Both the position numbers and the translations under genes were made by a program. From Zygnema cylindricum (lineage: Eukaryota; Streptophyta; Zygnematophyceae; Zygnematales; Zygnemataceae), in contig JBBHKE010002135.1 in assembly GCA_037447655.1 (NCBI GenBank), forward strand, positions 310,001 to 374,000: DNA of 64,000 nucleotides. Reading direction: 5' to 3'. Below the pieces are notes generated by a model. That model saw nothing but the letters and a program-made list of their open reading frames with translations. It made no database searches and had not been told where the DNA came from. Below are positions 1 to 64,000 of this stretch, piece by piece (the first letter of the stretch is position 1; each line of letters opens with the position of its first letter).

Positions 1-2675
1 GATGGTTCTCGTAGATTTTTTCGAACAAACTCGGTTTCTCCCCTATCTCTTGATTCCGAATCATTATCCACCACGTCTTCCGCTTCGGGTAGAGTTGTCA
101 CTGGAGTTTCCACAGCCGAGTCCTTTTCAGTCTGATTTATACCTGCAAGAATGTCATCGTCTCTAAAACCTGGATAGTTAGGAAGCTCAAAGTCATCAGA
201 ATTTTCTGACTCAAATCTGATTTTTACTGACTTCGTATATTTGAAGGGATCCAAAGACTTTCCTTCATCCATAACTACTAGATGCTTTACTAAGATTATA
301 TCTTCTCTTTTTAGATCATAAACTTTATATCCTTTAACATCCTCATCATATCCTAATAAGTATCCCGGTTTTCCTTTAGGATCTAGCTTCCAATTAGACC
401 GATCTGTATCTAGGCTGAATACTTGACTGCCGAAAACCTTTAAATGTGATAAGTCTGGTTTCCGGCCTGTCCATCTCTCATAAGGTGTTTGATCTTTTAT
501 AGCTGAAGTAAGAACTCTATTTTTGAGGTAATTAGCACAGTTCATTGCTTCTGCCCAAAACCTTTTTCCTATCTTCTTATCCGACAACATACTTCTAGCA
601 CTATCACTTAGTGTTCTATTTAACCTTTCAGCTACCCCATTCTGTTCCGGATTTTCTGGAACTGTCTTTTGGTGTTGAACCCCATCTTTCCTCAAAAAAT
701 CCAAAAACTGGTTAGAAGTATACTCTCCACCATTGTCACTCCCTACTCTCTTGATTGGAGTTTCATGGAGTTTTTCGCTCCATACTTTATATTGTCTAAA
801 ACAATCCTCAACTTCTGACTTGTTTTTCAAAAAATACACCCGGGAATACTGAGACCAATCATCAGTTATAGTCATCATAAATCTCTTCCCCCCCGGTGAG
901 GGCACTCTAGCCGGTCCCCAAATATCTGTGTGTACTAGATCTAGAAGTTTTTCTCCCTTGTAGGTGGCTGTTTTAGGAAAGGGTAATCTGTGTGCTTTAC
1001 CTTGAGCACACCCACTACAATCACTTATATCATCACTCTCACTGAACTGAATCCCTTCCACCACTCCCATCTTTCTCATCTCTCTTAACTTATCTAGATT
1101 CACATGCCCAAGCCTCTTATGCCACATCATAATAACATGAACACCAGCATAATAAAGTTTCTTCGTTTCATTACTTAAGATCAGCCTAAACATCCCATGG
1201 CTACCTTTCTCAGCAATGAAATAGACATCCTCCTCAAAACTAGCAGTAAAGACTCCTTCCCTAGTGCTAGTGAAAAAACCCTTATCATCTAATACAAATG
1301 TAGAGATAAGGTTTTTGTTCAGCTCCGAAATAAACAATACATCGGAGAATGTTAATATGGATGTCTTTTCTTCTACTAACACTTTCATATCTACCGATCC
1401 TACAAGAGTAGTGGTGACTATCCTCCCATCCCCGTACTGTATCTCTACTGTGGGAATCTTTCTTATCTTAGTGAACAGGTGCCTATCATTACACATGTGC
1501 ATTGAGGCACCTGAATTTATAATCCAGCCTGCTTCACCTTTAAATCCACCATAAGCACATTTCTGCCTTCGTGGAATTTCAACCTCAGTTTTCGCCTCCA
1601 ACTCCTCATCCAAAAGGAGCTCATCGTCCTTGTCCTCGGATTCCGCCTCAAGAACCAGTGTGATAAGGGCCTTTTTCTTTCCTCTCGGGGTACCAACGGT
1701 TTTCCCCTCCTTTAATCGAAGCTCGGTTAGCTTAGTGCACTCTGCCATATAGTACCCCGGTTTCTTACAAAAAGAACATAAACCTTTGGGAGCCCTTGGT
1801 TCGAACTCGTCAACCTGTTTTTTCTGCTCCCTACCCCCATAGTTTCCGACTGGTTTTCGGGAATCCTTGTTCCTCCAATCGGTCGCTGTTGCCAAGGCTT
1901 GGCCACTCTTTCCTCCTCTTTGGATCTTAATCGTATTCTCTCGACCGAGAATCATCCCTACCACTGAGTTCCATATCCACCTTGAGTCCGGCAAGTCCTG
2001 CACATGGTTGACTATGTTCTCGAACTTATCGGGTAACTTCATCAATAAACAGTTAACCTTTTCTTTTTTACTAAAAACTTTTCCCGAACTCTCTAGCTCC
2101 ATGAAGAGTGTAGCAAACTCATTGCAAAAATCCAACATATTTCCCCCTTTGTATACATACTCCTTAACTTTCTGATCAGCCAACTGATGTTGCTCAATCG
2201 TACCACTTCGGTACATCTCTATGAGAGCCATCCAAAGATCAGATGCCCTTTCTACCTGCAAATGAGGACATGCAAGTCCTTGAGTGAAATGGCGTAGGAT
2301 GAAGTGCTTTGCCGCCATATTGTTGAAGTCCCAGGTTTCACTATCATTCTCCTCGTTCCTCGGAATAGGTGACATGAATGCTAAACCAGTTGCTATTGGT
2401 GTGGTCGCCTCCTTCTCCTTTCCTTTGTCCACCACCTCTCCTTCCTTTGTTTCCTCCGTTGAAGGTGAATCCTCTTTCCTGGTGAATCAGCTTCCTCCAA
2501 ACCCTGGAAGAATTCCAAGACTTGATGGACGCCCCAATCCTCCACTCACTATCCCCCAAAACCTTTTTTCGCATAGAGCTCCTATCATCATACTTTCCCA
2601 GTATATGAAGCCAGTTCCATTAAAGAGTGGTACCCTAGAGGGTGGGCCCATAACCTGAAACTCAGAGACCTCCAT
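1..2675 (-). pseudogene. copia gag-pol polyprotein of element 1 (one in-frame TGA, open to the window edge)
   Basis: The frame starts at the ATG at 2675 (MEVSEFQVMGPPSRVP), which lies inside the last bases of the LTR, and is interrupted by a TGA at 2487-2489. From 2486 to the window edge I see no further stop, about 828 codons. In order: gag; a zinc knuckle near 1780-1740 in which the expected His is Tyr (CSFCKKPGYYMAEC); a protease motif at about 1528-1509 reading WIINSGAS where copia has D-S-G-A; GAG-pre-integrase (MMWHKRLGHVNLDKL); and integrase with its D, D and E in HTDIWGP, GSDNGGEY and NPEQNGVAER. Gag and pol share one frame, normal for copia. A homologous gag at 10815-9980 has Arg where the TGA is. 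The Asp-to-Asn and His-to-Tyr changes argue against self-sufficiency. The integrase looks intact. Confidence 0.85.
2641..2655 (-). promoter_or_regulatory. primer-binding site (half-tRNA type), element 1
   Basis: The minus strand reads GGTTATGGGCCCACC immediately inside the LTR. It is the exact complement of the anticodon stem-loop of plant initiator tRNA-Met (GGUGGGCCCAUAACC, from memory), not of the tRNA 3' end. The same 15-mer recurs at three other copia loci in this window, and a fifth copy differs at one base. Confidence 0.75.
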
Positions 2676-3670
2676 AAGTCCTCAGAGTGGACAGCTTCCA
2701 ACAAGCCTCTAGAATAATCCTGATCCCTTTGTGTTTAAGCAAAAATAACTGCCACCCTGGCAGACAAAAACTCTGACCAACTTCACCCCTGTAAAGGCAA
2801 GACTCCCCTAAGTCGATAGCAAAAAGAATCTCTGAATTTGCTCCCCTGAGCAGTAAGTTATGGAGGGTCAAAGTTGACCTTTTGTTCTGAAGCTCTCTAG
2901 GAGAGAGGGTCCTATCTTCTAATTTTTCTAAGTCGTATCTCTCTCACAGACGCTATCTACTGATGTATGGAACCAATCAGAATAGAGTTCCGTACGCAAA
3001 AGTACAGGTGCCGGTGTACTTTATGTACGGACATTGTACGACATGGCCTAAATGTCTATACGTGGAATATCCGGATTCGCTCCTTTAATCCTCGGAGATG
3101 CTGCGCTCCAATGTAACATTGCCAGGTGTCATCTGATGTGGCGATGCCCACAAACCGCCGATTTTTTCTTCCGCGATCTCGGCGCTAATTCCGGCCGTCC
3201 GATTAAACTCGCATTTGATCGTAGCCGTAATAAATACATGCGCGGTATTTGTTTCGCTTAAGAAATCGATGCGCGGTATTGATTTCTTATCCGTACCGCA
3301 ATTCGTACTTTTACACTACCATATCTATGTATCCCGTTAACAGTTATAGTTAAATGATTTATCCTACATGTACATGTTTAAATTATTATCGTAACGGCTA
3401 AGGCTACCGGCTATCTACTCTTTGACGGCCGGCAGGTACCAGGATCAAATCCTGTCGCCGGCACATACCTTTTATAATTAATCCCTTGACTAATATAAAT
3501 TTCCCGTAAACCTCAGGATAGCCTAGGTAGCCATGGCTCTAGCTTCCTCTCGAATTTCTCAGTGACTACGACAAGTTTGAGAGTTGGAGAGAGAAGTTAG
3601 AGGTAGACTGCCTCGGCTTCTTTATTTCTATTCAGACCTAGAAAATACTTAAAAACCATTAATTTCTACA
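2656..3670 (-). repeat. LTR of element 1 (family B type, about 1015 bp)
   Basis: On the minus strand it starts TGTAGAAATTAATGG and ends in CA next to the primer site. It aligns along its length with 10820-11833 and, more distantly, with 20036-21071. Like the other LTRs here it contains a tRNA-T-arm-like stretch (CAGGATCAAATCCTG near 3440) antisense to the LTR. The outer flank is CCCTC (3671-3675); its partner lies outside the window. Confidence 0.8.
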
Positions 3671-3674
3671 CCCT

Positions 3675-3712
3675 CATGCGGGGGGAAGAGATTTATGATG
3701 ACTATCACTGAT
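3675..3712 (+). pseudogene. copia integrase fragment
   Basis: These 38 bases match the integrase core coding for GGKRFMMTITD, as at 25570 and 22820. They sit directly beside the outer end of the element 1 LTR in the opposite orientation. No integrase coding continues afterwards. Confidence 0.5.
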
Positions 3713-3741
3713 CTCCCCTCCCCTTCTTGGGTGAGAGAAAG

Positions 3742-4365
3742 TCAACAATTATCCTCTCTTTCCACGAAACCCTGCCAATATTGGGAGAAGGTGATGAAGA
3801 TGTGGGAAAATTGAAATGTTAAGGGATCCCCTAGGTCCAATATAGTCCTCCTAGCTGTTAGATCTCTGTGGTTTTTTCTTCCATAGCCGCTCCCAAAAGT
3901 CACGGATTCGGCAGATGAAAAATCAGAATGTGGTAGCGGAGACATCTTCGGCTTTTCCTTCCCCTGGCTCTTCCATGATTCTGACACATCTGCTCTCGAC
4001 TTAGCTCCAGCTCTTTTATTACTATTTTTAGGACCCCTTTGATCATGTGATTTTTGCCCATACAAAGCCCTAAGCTTGTTCCTCCCAACGGTTTCATGTA
4101 AGTATGCTGGTGGAACCGGGAACTTAAGATGAGGTTGCCTAGCACCGGTAACTTGTCCAATTAGAGGAGAGTGAGTAAAAGCAGCCAAATAAGACGAAAG
4201 AGAATGTGAAGCCCTCCTAATTGGTGGAAATGGCCGAGAAGCTCGTCTTCGCTCGACAAATTCAGCTAGAGTGGGGAAATCTTCCGTTGACATCCCAATA
4301 GGAGGAGTGGACGAAAAGGGGGAAATAAGAGGAGGATTGGAGATTTGGAATGTCTCATCCTCCAC
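3742..4365 (-). CDS. hypothetical open frame, 207 aa, possibly a remnant of another element
   Basis: This open frame starts MEDETFQISNPPLISP and contains EDFPTLAEFVERRRASRPF followed by a basic, Ser/Pro-rich middle. I do not recognise a domain. Directly upstream in an overlapping frame is a short Pro/Gly-rich peptide (ending PLVPPIGGG, stop at about 4350), which could be the original N-terminus separated by a frameshift. Basic, proline-rich starts of this kind are common in LINE ORF1 proteins, but no RT is nearby to support that. It lies between two retrotransposons, so a transposon origin is more likely than a host gene. It could also be chance. Confidence 0.25.
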   Translation of the reverse strand: MEDETFQISNPPLISPFSSTPPIGMSTEDFPTLAEFVERRRASRPFPPIRRASHSLSSYLAAFTHSPLIGQVTGARQPHLKFPVPPAYLHETVGRNKLRALYGQKSHDQRGPKNSNKRAGAKSRADVSESWKSQGKEKPKMSPLPHSDFSSAESVTFGSGYGRKNHRDLTARRTILDLGDPLTFQFSHIFITFSQYWQGFVEREDNC

Positions 4366-4750
4366 CTATAGGAGGAACTAATGGCACTGATGGCATCCCC
4401 GGAGCTGCAAAAATTTGTCCAGCCCTCTGGGAGGAAAAGCTAGTTTCACCCATTTCCTGGGTTCCCAACATGTCTCTACAAGGTGCCCCCCCCACCTCCC
4501 TTTCTATTCAAAAATCCATCTATATTTTTTTTGACGTTTTTTAATAAAAATAAATTGAAATCAAAGACACAAGTGCACCTTGTAAAACACAACAATGCAC
4601 AGTCTCTCACATCTGTCTAACCGCAAGCTATAATATCAACAAGCTCGTTGGGCTATGCTAACATCTTTAAACAAAAAAATGTCAACCACAACCCTAATCC
4701 AGGGAATCAACAAATCAAATCAAAATAGAAATAATTTAGATTGTCATTAC
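4366..4750. other. non-coding spacer
   Basis: AT-rich DNA with a C-run and T-run near 4485-4540. I see no gene or repeat family here. It ends at the ATTTA target duplication (4751-4755). Confidence 0.5.
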
Positions 4751-4755
4751 ATTTA

Positions 4756-5685
4756 TGTTGAAAAGAAGTAATTAATATTCATTTTTTAATTTAGAATCTA
4801 GAGTGAAGAGAGAGAGAGAGAGAGAGAGTCACCATGGCTGCCGCCATAGTTAGAAAAAAACAGGTAGACAGATTGATACATTACCAAAATGTTGCCCTAA
4901 ACTAGATTTGAACATAGGTCTGAGAAGAAAACGTACGCCTTAACCATTATGGCGTTGACAAAAAGACACGTACGCCTTAACCATTATGGCGTTGACAAAT
5001 TGACACAGATAATTAGTTTTCTATTTAGTTAAAGTGTTACGCAAACGTAACTTTTACTAAAACGGACCAAAATTGACGAAACGACATCTATAGTCAAACG
5101 GCGCTCGCGGAAGCGAATCTAACCGTGTAAAATACATAATCGGACGAACCTCGTCGCCCCCGGCAAACCTGAATGAATCTTTGGCGGCTTTCAAACATAG
5201 CGGCGCGCTTTGCCACGTGGTGCCACATCATTGGACGCCGTAAAGGATGGGAGGAGGAACAATGGCTCCCATGTTGACAAGTGTCAACCAGAAAGCCATG
5301 TAATATAATGGTCGTACAAGAAGTACAATCGGTCACTTTACCTTTTTGTATTATAAACCCTTTTGATTGGCCTAGGGTAGAGTAGTAGGTAGTTGTGAGT
5401 AGGAGTTAAAAGACTTAGCGTGTTTGAGGCGCCTCTCTCCAGGTGACTTTTTGTATTTATAGGCCATCTTTGGCCAACCATAACTTACTGGTCAAGGGAG
5501 CAAATTTAGTGATTCTTTTTGCGTTTAACTCAAGGGAGTCTTTTCCTTACACGGGTGAGGGTGGTCATAATATTTGTATGCTTGGGCGGCACTAATTCAG
5601 TGGGAAAGTGAAAGGGGCAAATATTATCCTAGAGGCTTTACATAGGCTGCTCATTTTGTGGGTTAATGGAGACCACAACATTTTA
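4756..5685 (+). repeat. 5' LTR, family A
   Basis: It begins TGTTGAAAAGAAGTAATTAA, contains a GA dinucleotide run near 4808, an antisense tRNA-like cassette at about 4892-4957, GTAC-rich DNA around 5310-5345 and a TATA-like stretch. It ends next to the primer site. It aligns with 15830-16726 and with the partial copies at 9620-9979 and 12460-13050. Confidence 0.85.
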
Positions 5686-5700
5686 AGTTATGGGCCCACC
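5686..5700 (+). promoter_or_regulatory. primer-binding site, composite element
   Basis: AGTTATGGGCCCACC follows the 5' LTR. It differs by one base from the 15-mer shared by the other copia copies, which matches the initiator tRNA-Met anticodon arm. Confidence 0.65.
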
Positions 5701-6815
5701 CTCTAGGGTACCAATATTTAATGGATTAGACTTTTTTTATTAGGAAATAATAATGGAGGGAGAACATTTTGAGAAGCACCTATGGGGCATAGTGTCCGGG
5801 CAAATTCAATGTTCACCTCCACTTAGGTTTGGAGGAACACTTTTTTTTGGCACCTCCACCACCACAACCACCATCACGAACGGATGACGAGGAAGGGGAG
5901 GAAATAATCATGGAAGGATAAAAGGGAGGAGTTGCTTCTCGAGGGGCTCCATTGTCAAGGACGATACCGACAGTAGCACCACCAGCAATGGTGACACGGA
6001 GTTAGATCGAACGGTCAGAATATGAAAATTGGAACTATAAAGACAAGGTGGCTAAGCTCTTAATTCTCAAAAGTGTAGTGAAAGGTATTGCCATTCCCCT
6101 TATGCATGTTAGATCTTTCTCTTAGATATGGGTATCTCTTGTAAACAAATATAAGAGTGGGTCATTGTAGCAGCAATACTTGGCAGAAAATAAGATTTCA
6201 GCTTAGACTTATTAGGGAGGAAGTATAAATGATTATTGTAATGACTTAGGAGCATTATTTGGAGAACTAGAGAGCGCAGGTAACTCATGGTCTGAAAAAC
6301 AAAGAGTAAATACACTAATAATAAAACCACTTGAAGAGTATAAGAATATCATTTATCCGTTGCAAGATCTAGGTGATAGCAATTGGAATTGGGATGAAAC
6401 AGTGGGGATAATTTTAGTGAAAGAGAGTACCATGGAACTTAAGAGAAGAAGTCCGAGTGTTCAAGCATTGGCTGCATGATCTGATTGGCGGAAGCGTGAT
6501 GAGGAAAAAGGAAAGGATCCATATCAAAACTTTGGAGGAAAAAGACAAAAAGGCTTTATAGATTTGATCGACATGGGAAAGGAGCTCTTCGAGGTGGACT
6601 ATGTCACTTTCGCAAGAAACCGAGACATCATATGGCAGATTGTGTCTAGGTTGCTGATCTTCCATTGAAAGATGGACAAGGTTCCTCAAGAGATAGAAGA
6701 AATAAAAAGGCTTTTCTGACTCAAGTTCATGACGACGAAGAAAATGAAGTAACCAAACCAGAAGAGGAGCTTGAGGAGCTTCTTCTTAAACCAAAAACCA
6801 CTGAGAAGCATGCAC
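5687..6815 (+). pseudogene. gag remnant (copia), composite element first copy
   Basis: The DNA aligns with the gag of the element at 23740-24950, including the start just after the primer site, the acidic linker and the zinc-knuckle region near 6590-6640, but stops and frameshifts break every frame. The zinc knuckle itself is damaged. At about 6815 the sequence jumps from the gag C-terminus into the GAG-pre-integrase region, so the protease and the start of pol are deleted. Confidence 0.7.
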
Positions 6816-9480
6816 AATCATAATAAAAAAGGAATAATGGATGGAGTAGAGCTTGGAGATGATGAGACCTCAGATGATTGTAGTGGATGTGCCCAAGGGA
6901 AGATTCATAGACTCCCATTTCCAAAGGCATCCACATTTAGAAGAGAGAAAGTATTAGATCTAGTTCACACTAATGTTTAGGGACTAGCTAAGTATGCTTC
7001 ACATGGGGGGAAAAGATGGATGCTAACCATTACAAATGATTGGTCTAGATACACTAAGGTATATTTTCTTTGATGATTCGTCTACATACACTAAGGTATA
7101 TTTTCTTAGACATAAGTCAAAGGTACTAAGATGTTTCAAAGAATACAAAGTATGGAGTGAAAAATTACATGAAACCTCAATAAAAGAGATAAAATAATGG
7201 GAAAGAATACACCTCAAATGAATGTGACGGATTTCTTAAAGAAGAAGGAATCCATCATGAGAAAAATCTTCCTTATTATCTGGACCAAAATGGAGTAGCA
7301 CAAAGAGTGAATACAACTTGAGGATATATTTCCAAAAGTATGATAACTGATAAAATAATAGGATTCCAGTTTTGGGCTGAGTCTATGAACTATGCTAACT
7401 TCATCAAAAATAGAGTGCTAACTTCGGCAAATAAGGAGGAAAGTTTGTATAAAAGGAGGACGAGAAGAAAACCAAATTTGTCTAGTTTGAAAGTGTTCGG
7501 AAGTCAAGTCTACAATTTGGATTCCGATAAGACTAAATGGAAGTTAGAGGGAAGAGGGAAACCAGGATATCTTGTAGTATATGATGATAGCACAAAAGGA
7601 TATCGAGTGTATCACATAGAAAAAAGAGTTATAATTCTGGTAGAACACATAGTGGTGATGAATGAAGTAAACTCTATTGATCCATTCAAATATAACAAAA
7701 AAGACAAAATCAGATTTGAACCAGGTCAGTTTTCTGACTTTGAATTTGGAAATGAAGAGAAGGAAGACAATGAGAAGGAAAAAATTGTAGATATACCAAA
7801 GGAGAAAGACGGAAAGAAAACATCCGAAAAAACGCCACAATACGAAATGGAAAATGACCAGGAACTTGATCAAACACTGGAATTGGAAGATAGGGGAGTT
7901 GAAAATCTTCTTAAACGAAACCCAAGGATGCCTTCCCTACTGGCATCAGATTTTGAAAGAGGAAGAAAAAATGGTAAACGACTTCAAAAAAGACAAGTAA
8001 ATAATCAAGTCACAAAGATGTCTCACCCAGATGAACCTCAGACATACTTAGAGGCCATAAATACCCCAGAAAGCAGCCGGTGGATCACTGCCATCAATGA
8101 AGAAATGGCTTCCATCATGGAAGCCAATACATGGGAGCTGGTTGAATTTCCACCGGACCGAAAACTAATTCGATGTAAGTGGGTTATTAAACTTAAACTA
8201 AACCTAGATAATACCATTAAAAGATATAAAGCTAGGTTGGTTGCTAAAGGTTATACTCAAAAAGAATGAATAGTCTATGAAAAAACCTTTGCACCGGTAG
8301 TTAGATTTCCCTTTGTTAGAATCCTCTTAAGTTTAGCTACAACAGGGGATATGGAAATACACCAGATGGATATTAAGACCGCCTTCTTAGACGGAGAGTT
8401 GGAAGAAGAAATCTACATGAGGTAAACGGAAAGATTCGTGGAAAGTGGAGAAGAAAGCAAGGTGGCAAACTGATAAATCACTTTATGGCTTTAAGCAAGC
8501 CCCGCGACAATGGAACATAAAATTTGACGAATTTTTGACAAGTTTGGGATACATTAGAATAAGTTTAGATCAATCCATATATACACTTGAGGATGAAAAT
8601 GGAGTGATATTTATTCTTATTTATGTTGATGATTTGTTAGTCTTAAGCAAGTCGTTAGATAAAATTAACAAACTCAAACAGGATCTGACAAGTTGGTTTG
8701 ACATGAAAGATCCCGGCAAAGCAAAATATATTTTTGGGATTTAAATAGAGAGGGATAGAGGGAATAGAATTATAAGACTCACTCAGAAAGAAGCTATCGA
8801 GAATATGCCATAAAAGATTCAGATGGAGAAAGTAAATGGGTGTACCACTCCCATGGATCTAAAAAAAGTATCGGAGGGGAGTGAAGAGGGAGGGATATTG
8901 ATTTTGAATGATGAGATAGATGAGGAAGGAAAGAGGTTTATGGAAGGAATTCCTTATCGACAAATTGTAGGCAGTTTAATTTACTTTATGAATTGTACAC
9001 GTCTAGACATAGCTACGACTGTAGGTGTTCTCAGTAGAAGTCTAAATGAACCTAGGAAAAGAGACTGGGAAACAGCCAAAAGAGTGATGAGATATTTGGT
9101 GGGAACAAGGGAATTATGGTTCCATTTAGGAGGGGAGCACACTGACATCACCACTTGGAGTGATGCCAGTTATGGGGATGTGCCTTTGAGACGATGTACA
9201 ACATAATATGTGTTGCAAATAGGATCTGGAGCATGTTGTTGGAGTAGCAAACAACAGAAAGTAGTTGTTTCGTCCACTCTGGAGGTTGAATACATGGCTT
9301 CCTATGCTGCCACTGTGGGTAAAATCTCTACTCGAAGAACTTGGGTTCATGAAATTTTGGACTCACAATGTCTTTTGTGATAATCAAGCTGGAATCTCTA
9401 TCGCAGCTAATCCAAAACTCCATTTCAAAACTAAACACATGCCTATAAGACTAAGCTTTGTCAAATAGAAGGTTGAGATT
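6816..9480 (+). pseudogene. pol remnant (integrase, RT, RNase H), first copy
   Basis: The order is GAG-pre-integrase tail (CSGCAQGKIHRLPFPKAST at 6880), integrase core pieces (7000-7330), a 309-codon open piece (7340-8269) with the integrase C-terminus (KVFGSQVYNLDSDK) and the start of RT, RT pieces with YGFKQAPRQW and YVDDLLVL (8445-8744), a linker (8823-9206) and RNase H (9265-9468, FCDNQAGISIAANPK). Stops at about 8267, 8425 and 8744 and several small indels separate the pieces, so no functional polyprotein can be made. From 7121 on it is nearly identical to 13326-16189, including its stops. Confidence 0.85.
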
Positions 9481-9979
9481 AAAATAATTAAATTAATTTA
9501 AAAAAGTGATAAATAGATGATTGCAGACATGATGACAAAACCGGTACCTTCTCCTAAGTTAAAATTATGCCGAGAAAATTGTGGACTTAAATTAAAAGTT
9601 GACTAAGAATTAAAGGGAGTGTTGAAAAGAAGTAATTAATATTCACTTCTTAGTTTAGACTCTAGAGTGAAAAGAGAGAGAGAGAGAGAGTCACCATGGG
9701 TGCCGCCATAGTCAGAAAGAAACACGCAGACAGATTGATAGATTGCCAAAATGTTGCCCTAAACCAGATTTGAACCTAGGTCTGAGTAGTACTATGTAAA
9801 CGTACGCCTTTACATTATAGCGTTGACGAAACGATACACATAGCTAGTTCGCTATTCAATTAAAATGTTAGGCAAACGTCACTTTCACTAAAAGAGACCA
9901 AAATTGATGAAACGTTATCTATAGTCAAACGGCGCTTGCGGACGCGAATCTAACCGTGTAAAATACATGATCGGACGAA
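7121..9979 (+). repeat. direct duplication, copy 1 (partner 13326-16189)
   Basis: The two blocks differ at only a few positions that I can find (for example around 7187, 7445, 7537 and 9256), while the flanking homologous DNA (6820-7120 against 13090-13325) is clearly more diverged. The block ends inside the LTR at 9979. Shared stop codons show that the copy was made after the element had died. Confidence 0.85.
9620..9979 (+). repeat. truncated LTR, family A
   Basis: It starts TGTTGAAAAG right after a short purine tract (AAAGGGAG) and matches the first 360 bp of the terminal LTR at 15830. At 9979 it switches to a minus-strand gag sequence. The junction shares only the bases GTT. Confidence 0.8.
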
Positions 9980-10819
9980 TGTTTTTTCTGCTCCCTACCC
10001 CCATAGTTTCCGACTGGTTTCCGGGAATCCTTGTTCCTCCAATCGGTCGCTGTTGCCAAGGCTTGGCCACTCTTTCCTCCCCTTCGGATCTCAATCGTAT
10101 TCTCTCAAACGAGAATCATCCCTACCACTGAGTTCCATATCCACCTTGAGTCCGGCAAGTCCTGCACACGGTTGACTATGTTCTCGAACTCATCAGGTAA
10201 CTTCATCAGTAAATAGTTAACCTTTTCTTTTTCACTAAAATCTTTTCCCGCACTCTCTAGCTCCATGAATAGTTTAGCAAGCTCATTGCAAAAATCCAAC
10301 ATATTTCCCCCTTTGTATACATACTCCTTAACTTTCTGATCAGCCAACTGTTGTTGCTAAATCGTACCACTTCGGTACATCTCTATGAGAGCCATACAAA
10401 GATCGGATGCCCCTTTTACCTGCAAATGAGGACATGCAAGTCTTTGAGTGAGATGGTGTAGGATGAAGTGCTTTGCCGCCATATTGTTGAAGTCCCAGGT
10501 TTCAGTATCATTCTCCTCGTTCCTCGGAATAGGTGACATGAACGCCGAACCAGTTGCTATTGGTGTGGTCGCCTCCTTCTCCTTTCATTTGTCCACCACC
10601 TCTCCTTCTTTTGTTTCCTCCGTTGAAGGTGAATCCTCTTTCCTGGTGAATCTGCTTCCTCCAAACCCTAGAGGAATTCGAAGACTTGATGGACACCCAA
10701 ATCGTCCACTCACTATCCCCCAAAACCTTTTTTCGCATAGAGCTCCTATCATCATACTTTCCCAGTACTTGAAGCCAGTTCCATTAAAGATTGGTACCCT
10801 AGAGGGTGGGCCCATAACC
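9980..10819 (-). pseudogene. gag fragment (copia), inserted in reverse
   Basis: On the minus strand this matches the gag of element 1 from its N-terminus (MGPPSRVPIFNGTGF) to just before the zinc knuckle. Arg stands where element 1 has its TGA, but a stop at about 10357 breaks the frame. The minus strand at 10819-10805 carries the perfect GGTTATGGGCCCACC primer site. The fragment is truncated at 9980, where it abuts the family A LTR. Confidence 0.8.
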
Positions 10820-11833
10820 TAAAACTCTGAGACCTTCATAAGTCCTCAGAGTGGACAGCTTCCAAGAAGCCTCTAGGATAATCCTGACCCCTTTGTGTTT
10901 CAGCAAAAACAACTGCCACCCTTGCACACAAAAACTCTGACCACCTACATCCCTGTGAAGGGAAGACTCCTCTGAGTCGATAGCTAAAAGAATCCTTGAA
11001 TTTTCTCCCTTGAGCAGTAAGTTATGCAGGGTCAAAGTTGACCTTTTGTACAAAAGCTCTCTGGGAGAGAGGGTCCTATCTTCTAATTTTTCTAAGTCCT
11101 ATCTCTCTCACAGACTCTATCTACTGATGTACGGAACCGATCAGGTTACAGTTCCGTACGCAAAAGTACAGTTGCCGGTGTACTTTATGTACGGACATTG
11201 TATGACATGGCCTAAATTTCCACATGTGGTATGTCCGGATTCGCTCCTTTAATCCTCGGAGATGCCGCGCTCCAATGTAACATCGCCACGTGTCATCCGA
11301 TGTGGCGATGCCCACAAACCGCCGAAATTTTTTTCCGCGATCACGGCGCTATTTCTGGCCGTCCGATTAAACTCGCATTTGATCGTAGCCGTAATAAATA
11401 CCATTTGTTTCGCTTAAGAAATCAATGCGCGGTATTGATTTCTTATCTGTACCGCAATTCGTACTTTTATACTACCAGATCTATGTGTCCCGTTTAACAA
11501 TTGTAGTTAAATGATTTATCCTACGAATTAATGTTTATTTAATTATCGTACTATATAATGCGTAAGACTACTTCTAGACTTAACGGCTAAGGCTACCGAC
11601 TATCTACTGTCTGTCGGCCGGCAGGTACTAGGGTCAAATCCTGTGGCCGGCACATACCTATTAGTAAATAATTCCCTATCTAATATAAATTTCCCGTAAA
11701 ACCTCAGGATAGCCTAGGTAGCCATGGCTCCGCCTCCACTCATGATGACAAGTTTGGAGTTGGAGGAGAAGTTGAGGTGACTGCCTTTCTTTATTTCTAT
11801 TCACCTAGAAAATTTTAAACCATTAATTTCTAA
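10820..11833 (-). repeat. LTR attached to the reversed gag fragment
   Basis: It aligns with 2656-3670 over about 1 kb, with small indels. It ends next to the primer site at 10819 and lacks the last few bases of the outer end. The antisense T-arm-like motif is retained near 11635. Confidence 0.8.
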
Positions 11834-11835
11834 GC

Positions 11836-12459
11836 AAGATATAGTTTTAAAAGTAACTACTCCATACTATTTTGAAATGGATAACGCATTTTTTTGACAG
11901 TAAACCAATATTGCTAAGTATTTATGACGCCGAGATTGCATTTCCGCCTCATATCCAACAACGCATCATCACCAAACCAAGCGCCTACTTTGTCGTTTTG
12001 ATCGGCATGACCTCGCCACGGAAGGATAACATCTGCTGAGGAATTGGGAACGCACGGACGAAAAGTGGACACACGCCTACTGTGCTTGTCGCATAGGCCA
12101 CAAAAATACACCTGGGCAGTACTTTTTTGCCGGGCAATATTTTGATTGGTTCGTAATTCAGTAGATAGGAGTTATTTGAGAGAATCATGACTTAGAAAAT
12201 TTTGGTAGGCTGTCACCTCTCTCTTTGAGAGTTTTTACAAATTGGCATTTTTACTGCCTCATAACTTATCGTCTGGTTGAACGTTTTCAAAGGTTCTCTC
12301 TCCTACGGACTCAGGGGAGTCCAGGTTGCACAAAGGTGTTGTCAAATTGTTTGCTTGTCTGCTTGGGGAGTAGTGGTTGCTATTGGAAGTGGGTTAGCTA
12401 ATAACTATCTAAAGGCTTCTTGTATTCTATAGTCCAATGGAGGACATTGAATTCCATAC
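11836..12459 (+). repeat. LTR fragment, family B (3' part)
   Basis: It matches about 20400-21071, the 3' part of the family B LTR, including the segment ending in CAATGGAGGACAT. It lies tail to tail against the outer end of the reversed LTR at 11833. Confidence 0.7.
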
Positions 12460-13050
12460 TATGTAGACGTACTCCTTAACCACTTAGGTGTTAACGAAAC
12501 GATACACATATATGGTTCGGTAATTTATTAAAGTTTTAAAGAAACGTCACTTTGACTTAAACTGACCAAAATTGACGAAACAACATCTTTAGTCACACGG
12601 CGCTCGGGGACGCCAATCTAACCGTGTATAATACATGATCGGACAAACGTTGTCGCCCCCGTCAAAACCGAATAAATCTTTGGTGGCTTCTGGACAGCGC
12701 GGCGCGCTTTGCCACGTGGCGACACATCATTGGACGCCGGGAAAGATGGGAGGAGGAACGATGGCTTCATGTTGACAAGTGTCAACCAAAAGGTCATGTT
12801 GTACAATGGTCGTACAAGAAGTAAAATCGGCAACTGTACCTTCTTGTTCTATACACTCTTTTGATTGGCCTAGGGTAGAGTAGTAGGTAGTTGTGAGTAG
12901 GAGTTAAGGGACTTAGCGTGTTTGAGGCGCCTCTCTCCAGGTGATCTTTTGTATTTATATGCAATCTTTTGCCAGCCATAACTTAATGCTCAGGGGAGAA
13001 AATTCAGTGATTCTTTTTGCTTTTGACTCAAAGGAGTCTTGTCCTCACAG
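12460..13050 (+). repeat. LTR fragment, family A (3' part)
   Basis: It starts at an internal LTR position (TACTATGTAGACG, equivalent to 9790) and runs to about 13050. There it joins the GAG-pre-integrase coding region, so the LTR end, primer site, gag and protease are deleted. The join shares only a few bases. Confidence 0.75.
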
Positions 13051-15690
13051 GGGCACAAGAGGCCGGGGCATGTGAATCTTGGTAGATTAAAGAAAATGAA
13101 GAAAAACAGAATAGTGGATGTAATTGAGTTTGGAGATGATGAGACCTCAGATGATTGTAGTGGATGTGCCCAAGGGTAGATTCATAGACTTCCATTTTCA
13201 AAAGCATCCACATGTAGAAGAGAGAAAGTATTAGATCTAGTTCACAATGATGTTTGGGGACCAGCTAGGTATGCTTCACATGGAGGGAAGAGATGGATGC
13301 TAACCATTACAGATGATTGGTCCAGAGGTACTAAGATGTTTCAAAGAATACAAAGTATGGAGTGAAAAATTACATGAAACCTCAATAAAAGAGATAAAAA
13401 GTGATAATGAGAAAGAATACACCTCAAATGAATGTGACGGATTTCTTAAAGAAGAAGGAATCCATCATGAGAAAAATCTTCCTTATTATCTGGACCAAAA
13501 TGGAGTAGCACAAAGAGTGAATACAACTTGAGGATATATTTCCAAAAGTATGATAACTGATAAAATAATAGGATTCCAGTTTTGGGCTGAGTCTATGAAC
13601 TATGCTAACTTCATCAAAAATAGAGTGCTAACTTCGGCAAATAAGGAGGAAAGTTCGTATAAAACGTGGACGAGAAGAAAACCAAATTTGTCTAGTTTGA
13701 AAGTGTTCGGAAGTCAAGTCTACAATTTGGATTCCGATAAGACTAAATTGAAGTTAGAGGGAAGAGGGAAACCAGGATATCTTGTAGTATATGATGATAG
13801 CACAAAAGGATATCGAGTGTATCACATAGAAAAAAGAGTTATAATTCTGGTAGAACACATAGTGGTGATGAATGAAGTAAACTCTATTGATCCATTCAAA
13901 TATAACAAAAAAGACAAAATCAGATTTGAACCAGGTCAGTTTTCTGACTTTGAATTTGGAAATGAAGAGAAGGAAGACAATGAGAAGGAAAAAATTGTAG
14001 ATATACCAAAGGAGAAAGACGGAAAGAAAACATCCGAAAAAACGCCACAATACGAAATGGAAAATGACCAGGAACTTGATCAAACACTGGAATTGGAAGA
14101 TAGGGGAGTTGAAAATCTTCTTAAACGAAACCCAAGGATGCCTTCCCTACTGGCATCAGATTTTGAAAGAGGAAGAAAAAATGGTAAACGACTTCAAAAA
14201 AGACAAGTAAATAATCAAGTCACAAAGATGTCTCACCCAGATGAACCTCAGACATACTTAGAGGCCATAAATACCCCAGAAAGCAGCCGGTGGATCACTG
14301 CCATCAATGAAGAAATGGCTTCCATCATGGAAGCCAATACATGGGAGCTGGTTGAATTTCCACCGGACCGAAAACTAATTCGATGTAAGTGGGTTATTAA
14401 ACTTAAACTAAACCTAGATAATACCATTAAAAGATATAAAGCTAGGTTGGTTGCTAAAGGTTATACTCAAAAAGAATGAATAGTCTATGAAAAAACCTTT
14501 GCACCGGTAGTTAGATTTCCCTTTGTTAGAATCCTCTTAAGTTTAGCTACAACAGGGGATATGGAAATACACCAGATGGATATTAAGACCGCCTTCTTAG
14601 ACGGAGAGTTGGAAGAAGAAATCTACATGAGGTAAACGGAAAGATTCGTGGAAAGTGGAGAAGAAAGCAAGGTGGCAAACTGATAAATCACTTTATGGCT
14701 TTAAGCAAGCCCCGCGACAATGGAACATAAAATTTGACGAATTTTTGACAAGTTTGGGATACATTAGAATAAGTTTAGATCAATCCATATATACACTTGA
14801 GGATGAAAATGGAGTGATATTTATTCTTATTTATGTTGATGATTTGTTAGTCTTAAGCAAGTCGTTAGATAAAATTAACAAACTCAAACAGGATCTGACA
14901 AGTTGGTTTGACATGAAAGATCCCGGCAAAGCAAAATATATTTTTGGGATTTAAATAGAGAGGGATAGAGGGAATAGAATTATAAGACTCACTCAGAAAG
15001 AAGCTATCGAGAATATGCCATAAAAGATTCAGATGGAGAAAGTAAATGGGTGTACCACTCCCATGGATCTAAAAAAAGTATCGGAGGGGAGTGAAGAGGG
15101 AGGGATATTGATTTTGAATGATGAGATAGATGAGGAAGGAAAGAGGTTTATGGAAGGAATTCCTTATCGACAAATTGTAGGCAGTTTAATTTACTTTATG
15201 AATTGTACACGTCTAGACATAGCTACGACTGTAGGTGTTCTCAGTAGAAGTCTAAATGAACCTAGGAAAAGAGACTGGGAAACAGCCAAAAGAGTGATGA
15301 GATATTTGGTGGGAACAAGGGAATTATGGTTCCATTTAGGAGGGGAGCACACTGACATCACCACTTGGAGTGATGCCAGTTATGGGGATGTGCCTTTGAG
15401 ACGATGTACAACATAATATGTGTTGCAAATAGGATCTGGAGCATGTTGTTGGAGTAGCAAACAACAAAAAGTAGTTGTTTCGTCCACTCTGGAGGTTGAA
15501 TACATGGCTTCCTATGCTGCCACTGTGGGTAAAATCTCTACTCGAAGAACTTGGGTTCATGAAATTTTGGACTCACAATGTCTTTTGTGATAATCAAGCT
15601 GGAATCTCTATCGCAGCTAATCCAAAACTCCATTTCAAAACTAAACACATGCCTATAAGACTAAGCTTTGTCAAATAGAAGGTTGAGATT
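13051..15690 (+). pseudogene. pol remnant (integrase, RT, RNase H), second copy
   Basis: This begins in GAG-pre-integrase (GHVNLGRLKKMKKN near 13065) and repeats the layout of the first copy: integrase, a 309-codon open piece (13550-14479), RT with YVDDLLVL (14655-14954), a linker (15033-15416) and RNase H (15475-15678). It has the same stop codons as the first copy. About 90 bp of the integrase present near 7040-7120 is missing around 13325. It is non-functional. Confidence 0.85.
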
Positions 15691-16189
15691 AAAATAATTA
15701 AATTAATTTAAAAAAGTGATAAATAGATGATTGCAGACATGATGACAAAACCGGTACCTTCTCCTAAGTTAAAATTATGCCGAGAAAATTGTGGACTTAA
15801 ATTAAAAGTTGACTAAGAATTAAAGGGAGTGTTGAAAAGAAGTAATTAATATTCACTTCTTAGTTTAGACTCTAGAGTGAAAAGAGAGAGAGAGAGAGAG
15901 TCACCATGGGTGCCGCCATAGTCAGAAAGAAACACGCAGACAGATTGATAGATTGCCAAAATGTTGCCCTAAACCAGATTTGAACCTAGGTCTGAGTAGT
16001 ACTATGTAAACGTACGCCTTTACATTATAGCGTTGACGAAACGATACACATAGCTAGTTCGCTATTCAATTAAAATGTTAGGCAAACGTCACTTTCACTA
16101 AAAGAGACCAAAATTGATGAAACGTTATCTATAGTCAAACGGCGCTTGCGGACGCGAATCTAACCGTGTAAAATACATGATCGGACGAA
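13326..16189 (+). repeat. direct duplication, copy 2 (partner 7121-9979)
   Basis: The spacing to the partner is about 6.2 kb. Copy 2 continues into a complete LTR whereas copy 1 is cut at 9979, so copy 2 is probably the donor or the original. Confidence 0.85.
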
Positions 16190-16726
16190 CGTTGTAGCCC
16201 TCGCCAAACCCGCATGAATCTTTGGCGGCTTTCAAACATAGCGGCGCGCTGTGCCTCGTGGCGCCACATCATTGGACCCCTTAAGGGATCGGAGGAGGAA
16301 CGATGGCTCCCATGTTGACAAGTGTTAACCAGAAGGCCATGTTGTACAATGGTTGTACAAGAAGTACAATCGCCCACTGTATTTTCTTGTACTGTACACC
16401 CTTTTGATTGGCCTAGGGTAGAGTAGTAAGTAGTTGTGAGTAGGAGTTAAAAGACTTAGCGTGTTTGTGGCGCCTCTCTCCAGGTGACTTTTTGTATTTA
16501 TAGGCCATTCTTGGCCAACCATAACTTACTGCTCAGGGGAGCAAATTGAGTGATTCTTTTTGCGTTTGACTCAAAGGAGTCTTGTCCTCACAGGGATGAG
16601 GGTGGTCAGAATATTTGTGTCCCTGGGCGGCTTTTATTCAGTTAGAAAGTGAAAGGGGTAAATATTATCTTAGAGGCTTTACATAGGCTGCTCATTTTAT
16701 GGGTTAATGGAGACCATAGAATTTCA
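15830..16726 (+). repeat. terminal 3' LTR, family A
   Basis: It starts TGTTGAAAAG after a purine tract and ends TTTCA, followed by ATTTA (16727-16731), which matches the five bases before the 5' LTR at 4756. Confidence 0.85.
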
Positions 16727-16731
16727 ATTTA

Positions 16732-17870
16732 TGACATTGTTCTCTGCACACTTAACAATATTACCTTCTACTGTACGTTATTAGAAGCCATTCACTACAG
16801 TAGATAAATATATTAGAAAGGATTAAAAACAAAACAAGTAGCATCCAAGCGTCAGCAAATACAAACTTAATAGGGGTTTTGACCCACCCAGAGGAGCAAA
16901 CTAAGGGCACGGAAAACTCTCGTGATCAAAATCTAAAGGTCCCAAAACCCCACGAATCCCTCCTAATCAGGGTTCCGTCCAACTCCATCCTTTAGACTCC
17001 CAAGGACTATTGCAATCAGAAAGACCCAAGTATCCTTGTTGTCAAACAAGACACTAATTCATTAACTGGAAGGCAACCCCAACATGATCCAAGGATGGCA
17101 AAAGGGAGGTTCGCAAAATAGCTTTTTTTTTATGAATTTAGGTTTCGGAAGGCGATATAACTGAGAGACAATTCTGAGCCTTCATTTCTAATGTAATATT
17201 GAGTTCCAACAACCTAACTTACTTAGAACTAATAGTTAACATCAAAAACTGACACTACGGGACTCATTCTATGTTTAATTCCCGAAAACGTTAGAACTTC
17301 TGACTTATGAAAAGTCGGTTGGACAGCCTGTACTAATTTCCAACAGGCAAAAGCAATTATTAATTCAAAAAGTCAATAATTAACCTATATTATGCAATTT
17401 ACAGAAACTGCCATATCTCTCATAATATGTATTCCATCAATCCAAAAAAACATTTATTAGAAAAAGTTATATCTATCAATATAAAGTACAGCATGTGTAA
17501 CTAAGCCGTTGAAAAGATATTGAACGTCAAAGTTTGTAAAATCTGCACCAAAACACTACTTTGACCTCACATATCTTATAGCCCAATTATCGAAATTAAG
17601 TGAAATAAAGTTCTATTAGTTATTCTACATAGATTTCAATAAGGCGTTCAATTACAGAACAAAAAATAATATGTGTGATCATAATCGACTCTCAAAAATG
17701 GCTTTTGGTGCCTTGCCGGCTCAAAATTGACCAACTCCAAAATTGACCAACTCCAAAATTGGTCTGAAACCACATCCAATGAAGTAGTAATAGGGTCGAA
17801 AATCCTCCATAGGCAATAAATATAAACGTGCATGACTAAAACCGGCGAGGTAGTTTGAAAAAATTGTAAA
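16732..17870. other. non-coding DNA, no gene seen
   Basis: AT-rich sequence with only short frames and no recognisable motif. Confidence 0.5.
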
Positions 17871-19531
17871 ACTCGTTAATGAATTTTTGTCCGTGCAATT
17901 TCGTACATGTAAAAAAAAATGAATTGATCATGTACCGCAGTTTGTACGTTTTCCGTACAATTTCCGTCTCTTTTCGTAATAGTCAGTATATTTTTGGTAC
18001 AATTCCGTACATTTCCCATAAAATGTTTGTTCAGTTTACTGGACAGAAACCACTACGAAGTGCAACGTATCTTTTCGTCAAAGTCCATACATTTATCGTA
18101 CAGAACCGTACATTTACTGTAAAATACTGGATATTTCCCGTAAACTGTCCGTTCAGTTTACCGGACAGAAAGTACTTCACGTTTTTTTGCGTTTTTTTCA
18201 AAAGTCACGTACAATACGTAGAAACTTGGAAAAAAAGAAAAGATCGCGCGATTTGAACAACTAGGTTTCAATTCCAAATTTTTCGTAAAACTCGTGACAT
18301 TTTTATATACAAAAATGTACGAAAAGCGTAATCATAAGAAATCCTTAGAAAATATGTAAAAGTATTGAAAATACCACAAATGTATGAAATTATACGGAAA
18401 GAGTTCCCTAAAAAACTTGAGAGTACGGAAGGTCGCCGCACTAAAATATAATGAAACGTACGGCGATGTACCCTTAAAAGTAGAAACCCTACAATCCCCC
18501 GCATAGAAATCCCAAAAGTACGAAAATGTACGAATACTCATATGATAAATGCAACGCAGCTGTATTGAAATGTATGGTAATGTACGATATTGTACTATAA
18601 AATCCTTGAAATAAATAACCCTAAAACGTACGAAAAATACGGACAATGTACAGTAGTTACATGAATGAACCCTCGAAAAAGAAGTACGGAAATTACGGAC
18701 ACTGTACGAACATGCATGAAAAGTGTAAGTCGTTATACTGCATTTTTCAGAATGTACGAAAATTTACTCTAAAACCCTAAAATCTCCCTTAAATATCCCT
18801 AAAAATTATGGACATATACGGACATTGTATCTAAATGTACGAAAAATGTATGGTTGCAAAGTAAAGTTTGTATTTTATTTTACTTTCAAAATCGTTTGAA
18901 GCGTTCCATAGTTTTTCACGACGATTAGTGCGAACGTACCAAATGCGACTAATTATGCGTAACGAACGCATTGAACCTTTTGAAAAAATCGTTAAAAATC
19001 GTTAATGAATTTCCTTCCGTACTATTCCGTACATGAAAAGAAAAAAACTTATACATACAGCGCAGTTTGCAAGTTTTTCCCATCGAATGACGGTAAATAT
19101 CAAAATTGTTTAAGGGAATTGCTAATCGCAGAGACGATTTTTGCTGCGCGCAGGTACACCGCGAATCGTAATTAGAGTAAATTACTCTAATTCGGTCGCT
19201 CGAAATTTCGAATCTATCACATGAAATAGAGTAAATGATTCTAAGTTTTTCATTATTATATTTATGGTAAAGTTTAATTAGCGTTTTTAATTCTAATATA
19301 GGTTCGTTTTAAATAGTGTGGAGTACGGACGACCTCCGACCGTGCAAAATTGTACTTTATTAAGTAAATCGTAGAAAATCGTTGAATTCGTACGCCTACG
19401 CGTATTTCTGACATCCGCATATTTTTCACGCAGTTACATGTTAACGCGACTCTGAGAATCGTGTAACGTTTGATCAGTCATGTTATCTATAGGTACGATT
19501 TTGGAACTGACTGCGTTAGACAGTTACGTCC
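17871..19531. repeat. GTAC-rich degenerate repeat region
   Basis: CGTACA and TGTACG words recur every few tens of bases. The first part (to about 18180) is written mainly as CCGTACATTT and the second (18300-18870) mainly as its reverse complement. A segment at 17871-17960 (TCGTTAATGAATTT, then GTACATG, then CGCAGTTTG) returns at about 18990-19080. This is an old repeat array or element remnant of unknown class. Confidence 0.45.
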
Positions 19532-19541
19532 NNNNNNNNNN
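19532..19541. other. assembly gap (10 N)
   Basis: Ten unknown bases. The true gap size is not known, and DNA on either side may not be contiguous. Confidence 0.99.
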
Positions 19542-19785
19542 CGATCTCTCTCCTCCACCTCCGTCCGACAGGCAGGAAAAGAAAAGAAATATGTTTGTAT
19601 AAATTTGGATCTTTTATGAGATCTTTAGATAATTAAAGTTGTGCATCAAATCGTGGCATTGCGCCGAAAACCAAGTAGGGCGTAGCGAACAAGACGAATG
19701 GTTTTTACCGGGTGAATCTTGAACGTTAAGACACAGGAGGTAACCTGATGTCTTATGTCCTTTGGAGATCTATCATAAATTGATT

Positions 19786-19955
19786 GGAGTGATTCTTTTT
19801 GCTACGGACTCAGGGGAGTCCAGGCTGCATAGGGGTGCAGTCAAATTGTCAGTTTGCCTTCTTGGGCAGCAGTGGTCGTGGCTTAAAGTGGGTTAGTTAA
19901 ATACTATCTAGAGGTTTCCTGTATTCTGTAGTCCAATGGAGGACACAGAATTGCA
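19786..19955 (+). repeat. LTR 3' end fragment, family B
   Basis: It matches the last part of the LTR at 20036-21071 (GCTACGGACTCAGGGGAGTC onwards) and ends GAATTGCA. No primer site follows, so this is the end of a 3' or solo LTR. Confidence 0.65.
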
Positions 19956-20035
19956 AGTTCTAAGTGGGCCATTTTTGGTAAGCAGAACAAGCGATGCGGG
20001 ATGAACCAAAAGCCGCGTTACGGTGCTAAACTACG

Positions 20036-21071
20036 TGTTGAAATTAATAGATTTCTAGAGTATTTTCTAGGTTTAAATATGTTTGTATAAAGAAAAGAAA
20101 AGGACGGACAGCCTGCCTCCACCTCCTCTCTCTAGCCCCCATACTTGTTGTAGTCACTGAAGGATAGAGAGGGTGGTTGATCTATGGCTGCCTTAGTTCA
20201 ATAGGAAGTTATTTTTAGTAGGTTACTAAAAATATACCTGACGGACCAAGGGATTGATCCTGGTACCTGCGGTTCGACAAGTTGGCCGGTTGCGGTCAGC
20301 CTTATCCTAATAGAGTAGGACGTATGCTAATTGCTATAATATGTGATAGATATATATTTATTTAGGGAGGAATAAATCCATTTAATTGCAACTCTATTCG
20401 GCATACATAGATAAAGTTTTAGAAAGTACGTAGTACGATACTAATTCGAAACGGATACCACGCATTTTGTTTCGACAGCGAAACAAATGACGCGCAAGTA
20501 TTTATAACGGCTAAGATTGCATTTCGTGTAAAATCCAATAGCACACATCATCGCCGAAATCCCGAAGTGGTCACTTTGGCGTTTTGTGACGTGGCATGAC
20601 CTGGAGCCACGTGGAGAGATGACATTCAGTCATAGGAATTACGAGGAGTGTACGGACGAGTGAAAAGCGGACACGCGTCCGCTTAATAGCCTTGTCGTAC
20701 ATAGGCCGTACAAAAGGTACACCGGTAGTAGTACCTTTTTGTACGGTACAGTAATCTGATTGGTCCGTACTTCAATAGATAGAAGTTATTAGAGAGAATC
20801 AAAACTTAGAAAATTTTGGTAGGTAGTCACCTCTCCCATTGAGAGTTTGTACAAATTGGCATTTTTACTGCCTCATAACTTATCGGCTGGTTGGCCGTTT
20901 TCAGTGATTTTTTTTTGCTACGGACTCAAGGGAGTCCAAGTTGCACATGGGTGCAGTCAAATTGCTAGTTTGCCTTTTTGGGCAGCAGTGGTTGTGGCTT
21001 TAAGTGGGTTAGTTAAACATCATCTAGAGGCTTTCTGTATTCTGTAGTCCAATGGAGGACACAGAATTGCA
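20036..21071 (+). repeat. 5' LTR of element B (about 1036 bp)
   Basis: It starts TGTTGAAATTAATAG and ends GAATTGCA immediately before the primer site. It contains an antisense T-arm-like stretch near 20255 and a GTAC cluster near 20695-20750. Confidence 0.8.
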
Positions 21072-22000
21072 GGTTATGGGCCCACCCTCTAGGGTGCCCA
21101 CCTTCAATGGATCTGGGTTCATCTCTTGGGAAGCCATGATGATGGGAGCTTTGTGGGAAAAACGATATTGGGGTATCGTCAGTGGACAAGTGAAACGTCC
21201 ACCTTCGGGAACTCCACCAGGATATAGAGGAGTAAGGTTTCTTGCAGCAACGGCTGCCTCAGCAGAGGAGGTAGATGATGGGGGCAGCAGTGTGTCCGAA
21301 AAGGGGAAAGGGAAGGAGACACCCTACACTCTTATTGCCACAGTATTAGGAGTTGCGATCGTGAAGACCGCGGAGAACGATACTCAAATGTGGGAGGATC
21401 TAAACATGGCTGCCAAGAACTTCATTCTGAGGCATCTCACTCAAGCTTAGGCCACTCCTCATCTTCAAATTCACAAGGCCGAGGAGTTGAGGGTGAGTTT
21501 GGTGGAGATTTATAGAGCTTGAACTATTCAAAAGCTCTAGTTGGTTGAGCAAAAGCTAGTGAGTTACACTTACAAAGGAGGAAAGATGTTATATTAGTGT
21601 AATAATCTTTCATGTTTGTATATAGAGATGGAAAGTGCCGGGTGGACAGGTACAATGAAAAGTTAACACTCTTATCATGAAGTTACCAGACGAGTTGAAG
21701 AACATAGTGTATCGAGTACAGGAAATGCCTGATAGTTCATGGAAATGGAAAACAGTGGTCAGGATGATACTTGTGCACGAAAACACAATGGAGATTAGGA
21801 GAGGAGGAAAGAGCATTCAAGCTGTAGCAGCAGGAGGGGACCGATGGGGGAACGACTCAAAGAAACTGTACAAAGGGGAAAGAGATCATTTTTGAGGACT
21901 GAGGCCTCCAAAGGGTCTTTGTCATTTTTGCAAAAAGCCGGGACACTTCATCGCAGATTGTGTCAAGATGTCAAAGCTCTGGCTCCAAGAGAACCGTGGA
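21052..22000 (+). pseudogene. copia gag, element B
   Basis: The first open piece (21052-21450) starts MEDTELQVMGPPSRVP with its ATG inside the LTR and has the gag N-terminal pattern GFISWEAMMMGALWEKRYWG. It stops at 21448 within the region that continues HLTQ in the relatives. Further gag pieces follow in shifted frames: KLPDELKNIVYRVQ at 21677, and a zinc knuckle near 21910-21965 reading CHFCKKPGHFIADC with all four ligands. Several stops and frameshifts make gag non-functional. Confidence 0.75.
21072..21086 (+). promoter_or_regulatory. primer-binding site, element B
   Basis: A perfect GGTTATGGGCCCACC directly follows the LTR. The gag frame reads through it as V-M-G-P-P. Confidence 0.75.
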
Positions 22001-22845
22001 GGGGGTTCTTCCGGAGGGAAGAAAAAGGCACTTGTGGTTACAAAAGTGACTGGAGAAACTGAGGATGAGTCTTCAGAGGAGGATGGGGAACTTCTTCTTC
22101 ACGAGAGTTTAGAGGAGAAGGAGATCCCTTGGAGACAGAAGTGTGCCCTTCGAGCTATTCGAGAAGCTCCACAAGAAGGATGGATCATTGACTCAGGTGC
22201 ATCCATGCATATGTGTCGTGATAAAGAACTCTTCACTAAGCTAAGAAATATCCCTACTGTAGAGATAGAGTATGGGGATGGGAGAGTGGTTAATACAGAT
22301 CTAGTGGGATTAGTAGATCTGAAAGCCATACTGGAGGGTAAGACTTCTATACTTACATTCTCAGATGTACTCTACATTCCTGAGCTGAGTAAAAATCTTG
22401 TCTCTACGTCTGTGTTAGATGACAAAGAGTTTGATACCTTCACCAGAAAGGGAGTCTTTACAGCTAAGTATGGGAATGAAGTTTACTTCACGGCTGATAA
22501 GGGTAGCCAAGGAATGTTTAGGCTTAACCTGAGTAATGAGAAGAAGAATGCTTACTATGTTGGTGTTCCTAAGTTGATGATTTGGCATAAGTAGTTGGGA
22601 CATGTGCATTTTGATAGGTTGAGGGAAATGAAAAAGCTTGGGGTAGTAGAAGGCATTCAGTTTGGGAATAATGAAACGATGGATGATTATAATGGCTGTG
22701 CCCATGGTAAGGCCCACAGACTTCCCTTTCCCAAAGCGGCCACATATGGAGGTGAGAAAGTATTAGACTTGATCGACACAGATATTTGAGAACTTGCAAA
22801 AGTACCTTTGGTTAGAGGGAAGAGGTTTATGATGACAATAACCGA
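21968..22845 (+). pseudogene. copia protease, GAG-pre-integrase and integrase start, element B
   Basis: An open piece of 208 codons (21968-22594) carries an intact retroviral-type protease motif, GWIIDSGASMHMC (about 22168-22206), then the conserved YGDGRV and the pre-integrase region up to LMIWHK. A TAG at 22592 replaces the residue before LGHVHFDRL. The zinc-binding region continues to 22788, where a second stop occurs. The integrase core begins (GKRFMMTIT) and is cut off at about 22845. Confidence 0.8.
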
Positions 22846-23734
22846 GGTAATTAATACTTCTCTTCTATAGTTAAGTTAGATTGTAAAGAGAGAGAAAGAG
22901 AGAACCAAAAGCACGCCATGGCTGCCATGTCATTTAGGATGGAGAATGAAATAGAAGGTATTTTACTATTTGTAGCAAAATACTGCCTCTAGCCGGATTT
23001 GAACCGGGGTCTATGGATTTCTACTTAGACCTTAGCCTTATCCATTAAGGCACTAGCGAAACGATATACGTATAACGTTTCACGCATATTTATATATTTG
23101 TTAAACGGGCTAATTTGCAGCAGACTCACGAAAACACACATTAATCAATTCATGCATCGAAGCGAATCAGAGTCGTATAAATACAAATGATCGGACGGCC
23201 ACAATTGTAGCCGCCACCCGCAATAAACTTTCGGCGGCCTTTGGGGATAGCGTCACGGGACGCCACGTGGCACCATACTATTGGATATTGAAGAAGATGG
23301 GAGGAGGAACCATGGCTCCTGTTTTGACTGGCGTCACTTTGAAAGCCATGTCGTACAATGGCTGTACAATAAGTACATCGCTTAATATACCTTCATGTAC
23401 TATATAGTGTTTCTATTGGACTAGGGTTTAGAAGTAGGCAGTCGTAAGTAGGCAGACCAGGACTTAGTGAAATTTAGGTACCTCTCTCTAAGAGAGCTTG
23501 TAACTATAAAGGTCATCTTTGACCAACCATAACTTACTGCTCAGGGGAGCAAATTCAGTGATTCTTTTTGCGTTTGACTCAAGGGAGTCTTGTCCTCACA
23601 GGGGTGAGAGTGGTCAGAATATTTGTGTGCCTGGGCGGCGCTTATTCAGCGGGAAAGTAGAAGGGGCAAATATTATCCTAGAGGCTTTACATAGGCTGCT
23701 CATTCTCTGGGTCAATGGAGGTCACAAACTTGTA
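22846..23734 (+). repeat. 5' LTR of element A2 (5' end lost)
   Basis: It aligns with 28103-28995 from GAGGTAATTAAT on. It contains an antisense tRNA-like cassette at 22984-23055 and four GTAC words between 23352 and 23400, just upstream of CTATATAGTG. It ends TTGTA before the primer site. Confidence 0.85.
22984..23055 (-). other. tRNA-like cassette inside the LTR (antisense)
   Basis: On the minus strand a D-arm-like hairpin (GCCT, TAATGGATA, AGGC) is followed by an anticodon-arm-like stem (GGTCTA with TAGACC) and a T-arm with a perfect B-box (GGTTCAAATCC). No acceptor stem can be paired. The D-arm resembles plant tRNA-Arg. Equivalent cassettes lie at 28252-28325 and about 4892-4957. Confidence 0.55.
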
Positions 23735-23749
23735 GGTTATGGGCCCACC
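23735..23749 (+). promoter_or_regulatory. primer-binding site, element A2
   Basis: A perfect GGTTATGGGCCCACC follows the LTR, complementary to the initiator tRNA-Met anticodon arm. Confidence 0.75.
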
Positions 23750-24955
23750 CTGTAGGGTGCCCAAATTTGATGGATAAGACTTTCTTTATTGGGAAATGAT
23801 GATGGAGGGAGAACTATTCGAGAAACACCTATGGGGCATAGTGTCCGGACAAGTTCAATGCCCACCTCCACCTGGGTTGGGAGGAACGCGTTTTTTTGGC
23901 ACCTTCGCCTCTACAGTAGGTAGAATAGCTGCCACCATCACTGAGGATGAAGACGAGGAAGGAGAGGAGATTATCATGGAAGGAGAAATGGGAGGAGTTG
24001 CAACTCAAATGACACCATTGCCGAGGGCGATACATGCAGCAACACCTCTAGCAACGGCGAAAAGGGTTCAGATCGAAAGATCGGAGTATGAAAAGTGGAA
24101 CTTCAAAGACAAGGTTGCGAAGCTCTTAATTCTTAAAAGTGTAGCAAAGGGCATTGCCATTTCCCTTATGCACGTCAAATCTTCATCTCAGATTTGGATA
24201 TCACTAGTTAACAAATATTAGAGCGGATCATTGCAGCAGCAACAGTTGGCAGAAATACAAGATTGCAGCTTATACTTATAAGGGAGGAAGCATGAATAAT
24301 TATTGCAATAATTTAGGAGCATTATTTGGAGAGCTAGATAGTGCAGGTAACTCATGGTCTGAGAGACAAAGAGTGAACACATTAATGATGAAACTACCTG
24401 AAAAGTATGAGAATATCATTAATCGATTGCAGGACATAGGAGATAGCAATTAGAATTGGGATGACACAGTGGGAATGATTTTAGTGAAAGAAAGCACCAT
24501 AGAGCTTAGGAGAGGGAGTCTAAGTGTTCAAGCATTGTGTGCAGGAGCTAATTGGCGGAAGCGTGATGAGGAGAGAGAGAAAGATCCTTATCAAAACTTT
24601 GGAGGAAGAGGACAAGGAGGTCGCAGATTTGATAGACATGGGAGAGGAACTTCTCGAGGAGGATTATGTCACTTCTGTAAGAAACCGGGACACTACATGG
24701 CAGATTGTGGCAAACTTGCAGATCTTCGACTAAAAGAGGGGCAAGGGAACTCAAGAAATGGAGGAAAAAAAAAGGCTTTCCTAACTCAAGTTCATGATGA
24801 GCAAGAGAACGAAAAAACCGAGCAGGAAGAGGAGCTTGAGGAGCTTATTCTTAATTTGAAAAACATTGAAAAGCATGTTGACATTCCACGGAGACAAAAT
24901 TGTGCTTTCGGAGGTAAGAGGGATCCACCTGAAGATGGGTGGATCATAGACTGAA
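23750..24955 (+). pseudogene. copia gag, element A2
   Basis: The pieces are 23796-24221 (MMMEGELFEKHLWGIVSG, then an acidic Glu-rich stretch, then the helical gag core KWNFKDKVAKLLIL) and 24469-24954. The latter carries a basic Arg/Gly region and an intact zinc knuckle, CHFCKKPGHYMADC (about 24668-24710), followed by the acidic linker. A TAG at 24219 and a frameshift between the pieces prevent a full gag. A gag of this type coats the RNA and forms the virus-like particle. Confidence 0.8.
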
Positions 24956-26252
24956 GGGCCTCAATGCATATGTGCAAAGAAAAAAGGTGGTTCACTAAAC
25001 TGAGAAAGATCCCAACAGTTGAGATAGAGTACGGAGATGGTAGAGTAAAACCACAAGTCTTGTTCGAACTGTTGAATTGAAGGTTCAAGTTAATGGAAAG
25101 GCCTCAATTGTAACACTCTCAGACATTCTTTACATTCCACAACTTAGTAAGAACTTGGTCTCAACAGCTGTCCTAGATGAAAAGGAGTTTGAAACAAGAA
25201 CTAGGAAAGGAATCTTCACAGCAAGCTTTGATAATGAGGTTTATTTCATAGTTGAGAAGGGCAGTCAGGAAATGTTCAGAATTGTGCTTTGTAATGAAAA
25301 GAGTGTTCTCTACTCGTGTGCAAGTGAGATGATGCTTTGGCACAAAAGGTTGGGGCATGTGCATCTAGATAGATTAAAGAAAATGAAGAAAAAGGGAATA
25401 GTGGAGGGTATTACTTTTGAGGATGATGAGACCTTTGATGATTCTAGTGGATGTGCCCAAGGGAAGATTCATAGAGTTTGATTTCCAAAATCAACCACAT
25501 ATAGGAGAGAGAAAGTATTGGATCTAATTCTCATTGATGTTTGGGGACCTGCTAGACTTGCTTCACATGGGGGGAAGAGGTGGATGTTAACTATCACAGA
25601 TGGTTGGTCTAGATACACGAAGGTATACTTTCTCAGACATAAGTCAGAGGTATTGAGATGTTTCAAAGAGTATAAAGTATGGAGTGAAAAACTACACGAA
25701 ACCTCAATAAAAGAGATAAGAAGTGATAATGGGAAAGAATACACCTCAAGGGAATTTGAAGAATATCTTAAAGAAGAAGGAATTCATCATGAGAAAACTG
25801 TTCCCTATAATCCGGAACAAAATGGAGTAGCAGAAAGAGTGAATAGAACTTTAGGAGATATGTCCAGAAGTATGTTAACTGATAAGAGGATAGGGTTGCA
25901 GTTTTGGGCGGAGTCTATGAACTATGCTAATTTCATCAAAAATAGAGTCCTAACTTCAGCAAATAAAGAGGAAACTCCGTATGAGAGGTGGACAGGAAGA
26001 AAGCTTGATTTGTCTAGTTTGAGAGTGTTCGGAAGTCAAGTCTACAGTTTGGATTCCGATAAGACTAAATGGAAGTTAGAGGGGAGAGGGAAGCCAGGAT
26101 ATCTTGTAGGATATGATGAGAGCACAAAAAAATACCGAGTGTATGACTTAAAAAAGAAAGATATAATTTTGGTAAAACACATAGTGGTGATGAATGAGGA
26201 GAAGTCCATTGATCCATTCAAATATAATAAGGAAGTCAAAATCAGATTTTAA
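24930..26252 (+). pseudogene. copia protease (broken) and integrase, element A2
   Basis: The protease reads WIID, then a TGA at 24952-24954, then RASMHMC, so the active-site D-S-G-A is destroyed. GAG-pre-integrase is open at 25077-25481 (MMLWHKRLGHVHLDRL). Integrase is open at 25518-26252 with all three catalytic residues in context: D in LIDVWGPA, D in IRSDNGKEY and E in NPEQNGVAER. Its C-terminal part includes FGSQVYSLDSDKTKWKLEGR. Single frameshifts or stops separate the pieces. Confidence 0.85.
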
Positions 26253-27974
26253 ACGGATCAGTTTTCTGACTTTGACTTTAAAAATGAAGAGAAGGAAGAG
26301 GGAAAAAAAAATCTGCAGATTTACCAAAGGAGAAGGAGGAAAGGACAACATCCGAGGCAACGCCACAATACGAAGTGGAAACCAAAGAGGAACTTGATGA
26401 GACACCGGAATTGGAAGATATGGGAGCTAAAAATCTCCCTAAACGAAACCCAAGGATGCCTTCCATACCGGCGTCCGATTTTGAAGGGGGAAGAAGAAGT
26501 AGTAAACGACTTCAAGAAAGACAAGTAAATAACCAACTCACAAAGATGTCTCACCCTGATGAACCTCAGACATACTTAGAGGCCATAAACACTCCCGAAA
26601 GTAGCCGGTGGATCACCGCTATAAATGAAGAAATGGCCTCTATCATGGAAGCCAATACATGGGAGTTAGTAGATTGTCCACCGGACCGAAAACCGATCGG
26701 ATGTTAGTGGGTTTTTAAACTTAAATTAAACCCGGATAATACCATTGAGAGGTACAAAGCTAGATTAGTTGCAATTCCTTCTCTTAGAATCCTTTTAAGT
26801 GAAGCCGTAACGAGGGATATGGAAATCCACCAGATGGATATTAAAACGGTCTTTTTGCACGGAGAGTTGGAAGAAGAGATTTACATGAGGCAACCGGAAG
26901 GATTCATGGAAAGTGAGGAAAAAAACAAAGTTTTGCAAACTGATATAATCACTCTATGGGCTTAAGCAAGCCCCACGACAGTGGAATATAAAGCTCGACG
27001 AATTTCTGACCAGTTTGGGGTATATCACAATTAGTTCAGATCACTCCATATATTTATTTGAGGATGAGGATGGAGTGATATTTATTGCTATTTATGTGGA
27101 TGATTTGTTAGTCTTAAGCAAGTCTTTAGATAAAATTAATAAACTAAAACGGGATATAAGAAGCCGCTTTGACATGAAAGATCTAGGCGAAGCAAAGTAC
27201 ATTTTGGGAATTCAAATGAAGAGAGATAGAGGGAATAGGATTATAAGACTCACTCAGAAAGAAGCAATTGGTAATATGCTAGAAAAATTTCAAATGGAGA
27301 AAGAAAACGGATGTACTACTCCCATGGATTTGAAGAAAGTGAGTGAGGGGAGTGAAGAGGGAGGAATATTGATCATAAATGATGAGATAGATGAGATAGA
27401 AAGAAGATTTATGCAAAATATCTCTTATCAGCAGATTGTAGGCAGTTTAATATATTTTATGAATTGTACCCGGCCGGATATAGCTGCAGCCGTAGGAGTC
27501 CTCAACAAGAGTCCAAATGAACCAAAAAAGAGAGACTAGGAGGCTGCCAAAAGGGTGATGAGGTATCTGGTGGGGACAAGGGAATTGTGGTTGCATTTGG
27601 GAGGGGAGTACACTGACATCACAACGAGGAGTGATTCCAGTTATGGAGATGTGCCTTTAAGGCGGTGTACGACTGGATATGGGTTGCAAATTGGATCGGG
27701 TACATGCTGTTGGAGTAGCAAGCAACAGAAAGTAGTTGCTCAGTCCACTGTGGAGGCTGAATACATGGCTTCCTGTGCTGCTACCAAAGAATTAATGTGG
27801 GTGAAATCTCTTCTTCAAGAATTTTGGTTCATGAAGACAGTAACTCAGAATGTTTTTTGTGAAAATCAAGCTGCTATCTCTATTGCAGCTAATCCGAAAC
27901 ATCACTTCAAAGCTAAGCATATGGATATTAGACTAAGCTTTTTCAAAGAGAAGGTTGAAAAAAAAAATCATTAA
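26253..27974 (+). pseudogene. copia reverse transcriptase and RNase H, element A2
   Basis: A linker and the RT start are open at 26375-26707 (EEMASIMEANTWELV), with a TAG where relatives have Lys (CKWV). About 60-70 bp coding for the segment after RYKARLVA is deleted near 26770. RT continues with MDIKTVFLHGELEEEIYM and an active site YVDDLLVL (about 27097-27120) in the open piece 27015-27539. RNase H follows at 27555-27974 with CTTGYGLQIGSGTCCWSSKQ, the STVEAEYMA motif and CENQAAISIA. It would copy element RNA into DNA, but stops and a deletion have inactivated it. Confidence 0.85.
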
Positions 27975-28094
27975 ACAGGTTCATAATAGTGATAAAAAAA
28001 TGATTGCAGACATGATGACAAAACCAGTACCTTCCCCTAAGTTGATTTATTGTAGAGAAAACTGTGTATTAAAATTGAAAAGTGGCTAAGAATT

Positions 28095-28102
28095 AAGGGG
28101 AG
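28095..28102 (+). promoter_or_regulatory. polypurine tract, element A2
   Basis: AAGGGGAG lies immediately before the 3' LTR start, the expected plus-strand priming site. The equivalent AAAGGGAG precedes the LTRs at 9620 and 15830. Confidence 0.7.
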
Positions 28103-28995
28103 TGTTGAAAAGAGGTAATTAATAGTTCACTTCTATAGTTAAGTTAGAATGTAAAGAGAGAGAAAGAGAGAACCAAAGGCACGCCATGGCTACCGTGTCA
28201 TTTAGGAGGGGGAATGAAATAAAAGGTATTTTACTATTTGTAGCAAAATATTGCCTCTAACCGGATTTGCACCGGGGTCTATAGATTTCTACTTAGACTT
28301 TAGCCTTATCCATTAAGGCACTAGCGAAACGATGTACGTATATCGTTTCACGCATATTTATCTATTTGTTAAACGGGCTAATTTGCAGCAGAATAACGAA
28401 AACACGCATTAATTAATTCATGCATGGAAGCGAATCGAAGCCTACAAATGATCGGACGGCCACAATTGCAGCCGCCACCCGCAATGAACTTTCGGCGGCC
28501 TTTGGGGATAGCGTCACGAGACGCCACATGGCACCATACTATTGGATATCGAAGAAGATGGGAGGAGGAACCATGGCTCCCGTTTTGACAGGCGTCACTT
28601 TGAAAGCCATGTCGTACAATGGCCGTACAATAAGTACATCGCCTAATGTACCTTCATGTACTATATAGTGTTTCTATTGGATTAGGGTTTAGAAGTAGGC
28701 AGTCGTAAGTAGGCAGACCAGGACTTAGTGAAATTTAGGTACCTCGCTCTAAGAGAGCTTGTAACTATAAAGGTCATCTTTAACCAACCATAACTTACTG
28801 CTCAAGGGAGCAAATTCAGTGATTCTTTTTGCGTTTGACTCAAGGGAGTCTTGTCCTCACAGGGGTGAGAGTGGTCAAAATATTTGTGTGCCTGGGCGGC
28901 GCTTATTCAGCGGGAAAGTAGAAGGGGCAAATATTATCCTAGAGGCTTTACATAGGCTGCTCATTCTGTAGGTCAATGGAGACCAAAGAATTGCA
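28103..28995 (+). repeat. 3' LTR of element A2 (893 bp)
   Basis: It starts TGTTGAAAAGAGG and ends GAATTGCA. It has the antisense tRNA-like cassette (28252-28325) and five GTAC words between 28612 and 28662, upstream of CTATATAGTG. The following bases are TTTAC, with no matching duplication on the left. Confidence 0.85.
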
Positions 28996-29190
28996 TTTAC
29001 CATCGCGCTTTTTAATAAAGTCGGACCCTTTTTTTTAACTAAGAATTTATACTAAGTGATTGTACAAATACTTACCGCCGGCTTAGTTACTACTGTCCGG
29101 ATACCTCCATCCGGTTGTTGCGTAAACACCTGCCAGCAAGTCACTTGTGATTCTCATATGAATCTCGTCCATTGACTTGATTCATGTCAA

Positions 29191-29360
29191 CCGCAACTGC
29201 GTTGTCTTGTCTGCGTGCAGCTGCATTGTTCGTCCTGGACCATATAAAAATAATAGCTGCGTTGTCCTGTCTGCGTCGCAGCTGCGTTGTCTGTACCTGA
29301 TCATATGAAAATAACCGCAGCTGCGTTGTCCCATCTAGGTCGCAGCTGCGTTGTCCCGTT
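29191..29360. repeat. short tandem repeat, about 60-bp units
   Basis: About three imperfect units each contain GCAGCTGCGTTGTC twice, separated by an AT-rich spacer (CATATAAAAATAA or CATATGAAAATAA). Confidence 0.7.
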
Positions 29361-30914
29361 CAATGTGTGACACGCGTATGTGGGTGTCGGCGCCATTTCG
29401 GAATACCTGTATTGTCCTCAAATGACGACGCGTGTCCCTGTGGAATTACGCTACACTTTACTATCTTTTTGCCGTCACACTAATTTATCTTTCTGCTTTC
29501 ACACTAATTTACTGAGACTTAAACCTTTCCAAAATAAACAACGACCTGATAGAGAAATGAACGAAATATTACTATTAGTAAACGTATCCCTACGATTATT
29601 GTGGGCGCTTGATGGAGAAGAGGCCTGATTTATTCCTTTAGGCCTTTATTCCACTAGGCGGTCCCATTAAACATGTGGAGACGTCTATTTGTAGTGTTTA
29701 CTCGTAGGGCTTTCCATTTTGTCGGGTCGGTAAACAATAGTTCGCAACTATGATTGGTGCCACGTAGGTTAGTACTCAGATTTTACAAATTAATATATTA
29801 CGTAATATTTGTATCAGCGGAAGGTAGATAATGATTCGTACAATTTTTTGTGATCAAATTTCATTTTTGAAATTGAAAATCAAAATTTCGAAACATAATG
29901 GCAAAAAGGCGACGTAAACTTTGAAGGTCAGCTGGGGCGTTACAAGGAGCGTGCGAGGATATTTCCGTCGACCTGCATACATCGTGGCGCAAGGCACATG
30001 GCCTATACAACGTGTAGGCTTCTCATCGCTTGTTCGGAGTGGATACTTTTTTTCCTTTCATGTGTACCAATGGTACTCGACCAGTGTGAAGCAACTCTCC
30101 TCAGCGAAGAGAGTTTCTTCTCACTGGATGATTCGCGCGATTGCTTCGCGGAACTAAAAAAGTGAAACATCCAACGGTCACGAATTACGCCTATAATATT
30201 AGAGAATTCTGACAGCGATCCGGTAAACATGTTTCGTCTGACAAAAAAAAAATGGTACAAATATGTACGAAAGCGCAGGTGTAAACAACCCCACTTTTCC
30301 TCTAATGGATGACCACCCTTACACTTTTAAATTGTGTGTACTAAATGTACTAAATGCCTGTGATTTGCTGCGAATATTCCTTCCATCAAATACTTCTTGT
30401 CACGCAACCATTCGACATAGTTAAGTACGAATGAGTACACTGGTTTTTCTAAAAAAAAATATTGAATTGCCAATTTTTAGAAGTATTGTGCGATTGAGAA
30501 TCGCAACGACTAATAATGAGTTGTAAACCAGCCTCGGGTCAAAGAACACCGTGAATTGCTAATTAGTGTCAAAAAATATTTAGTGTGGGGTTTTATTGCT
30601 ATTATTGGTTCTAATTAGTGTTCGAATAACAAGGACTATTTTGATTGATTAAAGAACAAAAAAAATAGTATTTCGTACTCTATATACTGTTGAAGGGCGA
30701 GAAAATAATTGCCAACAAATTAATGTACTGGACACCAATAGTGATTAAAGGGGTAATTTGACGCGACAAGACCATAAGAGGGATCATTGCACAAGACATT
30801 ACCAGCTCAACACATCCGTACCTGTTTTCCCCTAAGTCCAAAAAAACGTTTTAACATAAATAGTCACTTCGTTTAAATTGATTCAAAACGGGAGCAATAT
30901 TTCTGCTATGAGAT

Positions 30915-31113
30915 AAATGTGAGCAAACAAAGGGAAAGTGAGGGGGCGAGGAGGGGGAGAAAGGGGGAAGAGAAGAGAAGAGGGGAGTGGAGGAGAGTGG
31001 AGGGGAGGGGAGGGGATGTGAGAGGGAGGGAGAAGGAGAGGCAGAGGCAGAGGCAAAGGCAAGGGGAGATGGAGAGGGAGAATAGAAGGAAGGGGACGGG
31101 AGGGGAGTAACCC
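30915..31113. repeat. purine-rich low-complexity tract
   Basis: Nearly pure G and A on the plus strand (GGGGAGGGGA, GAGGGAGG). The Pro/Ser-rich frame on the other strand is a by-product. Confidence 0.8.
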
Positions 31114-31842
31114 GTAATATCATTCTCGATCTCATGCTTTTGGAATAGCTTCTACAGACATACCAACATTTATCCTCCCATGTATCTCTAACCCATATTA
31201 TATTATGTTATATTATTACCCTTATATGAAGTATCTGGATTTGTTGTTGTTGAAAAGTACGACTTCACGCGATACCAATTTATGCCGAGACGGACGATTC
31301 GAGGCGATATGGGACAGCAGTACCATCAGTGATATATTGGCTTCAGTGATATTGTTAGCAAACCGATATTTGACCAAGTATACACCAAAATCGGGACTAC
31401 AGTACCGATATGTGACAGGACGTCACATGTGACGATTTCCAACGGGAAATCACATGACAGAGGACAAAACCGAGTGTTCTCATTGGACACACTTTTGGAG
31501 TACACCAAGACACATGCCATTCATCCATTGGACCACAATCCACCACTCCATTAAGCACATCACCACAGATGCATTCAGAAAGGGATAAATGGGCATGTAA
31601 GGCAAGCATTTCATCAAGGCTTAAGGAATCAAAGCATAGGGCTTATGATGCACGAGAGAAGCTTTCAGAAGATAACACTTTGTCATACATCATTTAGTGA
31701 GTGCAAGAGTGTAGACTTCCAAAGACATTTCATATCATTACATTCAGTGTACAGATTAGATTAGAGAGTAGTTAAGAACTCAGCTTTAGTCTCAGTTGAG
31801 ATTAGGGATTACAAGTGTCTGAACTTCATTGTAATCTCTTTG

Positions 31843-31874
31843 GGGGATCACCTTAGCTTTCGCTAAGTGACCCC
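31843..31874. other. hairpin
   Basis: GGGGATCACCTTAGC is followed by TTTC and GCTAAGTGACCCC, a stem of 13 pairs with two single-base bulges. Function unknown. It could belong to an unidentified element. Confidence 0.5.
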
Positions 31875-32132
31875 TTGACTAGTTCTTCTATCATAAGCTG
31901 AATTGCAACTATCTCGTCTATTCTAATGTTGATGTGATTGTATCCTCTCTATTCCTCTCTCAATATCCTATCCATACCTTTGTGATCTATCTCAGTGTCC
32001 CTCTAGTGATTGCCTGCGCTAGGACAAATCTATCTGTGGCTGCGGGGGATTCCTCCGATCGCTCAGATGGTTGCCCAAAAGCAACAGTTGTCTGCTAGAG
32101 ACACAGTCTCTAGGGAAAAAGAGTATACACGG

Positions 32133-32249
32133 GATTCAAATCCCATATCCTTTTTAATTCATATTAATTAAAAAAAAAAAAAGGAAATGAAGCCCCTCTA
32201 TTACTGATTTTTTCATACATGAATAGTAAAAACGCATGGGATTTGAATC
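32133..32249. repeat. small inverted-repeat structure
   Basis: GATTCAAATCCCAT at 32133-32146 returns perfectly inverted at 32236-32249, enclosing about 90 bp with a run of A. The arms resemble a tRNA T-arm or B-box (GATTCAAATCC). Confidence 0.45.
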
Positions 32250-32343
32250 TGCTATGGTAGTTTCCTTAACATTTTCCGGTCTCTTGTTGTTGTTGTCTCT
32301 TGATTTCTGAAAGAGTCTCCCATTCGTTATCTTTGTTGTTTCA

Positions 32344-34246
32344 TTAACATTTTCCTGCCTTCGCTACACAAATTTGTTTTTTCTTAGCTTGGATCTTTAG
32401 GGCCGATAGCGTACATGCGTATCCGTTGACTTTCTTAAAAGTCCACACATTCGTGTAACACTTTGCCAAACTTGCACACGTGGCTCCTGAAGGAAAGGGT
32501 ATGGCCTTTTTATTCAGTCCCGTGCAACCGACCAGGATCGATCCCAAGTCCCCGGCATCTAAACACACCTGCATTTGAAAAACAAAAAAAAAAAAAAGGT
32601 TTTTAGGTGCTGAAAAGGTTTTTCTGCGTTTTTTTGGGGTCATTTAGAGGTTGTGAACAAGATATAGAATTGAGAAGTGAAACATGCTCTTGTTTCTATG
32701 CTTTTGAAAGAGTTAAAAACGTCATGATTGATTTTGAACGGATTTTACGGTGTTTAATAAAGGACAAAACTTTTTTTTGAGTCTTGATACCGTACCTCTG
32801 GAGTGAGACCTAAAGCAGCGTTGCTATTAAGGATTAAGCGACCGCAAAATATTCCGGGATTCAGAGTATAGAATTTCTCCACATCGCCATTCATTTTGGT
32901 TGCGATAATCGAGTTACACGTGTCCTCTGGCTGAACTTGGTACGGGAGAATACATGGGAGAGGATAGGGAGGGTCGCCTCTTCTGATGCACACCTGAGGA
33001 AGGGGAGAGAAAAAGCGGAGATAAGTCGACAAACTCACAAGGCAAGTGGTTTTCACAATGGCAATAAGGAAGTGAATGAATAGAGGATCACTTTATTTAG
33101 GACTTTTTTAGGGTTTTTTAAAGTAAAAGTTTAAAATGATACACATAGAGTTTAAGATGGGCTACAGCCGCTGCAGCAGGCCGAGGTCCAGCAGCAGTGC
33201 CGCGAGCAAAAGCGAAAGCCGCATCGGCACGACGCCGGGGCGAATAGAAAGACGCCAAGTTGTACATTGCAGTTTTCCAAATGGCAGCCATCTACGAGAA
33301 AGTACTCACGAAGTACAAACATTAATGTTTCAATTATTATTATTTATTATTTCTTTATTTTTTTGGTCTGAGGCCAGCGAGCAGGTCAGCTTTCGGTCTG
33401 CCGAACCTGTTGGTACGGTTGAAGATCGGAACAGTCGAGGTTCGGGTTGGGCGATCCAAAGCCGGAGATGTTTGTCGTCATGTTGAACATCTGCACGAGG
33501 GAGGTGCAGCTGTCGCCCTGCGAAGCGCACCACAGCCGCACGTGCGCACGCAAAATTATATAAAGAACATGAGTTTAATACGGGTTCAGTGAAAATGTCA
33601 TACACCGGACAAACATTTGGGTTGTATACAAAATGTAATGCGGCAGAAAAAAAACATATCGTAGAAAGAAGGCACGTGGCACGGTTAGAATTTTTTTTTT
33701 TTCCAGCGTACATTTTTATGCCACAAAAATGAGCAAAAGTTAAAGAGCTGACCTCAGCAGTGGAATAGGGGAGGGCGCACGTGCGAGAGGCTGTCACATT
33801 CACTACAGTGCCAACCGGGGGAGGAGCACTGCAGTTTACATCCTGCCGTACAAAAAAAATAAGACAAAAACAAGAAAAGAAAAAGAATAACAACCGAAAA
33901 ACGTTAGCCAGGCAGGTGTTCCCGAGTTTTTACAAAACTTGTCATTTTCTAGACATGCAACAACCCTTGCAAAAACCTTTAAAAACCCTTAAAAACCCTA
34001 GAAACCCTAAGTACATAAAAAATGCAAACACAACAAGTACAACACGATTTCCCCTTTCCACACTGGAAACCTCCACTTCCATGTATGTACAACAACACGT
34101 ACGGATGCCAACGGGAAACGAACGACTTACCGGATTTTGTTGCACAAAGGTGTCGTTGGGAATTCCGTACGCATTTTGGATGTCGCGACATGTGACGTTA
34201 CCATTTTCTGGCACGGTATAGGTTTGGGGACCGTCGCGAGTCACAG
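32344..34246 (-). CDS. exons 23-27: four LysM-like modules and C-terminus
   Basis: LysM1 spans exons 23-24 (34246-34131, 33842-33753): QTYTVPENGNVTCRDIQNAY, then QQNP and VNCSAPPPVGTVVNV. LysM2 is in exons 24-25 (33517-33407): CALPYSTAEGDSCTSLVQMF, then NPNLDCSDL. LysM3 is in exon 26 (32993-32796): CILPYQVQPEDTCNSI, then LNPGIFC. The fourth, more diverged module is in exon 27 (32568-32344): PSGATCASLAKCYTN, then VNGYACTLSAL, ending CVAKAGKC and TAA. LysM modules bind chitin, peptidoglycan and related GlcNAc glycans. The introns are phase 0. No GPI signal or membrane helix follows. Residues are about 959-1204. Confidence 0.88.
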
Positions 34247-37200
34247 CTGCCACACAGCGAAACAACAGCGCCAGTTTAGGGAATCACGAATACTTGCTAA
34301 AAAAATTGATTTGTTTTCAACATAAAAACCGTCAACGTCTGTCCAAATCCACACGTGTGAAAATAATTGATAAATGGTTTTAGCCTTAAGCTTATGTGAT
34401 AACCATTATTGCACCGTACACACTAATTGAGTAATCGCGCAGAAGTTCTCCACGCGATTTCGCACACATTTCCCTGCGTCTGCTTTTTTAAAGGTTTAGG
34501 GTTTGCCAAGAGGCGGCCTTGGGAGTGCACGCAGGATGGTGCTGACCTGGCACACACGTGAGAGGGCTTTCAAAATCGACGGGCGAATAGCCGATGGGAC
34601 AGATGCAGAGGTACGATCCAGGGAAGGCGACAGAGTTGACACAAGTGCCGACGCCGCACGGATTGCGCGATGAAAACGTGCACGGTTTGTCTGCAGAACA
34701 GGACAGAAGTCACAAAGTACGATGGAAGTAAACAAAGTCCACGTAGTCAAAGTACAGAACCTGCTTTTTAACAGCCGAAAATTGCCGTACGGCGTAAATT
34801 AGCAAGCGTCAAAAGTTATATTTTTCCAACGGGTGAGACCGGCCTTGCATTCTCACATTTTTTGGTACCATTATTATTGTAACTGGTCAACAGTAATGCC
34901 CATTATAGGTACGTTTGACTAACATATAAATGCGTGACATAAACTGTGAGCTAGAAAGCTACAGTGATTTTACAACATCCGCTGTCACTTGCAACCTTTC
35001 TATGCGTGCACAAAACTGAGAAGTTAGAAGCTCATTATAACGGCATCATATCGCACGGAAGTTATAATACGCATTGTATACTTGACTTGAGGAGAATTAG
35101 TCAATTTCATTCAACATTTCGAATCTACGGCAACATGTGACTCTGTGGGGACGATAAAGCTATTATAAGCGTTTATACTACATAGTGACGCTTCACCAAA
35201 ATAGTGTGCAAACGCGACAACGTCACATGGTGAAATGCGTTCGCCCTAGGGCTTGAACCCACTCGGCCACCAAAAGGAACATTTCAAAAAGAGCATTTCA
35301 AAAGGAGCTTCAAAAGGAGCATTTCAAAAAGAACATTTTAAAAGGAGCATTTTAAAAGGATCATTTCAAAAGGAGCATTTCAAAAGGAGCATTTCAAAAG
35401 GAACATTTCAAAAGGAGCATTTCAAAAGGAGCATTTCAAAAGGAGCATTTCAAAAGGAACATTTCAAAAGGAGCATTTCAAAAGGAGCATTTCAAAAGGA
35501 GCATTTCAAAAGGAGCATTTCAAAAGGAGCATTTCAAAAGGAGCATTTCAAAAGGAGCATTTCAAAAGGAACATTTCAAAAGGAGCATTTCAAAAGGAAC
35601 ATTTCAAAAGGAGCATTTCAAAAGGAGCATTTCAAAAGGAGCATTTCAAAAGGAACATTTCAAAAGGAGCATTTCAAAAGGAGCATTTCAAAAGGAGCAT
35701 TTCAAAAAAAGCATTTCAAAAGGAGCATTTCAAAAGGAGAATTTCTAAAAAAGCATTTCAAAAGGAGCATTTCAAAAGGAACATTTCAATAGGAGCATTT
35801 CAAAAGGAGCATTTCAAAAGAAGCATTACAAAAGGAGCATTTCAAAAGGAATATTTCAAAAGGAGCATTTCAAAAGGAACATTTCAAAAGGAGCATTTCA
35901 AAAGGTTCATTTCAAAAGGATCATTTCAAAAGGAACATTTCAATAGGAGCATTTCAAAAGGAGCATTTCAAAAGGAGCATTTCAAAAGGAGCATTTCAAA
36001 AGGAGCATTTCAAGAGGAGCATTTCTAAAGGAGCATTTCAAAAGGAACATTTCAAAAGGAGCATTTTAAAAGGAGCATTTCAAAAGGAGCATTTCACGGT
36101 CGATTTCAACAAGTGGCCGAATTTTGGCCGTTAGATGTCGATGTACGGTCATAAATAGCCCGATCGTTGAAAAATACACTATGTCGCTATTATTGTTAAT
36201 AATTTTTTCTCCTTTTCAAGCGTCTCTTCTCCGTACACACTTTTCCGATTTTCACATGATCGGAAGGTGAGAATCTTTGCTTTCAATCGCAACTGTCACA
36301 TCCATAATCCAACAAACGTGTACGGGAAAAAGATGCTTTAAGTGGCAAAGAAAACAAGAACAGTACGGTACTAGCGATACACGGTGTACCTTGAAATGAC
36401 TCACTTTGATGGCCAAATGGGCAACGACCTTAGCACAGCTTCCGTACGAAACGGCTGCACTTCTACGACCTATGGCAGAGCAGCAAAGAGCGTGCGAGCA
36501 CCTGGCGCGCAGGTCTGCGTGCCGTCCGAGTTGGCAACTGCCACGAAGTTGTCGGCGCATTCGCACAGATTCGTTGCGCCGTATGGAGTGCATATTCCGT
36601 TGCCGCACGGATTCATGAGCCCGGGGCCGTTCGCCGCCTTCAGCTTCTTGCGGGCGAAGTTGTTGACGAGGCACGGGTCCCCTGGAATAAACGACAATCC
36701 CAACCACAAAAACTGTATCGGATTAATAAAAGCACACGGTTAAATTCTAGCAGCGAATCATCTGGTTTGTAGATATTAACACTGCTTGCATCCCAAAAAA
36801 GTCACGGTTGATAGCTTTCGGGTTTTTTTTTCATTTGAATATGAGAAATCAAGTTTTTAGGTGGAATTGCAAATGCAAATGATAGACTGCATTTGTAACA
36901 AACAAAAAATCTATTAAAAATCTAAATTCTGGTAATAATTCCTCCATCCAAAACGAGGTTTTAAGTAAACCAAGTTTAAAAGACACAAAAAGCTATATTT
37001 AAATGATCTTATTAAAATACCCCAGTGCGACATTGATTTAAATACAATCCACAGACGAGTTATTAGTGCAAACACCAATACACGTGTCAAGTTCAATGCA
37101 TTTACTTTTTGCATTTTGAGACAAATGCAATGAGCGTATACGAGTGTACACTTGATAGGTTGTGTATTCAAGTATGTTTTTAAGAGGTCTAAAACAAAAG

Positions 37201-40200
37201 CGCGCATACCTAAAAAAAAAAGAAAACAATTATAAGTTGCCGTCAACATCAAGTGCAAAGAAAAAAAATGTTCCCGGTCCTCCTTCATTTTTATTCCTCC
37301 ACGACCTTAAGAAAAAATGGTTTTCCTAACCAGAAGTAACCATATTTTCCTTACCTGGCGCTGCGACGATTGGTATAAACGCAGGTAAACTATTTATCCC
37401 GCAAATTCCCAGTCCTCCGATAATCTTAAGGCGCATGTAACCGTTGTCGCCCCAATTGGGGCCCCAAGAATTGCGGATGAGCCAATAGGGAGGACTGGAT
37501 GTCAAATCATATCCAACCACAACAACGGCGTGGTCGACTCCGTTGGAGAAGCAGTCCTCATCCGCAAAAACCCCCTGCATGCATTCAGTACACGGAGGAG
37601 AATAGTTAGAGTATAAAAAGGCGTGGAGTTAGGAGAATACACGTGTCGCGAGAAGGTTTATTTGCATGAAGGAGAATTCATACTGGGAACTGAACATAGA
37701 AGAGACCTATCTCAAGATAATTTGTAGAAAGGTGAAAGTTAAAAATAGAGAAAGCCAAGAGGATAGTCGAAGGAATAAAAATTTTGCCCCTTCATTTTGT
37801 TAGGAGGAGAGTCTACAGTCAAGGGGTTGAGCTTGAAGAGAACAATCTCGATAAGATTATCATGAAAAAAGGAGAACAAAAACAACCAATCCTTTTCCAG
37901 ATTACAGTGTCTAATAAGATAGACTATCACCATCTAACAAAAAAGGTGGGAAAACAGTTACCGTCGTAAAAATCTTCTATGGAGCAATAAAGCGTAGACA
38001 TTCATGAGGCTCCTGCTATCGAATTCCATGAAATTCTTGACATGAGATAGGCGTATTAAAAATCTATATACAAATTTACATCACCCTCTAGATTTCGGGA
38101 AGATTTGCACGGCTTACCATTTTGGGATTGTAATTTTGGAAACTGTCTCCACTCGCTTCTATGCTCACAACAGCCGGCTGCTGTTGGAGCGCCAAAAGCA
38201 ATCCTAGCCATCCGTTCATCTGGACTCTCTCAAAAGAAGATATGGTGAAACTACCGACGGTCTGCACATATGCCCACATACAGACAATTCTCGTTAAGAT
38301 CTATTAGCATAAGTAAAGATCTATTAGTATGATGCAGCATATCGCTTAATGGAATTTCTGTTTTTATTTATTGATTTATTCTTGAGATTTCCCTTTCTCA
38401 TATTCGTAGGTGTCTAAATTTTGAGTGAAATTTGACAACATCGAAAGCAAATTGCCAGATTGCAGTTTATCAAATGTTTCCTTCTCTGCTTGAGAGCTTC
38501 GAAATGTGGTTTACCTGTGCTCCTGGACAAACCCCTTGGCTATATTCAGAGGTTAGAAGGAGAGTTTTGTTTGCCGCATATTCGAGTGCTTCCGAGGGCC
38601 AACCGCCAGCAGGGCAGTCTCGATTTAAGCTCGAGCAATCCAAAATTTGGTATTCAGAAATGGGGCTTACAGGGGAGCTTCCCGCTTTGGCAATGTAGAT
38701 TGCACTTTCAACTGCTGAAATGGATGCAAATAGCCAACAAGTGTCTGCCAAAAAAGATCATTATAAACAAGTAAATAAAAGCATTTCAAAATTGTTTTGT
38801 TGTTTAAGAGTTGAAAAGGTATGCAGAAAAGACTGTCTACAGAGAGGATATACTTCAGTTTTATTTGTTCGCGCGTTTTGTATGTAGATCAACAATCAAC
38901 TCCAAAATTCCCTCGCATGTTTGCTATCAGGTTTTTCCTCATCTGAAGTAAGATTGAATAAACATAAACTGCTCCTAAAATTTCATATTAAAATCATGCT
39001 TATATCCAAAAATGAACAAATAAAATCAATGTCTTCCTCAGTTTCACTACTATGATGATACGAAGGTGATGAACATACTGCATAAAAGTTGGTCCTTGAC
39101 TGGCGCCACAGCGCTTCGCTTCACCCAATTCCAGCTGGTGGCGACCAACCACGAGGGGTTATTATTGTCATCGGGCATCAGATATCCCGCACTTCCATAT
39201 CGGAAATATTTGTTCATCTTCGTTGACTTTACTTGTGGCGAACTTCCGAGCCCAAAACCGCGATCATCTGCATTTCAACGGCAATGAAGTTAACATGCAA
39301 TCTTATTTACATAGGATGGTATATACATATTATAGAAAACCTATAAAAAACTTTACTTCGTTTTTTTTTTTTTTTTTTTAATGCCACAGTTGTGCAAAAC
39401 CGTCTTCTGTTTTCATTTTTAGCAGTGTGTATTCTATCTCAAAAGAGGAACCTGCAAAAGATTCTTCTTTTATCCAGCAGATTTCTAGGAAATCTGCTAG
39501 GTTCACCTCAGAAAGCGCCATCCATGACGTTTCGGCATTTGACGCTTGAGATTTGACAAGCGAACATGGCATAAATGAACGGCATCGATTATACCTACCA
39601 AAAGTACAGGTGTAATCGCTAGTTCTAGTGAGGTATCCGTTGTCACAAGTACACGGCACATCCAAAGCCGTACAGATACCGTGGCCTCCGCATGCGCCCT
39701 GGGGCTGTGCCGCATTGCAGAACCTGTCGCACTCTGATGGGAGTCTCCGTGCTGGGTCCGTACTGGAACACGTGGTTTGTTGCGAGTCCACGTCGAGACA
39801 ATTTATAACATTTATCAAACAGGTCCAGTTTCCGTTCACGGAAACATTTGTTCCTGTCAGGTAGTTGAGGCTCACGTCCACTCTAACGCTCATTATAGTT
39901 TGGAAAACAAGAGCAAGATTTCCTGTCAAAAGGTTGTTTCGGAGATTTCTGCAACATTCAGGGATAAAAGGGATATTGTCGTTAGTGGCATCCTGTAGGC
40001 AGGACTCTTATCTTTCCATTTTTTAGTAAAGCTAGAATGCACTACGAAAAAATAAGGTGCATTATGTAATGATGGTGCTTGACAAAAGGCAGGAATTTGA
40101 TGGAAATGCTTGAATGAAGTTAGCAATAAACTATGTCTGGTAACGTTCAGCAATTGCTAATTATTAGATGAAATATTGTGAATAAAAAGTATTCTCGTAG

Positions 40201-43200
40201 ACTTTGCCATCTAGTTCAAAGACTAAGCTGCAAGACAGCGTGCATTATTGCACGACCAAGTCCTAGGTGTATTAATTAAGAAATTCGTGATCTTTTGAAA
40301 AACGAAAGCACAAATGCATCCCGATTGAATGAATGTATTTTTATATAAATGCAAAACGCAGATTTACATCTGGCCAGCGTTCAATTTGCCACAACAGTAG
40401 TTGTACAGTTCTTGAGTGAAACTACTCCGGAGTGATTGAAACTCGTTAGAGTAAACGACCTTAACCTGGGGCCATTTCGGTTGAATCTTTACTTGTGCTT
40501 GGGTAGCCGTCAAATGTACAGAAATATATAACGAATTAAAAAGAGTACCTAACAGATTAATGATAGAAGTTCTCCTGCTGGCAAAAATGGAATTTTCTGT
40601 GATACGGCTTTTCATTCCCATGCCTTTTTTTTTTCTTAGCGTGCGTAGTTGTTAAGGTACATGTGGCTGTACGATTTTGTATAAATTTTCCAGGATAATT
40701 GAAAAAAATGTTCCAGTTGTGAAAACGTTTATGCGACCATCAACTTATTTCTTTTCATTTTTGTCATTTACTGAACTGCTCTGTACAGATTTTAGCAAAC
40801 TGAAAATCGAAACAGAAAATTTCAATGGGAGTGGGCCTTCCATGGCAGCAATCTCGCATCCAAACTATCTTTTTTTCTAGTAACGACAGCAATCGGATAT
40901 TTTTTGAGGTTGTAAAGCAGGAAATGGTATCAGGAAATTCCTGGCAAATCAGCTCTGTATGCCTCCCAAACATATGTCAAGAAAAAAAAACAGTCTGCTT
41001 ACATGTTGATGACTTTTTGAAGATTACCAAAGCTAGTAGGTATTGTACCCATGAGGCGGTTATTGGACATGTCTCTGCAAAAGACAAAGTGTAACAAAAA
41101 AAACATTTCATTGGTACATTGGACCTTTCAACACTTGTTTTTCGAAGTAAAATCAAAAATATTTCCGCTCTTTTCAAATTTCACATATGGAAACAAACTT
41201 TCCATATCCATGGTGGCGAATTCTAGACAACGTACACTATTCGAAGACTGCTAAGGTTGCCGAAGCTGTCAGGTATACTCCCATTAAAGCTGTTGGAATT
41301 CAAGTACCTGCAAATAAAGCGAATGTTTCTTAAAAACATACTTGGAAAAATCTGGAACTTAATATCTCTCCCACAAGCAAATTCGATTGTAGAAAAATGA
41401 GACATGCATTTTAAAAAGTTGGATCTTCAGGAAAAAGGGGTGATTTGAATTATGAGCTTCTGTACCCAAAATTTTACCCACAAGCCGTTTTATTAGCATA
41501 AAAACACAGCCAATATGTGGACACGAATAAAAAAACAAGAAATTAGTAAATTTGGACATTTTGAGACTAGCGTTTGAAGAAATTTAATGAATTTATTTCA
41601 AAACGTTTCACTTTTTAGCAGTTGTAGATTGACAAATACCTCAAGAGACTCCAAAAATGAAAAGAATAGTTGAGATTGTTAGGATTGCAATGTGGGATTG
41701 CGAGTGTTGAAATGTTGGTTCGTTTTCAGTGTGGGTCAGTTTTGTCGCGCGTCACGTCGCGCATTTCACTTCGTTTCGTTTCATTAGTTCTTTTAGCTTC
41801 GTTTGTACTTTTAGAGTGCGCATTTCATGTACACACGGTTTGATAAAGTTTCCGTATAGGACTTCAATAGTTTCGGTTGGCGCGCTGTACCCCTCGAACT
41901 TTCGTTTCGTGCGAGTTACGTTTTACGTGAAGTACTTCTACTGTTTTGTTTGGAGTAGTTTCAGTTGGCATCGTACCTCAATTTGCGTTTAAGTGCATGT
42001 GACACTTCTAGAATTAGATTTCGAAAGCTAATCCGACGACTAAGTTAAAATGCCAGCTAGTGAGGGAAATAGAGTTAAGGATAATTTTTTGAGGAACAAA
42101 CGTAGAAGCAATGTATGAGTATTAATGTGAGTTTCCTTTTCTAATTTAATGCATTGTCTCCGTCTTATGTACATAAGAATTCAATGTATTTAACGTGGGC
42201 TGGTTGATGTGTAATTTGAGTTTAAATTCACTCCCGCATTGAGAAATTTGTAATTTTTTAGCGCATTCCGATTGCGTATCGATCCTATCAGAGATTTACG
42301 AGCACTTGTCGACCAACCAGTCGCTGGTATCCCGAAAAACAACTGTATTTTAAAAAAATACATCGACCGTTCCTTAAGGGTACAAATCCATGTTTTAGAA
42401 AATAAATTATCTTTTACAAAAAAAAACGATTGTACTAATGGCCAAAAATCAAAATCTGCATTATGTTCTTCTTTTTCAAAATTGATATTGAAAAATTGAA
42501 AACTTACAGCTCTTGCAGCTTTGCTAAATTCCCAATATTGGAAGGAATTCCACCTTCGAGCCTGTTTATGCCAAGTTGCCTGGCAGGTCACAAAAAATAT
42601 TAAGTGATTAGAACCTAATTTCATATCCGTAGCCCTCTACTCAAAGTTTGTATTTTTTCCATGACATTGTTTCCAGTGCAGTTCAAATTAAAACGTTTTT
42701 TGAGTTAGGTGGAGGCAAGCATAAGCTGCATCGGGAGATATTATTTGGTGTGGACATACATGAAACTTGCAATTCGAGAAGCAAGTAGTGTAGGTTTTAC
42801 CAGTAAATAGTACTGACCTAAAGTCATGTAGGTTAATAAATAGTGTGGATGATTTTGGAGCAAAATGTGGATGTCTTTTCATATGACTGATGGCCTATGA
42901 TATGAAATGGTTACTTTCTTTTGTTATCAATTGGGGCATTTTGTAAGGAACAAAACTGGGCTGGGTATTAATTTTTTATCGGCGGAAGTTCATAAAGGTT
43001 TCCTTTTATCTCTTTCTTTCGAAGTAAAATCAAAAATATTTCCATGCTTTCCAAATTTACATATAGAAACAAACTTCCCAAATCCACAGTAGAGAATTCT
43101 AGACAACGTACACTTTTCGTAGATTGCTGAGGTTTCCGAAGCTGTCAGGTATACTCCCGTTAAAGCTGTTGAAATTCAAGTACCTGCAACAAAGCGAATG

Positions 43201-46200
43201 TTCGTAATGCCATAAGTGAAGACGTTAGGAACTTAGTATCTCTCCCAAAAATAAATTCGAAGGTAGAACAATGAGATATGCATTTTAAAAATCTTGGGTC
43301 TTCAGGTGATTTAAATTATGAGCTACTTTACCCAAAATTTTACCAAGATGCAGTTTTAGAATGAAAACATAACCAGCATGTGTACAAGAATTAAGAAATC
43401 GGAGTATATTATAATTGGACATTTCTAGATTTTAGAGGAATTAAATGAATTTATTTCGGAACATTTCACTTTTTAGCAGTTGTAGATTGACAAAATCCTC
43501 AAGAGACTCCAAAAATGTCTGGTGTCACAAATTGAGCAGTTGAAATTTGGCGGCATTTGTCGACCAATCAGGTGATAGTATCCCGAAAAACAACTGTGTT
43601 TGAATTTTCACAATACAAAATACATCGCCGGGTTTCGAAAGGTACAAATCCGTAATTTAGAAACTATAATATCTTTCACAAAAAAAAAGATTATATTAAT
43701 GGCCCACGATCAAAGTCTACGTTGTGTTCTTATTTTTCAACATTGATGTTGAAGAGTTGAAAACCTACAGCTCTTGCAGCTTTGCTAAATTTCCAATATT
43801 GGAAGGAATTCCACCTTCGAGCCTGTTTTTGCCAAGTTGCCTGGCAGGTCACAAAAATTATAGACAAATAATATAAAGTGATCAGAATCTAATTTCATAT
43901 ATTTTCCCACATCTTTCGTTGTCCTCTATTCAAGGTTTTCGTTTTATCTTTGACATTGTTTCCAGCACAGTTCAAATTAAAACGTTTTTTGAGTTAGGTG
44001 GCGCATCAAGGCAAGCAAAAGCTGCATGGGGAAACATTATTTGGTGTAGACATACATAAAATTTGAAATTTTCTTCAAGCGCTTCATTTGTAATGGAATT
44101 TGAACTCATTAAAACAGTGCTCACACTAAATAATTATTTAATTTAATAGCGATTTGCAATGAGGAGTTTTACCTCTAATAAATGGTGTAACTCAACAACG
44201 GCTCAAGAACTATTCACATGAAATTTATAACAACAACATTGATTTCTATTTTTTAATTTTTCGTATGATCATGACTACCTGACAACTTTCCAAACTCTAT
44301 TGCCATGCAACTTCACATGCATTGGGAAAATTGTATTCTATTTTTCGAATTTGTGGAGCAACACTTCTAAGCAACACAACTCGATTTCATGCAGAGGTTT
44401 ATCATGCCATTATGATGTGTGAAAAATCTAGTACAAAATTGTAAAATTGTGTAGTAAAATTGTTGGAAGAACTTACAATGATTGCAGATTTGTGAGATTT
44501 ACGAAACAGTCTGGAATACGACCAGTCAGTTGGTTGTTCAGAAAATTCCTGTCACAAAAGGAAGCCTAACCAGTCAAAAAGATTCACTAGACTGTTGGAA
44601 ATCTTAAGGAAAGTCTGTATGCGGTTCTGTCAAGCCAAAATGGAAGGTAGGGAAGAATCCGTTTCTTACAAAGATCTCAGACTTGTCAAGTTGCAAAGAG
44701 AATTGGGAATGCTTCCACTCAAATAATTGGATTGCAAATTCCTGTCAAGTTTTACAGTTGCCTATGTTAATTCACACTATCATTCACTCTCCATAGTTTT
44801 TTCATCAAGTACTTACATGTACTCAACATGACAGTTTTGTAGAGCCGGAAAACGTAATTGACTCATGCTTACCTCGTTCTCTCCAAAAACAAATTGAAAA
44901 CGAATAAAATATACAATGTCAATGTAAGCATGTGATTTTGTCAAGACCCTCCTTAATTTTTGTAGTTCTCAACAAGAATATTGTGGATTTGCTTACAATT
45001 CTTGAAGTGATTGCAATTGTCCGAGGATTGGTGAAATGATCCCCCCATATAAAGTATCGTTCATTATCCTGCAGAAGAAAAAACGTCGAAATCAAAGATT
45101 CTTTTGCATTGTAAGATAATTCGTGCGTAAAACGAGCCAAAATAGTGCTTGGTGAAATCTCTTTACATTAGAGTTGGGAACTTTTGATCCACAAATCAGG
45201 TCACATGAAAATATTTCTTCTCCATACATGGCAAAGTTTTGAAAGAGGGCTCTTAAGTTTGATAATTGCAAAACCGCCCAAAGACAAATTAGTTCTTGAC
45301 CTCGAGAATTTTGCCAAATTATCGATGATGTAGAAAGACAAGAAAGGTTATAGAAATTTAGATTATTAACGCAGAGATAGATCAGATTCATGAAGCCATT
45401 TTGGGTCATTGGGCACACCATTTTTAATTATTACAAAAACAAAAGGACAGGTCTTATAATTTTTAAGGAAATGCCTAATGTTGTGAAGTGAAAAGTAGTG
45501 CCTCTGTTCATATGAATTCTTGCGTGATTCAGTGATAAATTCACATCCAGTTTATCATGATATTCCACCAGACTGTTCAAAGGCCTCTGTTGGCCTAACT
45601 TACAATGTAATTGACTTTCAAAACTTATGTCTGTCTAAGTTTAATAAAGCTTTTTTAATTCATTCGCTTTTGGCAATTGCCATTTTGAAATCATTCTACA
45701 TGGATGAATCCAAGATCATTCTTGAGGAATGGTTACTGAAATAACATTACAAACTTTCCCTTTTAAAATTAAACCAGGATGCTAGAAAGAGAACTGAACA
45801 GTACATAGCACGATGCTGTTTAGATATCAAAAAATGTTTTACTATAGAGTGTTTAGTGAACAGAGACCTACAATTTGGTCACCATCTGATTTTCACACCC
45901 CACGTTGCCCCATTGGCACACATCCGATAAACTTCCCCAATATCTCAGGCTATCTGATACATCCATCAATCCAAGTTTAAACTCCAACAAAATAGCTCCT
46001 GGAACAATAAAAACGTCAAACATTGAAATTAATTTCTTTGCAAGTAGACTTTCCGTACAAACTCACCATATGCTCCACAATGATCTCAACGCCATTCCCA
46101 AATGTCTATAAAGAAAAACCACTCTTAGTCAGAGGTTATGTCCGGGTACATGCGTATCTCCTCGACCGTTTGGACTAAGTTGTCCATCAAATGAAAAGGG

Positions 46201-49200
46201 AGGTTGCCGTACCGTTTCGTACTATGTCGTACTCTTATTATTTTTTTGAAAAACAGCATCACAGAAGATTTGACCAGGCACTATCAAATACGACAGCAAA
46301 ACTACATACTAACGTGTTCCTTCAAGGTTGACTGTAGAATATATGTTTTGACGTGTACAAAATTCACGTTAAATCGGTCACTCTCAAATCTAACTTGGGA
46401 ACAAGTCAACAAGGAATTTAATGAAGAAAAAGAAAAAAATTAGTAAAACTTGAAGGTGTTCATAAACATTGTTAAAAACTAGACATCGTTGAATTCTTGA
46501 TGCAAGCCAAATGAACCAATTCATGCTTGAAAAAGGGTTTTCATTGCAATAGTTTTGGAACGACATAAACAATGAGGAATTAGGAACCACCACTTCCCAT
46601 AGAAAACTAGGAAAGGTTAGGAAAAGTTCTCAAAGTTCTTTTGTATTGGAGTACTTGACGAAAAATAGTGTGACCTACCCTTGGAGGAATCGAAGAAATG
46701 AAATGAACTAAACACATTTGAGCATAAGAGAAAACTGGGAACTATGGGTAGTTTTTAAAACGTTATAAAAAACAAGTAGGAATAATTTGGTGTTGCTGAA
46801 GAGAATAAGAAAACTTCTATTACTTCGAACATAACAAAATTTAGTCCTTACAAAAAGTACTATATATCATAGACTATAGAATACGTTGGGTTGAGATAAA
46901 ATACTTAATCATCAATCGTAAAGGAAATGATTGATATTGTACCTTGAGACCCACTCGGGAAGGTAGGGGGTGCTGACGTCACAGAAGGATCATAACCAAA
47001 AAGAGAGACAGGAATGGATCAGTAAATAACAAAAAAAAAAAATTGTTGTCTATCTAAACCAACACGTTACCAAAGCAACAACATTTTAATCCCCATACAT
47101 CATTTACAATAGAAAAGCAGATTGGCATGAAAACATCCTTAATATGGGAAGCAAAGATGTCAACTTTATGAAACTTAAAATCAGTTTGATGATTGCTTGA
47201 CTATGAAAAATTCATTTAAAGACTTAAAGGAACAACATAAGCTTTAGCTCCATGTTTTGTTCAAGGGGTTTTAACTACAAGAGAATCTTTAAAAATATTA
47301 CAAATCTGGCTAAAAATATACTTGGACTATCTTTCTTTAGTGAAACTTGTATATCTTCTTTTAAAAAAAGAGGACACCTGTGACGAATAATTGTACGAAA
47401 AATATCTATTTTTTGTCAAACTTGCCTATCAATTTTTCGTGAGATGTTGACGTGTGTTTGTTTAAAAATTTTACGAAAATTCACCGTTCATGTTTGCCTT
47501 TTCCGTTATAATAAGAAATTCGTTTGTATTGAATATACGGTTCCCTCGCTCTTTAACATACATTTCCAACCGTACAAGGTACAACAAACCCTCAGAATTC
47601 ACATTCACAAAGTCAACGCGAAAATATAGTATGCAACAAGACAAAATCGTGAGACCTAGGATTTAGAGGACCTGGAGGAGGTCGTGGTGGAGGGATAGGG
47701 GGAGAAGGAGGAGGTTTTCGAGGAGGAGGAGGAGGTTTTCGAGGAGGAGGAGGAGGTTTTCGAGGAGGAGGAGGAGGTTTTCGAGGAGGTGGTGGTCGGG
47801 TAGAAGGGGGTGGTGGTATTGGGGAAGATCGAGGGGCTTGTATCGGAGCGCAATGAATCAAAGCAATCAACGAAATCATCAGCTAGGGGCGTAGTGAATT
47901 GAGGGGAAGGTGGTCAGGGGAGGGATACTGGTATGGAGGGGAAGGCGATGGTGGTGGAGGAGGAGGAGGAGAAGGTGGTGGAGGGGAAGGCGATGGTGGT
48001 GGAGGAGGAGGAGGAGAAGGTGGGGAGGTGGAGGGGATGGTGGTGGTGGAGGAGGAGAAGGTGGAGGAGGGGGAAGGTCTGTGATAAAAGAAAAATCACA
48101 ATAAACGACAACTTTAGAATGTTGTAACATATTGGCAAGAGTGTCGTGTTCTTAAATAGTATTTGCAAATACAAAAGAAGATGAAATTTGGCATAAAGAG
48201 AACAAATTATACGTCACGGAATAGTTCAAACAACTTCACAACATTGTTTTGAGGAAATAACGTTATGATTGCCTTAATAATCATTATTATATGAAATAAT
48301 GATATCTTTTAAACTACACATGAGCATGGAAAGAAAATAAGTAACTGAGTGAAATCAAATGCTACAACAATACGCGATGTGGGATCTAGGGTAGCATGCT
48401 CACAAAATATTAAGGTTCTATTAAAACTTTGATAGGAAGCAATACTGAAAAGGTTTTCGTTAGAATAATTTTTTAAACATCAAAATTAGAAACTCTACCA
48501 AAATGCAGTCTAAAACCTTGAAATTTTAAGATTTCGCATAATTACAGGATATAATTTGGATACGGATGTACACAAGCCGACAATACCAAAACTCCAAGCA
48601 CAACTTTCAAAGTAGAGGCTGGACATAATGGCAAATGAAGAAAGCCTAGTAATGAGGTTTTTTAAAGAGAGAGAGAGAGATAGAGAGAGACGACCATCCT
48701 AGCTAAAGACGTCAAAACCACTTGATTTTCCACTAATTTTCATCTTGTATTGTGGACCATATCATATTATGTATTGAGCAACACAATACAAAGTGATTAT
48801 GGAAAAACGCCATAAAACATTCCAAAAATCTCACTCCTACATTTTGGGAACTAGAAAAATTGTAAATTCAAACATTCATAAGCATCGTTTACTATAATAT
48901 CTCCCGTTTTCTCCTGTCTTCCCGTCATCCCCTCTCCTATGCCATCCAATGCCATGATCTGAAGAGTCAATCGATGTACTTTACGTACTTCGCCCTCGAA
49001 CGTAAGTATCTCCAGTTGCAGTTTTTGTGGTCGGTATGCTTCCATTTGATTTCAAGCAGCAGGAATTTCCTTGAATGAAATAACTCAGGCATCTGCAATC
49101 TTTTGTGCACCGTGTTTTGCAAAGATTTGCGGGAGGACCGCATGAACCGATAAAATAACCGTTACTAACTGTTAATGGGTATTTTGTGAATGAGTCAAGT

Positions 49201-51441
49201 AGTCCAGTGGAAGTGCAAGTCTGAGCCTCTGCACAAAATAAACACTAATTGCATTAGAATTTTGAACGCATGCAGTAGATAAAAGTCAACAGGCTTCTTA
49301 CAAGGAGGAGTTCACTTCCTCTATTTCTTTTTCCTCTTTGGGGAAGGAGATTGAGGACCCTAAGTGAACTATTGTCAGGAGGATATTCATTCAAAATACC
49401 AAAGAAAACATTTTCTGTTCTGACCTTGGCAGCGGGGCACTGTTTCTTGCATTGACAATGATCGAATACTATAACTCAACATAAGCCAATGATGTTAATA
49501 CAACAAATCTAATATAATTAAACTAATGCTATGAATAAAGATTTTTGAGTCGGGTGTCACTCGGGTTGGTACGTTTACTTCTGGTGTTATGTTAATCATT
49601 TGCACATGTACTTCATTTTTTTGTCCTTTGTGAGGAAGATAACTTTTTACACCTGTATATTAAATGCATTTAAAGGAAATAAAAAACTTTGGCATCCACT
49701 GAGTATTTCATTGCCAAACGCCAAAATTTCAATCGGAAACAAGATGTCAAGGGCGGTAATCTCTGTATAACGGTTTTCAATTAAGTTAACAAGATTTTGA
49801 CACCAATTTCACCATAATTCAAAGGGTTGAAAGTGACCTAGTGAGTCAAGATTAAGACTTCACAGTTGAGGTCAAAAAACCTCTGAAAGATTCATATGTC
49901 CTTATGTTTGATGAATCCTAGTTATAGATTAAGAAATGGACACAAGACGCGGGCATCGAACCTTGAATACTGGAATTTAAACATTTTTAAAGAAAGTTAA
50001 ACTTATAGATTTTGAACTTTAAATGCTAAGAATCGAACATTGGACAACGGCCATTGGATATTGAAAATTTATTATGGGACATTGGAGAATTGAAATTGGA
50101 AGCTCGACATTGATATCGTATTCGGGACATTAGACTTTGGACTTGGACATCCGACATTGGACATCTAATCTTCAGTGTTGGATAAAGGACATTGGACATA
50201 GAGCATTGGGTATTGAACATTAAAAACGCTGATATTTTGATAGACTTCAAATGTCAAATACTGTACTTTTGCAAACTGGACGTCAAAAACTTGATAATTT
50301 AACAAGGTGGACATTGGACTTTAAGCAATAGATATTTGAGGAATTTACATCAAATATAAGATATTATGGGCATCGGACGCTGGTCATTGGGCATTGGACC
50401 TTAGACATTGAGAAATGGACAAAATATCAAGCAAAAACTGAATATGAAAGTGGAAATTGAACTGCTGCATGTTGAGCATCAAGTTCAAAGATTGAACATC
50501 ATTGTACATGGACATTTGGACAGTTGGACGATTGGATATTGGAAATTGGAAATTGGAAATTGGATTTTGGAATTTAGATAGAATTAAAGGTCAAGTAATT
50601 GCCCATTTCCAGTTAAAATTGAGCAATGAACTTGTATTTTTCGCCGCCAAAATGATTCCCACATGCTACTTTTAATTGATAAGCATCATAATCTTCGAAA
50701 TTTAGGTGACAACGGGCATTGGCATTGCATGCTAAAAGACGAGAAACAAAAAACTAATAAAATCCAAGCTCATCAAATCGTCAATTTGTTTTATTTCTAA
50801 GTGTAAAAAGAGATATCAAATCAACAAGAAGCACCTTGCAAAGGCAAAACTCAGTTGTTTATTAAAAAAAAAAAAAAAACATTATCAAGTACGCATGACG
50901 TTTGAAAAACGTCCGTATAATAAAATGCAATTGTTTTTTTTTGAAATAAAATTACAAATGTTTATTATCCTGTCAACTTTGACATGCTGCTACCTTCTGG
51001 CCAAAAAAAAAAGAAAAAGTATGGAAGAAAAAGAACACCACCGCTATATTGACAAACATCAAACGGATACTCACACACACGCAAATGCAAATATAAATAA
51101 GAGGGCTAAAAGGATCTCGGAAAAAAAACACGCATCAAACCTCCATTGATCCCCGCTATTAATCCTCCGATATCTATTCTTCCCGAGCTTGGAAAACAGC
51201 GTGCACACCATATAGTCAAATACATACTATTTACCATATTATGTAAAAGAGACAAGAGTAGTAAATTTTAAATAGGAGAGGTGGGGAGAGAGACAAAACA
51301 AGAAGAGAGAGAAAATAAAAGTAAGCAAATGTCTAGGCATGTTCCCACGTGTGTACGGCCTGGGGTCTCACCTGCTATCCCGCCATGGAGGGCCATGGCC
51401 GCCACAAGCGACAAGAGCATCTGCAGGCAATGAGGCGACAT
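32344..51441 (-). CDS. secreted multidomain papain-family cysteine protease (PAN-like, Pro-rich, LRR, EGF, C1A protease, EGF, EGF, LysM x4)
   Basis: I reconstruct 27 exons (high to low): 51441-51372, 50731-50670, 49226-48989, 48078-47929, 47836-47672, 46972-46943, 45998-45872, 45068-44997, 44741-44670, 44548-44477, 43840-43769, 43183-43112, 42579-42508, 41307-41236, 41074-41003, 39948-39599, 39267-39079, 38744-38515, 38261-38118, 37574-37355, 36681-36502, 34690-34547, 34246-34131, 33842-33753, 33517-33407, 32993-32796, 32568-32344. Every intron is GT-AG and the phases agree, giving 3615 nt and about 1204 residues plus stop. From exon 5 on I am confident; exons 2-4 (donor choices) are tentative. 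There is a signal peptide and no transmembrane segment, so the product should act in the wall or apoplast. LysM modules bind GlcNAc-type glycans, LRRs bind partners, and the protease domain keeps its catalytic residues. Volvox is reported to have LysM-bearing chitin-binding cysteine proteases (from memory), but I know of none with an LRR array. Confidence 0.85.
34547..36681 (-). CDS. exons 21-22: two EGF-like modules
   Basis: Exon 21 (36681-36502) encodes DPCLVNNFARKK, then NPCGNGICTPYGATNLCEC and TCAPG. Exon 22 (34690-34547) encodes NPCGVGTCVNSVAFPGSYLC, then ICPIGYSP and LTCVPG. Each is a single symmetric phase 1-1 exon, the classic form of shuffled EGF modules. They probably space the protease from the LysM modules. 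Exon 21 uses a less common donor (GTGCTC). Residues are about 851-958. Confidence 0.85.
35271..36096. repeat. minisatellite of 14-bp units in the intron between exons 21 and 22
   Basis: About 59 head-to-tail copies of GGAGCATTTCAAAA with few variants. Because three units make 42 bases, the plus strand carries a long chance frame with a 14-residue repeat; this is not a gene. Confidence 0.97.
37355..39267 (-). CDS. exons 17-20: papain-family (C1A) protease domain
   Basis: Exon 17 (39267-39079) encodes the start of the mature domain, SWNWVKRSAVAPVKDQLLC, with the oxyanion-hole Gln. Exon 18 (38744-38515) has the catalytic Cys in NTCWLFASISAVESA and SEYQILDCS. Exon 19 (38261-38118) has NGWLGLLLALQQQPAVVSIE. 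Exon 20 (37574-37355) has the catalytic His in NGVDHAVVVVGYD and Asn in WLIRNSWGPNWGDNGYM. All catalytic residues are present, so it is probably active, although the usual GSCWAF is NTCWLF. The usual N-terminal I29 inhibitor prodomain is absent; only about 30 unrelated residues separate the EGF module from the protease. Residues are about 590-850. Confidence 0.93.
39599..39948 (-). CDS. exon 16: last LRR, Cys-rich cap and first EGF-like module
   Basis: A 350-nt exon. It opens with the ninth LRR (NLRNNLLTGNLALVF, joined to exon 15 through a split Ile codon) and passes through VDVSLNYLTG and a paired-Cys segment (NWTCLINVINCLD). It ends with an EGF-like module containing ACGGHGICTALDVPCTCDNGYL. 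The donor GTAGGT at 39598 leaves phase 1. Because one exon holds both LRR and EGF parts, the LRR array and the protease half cannot be two separate genes unless this exon is shared. Residues are about 473-589. Confidence 0.85.
41003..45998 (-). CDS. exons 7-15: LRRNT_2 cap and eight LRRs
   Basis: Exon 7 (45998-45872) encodes AILLEFKLGLMDVSDSLRYW and VCQWGNVGC, the classic N-terminal cap of plant LRR proteins. Exons 8-15 are each exactly 72 nt with phase 2 on both sides, one 24-residue repeat per exon, such as SNYLSGSIPNSLCNLTSL, NNQLTGRIPDCFVNLTNL and NSFNGSIPDSFGNLSSL. This one-repeat-per-exon pattern is that of plant LRR receptor kinases. No kinase follows. Instead the ninth repeat runs into the Cys-rich/EGF exon of the protease. 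The array would serve as a binding surface for a protein or peptide partner. Residues are about 239-472. Confidence 0.9.
41130..42775 (-). repeat. intragenic tandem duplication, copy 2 (LRR exons 13-14)
   Basis: It matches 43018-44060 through exons and introns, for example TTCGAAGTAAAATCAAAAAT at 41141 and 43019. It carries an extra stretch of about 600 bp (about 41690-42280) not found in the other copy. Confidence 0.8.
43018..44060 (-). repeat. intragenic tandem duplication, copy 1 (LRR exons 11-12)
   Basis: It is the partner of 41130-42775. The encoded repeat pairs differ at only a few residues (GKNRLEGGIPSNIGNLAKL against GINRLEGGIPSNIGNLAKL). Confidence 0.8.
46943..48078 (-). CDS. exons 4-6: proline-rich, extensin-like region
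   Basis: Exon 4 (48078-47929) begins NLPPPPPSPPPPPPSPPPP and then reads Leu/His-rich in the frame that fits the splice phases. Exon 5 (47836-47672) encodes four copies of a KPPPPPR-type unit, then SPPIPPPRPPP. Exon 6 (46972-46943) is a 30-nt exon encoding PPTFPSGSQ that leads into the LRR cap. Such Pro/Ser-Pro tracts are typical of wall glycoproteins and would be hydroxylated and glycosylated, giving a rigid spacer. The second half of exon 4 would be proline-rich only in another frame, so an indel or a different donor is possible. Residues are about 124-238. Confidence 0.65.
48667..48690. repeat. GA microsatellite in intron 3
   Basis: AGAGAGAGAGAGAGATAGAGAG, with one interruption. Confidence 0.8.
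48989..50731 (-). CDS. exons 2-3: Cys-rich, PAN/apple-like segment
   Basis: Exon 2 (50731-50670) encodes a 20-residue piece (CNANARCHLNFEDYDAYQLK); its donor is weak. Exon 3 (49226-48989, or to 48985 with the alternative donor) encodes NGYFIGSCGPPANLC, then CTKDCRCLSYFIQGNSCCLK, then TATGDTYVR. The cysteine spacing and final aromatic-Val resemble the PAN/apple domain of plant lectin receptor kinases, which mediates protein or sugar contacts. The match is by eye only. Residues are about 24-123 of the protein. Confidence 0.55.
49960..50580. repeat. degenerate ACATTGGAC-type repeats in intron 2
   Basis: GGACATTGGACATT, TTGGAAATTGGAAATTGG and similar words recur irregularly every 8-20 bases. This is an old simple-sequence expansion inside the intron. 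Confidence 0.6.
51372..51441 (-). CDS. exon 1: start codon and signal peptide
   Basis: The ATG at 51441 opens MSPHCLQMLLSLVAAMALHG, a hydrophobic leader with small residues (GGIAG) at a plausible cleavage site near residue 22-24. The donor GTGAGA follows at 51371. A GA/CT repeat lies 140-180 bp upstream. Confidence 0.75.
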
Positions 51442-51579
51442 GGCTGCCGCGAAAAAAACGAATAAAAACGCCGAATTTAAAAAAAACGACTAAAGAAATC
51501 CGGAATTTATAAAACGATGACTGTTCTATTGCACTCGGGACAGGACGGCCGACATTTTCGACAATTGTCTCAAGGAGAA

Positions 51580-51582
<3 letters not shown>

Positions 51583-51617
<35 letters not shown>
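51583..51617. repeat. GA (CT) repeat upstream of the protease gene
   Basis: About 17 GA units end 176-142 bp upstream of the ATG. On the coding strand this is a CT run in the likely 5'UTR or core promoter, where such tracts are common in plants. I see no clear TATA box. Confidence 0.7.
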
Positions 51618-51619
<2 letters not shown>

Positions 51620-54600
51620 CCGCCCAAGGGATACTCAAATTGAAAAAGAACTCGCGTGATTGGTCCACGGCGGCGAATCTTTGGACAAAGTTGGCTATCG
51701 GCCGGTCGAACCTTTTCGCGTCTGCCAGCCGTTAACATTAGAATCCGTACAGCGCCATGCAGACATGCAGATCGCAGAAGTGTACGGCTGTCAGGAATCG
51801 GAAACGCGTTGACTGTTTGAAGGTTTACTGGTTTAGCATTCAGCTTCCGCCGTACTACTAGCTTTACACGTGCGAAGGGCGGAAGCTATTGTAGCAGAAT
51901 TGGTTAGCGGGACACGTCACGTCACGTACTTTTGCGCCGCCGACAATTAGCGAAGGGAAGAGTCGCGGCCACCCTAGACTATATTTTCTGTCAGGGCCTC
52001 GAATCTGATTGGATCCCGGGGCGACTGCCGACAATGCGCGCCAGACTGCTTAGACAGCTGGCATGTACTTCTTTTCAGACACGTGTCGTGTTTGGAATGG
52101 GCCAACGTTGTCGGCATAAATTTTTGAAAGAAAACGGTACGGAAACACTGTCCTGAAAAATGGTACATAAAGACTCCCCGTAAAGATTTTCCATATTTTG
52201 ACAGATTTCCGGGAAACTCTATGCGTTTACGTTTCAGAAAGTTTTGAATACGATAAGTAAATACTATTTTATTAGATTATTTTATATTTTATATCGTGTT
52301 TTATACTTAATTCGTTGCGTCAATTCACTCAATTCAGGGTGAAGTTCCATTAGACGAAAAGTGAGCTTGTTTACAGAAATTCGGACCTCTCCGTACTACG
52401 CCGTACTTCTTATTTTGTTTTTATGCGGAAAACAACATTACAGAGAATCTTGCTAATATTCTCCAAAAGTCTGGGAGTTAACAGTGACCGTTGGATATTT
52501 TTTCGCGAAGCATTCGCTTCGAAAGTTTCTGTAAATGGTGATGTACCTCGCGAGGTACATCACCAATTACAGAAAAATTTGAGCCGCGACACGTTGGATA
52601 ATGAGCATACGTGTCAATATGGCAACCAACGGAAATCAAAAAATTTCGCACACGATATACGCATTCAAATATCCAGCAGAAAATACAAACGAAATCTCGT
52701 AACGCACTTTTGTCACGCTATTTCTGTTGTCGCCCATTCGTCACAATATTTCTGACAGCGCTCATTCGTCACGCGTAAAAACAGGAAACCCTAAAGAAAT
52801 GCGGTGGTATCTCACAAGGCGTCTACAAAAATTACAAAACCTGTATTGAACGATGACCTGGTACGCACGTGCATGGTACGCAAATGAAGATATTTGGTCG
52901 GTGTGAAAATCATTGACGATTTTTAGTATCAAATCTATTCATTCGTGGCACCACTCTTTTGCTACCACGTGGATTACAGACTCTCTGCAATGGAATTTCG
53001 TTCAAATTGTAGCATCCTGTTATGTTGGCCGTACAATTACAGAATGTCCTAATGGAACTTCACCCTCAGTCAATTGTGAAGCGTTGCCATCATATTTTTT
53101 AGGTTTTTCAAAGTACGGTACGGTATTGTACTTCAGTACGGAAAAAGCCGCGAATGGATACGAATACGTAATTGTTATGTGCACATCCGAGTGCTAGATG
53201 GGCACCCGCAAAACAACAGTTGTACAAAACCGTACACTTTCATAACATAAAGAGAGGGTTCGAGGAGTCCGCCCAGCCGGCCCGTCAAAACTTCTGTGTC
53301 CGTACAGACGACCGCTAAAGTCGCATCCTCGCTCGTGCGAGACACTGCCAGTTGGTGGATAAGCACAGTACAGATTTTCGATGGTCGACGACGCGGCAGC
53401 ACTCCGGTATTTTTTCTCAAAAATAAAGTACGAACCCGCTCAAAAATGGCCTTAGCACGAAATATCGTGCTCGGTTCGGTTCGCCATCGATGCTCCGTAC
53501 ACTTCATAAAAGCTTAGACTCGGCACGATGCCACGTGGCCAGCCGTATTAATAATCTGTCCTGTCTGTTGGCGCCTCGGGGGTCTCTCCACACGCGTTGT
53601 CAGAAATGGTGATGCCGGCTAGCAGTCGGCCGTCAGTAATATTTGACGGCGTCGAGTGGACACTCCTCGGAAGATCGATAGGCGCTTCAAAAATCGTACA
53701 TTTCTGTACGAGATTTTTTCTTTTCGGATGCCCACCCAGCATTTTGTGGTGTCCGCATAGCGATTCCGTTCAGAAAAAATGCGTACGGTCTTTTTTGTCA
53801 ACTGTCTTTTTTGTGAACTTCTTTTAAGAATATTATTCTCAAAAAGTTCAGTGCGCACTGTCCGATGGAATTTACGAACGTTCGAGATTTTCTTGTCCGA
53901 TGTGACTTTTGTTCTTCGATCAATTTTCGCAACTCTTGAAAATCTGTCCGTACAAGATGTACAAAATCCGATTATTATTGGTCGCTGTCCTTTTAGTTGT
54001 TTTTTTAGATTTTTTAGGGTCTTTTTGGGTTTTTTTGGGTTTTTTGGGTTTTCTAGGTTTGCATTGGTCGGCTGTCGTCAGCTTATAGTACGATACGACC
54101 CTGTTTTGCGCTACGATACGACCCTGTTTTGCGCTTAAAAGTTAAAACCCTGAAAATTATAAATATATAATTAAGAAAGAAGCATACTATACGATTGTAT
54201 TTTAAAACATAAGATACGTTTTCGCAAAACATGCGCGGACAGGTGGCATGGAACAACTAAAAATTCGTACTTTTTAGTCGTATTCCCTGTCACGAAGATC
54301 TAACGAAGATGCCCTTTGGAGATTTTTTAGGGTTGAGTAGGACACTAGGACTAGAAGAAAACGTACAGTCGCCTATCCGGGAAAGAAATAGACCGAAAAC
54401 AGGAGACTACCGTACTGTACGGAATTAAACCTGCCGTGGAAGCTTCTCAAAATGACATCCTGAGGTCATCGTAGAAGCAAACGTGACAAGTGGACTGCTG
54501 GAAACATTTTGACTTTCCTGGTTCCGTACAAGTCGCAAAACGCGATTTTTGACTGAGGCAAAGCAAAGTCTGCAGACGTCATTCGCTACAGCTGTCACGC

Positions 54601-55468
54601 ATGGCACAAAATGTAACGCGATTCTGAAGGAAGGCTAAAGCTTTTTGGGCAATGAATGGAAAGTACAGTACAGAACATAAAAAGGTACAGTACTGTACTG
54701 TACTAGAAACCTCGTCTGTACTGGGCGTACTAAAAACAAAAGAACGATAGTGCGTACGGATGGAAGGTACGAGCTTTTCTAGTTTTTATGTAGTTAACAA
54801 AAACAAAATAGCGTGGAATTTTTCTCTCTTTTACGCATCTCAGGGTGATCACGTCGGACAAATTTGCCCTAATTATGAGGATAAAAAACCCAAAAAAAAC
54901 CTTAAAAAACCCTAAAATATCGAAATTGTACTGTTTGAAGACAAATCGTATATAAAATCAACCAGAAAATAGTACAAATAGTACGATAAACCATCTAAAC
55001 GAGGGTTGAACTTCCGTACAATATTGTACTGACCTGTGATGTAATTACTAATTACCTATCGTTTTATTTTTGAGATAACATCCAAAACTGGGCGAATTAA
55101 ATTCCTTCATTCGGACTAAACAATTCTCAAATATTTTTACGGGCAGAATTCAATTTTTATGTTTTCAGTTTTGTCCATATCGTACAAGAAAAATAGAATA
55201 TAAAAGCGACTTTGTCTTCCGCGACTCTCCCAATCATTGAGCGGAGTACCAGGGGCCCAAAATGTTCTTTCCGAGGCCGTTTGTCCGTTAATGAAAAGAA
55301 ACGACAAATAAAAAAACGGGTAGAGCTGGACAAGACCTGTACGGCCGCCAGCTAGAGCCAGCTACACGTGCGAAATCGTTTGACGCGACGGACCTTTCGA
55401 AGCGGCTTTCGTGATTTCGCGACGCTCTCCAATGATTGGGCGGAATTTTTATGGATTTTTAGGGTTTT
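51618..55468. other. intergenic region, no gene seen
   Basis: Short frames only. GTAC words are very frequent. T-rich stretches with TTTAGGG-type words occur near 54000, 54315 and 55455. A strong palindrome lies at 52526-52575. Confidence 0.55.
52526..52575. repeat. 50-bp palindrome
   Basis: Two 25-base arms meet without a spacer at 52550/52551 (ACCTCG and CGAGGT) and match at 24 of 25 positions. Just upstream is a smaller hairpin (CGAAGC, ATTC, GCTTCG). Confidence 0.85.
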
Positions 55469-55544
55469 TTAAATTTTTACTAGTGCGCCTACGAACAGAA
55501 TCGTCCAATATCGCATGGGCGCCAAAGTGAAAACTTTGGTTAAA

Positions 55545-55617
55545 TGGCCAAGCCGGGGATCAAACCCGGGACCTTGTGTTAGACATACACTAGCTCTACC
55601 AACTGAGCTACCCGGCC
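55545..55617 (-). tRNA. tRNA-like gene, anticodon GTC (Asp) by position; possibly a SINE head
   Basis: The 73-nt minus-strand sequence folds as a full cloverleaf: acceptor GGCCGGG with CTTGGCC (seven pairs, two G-U), D-arm GCTC/GAGC, anticodon stem of four pairs plus an A-A mismatch, five-base variable loop and T-arm CCGGG/CCCGG. The A-box TAGCTCAGTTGG is perfect and the B-box differs by one base. T33 is followed by GTC. A TTTT run lies about 15 bases downstream. The body does not resemble eukaryotic tRNA-Asp, so it could be a pseudogene or the tRNA-derived head of a SINE. Confidence 0.6.
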
Positions 55618-55639
55618 GATTGTGCATGCAAGCGCCTGA

Positions 55640-55921
55640 AACCGAATTTACGGCAATTAACGGCGCACTGGCGTAACCAGCATATACTGCGATACACACG
55701 TGTGGAGTCCGAAGTGGACATTCCTCCAACACATGCAACACTTTGAAATGCTGCCATACTTTTGATATTGCTCCTTTCGGAATGCTTTTTTTAGAATGTT
55801 TGCATTCCTCCTTAATTTTTTGTAAGTTTTCTAATTCTTTGACATTTTGAATGTCTTCTACCTCCTCATCAAAAATCTGTCTCCCATCCTCCTCTCCTCC
55901 TACAATTTCCTCATAATCCAT
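55640..55921 (-). CDS. hypothetical short acidic frame
   Basis: From MDYEEIVGGEEDGRQIFDEE the frame is acidic, then Lys-rich, with KGAISKVWQHFKVLHVLEEC, which faintly recalls a BED-type zinc finger. It runs on into the tRNA-like gene, so its 3' part is certainly not coding. It may be a scrap of a transposase. There is no firm support. Confidence 0.2.
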
Positions 55922-56244
55922 AGAATGAATAAATATATAATTTTAGTTTTTTAGTATTTTATAAAAAACTAGTATTGCCTGAAATAAGTGCTGCCAGAAT
56001 TTTCAAAATATGGCGTTTGGAAATGGCGCCAGTCTGACAGGTGTGTTCATGTGCTTCGTTCAGTCTGTTCGTTTTTTTTTGGAAAAAGTTTCATTCACAA
56101 ATTTTACAATGTATTGTATTTTTTTCGTTTCAGTAGTATAGTTATATAACTATAATGTATTAATTTGTATTTGTCTACATTTATGTGCAGTGTTGTCCGT
56201 AAAATTTTTCTTGAATAGATACGAAACAGATTCTCATACGTGGC
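55922..56244. other. AT-rich spacer, no gene seen
   Basis: Nothing recognisable before the gypsy LTR. Confidence 0.5.
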
Positions 56245-56734
56245 TGTAAAAGAGGCAACGATACACCACAACACGTTACAGTGCACAGCGGAAAACACCA
56301 AGGATCTTCCCGTAGCAACAGCAGGAGTACACAGAACTCACAGACAAGGTTGCGCTTTATTACTTGAGAGAGAGTACAAAGTTGCGCTAGCTGCGTAGGT
56401 CTACTTCAGGTCTCCCATTCACTAAGTCTACTCGACTATTTAAACTAGCTAACTGCTAGTCAACCTAGTACTATACAGCTGTACACGTGGACCTTCGCGA
56501 TCAACCGGGGTCTATCCAAAACTTCCTTCTAGAACTATACAGCTCCATCTACATTCTGCGGCATTGCTATGCTGCGCTGCTGCGCTACTAGTTGCTACGC
56601 CGCTAAGTTGCAATGCTACGCTGGTCCGGAATCGCAGCTGCGCTGGTCTCGAACCGCAACTGCGCTGCTCTGAAATCGCAACTATAGCAGCCTAGCCTTA
56701 ACCACTAAGTATCCAATTCTGTAACCCTGTTACA
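56245..56734 (-). repeat. 3' LTR of the gypsy element (490 bp)
   Basis: On the plus strand it runs TGTAAAAGAGG to CTGTTACA. It aligns with 63026-63497 throughout, with one extra stretch of 18 bp near 56270. GCTGCG repeats fill its middle. Confidence 0.9.
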
Positions 56735-58038
56735 GTGCCTCCCACTAAGGATTCAGCGTCCCGCTGAACTTTGAGTGACTCAAGGAAACTGCAATTGCCG
56801 GAGTATGTCATATGTTTCCTCCGATACTCTTCAAACTCCTGGCAAAGGGCGTCGAGTTGATTTTGGAGCTGTTCACATCGGGTCTCCAGTAACGCGATGT
56901 GATGATCTGCAGCTGCCAACCGCCTCCAAGTGATTCGTTCCCGAACCCGATCTTCCCCTTCCTCAATCTCGAGTACTTTGGGCCGCGGCGGAACGTTTGC
57001 CGGTGCAGGCTCCTCGGGTGCCGGAATCCTGGGTTCTTGAGGTTGAGCCACTGAGGAACTTCCTCCGGTTCCTTGTCCGCCGGTTCCCACCGAGGTACCT
57101 TCCGTAATTTGAAGGACACGTGTTTCCTTGCAGCTCGGGCCCGCTGCAGAGCATTCCTTTGAGCCAGCTTGAGTACTACCTCCGCTCTAGAGATGATGTC
57201 GTGGAGGCGGACATCCCACGAGTGATAATGACGGAGTAGCCCGGGAACATCAATCTTGTTCCTGTAGTTGTCCTCTACCACTTCCACGAACGGTAAGGTG
57301 TGAGGATTTAGCTGCACATAGCCTTTATGATTATTTCCCAGGTCCTTGGTCCGCATGAAATTCCACGCTAGGTGTGACGGAACGTCGGCGGGGATACGGA
57401 TAGGATCTCCAGGCTTCCCTATACGCCATTCCTCGAGCCACTCCGAGGGGTTCCAATAAAACATTTTGGCGAAGCTGAAGGCGAGGTCCGGATACTGGGT
57501 GTCGACCGGTAGTGAGAAGACGTAGTCGAGAATTTCCTCTCCCTGTTCACTCTCCTCCTCCGAATCTCTTCGGTTTTCTCGCAGGAGGAACACATCGTCA
57601 CCACTGGGGTATTGTTCCTCTGCCTTCCTCTCCGCGCTTTCAGACGACTCCTCGTCCGCGGTGCTCTCCTTGTTTGGGTCCCGCATCACCTCTAGATCTG
57701 AGGCGCGCTCCTCAATTGGCGGAGGCGTTGGTTCGCGTTCCGGTTTCTCCACCTCCGATAGTTCATGATCTGCTTGAAGTTCCTGATCACCTTCCCGGGT
57801 TCGGGTGTATTCAGGGTCCTATGTGTTTTTCTGACCCCTCCCCTCCACTGGTCTCTGCCGGTCCTGCCTCGCTACTGGCACTTTCCTCCGGTTCCGGCTC
57901 CAGTTGTACTTCTCTTCGCCTGCTTGCTTCCACCATGGCCTCCGCCGCCCTTAGCAATCTCTCGGGACGGTTCGGGTCTCCTTGTCCCACCCGTACCAGT
58001 CTCCTCATTTTCGGTGGTGGAGAGGACGACGACGCCAT
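56698..58038 (-). pseudogene. extra 3' reading frame of the gypsy element (unknown function)
   Basis: Between the chromodomain and the 3' LTR there are about 1.3 kb of coding-like DNA in the same strand sense. A first piece starts MASSSSPPPKMRRLV at 58038 and is rich in Glu, Ser and Pro. The main piece (57752-57090) starts MEKPEREPTPPPIEE and has a folded-looking core (YVFSLPVDTQYPDLAFSFAK, MFYWNPSEWLEEW, IPADVPSHLAWNFMRTKDLG). After about 57090 the coherent reading moves to another frame: Pro-rich, then a likely coiled coil, AAADHHIALLETRCEQLQNQ, ending at 56698. One or two frameshifts separate the pieces. I do not recognise the domain. Standard gypsy elements end with integrase. Confidence 0.6.
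56738..56750 (-). promoter_or_regulatory. polypurine tract region, gypsy element
   Basis: Reading the minus strand, AGTGGGAGGCAC directly precedes the 3' LTR start TGTAACAGGG. It is purine-rich and in the expected place. Confidence 0.55.
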
Positions 58039-58186
58039 AGACACTGCTGAACCAGAGAATTCCGGTAGCTCCAGAAGCGAAGGTAAACTGATTGTGCGGA
58101 GAGAAGCAGTTTCCAAGCTGCCGAGACTGGGTTGGTCGTGAGGACGAATGACGGTTGTATTCCCGGGGGTAGAGGGTTTCACTTTT

Positions 58187-58623
58187 GGACTGTGCGTAGC
58201 ATCGCAGCATGCGAGGGTATCGCAACGTCCAACATTTATAAAACTGCGCTGCTGCGGCGGAACCGAGGGTTCGTCGTCACCTACATAATGAAACACAATT
58301 GCGCCGTTGCGCTTTCCTGTCAGCGCAGCGGTGGTGATGCGATCCTCTGACGTCATCGTGACCATGTTGCGCTGCGGTGGCTGCGCTGCTACAGCGCTGC
58401 GGTGTGGTAACATCGCCGTTGCAATCCTTTGCCGCGTCCCGAAGATGATTGCGATGGTTGCGCCATTGCAATTCGCTCCTTTGTTGCGGCCGCTGCAATT
58501 GCCCCTCCGGTAAAGGTGAGTGTCCTCACTCCGTTGAAACCGGCGCAGCAACTCCGGTGAATGCAAATCCCCTTCGTCCACCCAAGAGTTGTCCTCAGCA
58601 CTGTAACCCTTCCAACGCACCAA
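58187..58623 (-). other. low-complexity spacer after the chromodomain
   Basis: GCTGCG-type repeats like those in the LTR lie between the chromodomain and the extra frame. The frame read through it (to 57811) has no recognisable domain before the MASSSS start. Confidence 0.4.
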
Positions 58624-59430
58624 GTATTAGGTGGAGTTGGAATTCCCAGAGTGACGTGACTGAAAGATCTCTTCCACCTCATACTCGTCTGAGGTTCCTC
58701 GAACGGGTGGTAGAGGAGTATGCCGTCGTTGATTAGGGAACATTGAATCAGGATCGCGGAATGGTTTAAGAAGGGAAACATGGAAAACATTGTGGATATG
58801 CCAGTCCGTCGGGATATCCAACTTGTACGCTACGTCGCCCACACAAGAAAGAATTGTGAATGGGCGCGTGAACTTTGGTGCCAACTTCTTAGAGAGGGCA
58901 CCAGGCAAGGAGAGGTTTACCATATTAAGGCGAACCTTGTCCCCTACACAGAAGACGATGTCTTTCCGGTGAGCGTCGGCCTGCGACTTTTGACGATCCT
59001 TTGCCATTTGGAGCGCCTTGGCCGCCTTTTCCAGGTTCCCTTGCAAAGTTTTGGCAAAGTCCAGAGCAGCCGGTGATTGGCAGTCCGCTACCAATAAGTT
59101 TTGGGGAAGAGTGGGTTGTCGTCCATTGAGGGAAAATGGCGTAGCATTGGTTGCACTGTTGTATGCTACCTCGATTGCCGTTGAATGGTCCACCCAATCC
59201 GTTTGGTTCACCGAGACATAAGCCCGCAATGCTTCCTCCAAAGTTCGATTCACCCTTTCAGTCTGACCATCAGTTTGAGGGTGGTAGGCTGTGGACATGG
59301 CTAGCTGCGTTCCGCATAACGCAAATAGATTTTGCCAAAAGTTTCTCACGAATTTTCGATCGCGGTTGCTGACGATCCTTTTCGGAAGACCGTGATGGCG
59401 GAATATTTCCTGAAAGAATAAGTCCGCGAT
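58530..59430 (-). pseudogene. gypsy integrase C-terminal half and chromodomain
   Basis: The open piece 59349-58627 contains the integrase Glu context (STAYHPQTDGQTERVNRTLE), the GPY/F-type region (GDKVRL, LAPKFTRPFTILSCVGDVAY) and HNVFHVSLLKPF. The chromodomain begins EYEVEEIFQSRH, is cut by a TAA at 58627-58629 and resumes as YLVRWKGYSAEDNSWV (58623 on). The second catalytic Asp, expected in S-D-R-D, is Asn (IVSNRDRKF near 59355). Its role would be DNA joining and targeting to methylated-histone chromatin, but the stops and Asn substitution imply a dead enzyme. Confidence 0.85.
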
Positions 59431-59433
59431 ATC

Positions 59434-59949
59434 TCATGCAGTAGCTGTAGTGGACGTGGGAAAAAAAAGTGCCATTTTCGTCAGGTAATCCACGACGACG
59501 AAGATTGAGTCGTAGCCCTCCTTCGTCCGGGGAAGGGCCACGATGAAATCCATCGAGATCGCCTCCCAAGGAACAGATGGTATTGGGAGGGGGTGTAACA
59601 AGCCTTGTTGCCCTGAATCCGATTTGTTTCTATTACACAAGTCACACGTCCGGACATATTCTGCAATGTCTCGAGTCATGTTTGGCCAGTAATACGCCTC
59701 AGCGACACGTGCGGTTGTTTTATCTCGCCCAAAATGTCCACTGTGCGGCTCGTCGTGACTCATTTGAAGAATCATGTGACGAAGTTTCGTATTTGTTGGC
59801 ACATAAAGCCGTGTTGTCTTACTCAGTCTGTACCGCCACATACCATTGGCGGTTCGAACGAATTCCTTCCGTTTGATGAGTTCCTTTAGTGAATCATCGT
59901 CGCCGTAGGCGTCCTTTATCCGACTTAACCACTGTTCGTCCACTTGCAC
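59434..59949 (-). pseudogene. gypsy integrase N-terminal half
   Basis: This open piece holds the H2C2 zinc-binding module (MSHDEPHSGHFGRDKT, then CDLCNRNKSDSG) and the first catalytic Asp in ISMDFIVALPRTKEGYDSIF. It ends at a stop in DYLTKMALFFPTSTTATA. The downstream half continues past that stop. Confidence 0.85.
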
Positions 59950-60437
59950 CGTACTGGTGACTGCGCTGAGCTCAAATCTTGCGCTGCGGTCGACGTTGCG
60001 CTTTTCTCTTTCACAGAGTCTTTGTTCCCCTGCTGCGGTGCTTGCGGTCGTTGCTCCGATGCCGGCGCAGGGACGTCAGGTCTTCTTGACAGCGCATCCG
60101 CCGAGTTCGTTTTGCCCGGCTTATATTCAATAACAAGTTCCGGACCGAAGGTTTGCAGAAACGTCATCCAGCGCACTTGTTTCTTAGACAACTTCGGCTG
60201 GGTTTGGAGATATTGTAAGGCGTGGAGATCCGTGATAACCATGATCCATTTCCCCTGAACGTAACACTTCCCAACCTCCAACGCATTGATGATAGCGGTT
60301 GTCTCTTTCTCATGGGTGGCCATATTCAGCTCTGCTGCCTTTAGCTTTCGACTATCGTAGGCGATGGGTTGAAGGCCTTTTCCTTGATCCTGCATAAGGA
60401 TCGCTCCAATAGCCATATCGCTAGCGTCAGTAATTAT
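59925..60437 (-). pseudogene. gypsy RNase H
   Basis: It begins just after a stop at 60441. TDASDMAIGAILMQDQGKGL carries the first Asp, MATHEKETTAIINAL the Glu and MVITDLHALQYLQTQ the second Asp (with Leu where His is usual). It continues through the connection EYKPGKTNSADALSRRP to integrase. It would degrade element RNA during reverse transcription. Confidence 0.85.
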
Positions 60438-60440
60438 CGT

Positions 60441-61310
60441 CTAAGGTAAGTCCGAATCTGGAACAGCTAACACAGGGGCGGTAACCAACCGTTCCTTTAG
60501 CGTGTTTAAGGTTGCCCTTTGCGCCGCTTTCCAATCATAGGGCGCATCATTCTTGAGCAATTCCGTGAGCGGTGCAGCGCTTTTTGCAAAACCTTCGACA
60601 AAACGTCGATAATAGGAGCATAGTCCTAGAAAGCTTCGTAATTCCGTCATATTTGCCGGCTGCGGCCACTCCTTAACGGCCTTTGTCTTGTTTCAATCCA
60701 GTGCGATTCCGTCCCGGCTCACCACATGGCCTAAAAAATCAATCTTCTTCTTGAAGAGGTCACATTTACTTCTTTTTGCGTATAACTTATGCTCCCGAAG
60801 AACTTGTAGGACCGTCCGTAAATGCTTCATATGTTCTTCCTCCGTTGGCCTATGCACCAATATGTCATCTAAGAAGACGATCACAAACGCGTCCAGATAT
60901 TGCCGAAAGATGGAATTCATTAAATGCATAAAGGTCGCTGGTGCGTTAGTCAACCCGAACGGCATTACCCGAAACTGAAAATGACCGTATCGAGTTCTGA
61001 ACGTCGTCTTCTCCACATCCTCCTCGGCAACTCTGATCTGGTGGTAGCCGCTGCGCAAGTCTATTTTCGAAAAATATTTGGCACCTCGAAGTCGATACAA
61101 CAATTCGTCTATCCTCGATAGGGGGTACGCATTCTTCACCGTTAATTTGTCAGCGCTCGGTAGTCAACGCACATACGAAAACCTCCATCTTTCTTGTTCA
61201 CAAAGAGAACGGGGGCTCCATACGGTGACTTGCTTGGTTCGATTGCTCCGGCTTCGACCAACTCCGCGAGTTGCTTTTTGAGTAGTCCAATTCGGTGTAA
61301 CTCATCTTGT
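60441..61310 (-). pseudogene. gypsy reverse transcriptase
   Basis: RT motifs are in order: [18 protein letters not shown] and [18 protein letters not shown] (about 61285-61160, shifted frame), then [46 protein letters not shown] and the active site [10 protein letters not shown] (61139-60693), then the thumb region (60650-60441, [16 protein letters not shown]). Two frameshifts (about 61290 and 61155) and stops at 60693 and 60441 break it. The active-site Asp pair is intact. Confidence 0.88.
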
Positions 61311-62991
61311 ACATCCGATTAGCCGAGGGTACCGCTCCAGGAACAAGCTCAATCCTATGGTCTACTTCGCGCTTCGGAGGTAATCCTTCGGGGAGCTTCG
61401 GGGGAAATACATCTGCGTACTCCTCGAGAAGTTTTGTCACGACTTCCGGGGCCTCTTCGGAAGTCTTTCCAATGTCGTCACTTTCATAAGAGTCCAAGTC
61501 GGGGTCCTTCTTCTTCCATTCTTCCGGGATCTCCTCCTTCGCCTCCTCCATTGGCTGGACGACCGCCATACCAATCATTTCCCCTTTCTTGAGTGCCCTC
61601 TTAAGCTGTAAGGCCGAAAGCAGGCGCCCCTCTTCCGCTCCTTTACCAGCCGCTCCTGCTTTTACCTCAAACTCTTCTTCACCTTTCTTCAATCTCATGG
61701 TGCCACTTCTCCAATCAATCGTCGGATTCCATTTTTGCAACCACGGCTTCCCCAAGTTTACCTCATGGTCCCCAAGAGGTAATACATGAAGCGTGTCGTA
61801 CCATCGGAATTTCCCAATGCGGACACGTATCCTCAGGGTACGATGGGTAATGGATAAGGAACTTCCGTCGGCCAATTGTACCGACTGGTGATTATTTAGC
61901 ACCAAAAGAGGAAGTTTCAACCTGTTCACCGTCGCCTCGATAATGAAGTTCCCCGACGCTCTGGAGTCCACCATGAAGTTAGCTGCACTCACTCCTATTT
62001 GACCCCGAAATATCAAAGGGTCTCCTCCTTCACTGGCTAACCTCATAACGGTAAGTTTTCCCTTTTTGGAACCTTTCCGTTTTGGACACTCTCGAGCCAT
62101 ATGATCTGGAGAACCGCACTGAAAGCACAGGCCATTTTGCCTCCTCCGCTGGATTTCCTCGGGGGACAAGTCATTGGTCTTGGTTTTGGTAGCTTTCTTC
62201 TTTTTCCGCAAGACGTTGACTGCTCCCTTATCCTCTTTAATTGCGTCGAGCTCCATGGGGGTTGGACCTTCGTCTCGTCGGTTTCCTCCGCTACTGCTCG
62301 ACCCGTAGTGATAAGGTCTCCGGAGGTTAAAGTCGACCGAATCGGTCCGCTCCGCAAACTGGATGATTGCTGAGAGAGGAGGAGTCATGCTTTCCCGAGC
62401 AAGCCATTGTTCCACATCCCTACGAATAGAAGACTTAAGCCCCTTCACGAAACGATCCACGGCTTCATCCTCCGTCATCGTAGGTATTTGAACTTTGCAC
62501 TCCAAGAAACGCTGCGTAAACTCCATCACTGACATTCGTTGCTTCAAGACTGCGATCTTATCTTTTGCCGCCTTGATTGTGTTGACGGGCTGCCAAATGT
62601 CGCGGAGAGGTTGAACGAAGAGAGCCCACACGGTCGATAACTCATCGTCCTCTACCAATGTTCTCCACCAAGCCCCCAGTGCCCCTTTAAGAAGACCACC
62701 CGCGTAGTGAATCTTCTCACGATCCGATAGGCTAGGAAAATTCTCGAGATAGTTCGCCACGGAGAATAGCCATGAGTCAAGGTTCTTGTGTTTTGCAGGG
62801 TCAAACTCGTCGAGAAGTCTTAATTTGAGTCTCCGGGAGTCTCTTCCTATGCTTCCATGAGGTCGCTCCCCTAGACGCGACTCCAAGGCTTTGACGGTGT
62901 TACTCAGCTTCGCGTTTTGTAATCTCAGACTTTCCAACTCCCTGAGAACTTGCGCCATCATTTTTGTAGTGGATAGGCCGTGTTCATCCAT
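61198..62991 (-). pseudogene. gypsy gag and protease (597-aa frame)
   Basis: The frame starts MDEHGLSTTKMMAQVLRELE with a short coiled coil, then the retrotransposon gag core (FDPAKHKNLDSWLFSVANYL, GALGAWWRTL), a zinc knuckle CFQCGSPDHMAREC (about 62133-62092) and an aspartic protease with FMVDSRASGNFI (about 61980-61945), where D-S-G-A is expected. Gly-to-Arg at that site should inactivate it. The frame then enters the pre-RT linker and shifts out of frame near 61290. Gag itself is intact and could be made. It is the only full-length domain set left in this element. Confidence 0.88.
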
Positions 62992-63012
62992 GCTGTCGAT
63001 TCACGGGTACTT

Positions 63013-63024
63013 GCTCCGATACCA
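63013..63024 (-). promoter_or_regulatory. primer-binding site, gypsy element
   Basis: The minus strand reads TGGTATCGGAGC two bases inside the 5' LTR. It matches the standard initiator tRNA-Met 3'-end primer site (TGGTATCAGAGC) with one change. Confidence 0.8.
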
Positions 63025-63025
63025 G

Positions 63026-63497
63026 TGTAAAAGAGGCAACGATACACCACAACAGAAAACACCAAGGATCTTCCCGTAGCAACAACAGGAGTACACAGAA
63101 CTCACAGACAAGGTTGCGCTTTATTACTTGAAAGAGAGTACAAGTTGCGCTAGCTGCGTAGGTTTACTTCAGGTCTCCCATTCACTAAGTCTACTCGACT
63201 ATTTCAACTACCTTACTGCTAGTCAACCTAGTACTATACAGCTGTACACGTGGACCTTCGCGATCAACCGGGGTCTATCCAAAACTTCCTTCTAGAAATA
63301 TACAGCTCAATCTACATTCTGCGGCGTTGCTATGCTGCGCTGCTGCGCTACTAGTTGCTACGCCGCTAAGTTGCTATGCTGCGCTGGTCTGGAATTACAG
63401 CTGCGCTGGTCTGGAACCGCAACTGCGCTGCTCTAAAATTGCAACTATAACAGCCTAGCCTTAGCCACTAAGTATCCAATTCTGTAACCCTGTTACA
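63026..63497 (-). repeat. 5' LTR of the gypsy element (472 bp)
   Basis: It is nearly identical to 56245-56734 apart from an 18-bp absence and scattered substitutions. It is bounded by TGTAA and TTACA. Confidence 0.9.
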
Positions 63498-64000
63498 ACC
63501 AGTTTAGTATTAACCATAATTCAATGATCTATAGTTAATTATAACTGACTATAACGAGAATGCTCTACATAGAAAGGCAACAATGGCGTTTGTAATGTGT
63601 ATCGTTGATTATTTAGAAGGTTTTTAAATAAATATATTGGAATACGTAATAAATGCATACGACACAAATTTACAAACCCTTGTTATTTTAAAAAACGTTT
63701 ATATGCATAAATAACTAAAAATTGTACACATTCAAAGAGAGTGAACAAGGATTTTTTAAAATTATATGTGTGGCATTGCAACGGTGTATAACATCGTATA
63801 ATATATTCGACAAGGTAAGATTCAGTTAGCATAACTTGATGAAATGTCTTTGGGTTTAAATATCATTACTTATAGGTAAAGCATGGGCGTTTACGGTGTT
63901 TAAGGTATTTATTGGAAGTTATACAAATATTTATATCCATATATTTATGCAAAATAATAAAATCATAAGACATGTTTTTTGACTTGGGGTAAAGAATCAA
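63498..64000. other. AT-rich DNA, no gene seen
   Basis: No frame, repeat family or RNA gene is recognisable to the window end. Confidence 0.5.

Follow-up and report, generated by a model that had tools for sequence, protein, structure and literature searches.

The minus strand of the window, the 64,000-nucleotide stretch of Zygnema cylindricum DNA analysed here, carries a gene of 23 exons that join into a single open frame of 1030 amino acids with a terminal stop. In order, the encoded modules are a proline-rich segment, an LRRNT_2 cap, eight LRRs, an exon holding the LRR end and a first EGF module (EGF1), a papain-type protease, EGF2, EGF3 and a LysM part (Table 1). The exon chain is real, the family to which the gene belongs is real and large, and the architecture is unusual. 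The gene and its many relatives are possibly, at about an even chance, extracellular recognition proteases whose LRRs would select or sense a target, likely in defence.

Table 1. Features of the protease gene and of two candidate exons upstream of it, in window coordinates.
Feature	Position	Strand	Evidence or remark
Candidate signal-peptide exon, not joined to the LRR gene	51372..51441	-	
Candidate PAN-like exon, not joined to the LRR gene	48990..49228	-	PAN_2 E = 0.048
Pro-rich (extensin-like) segment, first exon of the confirmed frame	47672..47836	-	5' boundary provisional
Short linker exon APPTFPSGSQ	46943..46972	-	phase alone
LRRNT_2 cap exon	45872..45998	-	Pfam 21.3 bits; 54% identical exon in C1930, C535
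LRR exon 1, 72 nt, degenerate	44997..45068	-	pattern score 9/11
LRR exon 2, 72 nt	44670..44741	-	Pfam and LRR-exon pattern
LRR exon 3, 72 nt	44477..44548	-	Pfam and LRR-exon pattern
LRR exon 4, 72 nt, copy A of intragenic two-exon duplication	43769..43840	-	
LRR exon 5, 72 nt, copy A of intragenic two-exon duplication	43112..43183	-	
LRR exon 6, 72 nt, copy B of intragenic two-exon duplication	42508..42579	-	
LRR exon 7, 72 nt, copy B of intragenic two-exon duplication	41236..41307	-	
LRR exon 8, 72 nt	41003..41074	-	Pfam and LRR-exon pattern
LRR C-terminal cap and EGF1, single exon	39599..39948	-	EGF_2 0.0011, below cut-off
Papain exon 1: GLGL...YFRY...SWNW-type linker and oxyanion Gln (VKDQ)	39079..39267	-	without I29
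Papain exon 2: catalytic Cys (TCW)	38515..38744	-	
Papain exon 3	38118..38261	-	
Papain exon 4: catalytic His (DHA) and Asn (NSWG)	37355..37574	-	
EGF2, Cys-rich module	36502..36681	-	no Pfam EGF match; 10/10 paralogues
EGF3	34547..34690	-	Pfam EGF 4e-6; 10/10 paralogues
LysM1, first part	34131..34246	-	LysM 0.011 over LysM1 piece; 10/10 paralogues
LysM1 end and LysM2 start	33753..33842	-	9/10 paralogues
LysM2	33407..33517	-	LysM 0.0034; PDB 5bum chitinase A E 0.0018
LysM3	32796..32993	-	LysM 0.0071; 8/10 paralogues
C-terminal exon with stop (fourth LysM of the preliminary description)	32344..32568	-	no Pfam match; 6/10 paralogues

The protein model was built by in-phase joining of exons predicted from genomic DNA alone. 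All 22 introns of the chain (47836-32344) have GT donors and AG acceptors. A preliminary description of this DNA had proposed a phase-consistent minus-strand chain over the same span, which was re-derived here as 23 exons in one open frame; the single frame of that description stands, its length of 1204 amino acids does not. The same description had placed the last LRR and the first EGF module in one exon, and exon 39948-39599 indeed has no stop between the LRR end and EGF1. Because the two share this exon, both parts belong to one gene, and the papain part is then in phase with it. A piece near 44872-44817 was rejected as an exon, since it breaks the phase and is superfluous: 45068-44997 joins 44741-44670 in phase.

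Profile searches with Pfam bear out most of the modules assigned earlier. Peptidase_C1 matches the 1030-residue model at 4.9e-42, LRR_1 at 3.2e-21 over six stretches and LRRNT_2 at 3.4e-4 (21.3 bits, against a cut-off of 20.7), in agreement with the LRRNT_2/LRR array and the complete papain-family catalytic domain first described. The eight LRRs correspond to eight 72-nucleotide exons in the same phase, the first of which scores lower than the others, and both the LRRNT_2 cap and the 24-residue plant-type repeats are traits of plant LRR receptor-like proteins. LysM exceeds its cut-off over the whole protein (2.8e-8; 34 bits against 20.9), with no single stretch passing alone; when the modules are cut out singly, three match at E values of 0.003-0.011, all below cut-off, and the fourth has no match, so that three of the four LysM modules claimed are retained, each with a weak match of its own. 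The EGF modules fared unequally. EGF reaches 0.0015 in the full model (19.2 bits, below the cut-off of 21.5), EGF3 passes this cut-off when cut out alone (27.4 bits), EGF1 alone matches EGF_2 below its cut-off (19.8 bits against 22.1), and EGF2 alone gives no Pfam EGF match.

The papain part has the catalytic Gln, Cys, His and Asn of peptidase family C1A within Peptidase_C1. Its best match of solved structure is ficin (1.3e-35), and its closest solved relatives, among the best 60 of 174 matches, are ficin, protease omega, the ervatamins and caricain. An inhibitory I29 propeptide is usual in family C1A, although not universal. Pfam found no I29 match in the model, and none where EGF1 meets papain in the window or in the linkers taken from two paralogues. 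A canonical papain encoded by this genome, used as positive control, gave 7.9e-16; in the copies a short linker of the GLGL...YFRY...SWNW type, with variations, occupies the place of I29. Among solved LysM domains, those nearest to LysM2 are the chitinase A entries 5bum (E 0.0018) and 4pxv (E 0.0081), which we take to be from a horsetail and a fern. The C-terminal half also sets the protein apart from two known classes. RD21-like plant proteases are described as having a C-terminal granulin domain (PMC3292552), and no granulin domain was found by Pfam in the 1030-residue model; the kinase domain of LysM receptor-like kinases is likewise absent from the model, the frame of which ends after the LysM part.

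What the preliminary description presented as a single gene is a gene, but in fact one of many. Across the genome (352.8 Mb in 2689 contigs), at least 150 exon matches to Peptidase_C1 were found among 303 candidates and at least 150 to the EGF1 exon among 440. At least 52 loci, the window included, have an LRR-end/EGF1 exon that is followed, on the same strand and no more than 9 kb away, by a papain exon. When the distance is extended to 16 kb, 60 of the 150 EGF1 matches listed, again including the window, pair with 56 of the 137 C-terminal papain exons listed; eight of these 60 pairs lie beyond 9 kb and may bridge two genes. Among the matches listed, 90 of the 150 EGF1 exons and 81 of the 137 C-terminal papain exons have no partner, in some cases because only listed matches were paired: locus C2033 is unpaired among them, yet has EGF1 when read in detail. 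The reversed order, with papain upstream of EGF1 on the same strand within 16 kb, does not occur among the matches listed, and opposite-strand pairs within this distance number one.

An exon-by-exon comparison was made of ten paralogous loci, with upstream sequence reaching 8 kb in nine and 2.3 kb in one. EGF1, the four papain exons, EGF2, EGF3 and the first LysM exon (A) are present in all ten, in the same order and on one strand, and the later LysM exons are found in nine (B and C), eight (D) and six (E). The downstream stretch ends early in C535 and C2482 and the contig ends early in C784; exons D and E were not found in C39, where about 6 kb more was read. Two to eight LRR exons were found upstream of EGF1 in each of the ten; in control searches, shuffled sequence gave 0 to 0.2 LRR exons per locus and the reverse strand gave two in C1662 and one in the window. 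Two of the ten (C1930 and C535) yielded an LRRNT exon. Such recurrence of exon order is far beyond chance, and chance or artefact as the source of the architecture is ruled out by it. All four catalytic residues are present in the 11 copies (the window gene and the ten paralogues), although in C2482 the Trp beside the catalytic Cys is replaced by Ser and a stop interrupts LysM3.

Loci outside this set of ten are more varied. C2033, one of four extra loci read, is intact up to EGF3. C2409 is decayed, with a stop in LysM3, a fourth papain exon of only 13 residues and no match to EGF2 or EGF3. Locus L039 (G000:C1824) has divergent papain exons, possibly of another subfamily, and no match to EGF1, EGF2, EGF3 or LysM in 6 kb. 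L037 (G000:C270:218900-225100), which belongs to a cluster on its contig, consists of two LRR-EGF exons in inverted orientation that look almost the same by eye and enclose no papain exon, and two further loci (L043 and L044) have no papain exon 4-5 kb downstream of their LRR-EGF exons. By eye, no other named domain was seen in the open reading frames of these three papain-less loci; L043 and L044 are perhaps members of a sister LRR-EGF family with another C-terminal module or none.

The modules of the family seem to have travelled together, since their pairwise distances correlate. For EGF1, papain, EGF2 with EGF3, and LysM, rho is 0.69-0.85 among 12 loci (66 pairs, or 55 where LysM is involved), and none of 2000 permutations in a Mantel test gave a value as high. 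The LRRs vary in a patterned way. Over 62 LRR exons from 11 genes, entropy is highest at positions 23, 4, 1 and 3, which, going by the known LRR fold, presumably lie on the concave strand. Substitution rates were estimated by a simple Nei-Gojobori count in six paralogue pairs, which share loci and in which exons were matched by position. In all six, dN is higher at concave than at convex positions and lowest at structural ones (0.59, 0.20 and 0.05 in one example), position 23 having been counted as concave only once its entropy was known. With the concave set first used (1, 3, 4 and 6), exposed dN exceeds that of the rest in five of the six pairs, and C1255/C1930 shows the opposite direction (0.066 exposed, 0.111 for the rest). 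In the window gene, two LRR exons and their introns are tandemly duplicated, the exon-containing blocks being 88-90% identical and the others 72-90%. The duplicated exons differ at four amino acids, three of them concave (position 23 counted) and one convex.

In the same six pairs the papain is under purifying selection (omega 0.13-0.33). Omega is 0.15-0.43 for LysM and 0.06-0.33 for the structural LRR positions, and at concave positions it ranges over 0.26-0.88 in five of the pairs and reaches 4.6 in the sixth, which has two exon pairs and few sites; EGF1 is also loose (0.23-1.09). Positive selection on the LRRs is not demonstrated by this count in the six pairs, and as concave omega lies below 1 in five of them, weaker constraint would give the same pattern as recognition-driven change. 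An enzyme with a housekeeping role in the wall, for which the LRRs, the proline-rich segment and LysM would merely provide lodging and in which LRR variation would be drift under weak constraint, would agree with these omega values, with the pair in which exposed dN falls below the rest under the first position set, and with the proline-rich tract adjoining the LRRs. We nevertheless regard it as unlikely, though worth keeping in view, since change is greater at concave LRR positions than at the well-kept structural ones, with a conserved papain in the same pairs, and since the family is so large.

Allorecognition systems, too, are expected to have variable recognition faces, and a protease of the same anatomy could serve in mating, during conjugation or in a sexual extracellular matrix, its LRR array reading partner identity while the protease opens or matures wall proteins. 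A host from the plant lineage is compatible with such a role. However, at least 52 loci spread over many contigs are many for a mating system, and we consider this explanation rather improbable. That two adjacent genes, one for a receptor-like protein with LRRs and EGF and one for a papain protease with LysM, have been read as one is very improbable and was set aside on exon phase and the ten paralogues: LRR-EGF exons without papain do exist, but the chain is open and phase-consistent across the EGF1-papain junction, exon order is the same in the ten paralogues and never reversed among the matches listed, and the I29 propeptide expected before a free papain is missing.

The 5' end of the gene is where the earlier model departs most from the present one. 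Its signal-peptide and PAN-like exons could not be joined in frame to the LRR part, because the proline-rich stretch at 48078-47837 changes frame; the PAN-like exon matches PAN_2 only at E = 0.048. Some 9 kb of sequence ahead of the LRRNT exon gave no PAN exon in either C1930 or C535 (best E 0.057, over 17 residues), and PAN was rejected as a family feature on its absence from both of these paralogues. C535 has a proline-rich open reading frame some 1 kb ahead of its LRRNT exon, and C1930 has several such frames at 6-7 kb upstream. The window protein is likely secreted, judging from its EGF and LysM content, the signal-peptide exon being a candidate only, and no C-terminal transmembrane segment was noticed by eye in the 1030-residue model. 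Among land plant proteins, LRX proteins join LRRNT-LRR to a proline-rich extensin tract in the wall; they are not known to have a protease or LysM, and their tract follows the LRRs. The window gene resembles them in joining LRRNT-LRR to a proline-rich tract, but differs in order, the tract preceding the LRRs.

A minisatellite of 59 copies of the 14-nucleotide unit CAAAAGGAGCATTT lies at 35271-36096 of the window, in the EGF2-EGF3 intron of the protease gene. Three open reading frames (7322-9206, 13532-15416 and 25482-27974) appear by eye to be fragments of Copia-like polyproteins, and two near-identical Copia-like copies, 7194-7493 and 13404-13703, lie 6210 bases apart and are 99% identical over 300 nucleotides. 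On the minus strand at 57811-63000, Gypsy-like polyprotein reading frames (gag, RT and integrase-like, by eye) were seen. Elsewhere in the genome LHC genes are abundant (88 exon matches), and G000:C519 and C2590 hold dense LHC gene arrays on both strands. When an LHCII fragment was compared with solved chains, the top match was chain 2 of 9vfj, a 620-residue LHCI-2 (two stretches, 500 bits), followed by 7xqp and 8htu (408 bits), seed-plant chains such as AB80 (386-381) and 6kac (363); 7xqp and 8htu are presumably moss chains and 6kac presumably from Chlamydomonas. By this ranking the host would probably belong to the streptophyte green line.

Cf-2 of tomato is an LRR protein. It is coupled in trans with the secreted papain-like protease Rcr3, as a receptor-like protein in a guarded-decoy pair (PMC7468133). 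An LRR-type receptor and a secreted papain-like protease thus cooperate there, as is proposed here, but in tomato they are two proteins, whereas the window gene encodes one chain with LysM and EGF, without I29 and, by eye, without a membrane segment. In Chlamydomonas, also a green alga, LysM proteins with a peptidase_C1 domain have been reported, so the joining of papain to LysM is not new; the available text of that source mentions no LRR array, LRRNT_2 or EGF and does not describe a large variable family (PMC2728734), unlike what is found here. Nor is Volvox, to which the preliminary description ascribed LysM-bearing cysteine proteases, named in that text. In the oomycete Aphanomyces euteiches, modular papain-like proteases with CBM1, CAP or ML have expanded in gene clusters (PMC10084794). 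They share with the present family a secreted papain, an added binding module and gene expansion, but their C1A domain is N-terminal and the module C-terminal, and no LRR, EGF or LysM is named in the text available. Brown-algal LRR-ROCO genes have LRRs of one 72-bp exon each, exon duplication and positive selection at concave sites (PMC11378527). The likeness extends to all but the last, since concave residues stand out here with omega mostly below 1; moreover, LRR-ROCO proteins have a GTPase architecture and belong to another lineage, and codons in their exons are read from nucleotide 3 rather than from nucleotide 2 as here. No LRR-EGF-papain-LysM protein was found in the titles and abstract openings of the top-ranked papers from searches of the open-licence literature. 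The pairing of papain and LysM is already known; the architecture of a large LRR-EGF-papain-LysM family is unusual.

If the family does consist of recognition proteases, the LysM and EGF modules would hold the protease on a GlcNAc-containing glycan, be it chitin, peptidoglycan or a wall glycoprotein, and the LRR arch, which differs in each paralogue, would select a protein or peptide ligand. Ligand binding would then deliver substrate to the protease or, alternatively, free the protease from restraint by the N-terminal half, which would replace the missing I29 propeptide. Glycan binding by LysM is predicted from the whole-protein match above cut-off and the resemblance of LysM2 to chitinase A LysM domains, and activity of the papain is predicted from its catalytic residues, present in all 11 copies compared, and its low omega. 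The glycan-tethered protease with a recognition array of the preliminary description fits this combination of conserved protease and LysM with a variable LRR concave face, the tethering itself being putative. Copy number and the pattern of variation would fit microbial defence better than a single housekeeping job in the wall. More tentatively, and with rather less than even confidence, the family may form a germ-line repertoire of dozens of secreted proteases, with a constant papain and anchor and LRRs varied by concave changes and exon duplication, so that sensor and effector would be combined in one chain.

In plant immunity, LRR receptors and secreted papain-like proteases are separate proteins that come together in the extracellular space. 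If the proposal is true, a large family with both in one protein, together with a LysM anchor, would couple recognition directly to proteolytic attack, and would offer a simple system for studying how an LRR array gates a protease that lacks its propeptide. It also provides a test case for whether algae of the plant lineage diversify recognition by LRR exon duplication, as has been proposed for brown algae. Should the repertoire exist, it would correspond to receptor-protease pairs of the Cf-2 and Rcr3 kind, with the two partners fused.
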